Shown: positions 1 to 36,534 of the stretch, piece after piece | How the letters are laid out: each line of letters begins with the position of its first letter | Position numbering within the stretch: position 1 is the first letter of the stretch | Source: a virus | Direction: 5' to 3' (one strand) | Virus record (IMG/VR): IMGVR_UViG_3300048834_001270 | Location: 1-36,534 of that record | Length of the DNA: 36,534 bases | Program-made: the position numbers and the translations under genes | Notes under the pieces: generated by a model | Databases searched by the model: none | What the model was told of the DNA's origin: nothing | The model's input: the letters and a program-made list of their open reading frames with translations, nothing else

Positions 1-120
1 AAGATCCGAGTCGTCACCAGAAGAGCCTACGGCTACAGAACCTTCAGGGGCATGGAACTGGCTCTCTATCACAATCTTGGACGGTTACCCGATCCTCCGA
101 CTACCCACGAATTCTGCTGA
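1..120 (+). CDS. ISL3-type transposase, C-terminal 39 residues (5' part outside window)
   Basis: An open frame enters the window at base 1 and stops with TGA at 118-120. The 39 residues visible include the block RRAYGYRTFRGMELALYH and the ending LPDPPTTHEFC. This is the typical C-terminus of ISL3-family (IS204/IS1001/IS1096/IS1165) DDE transposases, which end in an R-R-A-Y-G-[YF]-R block and a short basic/hydrophobic helix. The catalytic domain lies outside the window, so activity cannot be judged. It runs antisense to the end of the RHS gene at 69-4082. RHS-like sequence stops at about base 124, right behind this stop codon, so the insertion sequence appears to end there and to have cut the RHS gene. 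No terminal inverted repeat can be confirmed without the other end. Confidence 0.7.
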   Translation, partial: KIRVVTRRAYGYRTFRGMELALYHNLGRLPDPPTTHEFC

Positions 121-3100
121 CGAGGCATCTTGTCCAACATGCCGCGCACCTCGTAGGTGCGGCTGATCTTCTTGATCGTCTGATCGACGCCCGTGCCGAA
201 TGTCGTCACGTCATCATCCGTTAGGCGGCCAAGTTTGTCGTAGGACAGGGTGTGGACGGTGCCTAACTGATCTTTGACCTCCTTCACTTCACCGAGCCTG
301 TTGTACTTCATCTCGACGTGATCGGTGCCGGAGAGCGGGTTGTCCGGATCGGTGGAATCCGGATAGATTTTGGCTCGTAGCAGGTCGTTGCTGGCGATGT
401 CGGAATCCGTCAGAGTGGTTCCGTAGACAAACTTGGTGATCTGATCCCCCGTCACTGTGTTCTTGACGGTCAGGTAGCGCAGCCGGCCGTCCAAGTTGTA
501 GGTGAAGGTCGTTTCTCGGTTCAGCGCGGGAGTCGTGCCATAATCCTCGATGCGCGAGGTTAGACGTCCCGCTTGATCGAATGTCAGGCGCAGTTTCCTG
601 CCGGCCGGGTCGGTGGTTTCGTACGCCTCTCCCGCTTGATTGTAGAGGGTGGACGTGACGAGCACGGTGTCCGATCTCGCCGGTGGATTCGCGGGCCGCG
701 AGAACGCAGCGGCCGCGTTCGTCCCATAGTCGCCTCGGGCCTGCTCCCTGCCCAGTGCATCGGGCCAGAAGGCAAGGTAGCTGACGCGGGCTTTCGGTTG
801 GGCTCCACTCGGTGTCGTCAAGGCGCCCGCGCCCGTGGCGTCATGGAACCGGCGACGCGTCAGTTGTTGCGTGACGTTGCTGGCGGCGTCGTACGTGTAT
901 TCCTCCTGGAGGAAGACCGTGTCCGTGGTGATGGTACCGGCCTCGGCATAGGTGTCGTCCGCGGGATTTGTGGTGACGTAACGGCGGGTCATCCGACCGA
1001 TTCCGTCGTAGGCAAACTTCTCCAAGGCGCTGCTGCCAGGGCTCTTGCGCTTCATCAGGAAGCCCGTGGCATCATACCAGAAGTCGTCCTTGAGGCTGTT
1101 TCCGACCGCGCCGGTGGTGACGTTGACGGCATACCGCAGGGTTCGGAACACCCGGCCGAGATTGTCGTAGTTGGTCTCCTGACGAGCGACTAGAATCGCG
1201 GAGGCATTGTTGATCGTATCAAGCCGAGTGAGACGACCCTGGTTGTCGTAGGTATAGTCTTCCCGGCTGTTGAGTTCGCCGGTCAGCCTCGTTCGTCGCA
1301 ATCGGAAGTCGTAGAGATAGTTGGTGACCCTCGTATTTGCCGCGTCGACTTGGAGGGTCTTCTTGGTCAGGAGCCCTTCCTTCTTGTCTACATTCCCGTC
1401 GTACTCGTACGCAGCTACCTTCACCATGTTGTTTGGGGCTCCAGCGCCCGCAGGATTGGCATCGGTGGCGCCGGTGTCATCCGTCCCTACCCAACGCTCC
1501 AAGAGCCATCCTTTCACGTGATAGACGAAGCGGGTTATCGTGCCGCCCGGGCTCTTGATCCTCGTCCTGCGGCCAAGGAGGTCATAGCCATACAGCGTCT
1601 CGCTGTAGTTGTCGGTGGCGTTGCCTTGGTCGCCATCCGTCGTCGGGATTACGAAGTAAGCCCGCTCGCCATCCGGTCTCCGCTCATTGGTTCCGTAGAC
1701 GAACTTCCGCCATCTCACCCAACGAGCTTGAGTCGTGACGTTCTCTGTCGGCGTCAGCGCGCCACTAACGAGTGGGTCGCGTTTGGTGGCGATGATGTCC
1801 GTGACTCGGCCGCTACGGTCGAACTTCGTCACGGTGATAGGTTCGGTGAGCACCGTTACCGAGGTCGTCGACGAGGTTTCGTAGCCCACTGCTTGGCGGA
1901 CCTCCCCCGGATCGTTGAATACCGTCCAGGTGGTCCGGCGGAGCGGCGTGCTCGTGCCACTCAGGCTGATGTCGTGAAGCGGACCACTTTCCTTCGTGGT
2001 GCGTCCCAAATTGTCGATCACGTAATCGGTGATCAGATGAAGGCCGCCCCCGGCGGGAGTCACCCACCCCGCGGGTTCGTCCGTCACCAAGCTGGTGTTG
2101 ACGTCGTCGATCCGCTGGTTGACCGCACCCGTCGCAAGATCGTACTTGAGACGCGTGATGAATCCGCGCTCGTCCTTGATCCAGATCAGATTGCCCCACT
2201 CGTCGAAGCGTTCGACCCGGCTGTCCGCAACACCGGAGCCGTTCTGGGCTGCGGTGACGGCCGGCCAAGTCGTCGTCCGCTGCTCCATCTGGACCGTGCC
2301 CGTGAACCAAGTGTAGGCGTAGACCTTTTCGACCGGTGAGGAACCACCGCCGGTGTCGCTCAGGTAGAAAATCTCCTTCCAAACCGGATACACTGTCTTT
2401 CCGCCCGCGGTTTGGGAGGTGTACTTGAACTCCTTGACCGTCGTGGTGGCCCCGGAACTCCCCTGCTTGATCTTCTCGTACCGTAGCATTCCGGCGACGG
2501 CACCATTCGGAAGATCGGTGGTGGCGTAGTACTCGAACACCCGGATGAGTCCGGCACTAGCGGCTAGCGTCACCAAGCCTGGGCTTGCCTCGGAATAGCT
2601 GGAAATGGCCGAGCCTTCCGCCCGTTGGGTTACCCTCCCGGCGCTGTCGTACTGAGTCCACTCCCTCCATTCAGCGCTATCCGAGACGCGCTTGACGACC
2701 TTGAGCATTGCCTGGCCGAGGCCGTTGCTATAGACGATTTGTTGATTGCCGGAGCCTCCGCCGATGGCTGGCAGGGTCTCGACATTCTTCGTCTTCCACT
2801 GGTTGGCGTCGACCGGGTTGGCGCTCGATGTGTACGCGTACGCGAAGGCTGCGGTGGTCGAAGATGAGGTGGTTCCGTGCGCGTTGACGGTCTCCTCGCT
2901 GACGCGTTTATCGGTCGAATTGTTGAACTTGAACTTCTGGTCCGCGTAAGCGGCCAGCGTGGCATCGGAGGCCGTCAAGGGGTCCTGTCCGGCGGCCACC
3001 ATTCTGGCATACCCCTCTGGTTTGAGGGCGAACTTCAGCCCGTGCGTAAAACCGTCCACGCCGTCGGCGTCGTAGTAGCGGCGGTAGGTCGATCCGAGGG

Positions 3101-4082
3101 TCACCCAAGTGCTGCCGTTCCACTGCTGCTCGATGGCGAGCATGAGGTCGTTGGTCGCCCCGTTCCCGTCGCCACCCGGATGGTATTGATACTCGATCCG
3201 GCGGAGGTTGGTAGTACCCCGTTTCAGGGTGACATACTGGAGTTTTCCGCTCGCGGTGCCCGATGTGTAGTAGGTGTAATAATACCCAAGCGTGGGCGAG
3301 GTGCCCATGATGAAGTCGGTCACCTGGTTGCTCGCGTTGTACGTCGGCGTCCAGGTGTGGCCGTAGGGGTCGGTCAGGCTCTTGAATTGGCCCTGCTTGG
3401 CCGCGGGAATGGCCACGTCGAAACCGAAGAACTTCAGGACCTGCCCGTGGGTGTCGGTGAAGGTGAACTCGTTGCTGGCACCCGTGCCGGCTTCCGCGAG
3501 GGTTTCCCGGCTGAAAAAGCGGGCCACGTAATTAACACCGCTCTTGTTGAACCAGATTGCGTCGTTGATAACGCCCTGCACCGAGATGTTGCCGGAACCG
3601 TCCTTGCCGAGCTGGGGTAGTTCGCGAATGAACCAGCGATGCCCGTTCGGACCATCATAATTGGCGTTGAGCCGGGTGCCGTAGCTGACGGTGTGACCCC
3701 AACGCTGTCCGTAGCCCCGCATCCTCAGTCCGCCACCCACCTGACGGATTTCGCCATTCGAGTACCGGATTGGATTCTCGCTGTAGGCGGGGCAGGTCGA
3801 ACTGCTGCTTGAAGAACTGCTCGTGCTCGAGCTTGTGGCGCCGGAACCACCGCCATTCCCTGAACCTTCACCGTCGGAAGACGGATTGGAGACGTTATCC
3901 CCGCCCCCATCGTCTCCCATCTGGCACTCGCATTCCGAACTACAACTGCTCGATGAGGAAGTGCTGCTGCTGCTCGGAGGATCGTCCAGAGGGGACTTTG
4001 GGGTCTCGGGTTCCGGTGTCGTCGGCGCCGTCGTCGTGCTGCTGCTGGAGGGCGGAGCGTTGTAGTCGCTGTTGTAGGGCAT
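69..4082 (-). CDS. RHS/YD-repeat protein, 3' end truncated by an insertion sequence
   Basis: The protein has 1337 residues. The ATG at 4082 is preferred over the upstream in-frame start at 4139 because AAGGAGGA lies 4 bases before it. No signal peptide is visible. Residues 1-100 are a low-complexity Ser/Thr/Pro/Gly linker with poly-Ser runs written in mixed codons, plus a small Cys cluster (CSSECEC). A globular RHS-associated N-terminal region follows, with the block YGQRWGHTVSYG, then YD repeats (YDNLGR, YDLLGRRT, YDKLGRLTDD) to the end. RHS proteins normally finish with a shell-closing core (RxRDP..G..N.Y) and a variable toxin tip. Both are missing here: after YEVRGMLDKM the frame runs into sequence antisense to the transposase and stops. 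The gene lies downstream of the phage fibre gene on the same strand with a 237 bp gap. It is probably a broken RHS gene of host or cargo origin rather than a virion gene. Confidence 0.85.
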   Translation of the reverse strand: MPYNSDYNAPPSSSSTTTAPTTPEPETPKSPLDDPPSSSSTSSSSSCSSECECQMGDDGGGDNVSNPSSDGEGSGNGGGSGATSSSTSSSSSSSSTCPAYSENPIRYSNGEIRQVGGGLRMRGYGQRWGHTVSYGTRLNANYDGPNGHRWFIRELPQLGKDGSGNISVQGVINDAIWFNKSGVNYVARFFSRETLAEAGTGASNEFTFTDTHGQVLKFFGFDVAIPAAKQGQFKSLTDPYGHTWTPTYNASNQVTDFIMGTSPTLGYYYTYYTSGTASGKLQYVTLKRGTTNLRRIEYQYHPGGDGNGATNDLMLAIEQQWNGSTWVTLGSTYRRYYDADGVDGFTHGLKFALKPEGYARMVAAGQDPLTASDATLAAYADQKFKFNNSTDKRVSEETVNAHGTTSSSTTAAFAYAYTSSANPVDANQWKTKNVETLPAIGGGSGNQQIVYSNGLGQAMLKVVKRVSDSAEWREWTQYDSAGRVTQRAEGSAISSYSEASPGLVTLAASAGLIRVFEYYATTDLPNGAVAGMLRYEKIKQGSSGATTTVKEFKYTSQTAGGKTVYPVWKEIFYLSDTGGGSSPVEKVYAYTWFTGTVQMEQRTTTWPAVTAAQNGSGVADSRVERFDEWGNLIWIKDERGFITRLKYDLATGAVNQRIDDVNTSLVTDEPAGWVTPAGGGLHLITDYVIDNLGRTTKESGPLHDISLSGTSTPLRRTTWTVFNDPGEVRQAVGYETSSTTSVTVLTEPITVTKFDRSGRVTDIIATKRDPLVSGALTPTENVTTQARWVRWRKFVYGTNERRPDGERAYFVIPTTDGDQGNATDNYSETLYGYDLLGRRTRIKSPGGTITRFVYHVKGWLLERWVGTDDTGATDANPAGAGAPNNMVKVAAYEYDGNVDKKEGLLTKKTLQVDAANTRVTNYLYDFRLRRTRLTGELNSREDYTYDNQGRLTRLDTINNASAILVARQETNYDNLGRVFRTLRYAVNVTTGAVGNSLKDDFWYDATGFLMKRKSPGSSALEKFAYDGIGRMTRRYVTTNPADDTYAEAGTITTDTVFLQEEYTYDAASNVTQQLTRRRFHDATGAGALTTPSGAQPKARVSYLAFWPDALGREQARGDYGTNAAAAFSRPANPPARSDTVLVTSTLYNQAGEAYETTDPAGRKLRLTFDQAGRLTSRIEDYGTTPALNRETTFTYNLDGRLRYLTVKNTVTGDQITKFVYGTTLTDSDIASNDLLRAKIYPDSTDPDNPLSGTDHVEMKYNRLGEVKEVKDQLGTVHTLSYDKLGRLTDDDVTTFGTGVDQTIKKISRTYEVRGMLDKMPRQQNSWVVGGSGNRPRL

Positions 4083-4319
4083 AGATCCTCCTTGACTCGG
4101 TCTAATCCCCGGCGAGCCTCGCACCCCCAATCCCCACATGTATCTCCCGCTTCAGGCCCGCCACGCAGGCACTTTCGCCGGAAAACAACGCGCGGCCTAT
4201 CCGAGGAATGCTCCGACGGATAAACCACAACCCCAAACCGCGCAAGCGGCACTTTGTGACATTCTGGAGGCCCCGATCCAGATCCGACCTGTTGGCGAAA
4301 GCGGAGGCTCCCTGGCGAC
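4083..4319. other. Intergenic region between fibre gene and RHS gene
   Basis: No gene is supported in these 237 bases. The stretch holds the Shine-Dalgarno sequence of the RHS gene (AAGGAGGA, minus strand, about 4086-4093) and a short inverted repeat TATCCG...CGGATA at about 4199-4222. No T-tract terminator for the phage tail operon is obvious, so the RHS gene may be read from the phage late transcript. I see no convincing -35/-10 pair. Confidence 0.5.
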
Positions 4320-4862
4320 TTAGGCTTGCCCTTTGATCAAGCCCTTTTCGACCAGCGCCGCCCGCAATTCGTTGGCGAGGGTGATGACGCTGGCGAGGTC
4401 GGTGGCTGCCGCCTGATTGGCGTTTGCCCGTTGAGCGGTGGGCAGCGCGCCATGGAAGCCGACTTTGGCCGCGGCGTTCCCCCCGGCCTGGGCTTCCCAC
4501 GACAAGCTCCCCGCGTGCCGCTTCAGCCCTCCGTCGGAGACGTTTAAGATCAGGTAGCCGGCCGGGAAGGTCCCGCTGGCGGGGTCGGCGATGACGGTGG
4601 CCGGAGCGATCTGACGCCATGTCCCCGGCGTGCCGGACACGGTGCAAACGAACTCCGCCCCGTTCTGGTCCCGCCAGAAGTCGCCGACGTTCCAGGCCCC
4701 GGAGGTCGGCGGGCCGTTCAGGGTGTTCGGCATCCCGTTCTGGTAGGTCGGGACACGGCGGAAGAGTTCCTCGCTGGCGATGACCCAGTTCTGCTGTGAC
4801 AAAGCGACGAAGCTGGCGGCGTCGGTCACGTTGAATAGGCGTCCGGGGGCGATGGTGCTCAT
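4320..4862 (-). CDS. Phage fibre-like structural protein
   Basis: The protein has 180 residues. The ATG at 4862 overlaps the stop of the tail-tip gene as ATGA (4859-4862), which points to translational coupling. The middle part (about residues 60-85, block WNVGDFWRDQNGAEFVCTVS) resembles short beta-rich repeats of tail or head fibres that end in G-T-W. The C-terminal 50 residues read KVGFHGALPTAQ...LRAALVEKGLI. This is the common ending of phage fibre proteins (K-[IV]-G-F-x-G-x-x-P-x-x-Q, then a helical [LN]xLxxALxxxGLI tail). Position after the tail-tip gene fits a role at the distal end of the tail. The receptor is unknown. It is the last phage structural gene before the RHS gene. Confidence 0.65.
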   Translation of the reverse strand: MSTIAPGRLFNVTDAASFVALSQQNWVIASEELFRRVPTYQNGMPNTLNGPPTSGAWNVGDFWRDQNGAEFVCTVSGTPGTWRQIAPATVIADPASGTFPAGYLILNVSDGGLKRHAGSLSWEAQAGGNAAAKVGFHGALPTAQRANANQAAATDLASVITLANELRAALVEKGLIKGQA

Positions 4863-7153
4863 ACTTTCCTCACGATGATCTCGTCGAAGTTCAGGCTTCG
4901 CAGGCCGGCGAACGAGTAGTAGGCCCGCAGCATGAAATCGGTCTCGGCGCCCAGCAGGGCGACCAGTTGGGTATTGGTGATGGTCCCCGGGCCGGTGTTG
5001 CCGGCGAAGACGATCTCGCCCTTCAGCGTGCCGCCGGTGGTCAGGACCTGAAGAACGGTGGCATCGGCCCGGCAGTCGAGGTTCTGCGTCACGTTGAATC
5101 CGAACCGCAGTTCGCTGGTCGGGGTCCAGTTGACGACGATGTCCTGCCCGGTGGCGTAGGTAGGGTGGGCGCCGTCCTCGAACACGCGGAGGTTGGTGGG
5201 CGCAGCCGGACGCTGGGCGCGGCGTTGGATGGTGACGGCGATCTCCGGGCAGGTCGCCAAGTCGAGTTCCTGCGCAAGCAGGTAGGGCTGCTCCTTGAAG
5301 GTGGCGGTTCCCTCGGGCAGGTCGGCGGTCCAGGTGAGGGGCTTTTCGAGGCCCAACTGGAGCACGTAGGCCGTAGCCCCGCTGGCGTGCGTCTCGGCCC
5401 GGGTCCCGAACCACTCCCGCAGCACTTTCAGCGTGTACCGCTTCGGGCCGGTGAGCTGGGCGTCGTAGCCGACCAGAATCTCGTTCCCGATGAAGACCTG
5501 GAGAGGCTGCGTCGTGGTTGCCTCTTCGAGGGTGGTTTCCTCCAGGTCCCAGTCGTCACCGATGAAGGTGATGTCGATCGAGGCCTCGGCCAGGGTCCCC
5601 GCGTCGAGGCCCGCGTTCAGGGTGCCCTTCATGGCGAAGGACGAGCCCCCGGCGACCTGGACAAACGAGTCGGTCGTCCGCTCCCAGTAGGCGTGGAACC
5701 CGTTTGTCAGCGGGTCGCCTCGGACCGGCAGGAAGATCAGCGACGGCTTGGCCTCGCGGAGATAGCCGTAGGGCAGTTCGATGGCGACGTTGGCCAGGAG
5801 GGGCTGGGCGGAGTACTCGCCCTCCGGTTCCACGTCATCGGGTGCAACGGCGGTGGGAATGGCGTTCAGCCAGCCCCGGTCCTCCTTCCAGCGGAGGGCG
5901 ACCTCGGGTGAGTCGGGTCTGTCGACCGTCAGTTCGGCGATCCGGACCTTCAACGCGGTCAGCCCGGCGGCGGTGTGCGTCAGCGTGACGAGGTCGCCGA
6001 CCTGGACGCCGGCCAGGACCGAGCGCTTCACGCGGGCTGTGCCCGTCATCACGGGCAGGGCCGCCTGCCGCCCGAGGCTCGCCGCAATCCGCCAGGCGAC
6101 GGCCTGCTGCGTCACCCACGGGCGTTCCGCGCTGCGGGTTCGGGTGCTGCCCGTGAGCGCGAAGTTCCCCCGGTCCCGGAACGAGACACCGTCAGCGGTC
6201 CAGGCCTTCTCGCGGTTGGTGAACTTCACCGTCAGGAGGTTGTAGGTGCTTTCCCAGCCACCAGCATCCACGTCGGGCGGGTCGGTGAAGTCGTCCTCGT
6301 CCCAGGCCACGGTTGCCTCGCCATCGCGCACGAGGCGCAGCCCGATCTTGCCCGTGGCGGGGTCGATGACGGGGAAGGCGTCGATGTTCTCGATCAGGGA
6401 GCCAAGAACCTGGTTGAACGAGGTCGGCGAAGTCAGGACGGGCGAAATGCCCATGCCTTCCGCGGCGAGGGTGGCAGCGACGATACCGAGGGCGGTCTGG
6501 TCGAGGTGTGACGCCGGCAGCCCGAGGCCGAACGCCTCGGAGGACCAGAGCTCCGCGAAGACGGCGACCGGGTTCGCGTCATGGCCGATCAGTGCCGAGC
6601 CCGCCATCCACGGAACCACCGGAGCCCTCCGTAGGACGAACTCCATGTTGGGCATCGAGGTCTTGTTGGCCCCGAGGAACAGGTCCACGACCACGTAGCA
6701 CTGGCGGCGGTAGGCGGGATGGACGACGCCGCTGGCGGCGAGGTTGGCGTCGAGGGGCTGCGTCGACGTGCCCCAGTAGAAGGTGATGGTGCCGCGGTCC
6801 GGGATGGTGATCGCGGTCGAGTCGGAGGCTCCCCGCTCGACGGGGCCGGTCCACACCACGTCATCGTCGAAGAGGATCTCGTCGAGCCCGTCGACCAGCC
6901 CGTGACAGACGATGGCGGCGGCGCGGGCGTAGTAGTTGAAGCCCACCGTTTCCTTCTTCTTGCCGACCTTCTTCTTGATGGGCTTCGAGCGGACGTCCCA
7001 CGACTCCGAAATCCAAGTCACGCCGAGCTTCGCGATGCCAGCGAAGTACGGCAGCGGGCGCCCCTGTTCGTTGGTGTTGGTGCGCTTGGCGTCAACACCC
7101 AGGGGTTCCTGCGGGGTCGCTTCCCTCAGATCGTTGGAGGCACCGAAGCCCAT
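4859..7153 (-). CDS. Large phage tail-tip protein (gpJ-like / Phage-tail_3 type)
   Basis: The protein has 764 residues. The start at 7153 lies inside the NlpC/P60 gene (28 bp overlap). The N-terminus (about 1-180) contains RPLPYFAGIAKLGVTWISES and a Lys-rich loop (KKKVGKKKE). It continues with a region that asks for a 'generic' interface (VCHGLVDGLDEILFDDDVVW), a pattern shared by gpJ-like host-specificity proteins and the putative tail proteins of siphophages. Residues 230-420 resemble the gp27/gpJ baseplate-hub domains; 600 to the end is beta-rich and may be fibronectin-like (PAAPTNLRVFEDG). The order NlpC/P60, then this protein, then a fibre is the standard lambda/GTA-like tail-tip order. 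It would form the hub below the tail tube. The tube genes are absent from this window. Confidence 0.75.
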   Translation of the reverse strand: MGFGASNDLREATPQEPLGVDAKRTNTNEQGRPLPYFAGIAKLGVTWISESWDVRSKPIKKKVGKKKETVGFNYYARAAAIVCHGLVDGLDEILFDDDVVWTGPVERGASDSTAITIPDRGTITFYWGTSTQPLDANLAASGVVHPAYRRQCYVVVDLFLGANKTSMPNMEFVLRRAPVVPWMAGSALIGHDANPVAVFAELWSSEAFGLGLPASHLDQTALGIVAATLAAEGMGISPVLTSPTSFNQVLGSLIENIDAFPVIDPATGKIGLRLVRDGEATVAWDEDDFTDPPDVDAGGWESTYNLLTVKFTNREKAWTADGVSFRDRGNFALTGSTRTRSAERPWVTQQAVAWRIAASLGRQAALPVMTGTARVKRSVLAGVQVGDLVTLTHTAAGLTALKVRIAELTVDRPDSPEVALRWKEDRGWLNAIPTAVAPDDVEPEGEYSAQPLLANVAIELPYGYLREAKPSLIFLPVRGDPLTNGFHAYWERTTDSFVQVAGGSSFAMKGTLNAGLDAGTLAEASIDITFIGDDWDLEETTLEEATTTQPLQVFIGNEILVGYDAQLTGPKRYTLKVLREWFGTRAETHASGATAYVLQLGLEKPLTWTADLPEGTATFKEQPYLLAQELDLATCPEIAVTIQRRAQRPAAPTNLRVFEDGAHPTYATGQDIVVNWTPTSELRFGFNVTQNLDCRADATVLQVLTTGGTLKGEIVFAGNTGPGTITNTQLVALLGAETDFMLRAYYSFAGLRSLNFDEIIVRKV

Positions 7154-7632
7154 CGTGGTCGGAAGTGGTTGGTCAGGAGGTTGCGGTAGGTGGGGTCATC
7201 AATCGTGGACTGGATGACCCCGTGCCCGCGCAGGCAGTGGACGAAGTCCCCAGCAGGCGATGTGACGAGGCCCAGGTGGTGGGCCACGCCGTGGCCGAAG
7301 CGGAAGCACAGCAGGTCGCCTTCGAGCAGCGGCGACAGTGGGTCCGGCGGCTCGTCGACCGGCCATTCCTCGAAGCGCCCGTCTTGCCGGAGCCAGGTCA
7401 CGAGCAGGCTGGTTGGGGCGTGGCGTCCGGCGTCGATGGTGTACGGCCCGGTGAGGACGAACTCGATGACCCCCGCATCGATCAGGATGGCCGCCGGCAG
7501 GTTCACGCAATCGACGCCGGCCCCCTTGATGCGGGCGTGGGGAACGAACGGTGTCCCGATCCACTCCCGGGCGATTGCGGCGATCCGGGCGCGGAGGTCT
7601 GGCGTGAGTTCGAGCGACAGAGTCGCGGTCAT
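7126..7632 (-). CDS. NlpC/P60-family tail-associated peptidase
   Basis: The protein has 168 residues. The ATG at 7632 is chosen because GGAGGAGG lies 6 bases upstream and because it overlaps the stop of the preceding gene fragment (ATGA, 7629-7632). Longer in-frame extensions to 7809 run through the insertion junction and are not supported. The papain-like NlpC/P60 pattern is visible: the Cys nucleophile is C42 in GVDCVNL, the catalytic His is probably H119 in VAHHLGLV, and hydrophobic beta strands lie on both sides. Such proteins sit at the siphophage tail tip and help breach peptidoglycan during DNA entry, or help tail-tip assembly. The next gene downstream is the tail-tip protein, as in lambda-like and GTA-like clusters. 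Confidence 0.85.
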   Translation of the reverse strand: MTATLSLELTPDLRARIAAIAREWIGTPFVPHARIKGAGVDCVNLPAAILIDAGVIEFVLTGPYTIDAGRHAPTSLLVTWLRQDGRFEEWPVDEPPDPLSPLLEGDLLCFRFGHGVAHHLGLVTSPAGDFVHCLRGHGVIQSTIDDPTYRNLLTNHFRPRWASVPPTI

Positions 7633-7721
7633 TTCTTGCCTCCTCCGATGTCGGGCGTGCGCATGCCCTTGAGGGTGATGTTGCGGGAGACGCTGCGGTG
7701 CCCGGCCCGGGCGACAAACAT
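7629..7721 (-). pseudogene. C-terminal remnant of a phage tail gene, cut by the RHS insertion
   Basis: An open frame of 30 codons ends in RNITLKGMRTPDIGGGKK and overlaps the NlpC/P60 start as ATGA, exactly as the other genes of this operon couple. The frame is closed by a TGA immediately upstream of the first ATG, so only a C-terminus remains. In GTA-like and many siphophage clusters this slot is held by a DUF2163/BR0599-type tail protein, but the fragment is too short to prove the family. It marks the left phage/RHS junction at about 7700-7721. Confidence 0.5.
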
Positions 7722-7922
7722 TCAAGGCGATAAGCGCCAATGATACTTGTGTGTACGGTGAGAAATGCCCTTGCAGGCTCTGCCGGCGTCGCGTACCCAG
7801 TGGACCCATCGTCCGCGAGATGGTTGTAAAAACCGCGTGGATGGCTTCGGAATCAACAAGGAGTCGTATCAGAGGTACTCGTTCTCACCATACCCTGGCT
7901 CGACCATCGCCCTACCGCCCGA
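7722..7922. other. Junction and upstream region of the RHS gene
   Basis: These 201 bases lie between the broken tail gene and the RHS start, and no gene is supported. They must contain the promoter of the plus-strand RHS gene. I see no convincing -35/-10 pair and no Shine-Dalgarno sequence before the ATG at 7923. Base composition is less GC-rich than the phage genes on the left. Confidence 0.4.
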
Positions 7923-10900
7923 ATGAAGACAACCGTCGTATTGCCCCTGCTAGCCATCGCACGCGGGTTCATCCTTTCGATGCTCTGCTGGGCAGCTCAA
8001 GCGGCCGAACCAGAGTCAAGGCCAGTTAGGCAGGTCGCCGAGCCACCTGCGGCAAGCGCACCGAGGGACGAAGCTTTGGAACGCCCGTTGGCTGCGGTGC
8101 AGCGGTGGTCCGCCGTCCCCGCCCTCGGGCCTGCGTCGGCCCTGCGCCCAGCTCCCAACTCGGCCGTCGATGCCGAGGAATCCGCCGAGCTTTCCGAGAT
8201 CTATCGTCTGGTCCGCGAAGCCACGGAGGCGGTGCCTCCTCAAGCCGAGGACTGGGGCATCCGAGTGCGGGCCATCGAGTTCGAGCAACGCATTGCCCTG
8301 GAGGATTTCCTCACCAAGCATCCCAATTCCACCTGGGCTCCCGACCTTCATGTGCAGTTAGGCAAGATCGGGTCACGGCGGGGCAACTATACCAGGGCGC
8401 TAACGCACTTCCATGCGGCTTATGAAGCGACCAAAGCCATGCAGGATGAACCCGGGCCCGGCATCGCGGCGGAGGCGGCCGAGGGATTGGCATGGCTGCT
8501 GGCGCTTACCGGCCGTATCGCCGAATACCGGGCCCTGGCGACGGAATACTGGGGTGCGCGACCGGTTCGGCCATCCGGCGACTGGGGGCGAGCGCAGGAA
8601 CTGGCGAGTTGGGCCGAACGATACCCGAGCGAGGCCTACAAGTGCGGTCTGTACGGTCTGGATCAGCTCGGCCAACTGACCCAGCCTGGCAAGTACGATT
8701 CGACCGCTCTGGTCGAAACCGAATCGTCACCGGCTGGCTTTTCCATCGCGGAGCTTCTGCGTGTAGGTGAGAAGGTGGGTCTTCGACTTCGAGCGGTGGG
8801 CATCCCCGACTTCGAGAATCTGCCGATCCCGGCGGTCATCCACTTGGGAGTCGACCACTACATCGTTGTTCGGGAGCGACGTGGGGCGTTTGTGGAAGTG
8901 CTCGATCCGGTTCGGTTTGGACCGCGCTGGCTAACGATTCCGGAACTGGCGGCGGACGCCACCGGGGCGGCGATCGTGGCGGCCGACGCGCCGCTAACGG
9001 GAACCATTCCGCTGCCGGCCGACGACGCGGATGCGCTACGAGGTCGTTGCCATCAACCACTTCCACCCGATCACGACGACCAGTCGTGTCCTGAGGACGA
9101 TCCCTGCTGTCCAGACGGTTCCCCCGGCGGAGGAGGGGGTGGCGGTAGTTCAGGACGTGGGGGAAGCGGTTGTATCGGTTGCCGGTCGGCCGTCAGCGAT
9201 GGCCACGGCATGGTGACTTGGCGCGTGAGCGAGCCCTACCTGAACGTTTGGCTGGTCGACACCCCTTTGGTGTACAGGTCCGCCATCGGACCCGACGTGG
9301 TGCTTCAAGTCAGCGTGACCGAACGTTTCGGCACCAACGTCGTGGATGGTCTACCGCGCTATGGTGCCAGCCTCGGCGGGGGGGCTTCGGGCAGCACTTG
9401 GACCTGTTCCTGGTTTTCCTACGTGGTTGTCGATCCCAGCGGCAACCAGGTGGATGTGATGCTCCGAAGCGGGGGCTGGGCCACCTTCACCTATGCCGCC
9501 GGGGCCACGAACAGCGCGGTGAACTTCCTTCACAACGCCCGGCTCGAAAAGAACGCCGCCGGGACGGCCGCCACTCTGTACCGGCTGAGGGAGAGCAACG
9601 GGCGCGTGATCGAGTACAGCGCAAACATCGACGGCGTCTTCTACATGAGCTCGCTGCGCGACACGGCGAGCGGCCCGGCCGTCGTGTTTGGCTACCAGGA
9701 TGGATACCTCAGGCAGGTAACCGCGGCCGATGGTGCTGTCTTCACGTTGAACCGATTCGCTGGAAGCCAGTACTTCTACCGCAACGTGACGAACGTCGCG
9801 ACCTCGTACGGGCAGACGGTCACCTTCGCCAATACCAATGGCCCCTTGCTCTCCATCACGGACCCTGCGGGCATCGTATCGTCCTTCAATTACTCCGCGG
9901 GTGACTACAGCGCGGACACGGCGGTGACCACCCCCTACGGCACGACCGTCTTCTCCATCCTCGGAGAAAACGGCGTTCATGGGATCTTCGACCGCACGAC
10001 TCGGATCACCCATCCGGACGGGGTTCAGGAGTTCTACGGCAAGATCAACATCTACGGTCTCGGCAATTGGCCGGCGTTCTCCGTTACCCCGACGAACACG
10101 CCGCTTCAGTCGACATTGGACACTGGAACGCGCCACGAGCGCAACACGTTCTACTGGAACCGGCAGCAGTTCCTTGGGCTGGAGAGCCTGCCGCTCGCCG
10201 ATTTTAATTGGCCCAGTCACCTCAAGCGCGCCCGTACCCGCCATTGGCTGGCCTCCACCTGGGCGGGCTATACCCATTTCGGCGGCGGCGCGATTTCCTG
10301 GGAGCAGGCGCCCAGCCCGGACGCCGGAACGACCGAGGGCCAGGTCACCTTCTTCAACTACACGGGCAAGCCCAACGCCACCTCCCAAGGCAACCAGGTG
10401 CTCCCGGCCGTCGAGGCGCGGGTGATGCCCGATGGCTCCACGTGGTACAGTGAGACCACCCGGAACTCCGTCGGCCGGCCCACCGCCGTGACGGAGAAGT
10501 GGAACGACGGTTGGACCACGTACACCCGCAGTCGGAGCACACAGTATGACACCAATGGTCTAGATGTTGTCAGGAACCAGGATTTCGACGGCGCCGTCAC
10601 CGGCTTCTACTATGCACCAGCCCGCCCGGGGTTGCCAGAGCGCGCCACCAATGCCCTCGGGGAAGTCACCTACGTTGTCTACGACGCCTCGAACCGCGTG
10701 TCGACGATTCAAACCCCCGCCGGGCTCCTGACCACTCGAACGTACTTCGCCGGCAACCACGCCGACAACAACCAGCGCTGGCGGTTGGATCGAAGCGTGG
10801 ATTCTAACGTGTCCTCCGGCGTCCCGATCGCCACGAATCTCTACACTTGGTTGACCGGGAACGTTCGCACCGAGACCGACCCCAGAAATCTGACGCGCAC

Positions 10901-13691
10901 CTTCATCTTCGACGGGTTGAATCGTCTGACGCGAATCGACTACAACTCGGATTCCTCCTACGAGGTCTTCGCCTACACCAACGGCGTTGGAACCAAGCTC
11001 TTGGATCGGACGTACCACCGGGACCGCGGTGGATTTGTCCGAACCTGGCAGTACGACAGCCTGCGGCGCGTGACGGCCGAGACCGATCCGCTCGGACGGG
11101 TGAAGTACCTCGAGTATTGCGACTGCGGCGATCAGCCTCGCACGGTGGTGGAGGCGTACGGCACCGCGCTGGCGCGCACCACCACATTCGTTTACGACAC
11201 ACAGGGCAACCTCCGCACCAACAACCTTCCCGAGGGCTCCTCGGTCCTGTTCACGTACGACCCGCTCCAAAGAGTCCGAGTGCGTACCGACAGCTTCGAG
11301 TCGGTGACCAACGTCTACGACAACCTCGGACGGCTGGTGGTCGCCTCGAACGCCCTCGGGCGCATTCAAGGCCAGGGGTACGACGCGGCTGGTCGCGTCA
11401 CCACGCAGACCAACGCCAACGGGGTTGCCCTTGTCATGAGCTACGATGCGGCGGGCCGTCTGCGCACTCGCACCGCCCCGGACGGTGGCGTCGAAAGCTG
11501 GGGTTACAGCACGAACATCGTAGGGCCGACGCGATACACCAACCAGATCGGGAAGTTGACGCAGTTTGCGTATGATCCCCGCGGGCTGAGGACGAACGAG
11601 ATCCAAGTCGGCGTCTGGACAAACTCGTTCGGATACGCCCCGGTCGGAGACCTGGTCACCCTGTCGGATGGCAAGTCCCAGACCACGACGTGGGTGTATG
11701 ACCGCGACGGCCGGGTGAAAGAGAAGTGGTACCAGGGGCAACCAAATCCGGACCTGATTTACACCTACGACGCACTGGGGCGGCTCAGCTTCCGATTCAC
11801 CCGCACCGGCACGGGTGCGAGCACGAACGGATACCACACCGGCTACACCTACGACTCGGTCGGCAACGTGACCTATGTCGACTACCCCGCCGGTACGACG
11901 GACCTCCAGTTCGCCTACGACGCGCTGTATCGGCTGACGAACATGGTCGATGCCGTCGGAACGACTCGGTACACCTACACGCTGGGTGGCGGCAATGAGA
12001 TCGTGGCCGAGGATCCAGCCTTTTGGACCAGCGCCAAGGTCACCGTAACCAACCGCCTCGGGCGCCGCGTGGGCTTGGGGGTTCAGCAGCCGAGCGGCGT
12101 TTGGAATCAGGCCCACAGCTACACCAGCGGTCGGCTGGGGAGCATCGCCAGCCCCCCTGGGACCTTCACCTACGCCTACAGCCCAGCCAGCGGGAGCGGC
12201 TTTGCAGCGCGGCTCGTTCAAAAGCTGACCCTTCCGACCACGAGCTACATCACGAACGCCTACGACAGCGTGGGCCGCGTGACGAGCACTCAGCTCCGCA
12301 CCAGCGCCGCGTCGGTCCTGAATCAGCACGAATACCTGTACAATGCCGCCGGCCAACGGATGGTGGGCACGCACACCAACGCCTCCATGTCGGCCTGGAA
12401 TCGGCGTATCGGGTACAGCTATGACAATGCCGCGCAGTTGGTGACGGCGTGGACGACCAACTCCAGCGGGGTCCAGGTTGCCGCGGAGTGCTGGGGGTAC
12501 CTTTACGATCCGGCGCAGAACCTCAACCAGCGTACCAACAACGCCTCTGGCTCCAGCATCAGCACCTTCACGGTCAATGCCCTCAACCAGCAGACCGTCG
12601 CACTCGGGAATGCGCAGACCTTCGACCGTCGCGGCAATCTCACGGCCTACAGCAACCGGACGCTGACCTACGATGCCGAGAACCAGTTGATCCAGTACGA
12701 GATCTCCGCCGCTTATCGAACCGTGTTCGGGTACGACGGCAGGAGACGCTTGCGCACCCGGACCGAGTACAACTGGAACGGCGCGTCGTGGAGCTTCGCC
12801 TCCCAGACCCGCTACCTCTACGACGGGATGCGAGTGGTGCAGGAGCGGGACAACAGCAACACCCCGACTGTGGCCTACACCCGAGGACCGGACCTCAGCG
12901 GCACGCTTGAAGGCGCCGGCGGCATCGGAGGACTGCTCTCCCGGAGCCGCTGGAACGGTTCAGCATGGTCGACCAATCACTTCTACCATGCCGACAGCAA
13001 CGGCAACGTCAGCTACCTGGTGAATGATTCCCAGGGCCACGGTGCCAGCTACAAGTACGGCCCGTACGGGGCCACGCTGGCGACCAGTTCCGGGACGCTA
13101 AGCGCCTCGGACAACATCTACCGGTTCAGCAGCAAGGAGGTGATAACGGTCGACGCAGTCTACTACTACGGATACCGATTCTACGACCCGGCAAGGCAGG
13201 TTTGGTTCAACAGAGACCCCCTGATGGAGGGAGGTGGGATGAATTTGTATGCCGTTGTTGCTAACGACCCCATCGGGCTAATCGATCCATTTGGACGGTT
13301 GGCGGAGAGTCCAATAACCGTGTCGCTCAAACTCGCCTGCAGGGGGGGCGCTCGGGTGTTCCCGGGCATAGGCACGGCAATCATTGTTGGAGAGATCGGG
13401 ACCGCTGGAATCAAACTAGGAACCGACCTCCTCTATCCCGACCCCGGATCCTCGCCAGCGCCCCTACCCCCAGAAGTCCAGAAGCGAAGAGACGCGTGCA
13501 AGAGACCCCTTCTAAAGCCACAGCCGCCGGCGCAGTGCGGACCTCGGCGAGAGGACTATACCAGGGCGAAGCAAGAATGTATTAACGAGTGCATCGAACT
13601 GCTACCCACCAAGGATGACGGGTTTGAGTTTTTTAATTGTGTGAATGATTGCATGGAGCGGAAGGGCTTCGGAAGTGGTGTTCCTCACTGA
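7923..13691 (+). CDS. Secreted RHS-repeat protein with N-terminal C39-like peptidase domain
   Basis: The protein has 1922 residues. The start is supported by a signal peptide (residues 1-27, hydrophobic core and AQA/A cleavage site) rather than by a ribosome site. Domains in order: Pro/Ala-rich linker to about 85; helical, TPR-like segment at about 90-210; C39-like papain-fold segment at about 225-350 with a possible triad C241 (YKCGLYGL), H312 (LGVDHYIVV) and D328 (VEVLDPV); Gly/Cys linker at about 375-425; many YD repeats to about 1740; the RHS core (YYGYRFYDPA, WFNRDPL, NLYAVVANDP). The last ~130 residues after DPFGR are the variable tip and end with a twin CX3C pattern. The usual C39 oxyanion Gln six residues before the Cys is not seen, so activity is uncertain. 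RHS shells are known to encapsulate toxic tips. This gene runs against all neighbouring phage genes and replaces the tail-tube region. Confidence 0.9.
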   Translation: MKTTVVLPLLAIARGFILSMLCWAAQAAEPESRPVRQVAEPPAASAPRDEALERPLAAVQRWSAVPALGPASALRPAPNSAVDAEESAELSEIYRLVREATEAVPPQAEDWGIRVRAIEFEQRIALEDFLTKHPNSTWAPDLHVQLGKIGSRRGNYTRALTHFHAAYEATKAMQDEPGPGIAAEAAEGLAWLLALTGRIAEYRALATEYWGARPVRPSGDWGRAQELASWAERYPSEAYKCGLYGLDQLGQLTQPGKYDSTALVETESSPAGFSIAELLRVGEKVGLRLRAVGIPDFENLPIPAVIHLGVDHYIVVRERRGAFVEVLDPVRFGPRWLTIPELAADATGAAIVAADAPLTGTIPLPADDADALRGRCHQPLPPDHDDQSCPEDDPCCPDGSPGGGGGGGSSGRGGSGCIGCRSAVSDGHGMVTWRVSEPYLNVWLVDTPLVYRSAIGPDVVLQVSVTERFGTNVVDGLPRYGASLGGGASGSTWTCSWFSYVVVDPSGNQVDVMLRSGGWATFTYAAGATNSAVNFLHNARLEKNAAGTAATLYRLRESNGRVIEYSANIDGVFYMSSLRDTASGPAVVFGYQDGYLRQVTAADGAVFTLNRFAGSQYFYRNVTNVATSYGQTVTFANTNGPLLSITDPAGIVSSFNYSAGDYSADTAVTTPYGTTVFSILGENGVHGIFDRTTRITHPDGVQEFYGKINIYGLGNWPAFSVTPTNTPLQSTLDTGTRHERNTFYWNRQQFLGLESLPLADFNWPSHLKRARTRHWLASTWAGYTHFGGGAISWEQAPSPDAGTTEGQVTFFNYTGKPNATSQGNQVLPAVEARVMPDGSTWYSETTRNSVGRPTAVTEKWNDGWTTYTRSRSTQYDTNGLDVVRNQDFDGAVTGFYYAPARPGLPERATNALGEVTYVVYDASNRVSTIQTPAGLLTTRTYFAGNHADNNQRWRLDRSVDSNVSSGVPIATNLYTWLTGNVRTETDPRNLTRTFIFDGLNRLTRIDYNSDSSYEVFAYTNGVGTKLLDRTYHRDRGGFVRTWQYDSLRRVTAETDPLGRVKYLEYCDCGDQPRTVVEAYGTALARTTTFVYDTQGNLRTNNLPEGSSVLFTYDPLQRVRVRTDSFESVTNVYDNLGRLVVASNALGRIQGQGYDAAGRVTTQTNANGVALVMSYDAAGRLRTRTAPDGGVESWGYSTNIVGPTRYTNQIGKLTQFAYDPRGLRTNEIQVGVWTNSFGYAPVGDLVTLSDGKSQTTTWVYDRDGRVKEKWYQGQPNPDLIYTYDALGRLSFRFTRTGTGASTNGYHTGYTYDSVGNVTYVDYPAGTTDLQFAYDALYRLTNMVDAVGTTRYTYTLGGGNEIVAEDPAFWTSAKVTVTNRLGRRVGLGVQQPSGVWNQAHSYTSGRLGSIASPPGTFTYAYSPASGSGFAARLVQKLTLPTTSYITNAYDSVGRVTSTQLRTSAASVLNQHEYLYNAAGQRMVGTHTNASMSAWNRRIGYSYDNAAQLVTAWTTNSSGVQVAAECWGYLYDPAQNLNQRTNNASGSSISTFTVNALNQQTVALGNAQTFDRRGNLTAYSNRTLTYDAENQLIQYEISAAYRTVFGYDGRRRLRTRTEYNWNGASWSFASQTRYLYDGMRVVQERDNSNTPTVAYTRGPDLSGTLEGAGGIGGLLSRSRWNGSAWSTNHFYHADSNGNVSYLVNDSQGHGASYKYGPYGATLATSSGTLSASDNIYRFSSKEVITVDAVYYYGYRFYDPARQVWFNRDPLMEGGGMNLYAVVANDPIGLIDPFGRLAESPITVSLKLACRGGARVFPGIGTAIIVGEIGTAGIKLGTDLLYPDPGSSPAPLPPEVQKRRDACKRPLLKPQPPAQCGPRREDYTRAKQECINECIELLPTKDDGFEFFNCVNDCMERKGFGSGVPH

Positions 13692-13709
13692 ACTTTCTCC
13701 CGTTCCCAA

Positions 13710-13952
13710 ATGAGATCTGAAGTCGCACACCACTTGGCTCAGAGGTTGTCGAGAGTTCAAACTGAACTTAATAATACCCTGAGATATGTCGAGGAGCATT
13801 GCGATCGCGAGGAGTTCTTGACGCTCCGGAAAGCGATTGGTACTGCCATGGCGGAGATTCACCTCGAGGTCTTGTCGCCGATATACCGGGATTACCCTGC
13901 ACTGGAACCTGAGGCACTGCGAAGACCCTCTGGACCCAGTCGAAATGGATAG
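13710..13952 (+). CDS. Small helical protein directly downstream of the RHS gene (candidate partner/immunity)
   Basis: The protein has 80 residues and starts 18 bp after the RHS stop on the same strand, so it is probably co-transcribed. No good Shine-Dalgarno sequence is seen. The sequence is mostly helical and acidic/basic mixed: LAQRLSRVQTELNNTLRYVE, then EEFLTLRKAIGTAMAEIHLE, then LSPIYRDYPAL. It resembles a small conserved family of about 70-80 residues that I recall as stand-alone hypothetical proteins (E-E-F-x-x-[LY]-R-x-A-[IV]-G...M-x-E-I-x-L-E). No enzymatic motif is visible. The position after an RHS tip is where immunity genes sit, so an immunity role is an inference from location only. 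Confidence 0.6.
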   Translation: MRSEVAHHLAQRLSRVQTELNNTLRYVEEHCDREEFLTLRKAIGTAMAEIHLEVLSPIYRDYPALEPEALRRPSGPSRNG

Positions 13953-14404
13953 GCGCATCCTCGATTCTGTGATCGAGAACGCCGCGCCGTTTGGCCCAAC
14001 AGAGATCCGCTGAAGGAACAGGGGGAGGTATCAAACCTTACGCCTTTGCTGCCAACGAGCCCGTCGGACACGTTGATTCCTTTGGGCGGAAGGGCTTCGA
14101 GGCTCGACTGGAGAAGACGCTCCCACGGGAGCCCGAGCCCACCGTGGCGGTTGCGCTCGATGTTCTCCTCGATGACCACCGGCACGTAGACCAGGTGGGC
14201 GGCGACGCCGTCGCGGGCGGAGGCGGGAATCTCAAAACTGGCGATCTGCCAGACGATCATCACCACGCCCGCACCTTTCAGGGCCGCCTCGCGGCCGGGC
14301 GTGCGGTCGTAGGCCCCGTCATCGAGCAGCACGGGAACACCGGCCATCGACGGGTGCGCGACGAGGGCGGCTTTCACCGCGGGTTGGATCTCCCAGAGGT
14401 TCAT
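13892..14404 (-). CDS. Tail terminator/completion-like gene, 3' end replaced by RHS sequence
   Basis: The ATG at 14404 overlaps the stop of the upstream gene as ATGA. Only the first ~105 residues (MNLWEIQPAV ... SSLEAL) look like a phage protein: an N-terminal helix, then beta strands (VVMIVWQIASFEI, HLVYVPVVIEENIERN) and a final helix. This architecture and the position after the HK97-gp10-like gene fit a tail terminator or completion protein of the DUF1834/gp37 kind, but the family assignment is weak. From about 14089 down to the stop at 13892 the frame is antisense to the displaced RHS tip, so the last ~65 residues are junk fused at the insertion junction. The product is probably non-functional. 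Confidence 0.5.
   Translation of the reverse strand: MNLWEIQPAVKAALVAHPSMAGVPVLLDDGAYDRTPGREAALKGAGVVMIVWQIASFEIPASARDGVAAHLVYVPVVIEENIERNRHGGLGLPWERLLQSSLEALPPKGINVSDGLVGSKGVRFDTSPCSFSGSLLGQTARRSRSQNRGCAYPFRLGPEGLRSASGSSAG
13977..14090 (+). pseudogene. Displaced, frameshifted RHS core tip
   Basis: The plus strand encodes ERRAVWPNRDPLKEQ in one frame and then GGGIKPYAFAANEPVGHVD and SFGR in the next frame. Together these are the RHS core signature (W-x-N-R-D-P-L...G-G-x-N-x-Y-x-F-x-x-N-x-P-x-x-x-x-D-x-x-G). The frame change falls at the GGGGGAGG run at about 14020-14027. The second RHS core signature in this element differs from that of the intact gene, so it is a remnant of another RHS tip, of the kind left by tip exchange. 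It ends where phage sequence resumes at about 14090. Confidence 0.65.
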
Positions 14405-15123
14405 TTCTTGAGGCCGGACGTTCGAGCCGCGGAGTTCGTGGCCTTCTCGATCGAGGCGAGTATGGCTTGGCGACGGGCGCCCATAGCGTTGGAGAGGACG
14501 CGGTCGACGTAGGCGTCCCCGGCCCACTCCGAACGGTTCTTCATCTTCACCGACGGGTTCATGGAACCGGTGCGATCCTCGACCGTCCCGGTGACGGCAT
14601 GCTGGAGGAGCCACTCCGGGACGTTCCCGCCGAGGCGGGTCACCGTGGGCACCCAGCCGCCCTTGGCGCGGCCGACGTGGGTCTGGGCCTCGCGGATGTA
14701 GTCGCGGACCTGCGGGGCATCCGGCGTGGCGACCTTCGCGGAGCGGGTCACCCGACCGCGCTTGTCACGGCGCGAGCGGTGGAGTTCCGCGGAGAACGGC
14801 AGGACCTGGAAGCCAGCGAAGCCGCCCTGCTTGAAGCGCGAGAACACGACTTCGAGGCCGGCGTAATCGCGTTTGCGGATCAGCTTCTTGATGCTGGGAG
14901 CTTCGAAGTCCGAGGCCCGGATCGGCGTGACCGCCCGTCGGATGTCGCGGGCCACGGCCTTGCGACCCTGCGCCCGCGTCCCCGGCGGCGTGAACTGAAC
15001 GAGCTTCCGACCGAGCAGCATCGACTGCTGCCGGACCGCGCCACGGGCGTCCTTTCCGAGCGTGAGGACGTACCGGGTGACGGCATCGTTGAACCCGTGG
15101 GCGTTGACCGTCAGATCAAGCAC
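14401..15123 (-). CDS. Head-tail connector / minor tail protein (HK97 gp10-like)
   Basis: The protein has 240 residues, starts with GTG at 15123 and overlaps the upstream gene by 8 bp. It is basic, with many Arg/Lys residues. It begins with hydrophobic/helical sequence (GFNDAVTRYVLTLGKDARGA) and has the segment LVQFTPPGT, which matches the conserved [LV]-x-x-x-T-P-x-x-T/G of HK97-gp10-like and related phage head-tail connector proteins. The C-terminal half is helical and rich in Ala/Arg (DAYVDRVLSNAMGARRQAIL). It lies between the putative head-tail stopper and the truncated terminator-like gene, the expected place in siphophage head-tail joining clusters. Confidence 0.6.
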   Translation of the reverse strand: MLDLTVNAHGFNDAVTRYVLTLGKDARGAVRQQSMLLGRKLVQFTPPGTRAQGRKAVARDIRRAVTPIRASDFEAPSIKKLIRKRDYAGLEVVFSRFKQGGFAGFQVLPFSAELHRSRRDKRGRVTRSAKVATPDAPQVRDYIREAQTHVGRAKGGWVPTVTRLGGNVPEWLLQHAVTGTVEDRTGSMNPSVKMKNRSEWAGDAYVDRVLSNAMGARRQAILASIEKATNSAARTSGLKK

Positions 15124-15457
15124 GGGCCACCTCCACGGTGAAGCGAATCAGGAGGTTGTGGGGCGAATCCTCGACCGCCACCACGCGGAAACTGCGACCA
15201 TTCGAGTCCGTGAGTTCGTCGCCGACGGCGATCTGGGTGTCTGCGAGGTCGGAGCGGAGGATGTGGAGGCTGTCCTCCGAACGTTCCTCCGCCCCGAACG
15301 CGTACTCGCCCTCGGCTGCCGGCCGGGCCTTGAAGCCCGGCTGGTGATCCGCCAGCGCACGGAACAGCAGGCCGCTCCGGACGTGAGTCACGGTACGACC
15401 GCGAACCGCGAGCTGGGACTGAATCCCAGCCATGCGTGCCTGTTCGGTCAGCGTCAC
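15116..15457 (-). CDS. Putative head-tail joining (stopper/adaptor) protein
   Basis: The protein has 113 residues. The GTG start at 15457 overlaps the previous stop as GTGA. The N-terminus is helical (EQARMAGIQSQLAVRG) and the C-terminal half is a small beta barrel-like segment: ILRSDLADTQIAVGDELTD, then RSFRVVAVEDSPHNLLIRFT. The wording 'I..GD.....G..[FY].V..v.......l..f.v' is characteristic of phage head-tail joining proteins (lambda gpFII / HK97 gp7-like). Assignment rests on this pattern and on position two genes after the capsid protein. Confidence 0.55.
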   Translation of the reverse strand: MTLTEQARMAGIQSQLAVRGRTVTHVRSGLLFRALADHQPGFKARPAAEGEYAFGAEERSEDSLHILRSDLADTQIAVGDELTDSNGRSFRVVAVEDSPHNLLIRFTVEVARA

Positions 15458-15666
15458 GGGGTTTCGGCTGGCTTGGCCTTCTTGGGCTTGGTGGTGGCGA
15501 GGCGCTGGTGCTCGGCGAGCAGCCAGGCCACATCGCGGTTGCGCCGAGCGAGACGGCGAATCCGGGAGTCCCGGCCCTTCTCGCCCTGCGCCCGCGTGAG
15601 GTGCTTGAGGTCGATGGCGGTCAGCGCCACCGGCTCGGGGTATGGGTCAACCTTGGGAGTGCTCAT
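15454..15666 (-). CDS. Small basic protein after the capsid gene
   Basis: The protein has 70 residues, starts with ATG at 15666 and is coupled to the next gene by GTGA. It is rich in Lys/Arg (RDSRIRRLARRNRDVAWLLAE) with a Lys/Pro C-terminal tail (TTKPKKAKPAETP). Family not recognised. A small gene in this slot between capsid and head-tail joining genes is common in siphophages and may help capsid decoration or joining, but nothing in the sequence shows this. Confidence 0.55.
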   Translation of the reverse strand: MSTPKVDPYPEPVALTAIDLKHLTRAQGEKGRDSRIRRLARRNRDVAWLLAEHQRLATTKPKKAKPAETP

Positions 15667-15689
15667 GGCGTGGTGGCCGTGCGCAGCAC

Positions 15690-16715
15690 TTAGCCGTTGG
15701 TGCGGATGCAGACGGCCCCGACGCGGTTGGCCGTGCCCAGCACGAGGTTCCAGTTGGCGATGGTGCCCAGCTCCGCGTTGCTGGGGCTTTCCGCGGCCGG
15801 GGTCCCGACCCACTTCATGCCGTTCAGGTGCAGCACGAACCGGGTCCGGTCGTAGATGATCTCGTTGTTGAGCCCGAACTTCTTCTCCATCTGGAGCGCG
15901 GCCACGTCGACCACGTCGGTCTTCTGCGGCTTCTCCCCCTTGGCGATGATCCCCTTGGCCAGCAGGTAGGTGTCGTACACGAACCCGTTGGTGGTGCCGG
16001 CGCGCACCAAGGCCTCCGAAGTGTAGATGGGGATGCCGCGGTAGGTGCGGATGGTCCAAGGCCCGTGAGAGGCCTTGTCGAAGCTGGTCTCGTCGGCCAG
16101 TTCGAGCGCGGCGAGGATGGTCGGATGGAGCCAGAGGGCGCCGTCCATGAGGTCATCGGCGAGCTCGCCCATAAGGCTCTTGGCCTGGATGAACAGCTCG
16201 ATGCCCATGAGCTGGGCCGAGGTGGCATCGGTGCCGGACTCGTCGAAGGCATCGACCCGGACCGGCTTCAGGGGAGCCGCCACGCCGGAGGCACCGGTGG
16301 AACCGAAGGCCCCGCGGACCATCGCGAGCAGGGTCTTCTGGCGCTGCTTGAGCCGGCGCTGCGCCATCTGAGCGACGATCTCGCCGACGGGCTCCTCGCC
16401 GGACAGTTGGGCGGCGAACGCCGTGGCCGAGCTCTTGCAGACCCGGTTGCAGGCGACGGCCTTCATCTGGCCGCTGGTGATCTTGTTGTCGACCGTGGGC
16501 TCGGCGTTCTCGACCTGGATCTCGTCGTCCTGGTCGGTGATGTCCTTGAAGAACGGGATGGTGGCGACTTCACCAGGACCGGACGCGAGTTCGGTGGCCT
16601 TGGGGTTGTCGACCACCACTCCGGAGTTCAGGAGCGTGGGAAACGTGGCCTGCTTCTCCCGCATCGTCTGAAGCCAGATGTCGGGAATCCACAGATCGCT
16701 GATGGTGGTGGGCAT
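15690..16715 (-). CDS. Major capsid protein
   Basis: The protein has 341 residues and starts with ATG at 16715. It begins with a P-x-[IL]-x-D-[LI]-W-x-P-D-[IV]-W segment (ISDLWIPDIW) and continues with FPTLLNSGVVV, VATIPFFKDITDQDDE and DDLMDGALWLHPTILAALE. It ends with the beta-rich WNLVLGTANRVGAVCIRTNG. This profile matches HK97-fold coat proteins of the 'major capsid protein' families found behind S49 protease/scaffold pairs: pole-to-pole beta strands, conserved [LF]-H-P. Length (340 aa) is normal. It lies 33 bp downstream of the scaffold-like gene and precedes the head-tail joining genes. The mature start after protease cleavage cannot be deduced. Confidence 0.8.
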   Translation of the reverse strand: MPTTISDLWIPDIWLQTMREKQATFPTLLNSGVVVDNPKATELASGPGEVATIPFFKDITDQDDEIQVENAEPTVDNKITSGQMKAVACNRVCKSSATAFAAQLSGEEPVGEIVAQMAQRRLKQRQKTLLAMVRGAFGSTGASGVAAPLKPVRVDAFDESGTDATSAQLMGIELFIQAKSLMGELADDLMDGALWLHPTILAALELADETSFDKASHGPWTIRTYRGIPIYTSEALVRAGTTNGFVYDTYLLAKGIIAKGEKPQKTDVVDVAALQMEKKFGLNNEIIYDRTRFVLHLNGMKWVGTPAAESPSNAELGTIANWNLVLGTANRVGAVCIRTNG

Positions 16716-16748
16716 GTTCGTGAGTGGCTGAGGTTCGGGAGACGGGGT

Positions 16749-17180
16749 TCAGGCGTTGAGCTTGGGGGACAGTTCGCGGATGGAGCCGACGCCCTTGGCG
16801 GCGAGGACGCGCTGGGTGGGAGTGAGGTCAGGGTCAGCCGGGGCCTCCTTGTGCTCCGCGGCCTTGGGTCGGAGGCCGAGCTTCTGAACCTCGGCAGCGA
16901 CGGCCTTGCCAAAGTCCGCCATCTTGGCGGTCAGGGCGGCGTTCTCCGCTTTCACTCGGATCAATTCCTCACCAGCCACCTTCGCGGCAGTTTCGAGCGT
17001 GGCGACTCGGGCCACGAGTTCGTCGGCACGTTGAGTGGCAGACGTGGCCTGGGCGCCGGCAGCCTCCAGGAGTTCGCTGGCTGCGGTCAGTTCGCCGTGG
17101 AGCCTCGCATTCTCGACCGTGAGGCGTTCGTTGGTTGCCAGGACATCGTCCTGGTCTTGGATGTTGGGCTTGTCGGACAT
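16749..17180 (-). CDS. Scaffold-like coiled-coil protein
   Basis: The protein has 143 residues. ATG at 17180 is the first start after the protease gene. Longer frames reach into the protease and are out-of-frame shadows. Residues 10-95 form a long Ala/Glu/Leu coiled coil (NERLTVENARLHGELTAASE ... ELIRVKAENAALTAKMADFG). The C-terminal part (LTPTQRVLAAKGVGSIRELS) is compact. Capsid scaffold proteins are short, charged and coiled-coil, and sit between the head protease and the capsid gene. Both apply here, so the protein probably guides prohead assembly and is then degraded by the S49 protease. A copy of the 17 bp dispersed motif lies in the 41 bp gap upstream. Confidence 0.6.
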   Translation of the reverse strand: MSDKPNIQDQDDVLATNERLTVENARLHGELTAASELLEAAGAQATSATQRADELVARVATLETAAKVAGEELIRVKAENAALTAKMADFGKAVAAEVQKLGLRPKAAEHKEAPADPDLTPTQRVLAAKGVGSIRELSPKLNA

Positions 17181-17207
17181 GGCTTTGGATGTGCGTTCAG
17201 CGGAGTT

Positions 17208-17224
17208 GGGAACGTTACGCTTCA
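17208..17224 (-). repeat. Dispersed 17 bp motif, copy 1
   Basis: The plus strand reads GGGAACGTTACGCTTCA. On the minus strand its first three bases are the TGA stop of the S49 protease gene, so the repeat begins exactly at the end of that gene. The plus-strand flank forms a short inverted repeat (CTTCA CTTGC TGAAG). It lies in the gap before the scaffold-like gene. Confidence 0.85.
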
Positions 17225-18037
17225 CTTGCTGAAGCGACGGGCGACGGCCTTCGCGTAGGCGAGGTCTCCGAGGACATCGACGAGCCCGTTGCGCTTGGCC
17301 TGGTACCCGTCGAACACCTGCCCCTGCATGGCGCCCTCGGGGATGCTTTCCCGGGCGCGCAGCACGTCGGCGCGGAAGACGTCGAAGGCCCGCTGGGCTT
17401 GGCGGGTGAACTCGGAGGCGTGGTCGGGCGTGATCTCGGTCCCCGGCATGCCCGCGGCCTTGAAGGCGCCCTCCTTGTTGGTGAACACCCGGACCTCGAT
17501 TCCGGCGTTGGCCAGCATCCGGTGATAATCCACCACAGAGACGTAGGCCCCGATGCTGCCCACGAGCGCGGAACGGGAGGCGACGACGGCCTTGGACTGC
17601 GAGCCGATCCAGTAGGCCAGGCTGCACATCGTGCCGCCCGCCCACGTCACGGTGGGCTTGGTGGATTTGAAGACCGCGTCGGCAATCTCCGCGCCACCGA
17701 CCGAGAACCCACCGGGCGAATTGACGTCGAGCACGATGGCCTTCGCCTCCGGGTCGGCTTCGAGGCGGCGGAATGCACTGAGCACCTCGGCGCTGTCCTC
17801 GAAACCGTCGAAGATCAGCTCGCCGAGGTCAGGTCGGTAGGCCAGCACCCCGCTGATTTCGAGCACGCCGATGCCGCCTTCGACCGAGGTTCGGGGGGCG
17901 AAGTGCCCTCGGGCCTTGCGCCAGGAATCGGGTTCGGCGGCAGCGGGGGCGAACAGGCCACTGAAGAGTGCCTGCCCGGCGCGGGCCTCAATCAGGGGCA
18001 CCTGACTCGCCAGCTTGGTCAGGAAAGTTTTGAGCAT
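17222..18037 (-). CDS. S49-family head maturation protease
   Basis: The protein has 271 residues and starts with ATG at 18037 inside the 3' end of the portal gene (50 bp overlap). The SppA/S49 fold is clear: VEGGIGVLEISGVL, the strand IVLDVNSPGG, TVTWAGGTMCSLAYWIGSQS with the Ser nucleophile in C-S-L-A-Y, and FTNKEGAFKAAGMPG carrying the candidate catalytic Lys. In lambda-type heads (gpC) this protease trims portal and scaffold and degrades the scaffold after assembly. Here scaffold and protease are separate genes, not nested. The stop codon is supplied by copy 1 of the dispersed motif, so the original C-terminus may differ by a few residues. Confidence 0.85.
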   Translation of the reverse strand: MLKTFLTKLASQVPLIEARAGQALFSGLFAPAAAEPDSWRKARGHFAPRTSVEGGIGVLEISGVLAYRPDLGELIFDGFEDSAEVLSAFRRLEADPEAKAIVLDVNSPGGFSVGGAEIADAVFKSTKPTVTWAGGTMCSLAYWIGSQSKAVVASRSALVGSIGAYVSVVDYHRMLANAGIEVRVFTNKEGAFKAAGMPGTEITPDHASEFTRQAQRAFDVFRADVLRARESIPEGAMQGQVFDGYQAKRNGLVDVLGDLAYAKAVARRFSK

Positions 18038-19568
18038 CGTCGCCCGAGTTGGGAACGTTACGCTTCACTTCGTTTTGCCCCCCTGTGGGAGCCCCCTTTG
18101 CGGAGGCCAAACCGAAGCTCGACATGACCGTTTCGACCGGGATGCCGTGCTCGCCGGCGACCTGCCTGGCGCGGTCCAGGATGTAGTCGATCTCTTCGAA
18201 GAGTTGGTCGGTCTCCCGCCGCCAGGACCGGCCGCGGTTGCCGTAGTGGTCCCGGCGCGTCATCAGGCCGCGGGCGACATCCTCACGCTCCTGAGCCATC
18301 TCCCTGCCGGCATCGATGGTGATCTTGGAAGGGCCGATGAAATCGCACCGCGCCCAGCCCTCGGGCGCGGGGAGGACGCCGGACGCGATCCCGCTGGCGA
18401 TGACCCGCTGCCATGCCGAACGGCCCAACCGGGCGGCGACCTGCTTGCGGCGGTCGAACTTTCGTTGCGCCTTGCCGTTCACCGCCCGCTGGTTGGGGCC
18501 GGTCAGTTTTTCGTCCAGGAAGAAGGCCGGTGGCAGGCCCATCCCCGCCACGAAGCAGCCGGCGAGATAGCTGATGACCTCGATGTTGTTGGCCGGGGCG
18601 CTGGGAGTGTTGACCTGCTTCAGCTCGTGCCCTTCCGGAACGGTGGGAATGTCGCCCGCAACCAGGTCGGCGACGGTGAAACTGCGTTGCTTGGCGTTGT
18701 CCTCCGCTGGCGGTTCCTCCTCGGTGGGGGCCTCACCAGCGGGTTCCGGTGGGGACCCCCACGGGTTCTCCTCCAAGGGCGATCCCTGAATGGCGAGGGT
18801 CAGGACGGTGGAGAGCTTCGAGAGGACCTTCTGGAACCCCTTGATGTCGCCCGCGTCCCGCATGTCGTTGGCCCCGCGACGGATGGGGCTCATCCCCCGG
18901 TATTGGGTGTACCGCTCCAGGTCGAAGAGGTGAACGAGCGCGTTGGCGTCGAGCAGGGTCTTCCCGTCGAGCCAGTAGCCTTGGACCCGGCCCTGCGTGT
19001 CGAGTTGGACCCCGTCGAAGATGCGGTCATCCGCGACCGTCGGCTTGTCGATCCGCCAGGACTCCAAGAGTTGGACCTGCGGGAATCCGGCCTCGTCCGT
19101 CCAGAGGGCGAACACCTCGCCGTCGGTGTCGAGGTAGAATGACCCCAGCCGTTGCAGGTCCCAGAAGTCGAACCGGCCGGTGAAGTCGGCCCGCTCCGCC
19201 CACTCGTCGAAGAAGGTGTTGGCGGCCTCGTTCCATTTCCGGTCCAAGGTCGCCGCCCTGGGCACCATCGGGGTCGAGTAGTTGGCCACCAGATCGGTGG
19301 CGTAGAACACCATGCCGACGTTGTCCCAGAGGTAACGGGCGACCGAGGCCAGTTGAAGCCGGTTGAACTTCGACAGCAGCCGGTGGACGTAGAGCCCGGT
19401 GGGCGGAATCGGCGTTCGGTGATCGACCGTGTTCAGGGCCTCGAAGTAGTGCCGGACCGGGGTCACCGCAGGCGCCGTGTTCGCCGACGGCTGCGGCGGA
19501 TGGACCTGCGCGGATCGAGTTGAATGCTGCGGGGCCGGCGGGAACAGGCGGCGAAGGAACGGGATCAC
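17988..19568 (-). CDS. Lambda-type portal protein (GpB family)
   Basis: The protein has 526 residues. The GTG at 19568 overlaps the upstream stop as GTGA. Recognisable blocks: YLWDNVGMVFYATDLVANYS in the N-terminal third, WRIDKPTVADDRIFDGVQLD, LVHLFDLERYTQYRGMSPI (the R-G-x-S-P hallmark of lambda portals), a Glu/Pro-rich acidic loop at about 330-360, then GMGLPPAFFLDEKLTGPNQR. The portal forms the dodecameric gate through which the terminase packs DNA. The last ~25 residues (after GGQNEVKRNVPNSGD) are encoded by the dispersed motif copy 2 and its flank, which looks like a late addition to the 3' end. The core is complete. Confidence 0.85.
   Translation of the reverse strand: MIPFLRRLFPPAPQHSTRSAQVHPPQPSANTAPAVTPVRHYFEALNTVDHRTPIPPTGLYVHRLLSKFNRLQLASVARYLWDNVGMVFYATDLVANYSTPMVPRAATLDRKWNEAANTFFDEWAERADFTGRFDFWDLQRLGSFYLDTDGEVFALWTDEAGFPQVQLLESWRIDKPTVADDRIFDGVQLDTQGRVQGYWLDGKTLLDANALVHLFDLERYTQYRGMSPIRRGANDMRDAGDIKGFQKVLSKLSTVLTLAIQGSPLEENPWGSPPEPAGEAPTEEEPPAEDNAKQRSFTVADLVAGDIPTVPEGHELKQVNTPSAPANNIEVISYLAGCFVAGMGLPPAFFLDEKLTGPNQRAVNGKAQRKFDRRKQVAARLGRSAWQRVIASGIASGVLPAPEGWARCDFIGPSKITIDAGREMAQEREDVARGLMTRRDHYGNRGRSWRRETDQLFEEIDYILDRARQVAGEHGIPVETVMSSFGLASAKGAPTGGQNEVKRNVPNSGDDAQNFPDQAGESGAPD
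18051..18067 (-). repeat. Dispersed 17 bp motif, copy 2
   Basis: GGGAACGTTACGCTTCA lies inside the 3' end of the portal frame, 14 bp upstream of the protease start. Similarity to copy 6 extends well beyond the motif: GAGT before it and TTGCCCCC after it on the plus strand, about 45 bp in all. Both copies are translated as VKRNVP[ND]SGD at the end of a gene. Confidence 0.85.
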
Positions 19569-19897
19569 AGGACAGCCTTGTGGAAGGTGGGGTGGAGGCG
19601 GTTGTACCGGGCCACGTCCAAGGGCGGGTTCTCCGGATCGGCGAGGGTGTTCACCCATTCGAGGGCCTCCTCCGCCATCACCGCGAGTTCCGCGGGCGTG
19701 TAGGCGCGCTCGAAGGTGAAGGTCACCGACCCGCCGGCCTCCGAGGTCGAGAGCACCGTCTGGCCGTTGACCACACTGGCGGACCACTTCTGGACCACCA
19801 GACCGTTCAGGGCACCGACGAGGGTCTGGCCCTCGGTCAGTTGGAGCTTCAGCGCCCGGACGAGCATCCGGACTTCAACGCGTGGACGTGCCGTCAC
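19565..19897 (-). CDS. gpW-like small head protein between terminase and portal
   Basis: The protein has up to 110 residues. GTG at 19897 is the first start; an ATG at 19867 is an alternative giving 100 residues. The sequence is a beta-rich segment (LVVQKWSASVVNGQTVL, GGSVTFTFERAY) followed by a helix (TPAELAVMAEEALEWVN). This resembles the order 'beta hairpin then T-x-x-[ED]-L helix' of gpW-type head-tail joining proteins, although it is longer than gpW (68 aa). The slot between GpA-type terminase and GpB-type portal is the gpW slot in lambda. Dispersed motif copy 3 lies 8 bp upstream of the GTG. Confidence 0.45.
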   Translation of the reverse strand: MTARPRVEVRMLVRALKLQLTEGQTLVGALNGLVVQKWSASVVNGQTVLSTSEAGGSVTFTFERAYTPAELAVMAEEALEWVNTLADPENPPLDVARYNRLHPTFHKAVL

Positions 19898-19905
19898 GCC
19901 CGAGC

Positions 19906-19922
19906 GGGAACGTTACGCTTCA
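19906..19922 (-). repeat. Dispersed 17 bp motif, copy 3
   Basis: GGGAACGTTACGCTTCA lies between the gpW-like gene and the plus-strand membrane protein gene. It is followed on the plus strand by a hairpin-forming segment GCGTT-CGAG-AACGC. Confidence 0.85.
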
Positions 19923-20044
19923 ACGCTCATCGCGTTCGAGAACGCTGGAGGAGTCTGGAGGACGACCCCGGCCACATCCCCCTCGACACTGTGTCGGTCA
20001 CTGGCAAGTTGCGCGGCGAAGACTACCATCGGGAGGAATCCGAA

Positions 20045-20407
20045 ATGACGCTCGAAAAGGTCGTGGAGATCTACACGCACTTCTTGTCCGGCGGCCTGGT
20101 TTACCTCGGAGCATCTGCGATTCTCGCAACGATGCTGCACTGGCTGCTGCGCGGTTATCTGCGAGCGTGCGTCTGGTCCGTGGTCACGTCCGTTGCGTTG
20201 GTGGTCATTCTGATTCTGGCACTGGCTGGAGGCGTCGAAGAGGCAGGAGTGTACATCATCGCCTTCATATTCGTTCCGGCCTTCGCAGTCATCTCGGTGG
20301 TGATGGGGCTGCCGTTCCTGTTGTTACGACGATACGGTGTCGGCAGGCTTCAACAGGAGACCGGCAGTACAGCGAACGTCATGGTTCCCCCTTCGAGTGA
20401 TCAGTGA
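20045..20407 (+). CDS. Small three-helix membrane protein on the opposite strand (phage cargo candidate)
   Basis: The protein has 120 residues. The ATG at 20045 is preceded by GGAGGA with ideal spacing, one of the best ribosome sites in the window. Three hydrophobic segments are clear: about residues 12-33 (GGLVYLGASAILATMLHWLL), 38-60 (VVTSVALVVILILALAGG) and 64-90 (VYIIAFIFVPAFAVISVVMG). The N-terminal MTLEKVVEIYTHF is amphipathic. The gene sits in an otherwise unbroken minus-strand head operon, and its last 29 bp overlap the 3' end of the terminase gene antisense. Family not recognised. The location and independent start suggest a separately expressed cargo gene (moron), for example in exclusion or host physiology, but function is not shown by the sequence. 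Confidence 0.7.
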   Translation: MTLEKVVEIYTHFLSGGLVYLGASAILATMLHWLLRGYLRACVWSVVTSVALVVILILALAGGVEEAGVYIIAFIFVPAFAVISVVMGLPFLLLRRYGVGRLQQETGSTANVMVPPSSDQ

Positions 20408-22175
20408 TTTCGGGCACGCCGCTTCTCAGACACCCGGAAATCACCGCCGCCACGTCGATCATCAGCTCGCAATCGAGGTAGTGGTTGTCCCGGCGCTTCT
20501 GGACCCACAGCACCTTGATCCGCCCCCGCGAGTCCTCCCGCTCCTCCCGGACTTCCGCCGTCATCTGCTCGATGTAATCGCGCCCGGTTTTCTTGGGGAT
20601 GCTCCAGTCCCCGACCACGCCGTGGGTGAAGAGGGCCAGGTGATCCTTGATGCTCGGGTTGGACCATTGGAAGAGCGGCAGATGGCGGCGGACCTTCGCC
20701 CGGCGGGCGCCAAGGGTCGGGTCGACCAGGACCCGCCGCCATACCCGGCGGACGGTCTTGCCGGTGCGTTGGTCCTGACTGAGGAACCACTCCGCGTCGT
20801 CGCCTTTCATCGCCTTCCAGCCGGTGGCCATGCAGAAGCGGTAGACCTCCGAGGCCTTGAAGCCGGTGTCGATCATCGCGTTGACCAGCGGCACGTTCAG
20901 TTGGCGCCGGACCTCCTCGAGTTCCGCGGTGGTGTTGCAGCGCCCGTAGGCGAGCAACCGGCTGGCCCCACCCGCGCCGAAGGCCCGCGCCACCCAGAAG
21001 TAGTGCTCCCCACCACGGGCCTGCCGGTCTGCCGCGATGAAGCGCGCCTTCTCCAAGGGCCACGGGTCGCCGAAGTCGTAATCCGCCCGCCGGGCCTGGA
21101 GGTAATCGTCACTGGTGACCAGCCAGCGGTCGAGATCCCACGGCTCGCCGAGGGTCTCGGTGACAAAGGTGAACATCGGTTCGATGTCTCCAAGCGCCCG
21201 CATGGCGTCCACCGCCGCCACGAACTCCTCCACGATGGACCGCCACTCGATCCAGTGCGGCAGGAGCGCGTTCCACGTGTAGCTGACCCGCGCTTTCGGG
21301 GCGTTAGGGTTCTGCGGCACGAACTGTCCGTGGCTCTCGATCCACCTTCGGTCCACGGGCGTGTCCTTGATCCGGTGCCCGCAGGCCACGCACTCGTAGC
21401 GCACGGTTTCCGCCAGGGCATCGAAGCGCCATTTGCCTCGCGGCTTGGTGACGTCGTTCGAGTCCCACTTTAGCTGCTCGAACTGCAGGGGCTGCAGATG
21501 ATGGCAGGCCGGACACTCGAAGTGCCACGCCCGCTGGTCCCCGGCGCGGAAGGCGGTGTCCATGGCATCGCCTTTGGTGCCGGGGGTCGAAATCAGGAAC
21601 CGCCGCGAGTTCCAGAAGGACCGGGTCCGCTTGAGCACCATCTCCAACCGTCCCGGCGGGTAGTTCCGAACCTCATCGCAGAACAGCCACCGGATGGGCT
21701 TGGACTGCAACCGCGCCTTCGAACCCGACCAGCCCGCGTAGAGGGGCATGCCGTCGAAAGCGAACCCGGTGAGGGTTGGCTCGCCCATCCGCTCCTTGAC
21801 GGGGGGGCAAGCCTCGAAGGTCGGCGTGAGCCGGTCCCGGAGGAAGTCGCGCAGCTCGTCCTTGGTCGCCGTCACCCACATCGCCGGCCCGGGGTCTTCC
21901 GCGATGGCCCAGCAGGCGCAGTTCATGACGGTCTGGGTCTTGGCGCTCTGGGCCGCGCACTGGACCGCGATGTCTCGGATGGTGTTGCTCGCGAAGTCCT
22001 CCATCACGGGGCGCACCCACGGGGACGAGTCGGAACGCCACCGACCCGGCATGGGCGAGGTCTCGTCGACCTGGACGTGTTCCTCGCACCACTGCCAAGG
22101 AGGACGGCGGTCGGCCGGTTTGCAGGCCGTGCAGAATCCCTCGATGAGGGGGTGGCGTCGCGGATCGTGTCCCAC
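20379..22175 (-). CDS. Terminase large subunit, GpA family
   Basis: The protein has about 598 residues. There is no ATG at the expected place. GTG at 22175 is chosen; TTG at 22181 is possible. Near the N-terminus lies a CTAC...WC element. The ATPase has a Walker A-like CAAQSAKTQT (about 73-82) and a Walker B WLFCDEV (about 163-169), followed by LISTPGTKGDAMD. A zinc-ribbon typical of GpA terminases follows (HFECPACHHLQP ... YECVACGHRI). The C-terminal nuclease shows MIDTGFKASEVYRF and DNHYLDCELM. The enzyme cuts concatemers and drives DNA into the prohead through the portal. Unusually, the small terminase is separated from it by three genes and a terminator hairpin. Dispersed motif copy 4 abuts the start. 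Confidence 0.9.
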   Translation of the reverse strand: MGHDPRRHPLIEGFCTACKPADRRPPWQWCEEHVQVDETSPMPGRWRSDSSPWVRPVMEDFASNTIRDIAVQCAAQSAKTQTVMNCACWAIAEDPGPAMWVTATKDELRDFLRDRLTPTFEACPPVKERMGEPTLTGFAFDGMPLYAGWSGSKARLQSKPIRWLFCDEVRNYPPGRLEMVLKRTRSFWNSRRFLISTPGTKGDAMDTAFRAGDQRAWHFECPACHHLQPLQFEQLKWDSNDVTKPRGKWRFDALAETVRYECVACGHRIKDTPVDRRWIESHGQFVPQNPNAPKARVSYTWNALLPHWIEWRSIVEEFVAAVDAMRALGDIEPMFTFVTETLGEPWDLDRWLVTSDDYLQARRADYDFGDPWPLEKARFIAADRQARGGEHYFWVARAFGAGGASRLLAYGRCNTTAELEEVRRQLNVPLVNAMIDTGFKASEVYRFCMATGWKAMKGDDAEWFLSQDQRTGKTVRRVWRRVLVDPTLGARRAKVRRHLPLFQWSNPSIKDHLALFTHGVVGDWSIPKKTGRDYIEQMTAEVREEREDSRGRIKVLWVQKRRDNHYLDCELMIDVAAVISGCLRSGVPEITDHSKGEP

Positions 22176-22184
22176 GCCCAAGGC

Positions 22185-22200
22185 GGGACGTTACGCTTCA
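22185..22200 (-). repeat. Dispersed motif, copy 4 (16 bp variant)
   Basis: GGGACGTTACGCTTCA lacks one A relative to copies 1-3 and 6. It lies about 10 bp upstream of the terminase GTG. On the plus strand it is followed at once by a strong inverted repeat, GGCGAGAA-GGCGA-TTCTCGCC (about 22203-22223). Confidence 0.85.
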
Positions 22201-22335
22201 CGGGCGAGAAGGCGATTCTCGCCTGTCAGACGCCGCGGGCAGGATGGACGTAGCGGCCCGGGCCTTCCGACAGCGCCTACCGCGGTCCTCGGCCTGTCTC
22301 GTGGCGGTCTCGCTGACCCGCCTGGACACGAAAAT

Positions 22336-22358
22336 GCCCCTCGGGGTCTCCGAGGGGC
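22336..22358 (-). terminator. Rho-independent terminator hairpin
   Basis: A perfect 9 bp stem GCCCCTCGG / CCGAGGGGC with a 5-base loop is followed on the minus strand by ATTTTCG. AT pairs extend the stem, so it could also work on the plus strand (CGTTTCG). It lies 20 bp after the stop of the 22379-22795 gene and separates the modification/small-terminase module from the large terminase. Confidence 0.7.
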
Positions 22359-22378
22359 GTTTCGTAGGGGGGTGACGG

Positions 22379-22795
22379 TCAGGCCTTCTTGGCCGGGACC
22401 AGTTCGAACACCCGGGCGTAGAGGCGGACGCGGCCGGTGATCCGGCGCACGATCTTGGCGGCCTGCGCTTCGCCGAGCTTGAAGGCCGCGGCGAGGTCCT
22501 TGGCGATGGCCTCCCGGTCCTTGCCGGTGAGGAACTGGTAGGCGACGAAGCCGCCCTTGGTCTCCTTCAACTCGTCGAGGGTGGTGGGGAGCCGGTCGGT
22601 GGCCTCGCCGTCGGCGTCGGACTTCGCCGCCTTGGAAGCCTTCGCAGGCTTCTCGACCTTCGCCGAGGTGGCGGTGGGCTGGGGCGCGGGCTGTTCGGTC
22701 ACTGGGGCCGGGGTCGCCTTCTTAGCCTTCGCCGGCTTCGGCTCGGTCGTGGTCGTGGTCTTCGGGGTCTGGTTGGCTTCGGTGGTCTTCTTCAT
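22379..22795 (-). CDS. Hypothetical protein with Lys/Ala/Pro linker and C-terminal helical domain
   Basis: The protein has 138 residues and starts with ATG at 22795. An upstream in-frame start would add an implausible 34 residues. Residues 1-70 are low-complexity Thr/Lys/Ala/Pro (TTTTTEPKPAKAKKATPAP), histone-H1-like. Residues 75-138 form a compact helical domain (TLDELKETKGGFVAYQFLTG, DREAIAKDLAAAFKLGEAQA, KIVRRITGRVRLYARVFELV). The gene is the last before the terminator at 22336. A DNA-binding role is plausible from the basic tail; family not recognised. Confidence 0.55.
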   Translation of the reverse strand: MKKTTEANQTPKTTTTTEPKPAKAKKATPAPVTEQPAPQPTATSAKVEKPAKASKAAKSDADGEATDRLPTTLDELKETKGGFVAYQFLTGKDREAIAKDLAAAFKLGEAQAAKIVRRITGRVRLYARVFELVPAKKA

Positions 22796-22906
22796 GTTGG
22801 TCTTGGGTTGGGGCGGGGGTTTGGTTGATCCGCTCCGAACGTGAGTCTCGCTACGGTGGGAGGGTGAGAGTGTCCAAGGGTTCTCCGAGGATTCCATGGA
22901 ACGGGT

Positions 22907-23404
22907 TCAGTAGAAGGTCCCCATCTCCCGGAGGGAGACCCACGGGCGCAGGTGGTCGGGGCCCGACTGCCCGATCACGACATGGTCGAGCACCTCGATG
23001 CGGACGATCCGGCCCGCCTGAACGATTTCCCGGGTGGCCCGGACGTCCGCCTCGGAAGGTCGCGGGTCACCGCTGGGATGGTTGTGGGCCACGACAATCG
23101 CGGCGGCATTGCGGACGATGGCGGTGCGGAAGAGTTCCCGGGGCGTCATGAGGACGGTATCGAGGGTCCCGATGCCCGCGAGGTGGAATCCCGTCGCCCG
23201 GCGCCGGGTGTTGAGGTGGATGGCGCAGAGGCACTCCACGTCCGGGTTGTACCAAGACGCCGTGGCGATGTTGGCCATCCAGAAGTCGTAGATGCGGTCC
23301 GGGGAATCGCAGCAGGTGATGGGCACGGGGAGTTCCCGGAGCCGGATGACACCGAACTCGTGGTTGTCCTTGGTGCGCCGACGGCGAGGGGTGGGTGGAT
23401 TCAT
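22907..23404 (-). CDS. RadC-like JAB/MPN-domain protein
   Basis: The protein has 165 residues and starts with ATG at 23404, 2 bp after the upstream stop. The JAMM metal site is intact: ECLCAIHLNTRR upstream and HNHPSGDPRPSEAD, with the two His, the Ser and the Asp. The segment following it (DHVVIGQSG) matches the D-H-[IVL]-[IV]-[IV]-G of RadC proteins. RadC-like proteins are frequent in mobile elements. Despite the name, a DNA-repair function is not established, and the domain is formally a metalloprotease/deamidase fold. It is shorter than chromosomal RadC (about 220 aa) and lacks the N-terminal helix-hairpin-helix region, as most phage versions do. Confidence 0.85.
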   Translation of the reverse strand: MNPPTPRRRRTKDNHEFGVIRLRELPVPITCCDSPDRIYDFWMANIATASWYNPDVECLCAIHLNTRRRATGFHLAGIGTLDTVLMTPRELFRTAIVRNAAAIVVAHNHPSGDPRPSEADVRATREIVQAGRIVRIEVLDHVVIGQSGPDHLRPWVSLREMGTFY

Positions 23405-23406
23405 GG

Positions 23407-23841
23407 TCAGCCCAGTGGGATGCAGCCTTGGTTGTGCTCGCCGATGGCGCGGTCGTAGGTCTCCTCAATGACCGACTGGAGCGTGTCGCAGTACACGTCG
23501 AGGACGCAGGCCAGCACCATGGATTCGGCCTTCCGCCGCGTGTGCCCTTCCACCAGCCAGACGGTGTAGGTGTCGTCGGGCTCGTAGACGATGATGAGAG
23601 TCCACGCCCGACCGGGCTTGCCGTTCACCCGCGCCTGCAGGCCGACGTCGAACTCGACGCGGGGCGGGCCACCCTCCGAGGTCAGGCGGGAACGGTAGGC
23701 GGAGCGGTACTCGCCCTCGGCTTGGGCGCAGCGGTAGCGGAATTCCTGCGCGCCGATGTAGGTGAAGGCCCCGCGGAGGCCGAGGCCTCCCGCTTGGTCG
23801 ATGATGGTGCGGATGGTTTCAGGGATCGAAGCAAGGTCCAT
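23407..23841 (-). CDS. Hypothetical phage protein
   Basis: The protein has 144 residues and starts with ATG at 23841, 55 bp after the small terminase stop. A helical N-terminus (MDLASIPETIRTIIDQAGG) is followed by a beta-rich middle (RVEFDVGLQARVNGKPGRAW, TLIIVYEPDDTYTVWLVEGH). It ends with a helix (ESMVLACVLDVYCDTLQSVI). Three Cys residues are scattered. The family is not recognised and no catalytic motif is visible. It is coupled closely to the RadC-like gene and is probably an accessory protein of the same transcript. Confidence 0.6.
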   Translation of the reverse strand: MDLASIPETIRTIIDQAGGLGLRGAFTYIGAQEFRYRCAQAEGEYRSAYRSRLTSEGGPPRVEFDVGLQARVNGKPGRAWTLIIVYEPDDTYTVWLVEGHTRRKAESMVLACVLDVYCDTLQSVIEETYDRAIGEHNQGCIPLG

Positions 23842-23896
23842 ACAGCGAGCCTCGTAAAGGGCCAGGGGCCGCAGGGACCAGTGAAGAGCCGAGGCG

Positions 23897-24544
23897 CTAC
23901 TCGGAAGCCGTCCGCTGCCAGCCCTTGAGGCGCTCGTCGATGGTGTGAAGCTGCTTGAGGACCTCGTCCTCTCCGTCCTTCAGGCGGGCCTCGACGATTT
24001 CGACCGGATGCCCGACCAGCGAGGGGGCCACCCGATGCAGACGGGTGACCACGGTCCGGATGGCTGAGCCCAGTTCCGCGCCGAGATGGGAGACCTCCTC
24101 GACCGGGATCAGCTCGCGCTTCAACTCCCGGATCTGAACCTTCAGCTTGGCGTTCTGGAGGACGACGTGCTGCGCCCTTTCTTGCTCGTAGTTGACTGGG
24201 GATCGGTTCGGCGTCTCGAACAACCAGCGGATCAGGGGCGCCAGGTAGACTCGGCTGCCCCGGAAGGCTGAGCACCCGGACCGCTTGGCGTGCTTGATGG
24301 CGGTGGTCGGGATGCCTGTGCCGGCCGAGCACGACGTGATGCTGTCGTAGGACTCCTGAACGGTGCGCTTCTCGTCCTTCTCCCGGTAGTACCGCAGCAG
24401 ACCTTGAATGGCGCCCACCAGTTGGTAACGCCCGTTGTCCGGTGCTGGCAGCCAGCCTTCGCGGGCGAGTTCGCGCAATCGCCGGTCGGTCAGGCCCGAC
24501 AGGCGGATCAGTTGCGCGGTGTCGATGGTGCCGGTGTCGGCCAC
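23897..24544 (-). CDS. Terminase small subunit, Nu1-like
   Basis: The protein has 215 residues and starts with ATG at 24544, 3 bp after the upstream stop. Residues 8-50 form a winged HTH of the Nu1/MerR type (TAQLIRLSGLTDRRLRELAR then EGWLPAPDNGRYQLVGAIQG). It continues as a phage DNA-packaging coiled coil at about 120-165 (QHVVLQNAKLKVQIRELKRE, then LIPVEEV) and a helical tail. 'L-x-x-A-K-L-x-[KE]...x-E-x-x-x-x-x-x-[VL]' behind the HTH is the usual Nu1 pattern. It would bind the packaging site and recruit the large terminase at 20379-22175. Confidence 0.7.
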   Translation of the reverse strand: MADTGTIDTAQLIRLSGLTDRRLRELAREGWLPAPDNGRYQLVGAIQGLLRYYREKDEKRTVQESYDSITSCSAGTGIPTTAIKHAKRSGCSAFRGSRVYLAPLIRWLFETPNRSPVNYEQERAQHVVLQNAKLKVQIRELKRELIPVEEVSHLGAELGSAIRTVVTRLHRVAPSLVGHPVEIVEARLKDGEDEVLKQLHTIDERLKGWQRTASE

Positions 24545-24547
24545 GGG

Positions 24548-25222
24548 TCAGGCCTCCGGTGCCTCGATGATCCAGCCGACGAACTCGCCGACCTGGAAGA
24601 ACACCCGCGCCGTCTTCGGAAGGAGCCGGGTGTCGAACGGACGCTGGTAGCCGGCGAGGGAAAGCTCCTTCTGGAGGATCGCGGCCGGCTCGGCGCCCAC
24701 AGCGAGCTTTTGCTGGAGGGTCAACCGGCTGAACGCCGTGCCCACGTACCCCGGCGGCATCTGGATCTTGTCGAGGATCACGAGGGCGCCGCCCGGCTTC
24801 GTCAGCCCCTGCAACCGCCGCAGGAATGAACCCCGCGTGGCGACGGGCAGGAACATGAAGACCAGGAAGGCCACCGCGAAGTCGAAGGGCTCGTAGGCGA
24901 AGCTGACGGCGTCTGCGACGACGAGCTGTGGCGGGCCGGCGTACCGGTCCGCCATCTCCTGGCTTTCGTCGATGGCGGTGAACTTCGCTTTCCGCTGCGT
25001 CAGCGTCTCCCGCATCGCGTTGCCGACATTCCCGGTAGAGGCCCCGATGTCGTACACACGGCCACCGTTCGGGATGTAGTGGCGACCGAAGTGGGCGACG
25101 GCGTTCGTCGCGAGGTCATAGAACGGCAACGACTCGCGCACGTGCTGGTCGAAACGCTTCGCGACCGCCTTATTGCGAAAGGACCAATGTGCGGGAATCC
25201 AGGTTTGAGATTGGGATGCCAT
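24548..25222 (-). CDS. Class I SAM-dependent methyltransferase, CmoA-like
   Basis: The protein has 224 residues. The ATG at 25222 is chosen for the AAGGAG four bases upstream; an upstream in-frame start adds an Arg-rich stretch without support. The Rossmann motif I is VYDIGASTGNVGNAM (about 55-70), motif II is FTAIDESQEMAD, and the acidic turn before strand 4 is LVVADAVSFAYEPFDFAVA. The entry segment FDQHVRESLPFYDLAT is like the start of CmoA and related tRNA carboxymethyl/methyltransferases (F-D-x-x-[VI]-x-x-S-[VL]-P-x-Y). The substrate is unknown: tRNA, another small molecule and DNA are all possible. It overlaps the HNH-AP2 gene by 53 bp. Confidence 0.7.
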   Translation of the reverse strand: MASQSQTWIPAHWSFRNKAVAKRFDQHVRESLPFYDLATNAVAHFGRHYIPNGGRVYDIGASTGNVGNAMRETLTQRKAKFTAIDESQEMADRYAGPPQLVVADAVSFAYEPFDFAVAFLVFMFLPVATRGSFLRRLQGLTKPGGALVILDKIQMPPGYVGTAFSRLTLQQKLAVGAEPAAILQKELSLAGYQRPFDTRLLPKTARVFFQVGEFVGWIIEAPEA

Positions 25223-25754
25223 GGTGCTCCTTCTTCGCCTTGAGATACGCCTCACGAGCCTCCTCGCGAGTCGCGAAGTACCCGAGGTGACAATGCCGAT
25301 TGTTGATCGTGATGTGGGCTTTCCAGCGCCCCGTCCTGCGATAGAAGCAGACCCCGATCATTCCAGAAGACTGATTGTGTGACGGAGTCTTCCTCATGTT
25401 GCGGCAGTTATCGGCAGGCCGAACGACTCTGAGATTGTGGGTGGCGTTGTTAGTGCGATCGCCGTCGATGTGATCGACCACCATCCCTGCCGGAATCGCC
25501 TTTCCGATCAGGCATTCGACGACAACCCGATGCACCCGCACCGGGTACGTCATGCCGCGCCGACGGGTGGAGACAATGAGGTAGCCCAGTTGATCGAGAC
25601 GCTGGTTCTTCACCCTCACGGGATGATCCAGCACGACCGGACTGTTGGTCCCCACCTTCGAGGTCCAGATCGTCCCGGTTCCGATTTCAAGCCAAAGCTC
25701 CGGGATTGTCGGATGGCGGCTGAATCGAGTCTGTGTGTTAGGAGGCGGATTCAT
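25170..25754 (-). CDS. HNH endonuclease with AP2 DNA-binding domain
   Basis: The protein has 194 residues and starts with ATG at 25754, overlapping the C5-methyltransferase 3' end by 17 bp. Two domains are visible. The HNH nuclease (about 72-115) has VHRVVVECLIGKAI, VVDHIDGDRTNNATHNLRVV. The AP2/ERF-type DNA-binding domain (about 128-180) has SGMIGVCFYRRTGRWKAHI, HLGYFATREEAREAYLKAK. This architecture is that of free-standing homing endonucleases of phages, which nick intronless neighbours and spread by repair. The insertion between two methyltransferase genes, overlapping both, is typical of such mobile genes. Confidence 0.85.
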   Translation of the reverse strand: MNPPPNTQTRFSRHPTIPELWLEIGTGTIWTSKVGTNSPVVLDHPVRVKNQRLDQLGYLIVSTRRRGMTYPVRVHRVVVECLIGKAIPAGMVVDHIDGDRTNNATHNLRVVRPADNCRNMRKTPSHNQSSGMIGVCFYRRTGRWKAHITINNRHCHLGYFATREEAREAYLKAKKEHHGIPISNLDSRTLVLSQ

Positions 25755-27111
25755 TTCGGGGTTCGAGGATCTGATCCCGAATCGTTCGGGCGATGGCTGC
25801 CATCATGACGGGGGGCACGGCGCGCCCGAGACGCTCCCATTGCTGGCCGTAGGTGCCGGTGAGCACGAAGTCATCGGGGAACGCGCAGATGCGCTTCAAC
25901 TCGGCGATGGCCAGTTTCCGCTTCTCGGTCGGGTGAGTGACGCTGGCGATTCCGGGATGCCCGTGGCTGGCGCAGATGGTCGGGCACGGCGCGTCGGGAT
26001 GTGGTCGCACAAGGTTGAAGTAGCGGTCGGACGATTCGCCGGGCTTGAGTCGATCCCACTCTTTGCCGATGGCGAAGCGCGACATGTCGAGGCCTTCGAC
26101 CGCGAACTGGTTCGGTTTCGTTCCCAGCACCGTGGGGCACGGCTTGTCGGGATCGAACGCCTGGCCCTTCTGGTCGAACGCCGCGCCGGTACCGCCGCGA
26201 ATCTGAACCGAGAATTGGTTGCGCCCCATCACAGTGATCGCCGGACTGGGCCGGTCGGTGATGTCGCCGGCGGAGGGGAACTTTCCCTTGGTGTCGTGGA
26301 CGACCGCCTCGACGAGTTCGAGTCCTTGGTGGCTGGTCACCGGATTGTACGACCCGTGCGCGCTGACGGTCGGCGAGGGTGCGTCCGCCGGCTTCCAAGT
26401 CGGCCCGTACTTCCCGCGCACGATCCACGGCAGGGCGTCGCGGAGCGTGTAGCGGTACGGCAGGGGCTTCGGGAACACTGGGAGCCGCCCGAGGTCCTCG
26501 CGCACGCCGATGAAGATCGTCCGCTGCCGCGCCTGCGGGACGCCCAGCCACTGAGCGTCCAGGACTTTCACCCCGACCCGGTACCCGCAGGCCTTCAGCT
26601 TCGCCAGGATTTCGAGGAAGTAGCCCTTGGCCACGCCCTTCACGAGGCCACTGACATTCTCGGCGACGAACACCTTGGGCTTCAGTCCGTCCAGCAGTCG
26701 GATGAACTCGAAGAACAGGTCGTCGGTGCGCTGGACGGTGTCCGAGTACTTCTTCGCCTTGCCCCAGTGCTTCTCGCGTTTGCCGGCGGTCGAGAACGAG
26801 GCACAAGGCGGGGACCCATCCATGAGGTCCAGTTCACCCGCCTTGAGGCCTGCCGCTTCGAGGATGTCGCTGGGCTGCACCTCCCGGATGTCGCGGGTGT
26901 CGAGGATCGTGTCGGGGTGGTTGGCACGGTAGACCTCGGCAGCCGCCGGGATGAACTCGCTCGCCCACGCGACGCGGAAGCCCGCCATCCGGTAGCCGAG
27001 GCACGAGCCGCCGCATCCGCTGAAGGTCGAGATGGCGGTGAAGCCGTTCCACGGCACGGCGGCGATCTCCGCCATGCTCGGGACGCGGTAGGGTGGCTTC
27101 TCGGTCTTCAC
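25738..27111 (-). CDS. DNA (cytosine-5-)-methyltransferase
   Basis: The protein has 457 residues. The GTG at 27111 overlaps the stop of the ParB-like gene as GTGA. Conserved C5-MTase motifs in order: I STFSGCGGSCLGYRMAGF (about 28-45); IV DGSPPCASFSTAGKR with the catalytic C103; VI AENVSGLV; VIII QARQRTIFIGV; X with GRAVPPVMMAAIA (usually GNAVPP). The long middle part (about 230-360) with repeated S-P/P-C-P-T-[IV] segments is the target-recognition region. No restriction endonuclease partner is adjacent, so this is an orphan methyltransferase, probably for evading host restriction. The recognition sequence cannot be read from the protein. Confidence 0.9.
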   Translation of the reverse strand: MKTEKPPYRVPSMAEIAAVPWNGFTAISTFSGCGGSCLGYRMAGFRVAWASEFIPAAAEVYRANHPDTILDTRDIREVQPSDILEAAGLKAGELDLMDGSPPCASFSTAGKREKHWGKAKKYSDTVQRTDDLFFEFIRLLDGLKPKVFVAENVSGLVKGVAKGYFLEILAKLKACGYRVGVKVLDAQWLGVPQARQRTIFIGVREDLGRLPVFPKPLPYRYTLRDALPWIVRGKYGPTWKPADAPSPTVSAHGSYNPVTSHQGLELVEAVVHDTKGKFPSAGDITDRPSPAITVMGRNQFSVQIRGGTGAAFDQKGQAFDPDKPCPTVLGTKPNQFAVEGLDMSRFAIGKEWDRLKPGESSDRYFNLVRPHPDAPCPTICASHGHPGIASVTHPTEKRKLAIAELKRICAFPDDFVLTGTYGQQWERLGRAVPPVMMAAIARTIRDQILEPRNESAS

Positions 27112-27719
27112 GACGGTTTGCCCGACCACTTGAAGCTGCAACGGGGGCACTGGAACTCGGTCGGCACCTTCTCGTCGACCGCGGGGAAGTCGGCGGGCGC
27201 CTCGGGGTCGCCCGAGCCAGCCAGGAGGCCTTGCAGCGTGATCGCGTCGAACCCGGACAGATCCATGTCGAGCTCGGTGGCCTGCAACTCGCCCAGCAGC
27301 GCTTTCAGCGCCGCTTCGTCCGCCTCGGCGAGTTCGGCTAGCCTGTTGTCGGCGATCAGGTGCGCCCACTCGTCGGCCTCGGTCGCAAAGTGCTGGTAGT
27401 CGACGGGCACCACCGACAGGCCGAGCGCCTTCGCCGCCTCGTAGCGCCCGTGGCCCGCAACGATGAAGCCCGACCGCGTCGAGACCACAACCGGCGAGCG
27501 CCACCCCTGATGTCCGATCACCTTGGCCAGGAGCGCGACCTGGCTCTGCGGGTGCTGGTTCGGGTTTCGCGGGTTGGGCACCAGCTTTTCGAGCGGGACC
27601 AGCTCGTCGAAGGCGCAGTTGACCGCCGGGCCAGCGGAAGGTTCAGGCGGGTTCGCCGGGGTTGATTCCGGGGCCGGGTTTGGAACTTCCCCGCGTTTTT
27701 TTGGTTTTCGCTCGTTCAT
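27108..27719 (-). CDS. ParB/Srx-like domain protein with C-terminal zinc-ribbon motif
   Basis: The protein has 203 residues. ATG at 27719 is chosen; GTG at 27743 would add 8. A Pro/Lys-rich N-terminus leads to a ParB N-terminal fold at about 30-130: VPLEKLVPNPRNPNQHP, LLAKVIGHQGWRSPVVV, GFIVAGHGRYEAAKALGL, then a helical segment LIADNRLAELAEADEAALKA. G-H-G-R is the family signature (usually G-x-x-R). The last 15 residues contain FQCPRCSFKWS, half a zinc ribbon. In phages such proteins are usually fused to or paired with DNA methyltransferases, and here the gene is coupled to the C5-methyltransferase. It may guide modification or act as a nuclease. Confidence 0.8.
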   Translation of the reverse strand: MNERKPKKRGEVPNPAPESTPANPPEPSAGPAVNCAFDELVPLEKLVPNPRNPNQHPQSQVALLAKVIGHQGWRSPVVVSTRSGFIVAGHGRYEAAKALGLSVVPVDYQHFATEADEWAHLIADNRLAELAEADEAALKALLGELQATELDMDLSGFDAITLQGLLAGSGDPEAPADFPAVDEKVPTEFQCPRCSFKWSGKPS

Positions 27720-27818
27720 GCGCGTTGTCAGGGCTGACGCCACACCTCCTGCCCACCCCGGGGGCGGAAAAGATTTCCTACCCCCAAGGGGGCGGCGGCG
27801 CCCTCGTCAGCGAAGTGC

Positions 27819-27834
27819 GGGACGTTACGCTTCA
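27819..27834 (-). repeat. Dispersed motif, copy 5 (16 bp variant)
   Basis: GGGACGTTACGCTTCA lies in the 142 bp gap between the ParB-like gene and the HTH-like gene. It is followed on the plus strand by the inverted repeat CCTCG-CGC-CGAGG. Nothing else is evident in this gap except a G/C-rich stretch at 27760-27800. Confidence 0.85.
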
Positions 27835-27861
27835 CCTCGCGCCGAGGTTGTCGGTTCTCGT

Positions 27862-28440
27862 TCATCGTTCGGTGTTGGAAGGGGCGACACCGCCACCACG
27901 CCGGCCGGCTGTTTCTCGCTGCCTTGAGGCAGGTGCCTGACTCGGTGACCGGGTGTCGGATGCCGCCCCATCGCCAGAGTCGGGAACGTTACGCTTCACC
28001 TTGGATTTGCCCCCTGCGCCGCGGTGGGTCGGCGTGCCTTTCCGAAACCAGTTCCACGCGTGGCGCTGGCCCCGGTTGCGCCACCTCAGGAGGCGGCTGT
28101 AGTAGCCCGTGAAGTTGGCCAGGGCGGCGGTCCTGACCCCGCAGCGCTTGGCCAGACGGGCGATGGACGGGCTGCCCTCGAAGTAGGCCGGGCTCAGGAC
28201 CCAGGCGAGGGCGATCAGGCGCAGGCCGATGGACTCCGGTTGGATGCGGCGACCGGACATGGGAGGCAGAAGGAGGGCGAGGAACCGGACGACAGCCTCG
28301 GACGTTCGCTTGTCGTTGTGTTCGTCCTGGGCGTCCTCGCTGAGCTGGCGGTAGAGGCCCTGCCAGTCAAAGCCCTGATCGCGGGCATCCAGAGGGTCCC
28401 GGGCGTCGGACAGGCGTTCGTCGTCGTAGCCGGGGCTCAC
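27862..28440 (-). CDS. HTH-like phage protein with a repeat-derived C-terminus
   Basis: The protein has 192 residues. GTG at 28440 overlaps the upstream stop as GTGA. Residues 1-45 are acidic (DDERLSDARDPLDARDQGF). Residues 60-120 are helical. The segment SIARLAKRCGVRTAALANFT followed by GYYSRLLRWRN looks like a helix-turn-helix with a basic recognition region, as in sigma-like or transcription regulator domains. Function not recognised. From VKRNVPDSGD on, the frame runs through dispersed motif copy 6 and into low-complexity sequence, so the last ~50 residues probably come from the repeat element. The natural end was probably near GKSK. Confidence 0.55.
   Translation of the reverse strand: MSPGYDDERLSDARDPLDARDQGFDWQGLYRQLSEDAQDEHNDKRTSEAVVRFLALLLPPMSGRRIQPESIGLRLIALAWVLSPAYFEGSPSIARLAKRCGVRTAALANFTGYYSRLLRWRNRGQRHAWNWFRKGTPTHRGAGGKSKVKRNVPDSGDGAASDTRSPSQAPASRQRETAGRRGGGVAPSNTER
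27982..27998 (-). repeat. Dispersed 17 bp motif, copy 6
   Basis: GGGAACGTTACGCTTCA lies inside the 3' part of the HTH-like gene. It shares about 45 bp with copy 2 (flanks GAGT...TTGCCCC), the longest similarity between any two copies. Confidence 0.85.
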
Positions 28441-28829
28441 GTCGCGCCCTCCTGGCGGGGTTGGAAGTCGGTGGCGGTCAGAACCTGGACCCGGGGCTGC
28501 CAGATCAGCGCCTTGCCGCCGCGCTGGGCCTTCACCTTCCGCCACGCCCAGAGTTCGAGGGCGGTGCCGGGGGTGGTCAGCCAGTCGAGGCACTCCTGCG
28601 CCTTCTCCTCGGTCAGCTTGCGGAAGTGGCCGGCGAAGTCCTGACCGGTGGACTGGACGCCCACGACGCCGCGCTGAGGGTCGAGGGCCAGGATGTCCAG
28701 AATGCCAAAAAGGTCCTGGCGGATTCCGTGAGGCCCACCGTAGGGGTTCCACTTCTCGACGATGGCGCAGACGAGGCCCTGCTCGCGTAGGGCGCGAAGG
28801 GTCCGCTGGGTGGGGGAGAGGCCTTTCAT
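28437..28829 (-). CDS. PD-(D/E)XK-like phage nuclease-fold protein
   Basis: The protein has 130 residues. The ATG at 28829 has a good ribosome site (GGAGGG, spacing 8). The core is VEKWNPYGGPHG, QDLFGILDILALDPQ and VVGVQSTGQD. The first D of a PD-(D/E)XK nuclease (D-[LI]-F-G-x-x-D) is visible. The next strand, where E-x-K is expected, reads V-Q-S-T. Small phage proteins with 'D-x-F-G-x-[IL]-D...G-V-Q-[AS]' are common, and I place this one there. The missing Lys makes catalysis doubtful. A helix with W-x-W-R-K follows. It is the first gene of the leftward transcript after the iteron-like region. Confidence 0.6.
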   Translation of the reverse strand: MKGLSPTQRTLRALREQGLVCAIVEKWNPYGGPHGIRQDLFGILDILALDPQRGVVGVQSTGQDFAGHFRKLTEEKAQECLDWLTTPGTALELWAWRKVKAQRGGKALIWQPRVQVLTATDFQPRQEGAT

Positions 28830-28861
28830 TTCGACGCCCTCCGCCCGATTGGCCGGAAACT

Positions 28862-28884
28862 CCCGTCCCCCTTTAGGGGGCGGG
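28862..28884. other. Stem-loop between the helicase gene and the next operon
   Basis: CCCG-T-CCCCC TTTA GGGGG-CGGG forms a nine-pair stem with a single bulged T and a 4-base loop. No long T-tract follows on the minus strand, so it is more likely a weak terminator or structured leader than a strong terminator. Confidence 0.5.
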
Positions 28885-28888
28885 ATTT

Positions 28889-29037
28889 CCGACCATAGAA
28901 TTTCTGACCGACCATTGGTTGCATGAGTGTTTGGCTAAGTGCCTGTTGTTGAGTGGATTGATATGGTCAGGATTGTTCGCTTGGCATTTCCGACCAATGT
29001 CCCCGCCAGTCGGTTGTGGTCGGATTCAAGTCGACCA
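28889..29037. repeat. Repeated CCGACCA heptamers (iteron-like)
   Basis: CCGACCA occurs at 28889-28895, 28908-28914 and 28990-28996, and a variant TCGACCA at 29032-29038. Two longer flanks also match: TTTCCGACCA twice, and GACCATAGA with a following T-rich stretch twice. The right-hand copies lie inside the last codons of the helicase gene. Local composition is richer in A/T than its surroundings. This could be a phage replication origin or a repressor operator. Confidence 0.4.
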
Positions 29038-30193
29038 TAGATTTTCCCTTCTCCGTGAGGGCGTAGAGCTTCTGCTTCCCCTTGGTGGTGAACCGGATCC
29101 AACCCTTGGTGACCGCGAGCCCGATCGCATCGTGGATCGACGACTCGGAGGAGCCGAAGACAACCCGGATCAGGCCCCGGTAGGTCCGCTGGCTCTGGCC
29201 TTCGCGGGCGTGGATGCAGTGCAGGACCTCGACGGGGTTCAGCTTCCGACGGCGCCCCGGTTTGTCCTCGGCCATCAGTTCCTCGACCTCTTCGCGTTCG
29301 GCCTCGCGCCAGCAGATGACGCCCTTGACCTTGAAGTGGGCGATGTAGCGGCGGACGGTCGGTTCGCCATCCCAGTCCTCCCAGCCGAGGTTCTTGCCAC
29401 GCTTGGGTGCCCGGAGTTCGAAGACGCTGTCCGAACCGATGGAACGGATGGCCAGCGCCGCGCGAGATGGGTTGATCCACTCGGCGGAGCCGGCACCGAG
29501 GTAGGCGAAATCGCCCGCAGCCCAGCTGCTCTTTTCCTTCCCCTGCGGGGGCTTGTTCGTGTGGTGGGCCAGGATGAGGCCCACGTCGTGGCGTTGCAGG
29601 AGGGGGTTCAGCAGCTCCCGCATGAAGCGGCTGACGTCCTTCTGGCTGTTCGAGTCGCCGCCGAGGTAGGCGAAGGCGGGATCGACGATGACCAAGTCGA
29701 ATGGACCGAGCTCCGTCAGGAGCGCGTCGAGGGCCAGGGCGAAGCGGTCGGCGCTCCGGTCGTTGATCGTGCAGACGATGATTCGATCCTGAGCCTGAGC
29801 CTTTTCGTCATCCGACAGGGTCTCCGTGCCCTGGAGAACACCGTCGCGCATCTTCGCGAGCTCGGCTTCGTCGTTCTCGGCCTGAACCAGCAGGATTCGC
29901 ATGCCCTTCTTGCGGTACACCGCGCCGGGCTGGAGACCGAACAGGGTTTTGCCGACCGCCAGGTGAATCGCGAGCTGCATCAGGAGGGAGGACTTCCCGG
30001 CGCCCGTCGGACCGACCAGAAGGCAGACCCCGCCGCGGTAGAGGAATCGCTCGGAGATGAGGTCGCTCGCGTCGAGCTCCGGGTCGGATCGCCGCAGTTC
30101 GCGCAGCTTCCGCGACGGCGGGAGCGTCTGAATCGTGGCCATCTCGGCCTGCAGAGCCTCGGCTTCCTTGGGAGCCATTGACTCTTCCAGCAT
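28967..30193 (-). CDS. RepA/DnaB-like replicative helicase (AAA_25 ATPase)
   Basis: The protein has 408 residues. ATG at 30193 is chosen; GTG at 30217 would add 8. Neither has a clear ribosome site. The RecA-type ATPase has Walker A GPTGAGKSS (about 61-69), Walker B FDLVIVDPAF (D171) and the downstream motif GLILAHHTNKP (about 206-215), which together define RepA-like hexameric helicases (AAA_25). The C-terminal 100 residues form a winged-helix domain (PVEVLHCIHAREGQSQRTYR, IHDAIGLAVTKGWIRFTTKG). It lies 40 bp behind the primase in the order primase-helicase, so the two probably act together at the fork. Confidence 0.75.
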   Translation of the reverse strand: MLEESMAPKEAEALQAEMATIQTLPPSRKLRELRRSDPELDASDLISERFLYRGGVCLLVGPTGAGKSSLLMQLAIHLAVGKTLFGLQPGAVYRKKGMRILLVQAENDEAELAKMRDGVLQGTETLSDDEKAQAQDRIIVCTINDRSADRFALALDALLTELGPFDLVIVDPAFAYLGGDSNSQKDVSRFMRELLNPLLQRHDVGLILAHHTNKPPQGKEKSSWAAGDFAYLGAGSAEWINPSRAALAIRSIGSDSVFELRAPKRGKNLGWEDWDGEPTVRRYIAHFKVKGVICWREAEREEVEELMAEDKPGRRRKLNPVEVLHCIHAREGQSQRTYRGLIRVVFGSSESSIHDAIGLAVTKGWIRFTTKGKQKLYALTEKGKSMVDLNPTTTDWRGHWSEMPSEQS

Positions 30194-30233
30194 GATGTCG
30201 AGAGGTGTCTTGGGCACAGGGCGCGACTTTTCT

Positions 30234-31115
30234 TCAGGGGTTGAAGTAGAGGACCCGCTGACGGGTTTGAGGGCAGCCGTTCTCCACCCGGAGTCCGCCC
30301 GGCATTCGCAGCCAGCCGCAGACATCCCAACGCGTTGGGTCCGCGCCCAAGAGGCAGGCGGCGGCGAAGAACTTGGCCTGCTCGCGTGGGCACCAGTCCT
30401 CGATCCGGAACCAGGCGTGGAGGCTCTTGCCCCCGGAATCGACGACGAGAACCAGAGGCGCGAATTGGGCCAGTCGGCCGATAAGCTGCGCCTGCTGCGG
30501 TTTCGAGATGGTCCGGTCGTCACACTCGGCGACGAGATACCGCCGGCGCTTCACGTTGTTCTGGCAGCGAGCAGAGAGGTCGCCCTCGTAGTTGACCGCG
30601 AACTCGCCGCGCATCGGGTTGACGACGACGAACTGCTGCCAATGCGCGTCCGCGAGGCTCGCTTCGAGCGGCCGCACGAGGGCCTGCTCTTGATTCCGGC
30701 CGGTGCACACGAGTTCACCGGGCTCGAACAAGGCGGCAAGGACATGGTCTGCCCCCGGGCCGTCCGTGCCGGTGTCAGCGAAAGCTGGGGGCGCCGTGGC
30801 GAGGGTCTTCGCGATGAGTGCTGGCGACGGCTCCGGCCAGGTCAGAGCCTTCCGGCCGAAGTTGAGGGGTGAGCCCGTTCCGCTGTAGGCGAACTCGATT
30901 GCCGCCTGAATCTCACGGTCGGGCACGCTGCGATGAGTCACCAATTCGTCGCAGCATCGCCGGAGGAATCGAAAGCACTGTTGAGCGGTGAAGACCCCGA
31001 CGAGTCCCGCCGCCACTTGGGAGAACCACCGATGCGTTTGCCCTTGGGGTGGCATGGCCCGCAGCCGTTCCAAGGTCCGGTTCGAGAATGGGTAGAGGGT
31101 GGCCACGTCGGTCAC
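30234..31115 (-). CDS. AEP/RepB-like DNA primase
   Basis: The protein has 293 residues. The GTG at 31115 overlaps the polymerase stop as GTGA. The N-terminal half is helical. The catalytic core is at about 160-290: WQQFVVVNPMRGEFAVNYEG, RRRYLVAECDDRTIS, PLVLVVDSGGKSLHAWFRI, WDVCGWLRMPGGLR. The [ED]-x-D pair in the strand VAECDD, the S-G-x-[KG]-S-x-H-[AV]-[WY] motif and the final R-x-P-G-x-x-R are hallmarks of archaeo-eukaryotic-type primases of plasmids and phages. It would prime synthesis for the polymerase encoded just upstream. Confidence 0.7.
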   Translation of the reverse strand: MTDVATLYPFSNRTLERLRAMPPQGQTHRWFSQVAAGLVGVFTAQQCFRFLRRCCDELVTHRSVPDREIQAAIEFAYSGTGSPLNFGRKALTWPEPSPALIAKTLATAPPAFADTGTDGPGADHVLAALFEPGELVCTGRNQEQALVRPLEASLADAHWQQFVVVNPMRGEFAVNYEGDLSARCQNNVKRRRYLVAECDDRTISKPQQAQLIGRLAQFAPLVLVVDSGGKSLHAWFRIEDWCPREQAKFFAAACLLGADPTRWDVCGWLRMPGGLRVENGCPQTRQRVLYFNP

Positions 31116-32944
31116 TTCGAGTAGGCGTTCATGAGCTTGCCCTCGACCCTCAGGGGGAGGTGGGGCGCCCAAGGCATTGGGGTTTCCATCACCCGGGTGA
31201 TGCATTCGAGGTCCTCGCGGGCGGAGACCTCGGGAAGCTCGAACACGAGTTCATCGTGGACGCTTAGGACGGGTAGGAAGCCGGCGTCGGCGCATCGGAG
31301 CCACGCGTAGGCGAGAACGTCGCGGGCGGTGGCCTGCGTCCAGTTCTCGGCCAGGAGGCCGCCGTAGACCCGGATGCGCTCACCGCCCACGGTGCAGGTG
31401 ATGCCGTCGTCGGTGACGCTGATATCGCGGTAAAGCAGGAACCGCTTCGACGCGGGGTCGTGTTGCGCGACCGGCAGCGGCAGCGCGTAGTGCTGGCCGT
31501 CCCGGGCTTCGCACGCCGCCTGAAGCCGGTCCCATAGGTCGACGATGAGCGGGTTGGAATCGCGGAACTCGGTCACGATCCGCTTGGACTCCGCGTCCGA
31601 GAGTTCGAGGCCCGCCATAACCCGGGCCACCTCTATGAACTTCCGCCACCCACATCCGAAGCCGAGGCCCAGCACGCGGGCCTTCGCGAGTTGGCGAAGT
31701 CCGGATCCAGTTCGGTCGCAGTAGCCCTTCAGCGGCTCGGGCTCGGCGTAGTCCATCGTCCGGCGGGCGTGGATCTCGTAGGCGTCGGCCTCCGGGTTTT
31801 CGCGGAAGAGGCGCAGGGCCTCGGTGTCCCCGGCGAGATAGAGCAGCACCCGGCTCTCGATCTGGCTGTAGTCGACGACGGCGAGCACCCGTCCGGGTGG
31901 GGCAACGATGGCGCTGCGGAGGTCAACGCCCTCGGCGGTCTTCCGGTTCAGGTTCTGGAGGTTCAGCCCGCCGCCGCCGGACCACCTGCCCGTGCTGGCC
32001 CCGAAGTACCGCAGCTCGTAGGCCATCCTGCCGTTCGGCATCCGCCGCGCCTCCATCGCTTCGAGCACCCGGGCAGTCCGGTTTGCCGAACGGATGCGCT
32101 GCATGTCCCGCGCCCAGCCGGTGCCCACCGATTCCGGGTTCGCGTCCGCCCACTCGATGAAGCCCGGGTCCTTCGCCGAGGTGCTGGCCGGGGCCTCGAC
32201 GCCCTTCAACTGGCAGGCGGCGCGGAACGACTTGATCGACAGCGCCCGGTCCCAGGGCAGCCCCGCCGACATCTCGGTGACCAACTCCTGGAGGCCTTGG
32301 CGACTCGCCCGAACATGCTCCCACTCGACGCAAAGCCCCCGCCGGCCCATCTCGGACGTCAGTTCGAAAAGGCGGCGCTCGTGCGCCGGCCAGTGGCGCT
32401 CCTGGTGGTTCCAAAGGGCGAGGCAGGCCAACGCGTCTCGACCGGCATAGCGGCGCATCTCGACGGCGAGGAATCCGTCTTCCATCGGGTTCCAGCCCTT
32501 CGCCCGGGACCTCGGCGCCTTGTCGAGTGTCTGAGCGAAGACGGCCTTCACTGCGCCGGCGAGGTCCCGGGGGAGTTGCAGGAAGGCGCAGAGGGCGGAG
32601 GAGCAATGCCATTCGGCGGGACCGCGGGCGTCCGATGGAATCGCCCCCAACTCGCGGAGCCGCTCGAACACGGCGCGGTCGAAGTCGCGGTTGTGGCTGA
32701 CCCAACGCCGCTCCGCGATGCTCGCCCACGGGAACTGTCGTGGGGCGCAGACGCAGGTCCGCTCGCCATCGGTGACCGCCACGAGATACGCGTGGAATCG
32801 CGGGTCGTGGCAGTAGGCCCAGTGGCCCAGTTCCTTCACCGAGTAGGCCGACGTGTAGAAGGTCTCGAAGTCGATGGCGACCAGGTCACCGGCCGGCTTC
32901 GATGCCCACACGTCTGGCGTCAGGATGACGGGTTCCGCGATCAT
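31112..32944 (-). CDS. Phage DNA polymerase, family A, with 3'-5' exonuclease
   Basis: The protein has 610 residues. The ATG at 32944 overlaps the upstream stop as ATGA. Earlier in-frame starts lie inside the nuclease gene. Proofreading domain: exo I LVAIDFETFY (D25, E27), exo II VSHNRDFDRAVF, exo III RYAGRDALACLALW. Polymerase motifs: A VDYSQIESRVLLYLAGD (about 355-371), B RQLAKARVLGLGFGCGW (about 415-430), C VLSVHDELVFE (about 558-568). The enzyme is a short phage-type PolA without a 5' nuclease domain. All metal-binding aspartates are present, so it should be active. Gene order with SSB, nuclease, primase and helicase shows a self-sufficient replication module. Confidence 0.9.
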   Translation of the reverse strand: MIAEPVILTPDVWASKPAGDLVAIDFETFYTSAYSVKELGHWAYCHDPRFHAYLVAVTDGERTCVCAPRQFPWASIAERRWVSHNRDFDRAVFERLRELGAIPSDARGPAEWHCSSALCAFLQLPRDLAGAVKAVFAQTLDKAPRSRAKGWNPMEDGFLAVEMRRYAGRDALACLALWNHQERHWPAHERRLFELTSEMGRRGLCVEWEHVRASRQGLQELVTEMSAGLPWDRALSIKSFRAACQLKGVEAPASTSAKDPGFIEWADANPESVGTGWARDMQRIRSANRTARVLEAMEARRMPNGRMAYELRYFGASTGRWSGGGGLNLQNLNRKTAEGVDLRSAIVAPPGRVLAVVDYSQIESRVLLYLAGDTEALRLFRENPEADAYEIHARRTMDYAEPEPLKGYCDRTGSGLRQLAKARVLGLGFGCGWRKFIEVARVMAGLELSDAESKRIVTEFRDSNPLIVDLWDRLQAACEARDGQHYALPLPVAQHDPASKRFLLYRDISVTDDGITCTVGGERIRVYGGLLAENWTQATARDVLAYAWLRCADAGFLPVLSVHDELVFELPEVSAREDLECITRVMETPMPWAPHLPLRVEGKLMNAYSK

Positions 32945-33744
32945 CCGAGGTCGGCCTTGCGAGGGTCGTAGCCGTTCTTGTAGCGCCAGAGCGCGGCCAC
33001 CATGCGAAAGGCCTGCCAGTCGCGAGTGGGATCGGGATGCTTCACGACGACCACGCGTCCGGGTTCCGTCGTCGAGATGAAGATGTTGGCCGCAAGGACT
33101 CGGCCGATGTGTTCCTCGCCCCAATACGTGGCGCCGTACGCCGCAAGCTGCATGGCCTGGTTGTCGTAGGCTTGAACGTCCTCGCCCGGCTTCGTCTTGC
33201 GGGTCTTGTAGTCGAGGATGCCGATGCCGTTTCGGCCGTACCGGAAGAGCACGTCGGCGGTGCCGGCGAATCCATGCTGCCGATTCACGAGGCGGGATTC
33301 GCGGTCGACGATTTCAATGCCGACTTGCTGCTTCCACGCGAGCACGGGCTCGACGTAGGTGCGCAGGTCCTCGGCGTAGGGCTCGCCCGCCATCGCGGCC
33401 TCGAGCGCACCGTGAATCATCGTGCCGAGGTCAGCGGCTTGCTCGACCTGCTCGAAGGCCACAGTGCGGACCCGGTTGCACCAGTAGTCCTCGGATTCTT
33501 CCTGAACCTTTGGAGTGCGGAGCGTGGCGAGGGCGACCTGGTCGAGCTTCCACTTTTCGAGACCGGGCTTGGCCAGGATGCCGAGGATGCCGGTGACGCT
33601 CGGGTAGAGGCCGAGGCGCTTGGCGTCGCGGATCGTGGTTGGACGCTCGCCCCGACCGTCGGAGGTCGGAAGACGATGAACCGGCGTACCGTCCTCGCGG
33701 TACCAATGACCGGCGGGGACCTTGTTCTTGCTCAAGACTGCCAT
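32941..33744 (-). CDS. PD-(D/E)XK exonuclease (RecB/Cas4-like)
   Basis: The protein has 267 residues. The start at 33744 is the first ATG after the upstream gene; longer frames are shadows. The motifs of RecB-type nucleases are visible: DLGTMIHGALEAAMAG (His motif), HGFAGTADVLFRYGRNG with the first Asp, IGILDYKTRKT (D-x-K) and YDNQAMQLAAYGA (Q-x-x-x-[YL] motif). In phages such enzymes process double-strand ends for recombination with an SSB or annealing protein. The SSB-like gene is two genes upstream. It is coupled to the polymerase. Confidence 0.8.
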   Translation of the reverse strand: MAVLSKNKVPAGHWYREDGTPVHRLPTSDGRGERPTTIRDAKRLGLYPSVTGILGILAKPGLEKWKLDQVALATLRTPKVQEESEDYWCNRVRTVAFEQVEQAADLGTMIHGALEAAMAGEPYAEDLRTYVEPVLAWKQQVGIEIVDRESRLVNRQHGFAGTADVLFRYGRNGIGILDYKTRKTKPGEDVQAYDNQAMQLAAYGATYWGEEHIGRVLAANIFISTTEPGRVVVVKHPDPTRDWQAFRMVAALWRYKNGYDPRKADLG

Positions 33745-33811
33745 GGTAAGATTGGGAGGAAGTGCGGGGAGGACCTGCGGCCGATCCTCCCCGCGTGGTT
33801 GGGGTTGGGGT

Positions 33812-34234
33812 TCAGACGGACAGTGCGGAGGTGTGAACCATCCGGTGGTGATCGGGGCACAGCCAAACGACGTGCAGAGGGTTGTCGTAGTCGGGGTGGT
33901 GGCCCTCGACTCGATTCTCACCGCAGACCACACACGGTTGGCGCACCAAACGACCGTCCCGGATCGCGTTGTTGACGGCGGTGTGGGCGCGGTATTTCTC
34001 CGGATGCCTCTGCCTTTGCAGAGGCTCGAAGCGACTTCGCCATTGCCTCCGGCGGAGGCTTCGGCTGCGGCGCCGGTCGTTTTCTCGGACCGCGTCGGGC
34101 GCGTCGATGCGCCGTCGGCGGGCGTACTCGATACAGCACTCCTTGCACTTGTTGAGATGACCGTCGGCCATCTGCGGATGTACGTAGAAGCGCTCAAGCG
34201 GCAGAAGCCGGCCGCATTGGATGCAGGGCTTCAT
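33812..34234 (-). CDS. Zinc-finger/HNH-like phage protein
   Basis: The protein has 140 residues and starts with ATG at 34234, 2 bp after the SSB-like stop. Two zinc sites are visible. The N-terminal CIQCGRLLPLERFYVHPQ ... CKEC has C-x2-C pairs. The C-terminal part has CVVCGENRVEGHHPDYDNPL then HVVWLCPDHHRMVH. The pattern C-x2-C ... [VE]-x-H-H-x-D-Y-x-x-P-L-x-V-x-W-L-C-x-x-H-H is an HNH-type domain frequent in phage replication operons. Whether it still cuts DNA is uncertain. Between the two there is a very Arg-rich middle (RRRRIDAPDAVRENDRRRSR), likely to contact nucleic acid. Confidence 0.7.
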   Translation of the reverse strand: MKPCIQCGRLLPLERFYVHPQMADGHLNKCKECCIEYARRRRIDAPDAVRENDRRRSRSLRRRQWRSRFEPLQRQRHPEKYRAHTAVNNAIRDGRLVRQPCVVCGENRVEGHHPDYDNPLHVVWLCPDHHRMVHTSALSV

Positions 34235-34236
34235 GA

Positions 34237-34806
34237 TCAGAAGGGGATGTCGACGTCATCGGCCACGATGCTCGGCGTCGTGGGCGCGGGTGCCGGACGC
34301 GGGGCTGCGACCGGCTGCGGAGCGACGGGCGCGGGAACCGGGGCTGGAGCTGGCGCGGCGAGAACCGCCGGCGTGGCCAATCCCGGCGGCACCGGCGACA
34401 GAGAGGCGATTGAAGCGAAGACTCCGACGCCGTCCTTGCGCTTCACGTGCTCGACCGTGAGCAGGCACTTCGCACCTTTGAGGGCGACGTAGTCCCAGCC
34501 GTACTCCGGGGCCTTGCCGAGCAGCCCCTTCAGGAATCCGAACAGGGTCGACTTCTCGTTGCCCGAGATTTTCATGCGGCGACTGGCCACCTTGAAGGGC
34601 TGGCCCTTCGCGTCGCGGAAGCCGAAGAGAAAAGTCGTCAGGTCGACCTTCTCGGTCTCCGTGGATTGGAACTTCGTGCGAACGACTCCGAACTCGTCAC
34701 GGACGTCGATGACGGTCGCGATGAAGGTGCCGGCGGGTGCAAGGGCTTCCCCGATCTGATCGATGAACGGATTGCTGTTGTCGGTGGGTTGAGTGAGTAC
34801 GGCCAT
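34237..34806 (-). CDS. Phage single-stranded DNA-binding protein
   Basis: The protein has 189 residues. ATG at 34806 has AAGGAA upstream. An OB-like beta-rich region covers about 20-125 (FIATVIDVRDEFGVVRTKFQ, KVDLTTFLFGF, LTVEHVKRKDGVGVFASI). A long Pro/Ala linker follows (APAPAPVPAPVAPQPVA). The protein ends in DDVDIPF, the acidic tip by which bacterial and phage SSBs recruit partner proteins. The core does not look like standard E. coli SSB, but tip, linker and operon position make the role likely. It would cover ssDNA for the polymerase and for recombination with the nearby exonuclease. Confidence 0.7.
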   Translation of the reverse strand: MAVLTQPTDNSNPFIDQIGEALAPAGTFIATVIDVRDEFGVVRTKFQSTETEKVDLTTFLFGFRDAKGQPFKVASRRMKISGNEKSTLFGFLKGLLGKAPEYGWDYVALKGAKCLLTVEHVKRKDGVGVFASIASLSPVPPGLATPAVLAAPAPAPVPAPVAPQPVAAPRPAPAPTTPSIVADDVDIPF

Positions 34807-34809
34807 GGG

Positions 34810-35187
34810 TCAGTTTCCTTTCTTGGTTGGCTGGGTTGCGTTTGTTGAGGTCGGTTGCCGGTTGGCTTCCGAAGACTTTCGTTTGGCGCGAATCGCGGCG
34901 CGCCGACGCTGGAAGGCCTCCGAACTGAGGTAGGTCTGGATGTCCGAGAGCCGGTACCGCTTGCGGCCGATGGCCGAAGTCGCGGGCACCTTCCAGAGGA
35001 TCAGGGCCTGTCGGGTGACGCCCAACCGGCGGGCGGCCTCGGCGCGAGTCAGGAGGGGCTCAAAGGTCAGCGGCTGGGAGCCGGGCTCGACGGCCTGGGC
35101 GTGGCCGCGCAGGACGCTAAGGGCGGCCTCCTTGCGGGCGTCCGAGGCCGCCAGGAGGATCTGGAGGAATTCCTCGACCCGGTTCAT
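34810..35187 (-). CDS. Excisionase/MerR-like HTH protein
   Basis: The protein has 125 residues. ATG at 35187 overlaps the upstream stop as ATGA. Residues 45-95 read PLLTRAEAARRLGVTRQALI then LWKVPATSAIGRKRYRLSDI, the HTH_17 (excisionase/MerR-like) pattern with a wing around G-R-K-R-Y. The C-terminus is basic (RRRAAIRAKRKSSE). It could control the replication operon or act as an excision factor. No integrase is in the window, so excision cannot be inferred. Confidence 0.7.
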   Translation of the reverse strand: MNRVEEFLQILLAASDARKEAALSVLRGHAQAVEPGSQPLTFEPLLTRAEAARRLGVTRQALILWKVPATSAIGRKRYRLSDIQTYLSSEAFQRRRAAIRAKRKSSEANRQPTSTNATQPTKKGN

Positions 35188-35366
35188 GGCGCGTCCTCCC
35201 CGAACCGGAAGCCGAACTCGCGGAAGAGATCCGCGGCGGCCGTCTTGCTGCCCTCCTCAGCGAGAGCGAGAAGGTGGTAGAACCGGAGGCCCCGCTCGGT
35301 CGGGGGGAGCGGCTTCACCGGGGCTTTCGCCCGGGAGCGCCTGATTCGCCGGTCGGTGATCTTCAT
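35184..35366 (-). CDS. Small basic protein, first gene of the replication operon
   Basis: The protein has 60 residues and starts with ATG at 35366; the alternative upstream start adds 12. It reads MKITDRRIRRSRAKAPVKPL then a helix (ERGLRFYHLLALAEEGSKTA) and an acidic end. Family not recognised. It is coupled to the HTH gene by ATGA. The terminator hairpin at 35405-35432 lies just upstream, so the operon promoter probably lies between 35367 and 35405 or overlaps the hairpin. Confidence 0.5.
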   Translation of the reverse strand: MKITDRRIRRSRAKAPVKPLPPTERGLRFYHLLALAEEGSKTAAADLFREFGFRFGEDAP

Positions 35367-35404
35367 CTCACCAACCCAGCGGGTGGCCCATTCCGGGCAC
35401 AAAA

Positions 35405-35432
35405 GAGGGGGTAGCGTCGTTGCTACCCCCTC
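35405..35432 (-). terminator. Strong Rho-independent terminator
   Basis: A perfect 11 bp stem GAGGGGGTAGC / GCTACCCCCTC with a 6-base loop (GTCGTT) is followed on the minus strand by TTTTGTG. It ends the transcript of the 35490-36534 gene just before the replication operon. Confidence 0.8.
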
Positions 35433-35446
35433 ATCACCAGCGTTTT

Positions 35447-35478
35447 GGCCACTTTGGGCAGGTGGCCCAAAAGTGGCC
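35447..35478. promoter_or_regulatory. Near-perfect inverted repeat (operator or second hairpin)
   Basis: GGCCACTTTGGGC and GCCCAAAAGTGGCC are inverted around the spacer AGGTG, with a single extra A in the right arm. It sits 11 bp after the stop of the 35490-36534 gene. On the minus strand it ends in AAAAC, not in T's, so it is not a standard terminator. A binding site for one of the HTH proteins encoded on either side is an alternative. Confidence 0.45.
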
Positions 35479-35489
35479 CACGCACCGGC

Positions 35490-36534
35490 CTATTGCCCTT
35501 GGCGCAGTACTTCCATCAGTTCGTCACGGACCTGGCGCCAGTTATCGGGGTTCAAGGCCTCCAAGCCTTCCATGACCTCGCTCCACAGGTCGGGTCCACA
35601 GGAATCGGCCTGTTGCTGATGGTCGAGGAACACCTCGTTGAACCTCTCGATGGGCGCTTGGCCAAGGCCTTTGCGGCGGATTTCCAACGTCGAGTACAGG
35701 AGGGCGTAGACCCCACCGCGATCCGCGAATTCCCGGAGCCGTCGTTCCAGACTCGATCGAGGCATCTGCAAGGCCTGGGCGGCGCCCCGCATCGAGCCGG
35801 CCGCCAGAATCACGAACACCCACGCGAGGAATGTTGGATCCACCCGCCGGGCGAGCTCGGTCAGCACCCGGGCCAGGTTCCGCTTCAAGGTCTCGTTCTC
35901 CTGGTTGATGGCGATCACGCGCTCGCCGAGCGTGTCGAGGCGCGTGTCCAGGTGGTCCTTTAGTTCGTGAACCGGCAGGTCCCGTGGCGCCAGATGTCGA
36001 CAGGCGATGCCGCAGCCGCCCTCGAACCCGCCCGGCGTCGGCGTGATCCGTTCGTTGAGCCCAACACCGGACACGCCCGCGGCCGTCAACATCCGGTCGA
36101 CCATCTCGCTCAACGAGGTGACGACCGCGCAACCCTCGGCGCCGACCCGGGCGATGACTTCCTGACTTTGCATGACCGCGGCGGCGTCATCCTTCGCCTG
36201 CACCCAGAACACCCGACGACGCTTCGGTCCGAGTGTGCAGGTGCCCAGGCATTCGATCCCCGGACCGGCGTTGCTCGATGGCGCGTCGATTCCAAGGGCC
36301 GTCCGTAGCCGCTCCCGCAACCCGACCATGTCCAGTCGGTAGAGAACGACCTCCGCTTCGGTCAGTTCCGTGTCTTCGTCGTCGATGCTGAACTCGGGGT
36401 CCGAGAACGCGGCCCAGCGGTCCTCGACTCGCCGCAGGCAGAGGAGGCCGCGCTCCGGGTGCAGATAGCTCGTGGCGTATTCCCCCGGACAGATCACCAG
36501 GAAGGATCGGAGCGCGTCATAACGTTCGCCGAAG
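35490..36534 (-). CDS. Protein with coiled coil and Fis-like HTH (5' end outside window)
   Basis: At least 347 residues. A GTG at 36497 could serve as start, but the same frame continues open and protein-like to the window edge (FGERYDALRSFLVICPGEYA), so the gene probably begins outside. The N-terminal part is mixed alpha/beta with a Cys-rich loop (IECLGTCTLGPKRRRVFWVQ). A coiled coil follows (about 200-240; INQENETLKRNLARVLTELA). Then AAGSMRGAAQALQMPRSSLE RRL, the Fis/NtrC-type helix-turn-helix (A-A-x-x-L-x-[IM]-x-R-[SN]-[ST]-L). The last ~80 residues are helical. It lies outside the replication operon, behind its own terminator, so it may be a regulator of phage or host origin. Confidence 0.65.
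   Translation of the reverse strand, partial: FGERYDALRSFLVICPGEYATSYLHPERGLLCLRRVEDRWAAFSDPEFSIDDEDTELTEAEVVLYRLDMVGLRERLRTALGIDAPSSNAGPGIECLGTCTLGPKRRRVFWVQAKDDAAAVMQSQEVIARVGAEGCAVVTSLSEMVDRMLTAAGVSGVGLNERITPTPGGFEGGCGIACRHLAPRDLPVHELKDHLDTRLDTLGERVIAINQENETLKRNLARVLTELARRVDPTFLAWVFVILAAGSMRGAAQALQMPRSSLERRLREFADRGGVYALLYSTLEIRRKGLGQAPIERFNEVFLDHQQQADSCGPDLWSEVMEGLEALNPDNWRQVRDELMEVLRQGQ

What the first reader, a model, noticed from the sequence alone, without database searches (positions are those of the whole stretch)
7629..14404. RHS element replaces the tail-tube region of a tailed phage
Head genes end at a tail-terminator-like gene whose 3' third is antisense RHS sequence (junction near 14089). 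Tail genes resume with a 30-codon C-terminal scrap that still overlaps the NlpC/P60 start (junction near 7721). Between them lies a divergent RHS block instead of a major tail protein, tail chaperones and tape measure. Both boundaries fall inside phage genes, which argues for replacement rather than for a natural gene order.
Basis: partly seen in the sequence, partly recalled or inferred. Interest (0 to 1): 0.7.

Follow-up and report, generated by a model that had tools for sequence, protein, structure and literature searches.

The report
Toxin locus replaces phage tail genes
In a virus that integrates into Verrucomicrobiota bacteria, a bacterial RHS-type toxin gene sits exactly where the tail-building genes should be; one of the two joints is also found, at the same base, in an independently assembled bacterial genome, so the swap is real and old, and this virus can no longer build its own tail.

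Summary
The window is an IMG/VR record of a temperate siphophage whose head and tail-tip genes are collinear with a complete prophage in a related bacterial genome (G014) and with two viral contigs (L003, L002). Homology stops at w14091 (inside the tail-terminator gene) and resumes at w7703-7708 (last ~25 codons of a DUF2163/BR0599-type tail gene). The intact prophage has 8.26 kb between these points, including major tail protein, chaperone and tape measure. The window has 6.38 kb instead: a host-type secreted RHS polymorphic toxin (signal peptide, TPR-like helices, C39-like peptidase, RHS core, variable tip), a small candidate immunity ORF and a frameshifted RHS-core remnant. A Verrucomicrobiota MAG (KLAP45) has the same RHS and the same left junction, a different tip, and phage tail sequence beyond it, so misassembly is unlikely. 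Divergence across the shared junction (RHS dS up to 0.43, tail-tip dS ~0.47) says the replacement is old, yet the tail-tip genes are intact with dN/dS ~0.09. Best reading: a tail-less, defective prophage carrying an RHS toxin locus; a tail-borrowing satellite is the main rival. RHS is rare in phages; toxin cargo in prophages is not.

The parts
4320..4862 (-). Last phage gene (180 aa), function unknown; phage homology ends at its stop codon
   Evidence: Collinear in L002, L018, G014; all copies compared end within a few bases of its stop with unrelated flanks beyond
4859..7153 (-). Tail-tip/baseplate protein, GTA-megatron-like, 764 aa, intact
   Evidence: phrog_1101 2.6e-85; NF048004 partial match; dN/dS 0.097 window vs KLAP45
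7126..7632 (-). NlpC/P60 phage peptidase, 168 aa, intact
   Evidence: TIGR02219 2.4e-10, below its curated cut-off; intact in all relatives
7629..7708 (-). C-terminal scrap (~25 codons) of the DUF2163/BR0599-type tail gene; left junction at 7703-7708
   Evidence: Alignment with L002 and L018; G014 homology resumes at 7708; intact gene ~482 aa in L002
7709..7922 (.). Non-phage intergenic segment upstream of RHS, shared with KLAP45 at 86%
   Evidence: 31 of 219 bases differ over 7704-7922, same junction base
7923..13691 (+). Secreted RHS polymorphic toxin, 1922 aa: N-terminal signal-like segment, TPR-like helices (aa 84-240), C39-like peptidase (C241, H312, D328), RHS repeats, RHS core (aa 1712-1791), variable tip (from about w13240)
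   Evidence: PF05593, PF03412; TIGR03696, TIGR01643; triad invariant in 26 homologues; model and PDB matches; tip differs from KLAP45
13710..13952 (+). Small ORF (80 aa) directly after RHS, candidate immunity gene (inferred from position only)
   Evidence: no Pfam match
13986..14089 (+). Frameshifted remnant of an RHS-core end (AVWPNRDPLKEQGEV / KPYAFAANEPVGHVDSFGR), a displaced older RHS terminus
   Evidence: Six-frame reading
14091..14404 (-). 5' two-thirds of the tail-terminator gene (name from position); right junction at 14091
   Evidence: Collinear with intact L003 and G014 genes up to the junction
14401..22181 (-). Head and packaging module, intact: tail-completion-type gene, major capsid protein (15690-16715), S49-type protease, portal, large terminase
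   Evidence: phrog_247 5.1e-47; portal_lambda 5.1e-12; collinear with G014

Best explanation
A temperate siphophage lineage of Verrucomicrobiota in which a chromosomal-type, Sec-exported C39-RHS polymorphic toxin locus replaced the tail-tube block. Shown: the exact replacement, the old left junction shared by two independent genomes, intact head and tail-tip genes, different toxin tips in the two carriers. Inferred: the RHS came from a bacterial chromosome by recombination that deleted from near the start of the major tail gene to the end of the DUF2163 gene; the window lineage later lost a further ~0.7 kb (small gene and tail-terminator end), leaving an RHS-core remnant at the edge. The prophage cannot assemble its own tail, so it is defective for self-transmission and serves as a chromosomal carrier for an RHS toxin that the host exports for competition with other bacteria, its tip being exchanged by the usual RHS recombination.
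For: Homology ends and resumes at single points against three relatives: 8,260 bp in G014 (52773-61032 of the fetched stretch) against 6,382 bp here. The missing stretch codes for major tail protein (phrog_807 1.4e-14), tail chaperone (phrog_1442 1.7e-9), tape measure (phrog_8462 2.3e-33), tail assembly proteins and DUF2163/BR0599. KLAP45 L018:2119-11030 matches w4330-13240 at 92% with the same junction base, and its RHS is followed by a phage fragment (L018:12721-13230 = L003:13317-12796) in the collinear orientation. C39-RHS homologues occur in 62 of 320 genomes of the order, and none of 12 longer neighbourhoods holds genes of this phage. RHS-like matches occur in only 7 of 50,697 phage records, none covering most of this protein, and in 0 of 79 other NlpC phage loci.
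Against: No read mapping; the right junction (w14091) is seen only in this record, KLAP45 having a different right edge. The chromosomal donor RHS locus was not found. Head and tail-tip genes carry no stop codons and tail-tip dN/dS stays near 0.09, which is better preservation than a dead prophage needs; the sign of relaxed selection in the window's other phage genes is mild (84N/95S against 93N/172S, Fisher p=0.014). Export, toxicity and immunity are untested.
Confidence: 0.72

Rival explanations
1. Tail-borrowing satellite: the element keeps its own packaging, head and tail-tip genes, lost the tube genes, and spreads in particles completed with tail parts of a related helper phage, carrying the RHS toxin as cargo (works like a capsid-forming PICI).
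For: Head and tail-tip genes intact; tail-tip dN/dS 0.086-0.097 between the two RHS carriers, like intact phages, over dS of about 0.47, where drift would give several stops per branch. RHS tracts with dS about 0.01 between window and KLAP45 beside flanks differing by 12-14% imply recent exchange between lineages. An intact sibling prophage exists in the host family (G014).
Against: No evidence of excision or particles; no integrase identified in the record; KLAP45 has no capsid gene and no tape-measure homologue that could mark a helper. Recombination with live phages would also keep the flanks intact.
Confidence: 0.15
2. Co-opted tail tip: NlpC, baseplate protein and last gene were kept with the RHS as parts of one delivery device for the toxin.
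For: These genes are intact next to RHS in KLAP45 even though head genes are gone there.
Against: RHS is transcribed divergently, has its own signal-like N-terminus, and its relatives in the order are not beside genes of this phage; no tube is left to deliver anything.
Confidence: 0.06
3. Assembly chimera of a phage contig and a bacterial RHS contig.
For: Metagenomic record; RHS repeats are prone to misassembly; right junction seen once.
Against: Same left junction at the same base in an independent MAG, with 14% divergence in the adjoining non-phage sequence, and collinear phage sequence on the far side of RHS in both; no N in the window.
Confidence: 0.04

Closest known systems
RHS/YD polymorphic toxins with papain-like peptidase domains (PMC3482391)
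   Same: Peptidase domain, RHS repeats and core, exchangeable C-terminal tip, small gene behind it, displaced core remnant
   Different: Lies inside a phage late region in place of tail genes; other members found in the order are chromosomal and away from this phage
MuF polymorphic toxins of temperate phages (PMC5576092)
   Same: Polymorphic toxin encoded by a temperate tailed phage
   Different: MuF toxins are fused to a head/packaging-module protein; this RHS is a separate protein with its own export signal and costs the phage its tail
Capsid-forming satellites, cf-PICI and cf-PISP (PMC13230959)
   Same: Head and packaging genes present, tail-tube genes absent
   Different: Keeps phage replication and tail-tip genes, is 36 kb long, shows no sign of helper interaction; a single-block loss rather than an established satellite lineage
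Siphophages with a GTA-like tail tip (DUF2163-type, NlpC/P60, megatron-like)
   Same: Gene order and families on both sides of the gap
   Different: Tail-tube block missing and replaced

Membership tests
RHS polymorphic toxin | RHS/YD repeats and RHS-associated core domain | tested here: met
   PF05593 1.2e-30, TIGR03696 2.4e-17
RHS polymorphic toxin | Conserved core with variable C-terminal tip | tested here: met
   Window and KLAP45 match to w13240; tips unrelated
RHS polymorphic toxin | Toxic tip with immunity gene | tested here: inconclusive
   80-aa ORF behind RHS, but neither it nor the tip matches a known family; toxicity not testable here
Complete siphophage prophage | Major tail, chaperone and tape-measure genes between tail terminator and tail tip | tested here: not met
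   Present in G014 and in L003/L002, absent here
Complete siphophage prophage | Terminase, portal, protease, capsid | tested here: met
Capsid-forming satellite (cf-PICI-like) | Head genes present, tail genes absent | tested here: inconclusive
   Tube genes absent, tail-tip genes retained
Capsid-forming satellite (cf-PICI-like) | Mobilisation by a helper phage | not testable with these tools
   Needs induction experiments

The most novel reading that the evidence does not exclude
An RHS-carrying, tail-less phage lineage of Verrucomicrobiota that has persisted for a long time as a head-forming element and spreads an exchangeable secreted toxin by borrowing tail parts of intact sibling phages.
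Probability: 0.12. Interest if true: 0.8.

Novelty: new variant of a known kind. Interest (0 to 1): 0.45.

Why it matters
With both intact and swapped versions in hand, it shows a phage losing its tail block to a bacterial toxin locus, and the swap surviving in more than one lineage. If the retained phage genes still work, it would be a route by which competition toxins become phage or satellite cargo; if not, it is a clear case of a prophage turned into the site of a toxin locus.

Tried and rejected
Other RHS-bearing viral contigs: two scans found none. Capsid gene in KLAP45: none. A helper tape measure in KLAP45: none. Phage genes beside other C39-RHS loci: none in 12. The 26-nt repeat w13646/w14074 was considered as a recombination site; it is not a clean duplication and was not used. 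The second RHS gene (w69-4139) as phage cargo: absent from 11 related viral records, homologues chromosomal at 43-60%, and it lies beyond the common phage end; treated as probable host flank. The toxin tip and candidate immunity ORF gave no family match. The S/N count for one small gene used a wrong frame and was left out of the sums.

Full report
What was checked. The window is a complete IMG/VR record of 36,534 bases. Phage genes are on the minus strand. PHROGs, Pfam and NCBIfam give a lambda-type portal, a major head protein, an NlpC/P60 phage peptidase and a GTA-megatron-like tail protein. On the plus strand, w7923-13691 codes for a 1922-aa RHS protein with a C39-like peptidase domain.

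The gap. Searches with the tail-tip protein and the major capsid protein found close relatives among viral contigs. BLASTN places the end of homology to L003 at w14091 and the start of homology to L002 at w7703. L003 and L002 come from the same sample and overlap each other at 91% in and behind the tape measure, so between them they cover the whole missing stretch. A complete prophage in a genome of the same family as KLAP45 (G014, contig 3) is collinear with the window on both sides and has 8,260 bases between the points that match w14091 and w7708. Those bases code for the end of the tail terminator, a small gene, the major tail protein (phrog_807), a tail chaperone (phrog_1442), an 802-aa tape measure, two tail-assembly proteins, a gene without a family match, and the DUF2163/BR0599-type protein. 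The window keeps only about 104 codons of the tail terminator and the last ~25 codons of the DUF2163-type gene.

Not an assembly artefact. The best match to the RHS in the genome collection is on contig CAUJJW010000164.1 of Verrucomicrobiota MAG KLAP45. It matches w4330-13240 at 92%, which carries it across the left junction, and the junction lies at the same base. On the other side of the KLAP45 RHS is a 510-base phage fragment running from the small gene into the start of the major tail gene, in the collinear orientation. So in both genomes the RHS lies between the tail-terminator/major-tail region and the end of the DUF2163-type gene. The right edges differ: about codon 18 of the major tail gene in KLAP45, inside the tail terminator in the window. 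The window's right junction therefore rests on one assembly.

Age and mosaic history. Identity between window and KLAP45 is mostly 83-91% in the tail-tip genes and 86% in the non-phage 219 bases next to the junction, then 99.7% over the first 1.2 kb of RHS, then alternates. RHS segments reach dS 0.43, 0.38 and 0.31, others are near 0. The oldest RHS segments thus have about the same divergence as the tail-tip genes (dS 0.47 for the baseplate gene), and parts of RHS were made alike later by recombination. The two RHS carriers are not each other's closest relatives in the tail-tip genes, so either the swap is about as old as this phage group or the flanks have recombined since.

Constraint. Window versus KLAP45 dN/dS is 0.097 (baseplate), 0.088 (NlpC) and 0.086 (last gene), as between intact phages. 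A simple simulation gives on average 5-9 stop codons per branch in these three genes at 6-10% neutral change; none is seen. Counting changes unique to one genome, the window's other phage genes have a mild excess of nonsynonymous changes over two control phages (84N/95S against 93N/172S, p=0.014). This count is crude (parsimony, few sequences, unequal relatives) and only suggests recent relaxation. Recombination with live phages can also keep genes intact, so constraint does not by itself prove that the tail-less form is functional.

The RHS. An alignment of 26 N-terminal regions keeps C241, H312 and D328 invariant, consistent with the catalytic triad of a C39-type peptidase. The model of residues 1-440 is confident over about 80-380: TPR-like helices, then a papain-like fold. 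PDB matches have weak E-values but include a TPR domain of YbgF (TMt 0.70) and a papain-like cysteine protease toxin (TMt 0.63). Homologues occur in 62 of 320 genomes of the order and are not beside genes of this phage in 12 longer neighbourhoods. The tip after w13240 is unrelated to that of KLAP45.

Reading. The most economical account is a defective prophage whose tail-tube block was lost to a bacterial RHS toxin locus, with the locus kept and its tip exchanged. A tail-borrowing satellite is the main rival and is not excluded. Polymorphic toxins in temperate phages are known (MuF toxins, PMC5576092), as are elements with head but no tail genes (PMC13230959), and RHS toxins with peptidase domains (PMC3482391); the combination seen here was not found in the papers searched, which is a limited library.

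Noticed in passing
window 27982, 27818, 22184, 19906, 18051, 17208 (minus strand): Six copies of GTGAAGCGTAACGTTCCC (up to 3 mismatches), all on the coding strand, several at gene ends (one begins at the stop codon of the protease gene). Three copies in L007 and two in a G014 remnant, none in L003 or the complete G014 prophage; none in shuffles. Resembles stoperator-type repressor sites of mycobacteriophages (from memory, untested).
   Followed up: partly
window 69-4139 (-): A second, unrelated YD-repeat protein behind the last phage gene; homologues (43-60%) are chromosomal in the same order. It aligns to residue 1350 and then meets a stop at w69, while homologues lie in open frames of about 1950-2100 aa.
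   Followed up: partly
G014 contig 3, about 60-136 kb (L034-L038): One complete prophage and several decayed ends of the same phage in one stretch; two ends border inverted copies of what looks like a metal-efflux operon.
   Followed up: no
window 4320 and the matching end in nine or so relatives: Phage homology ends within a few bases of the last gene's stop codon, with unrelated sequence behind it each time; suggests many integration sites.
   Followed up: partly
window 7923-9129 versus L018:5713-6919: The first 1.2 kb of RHS is 99.7% identical between two genomes whose flanks differ by 12-14%; the change starts almost exactly at the RHS start codon.
   Followed up: partly
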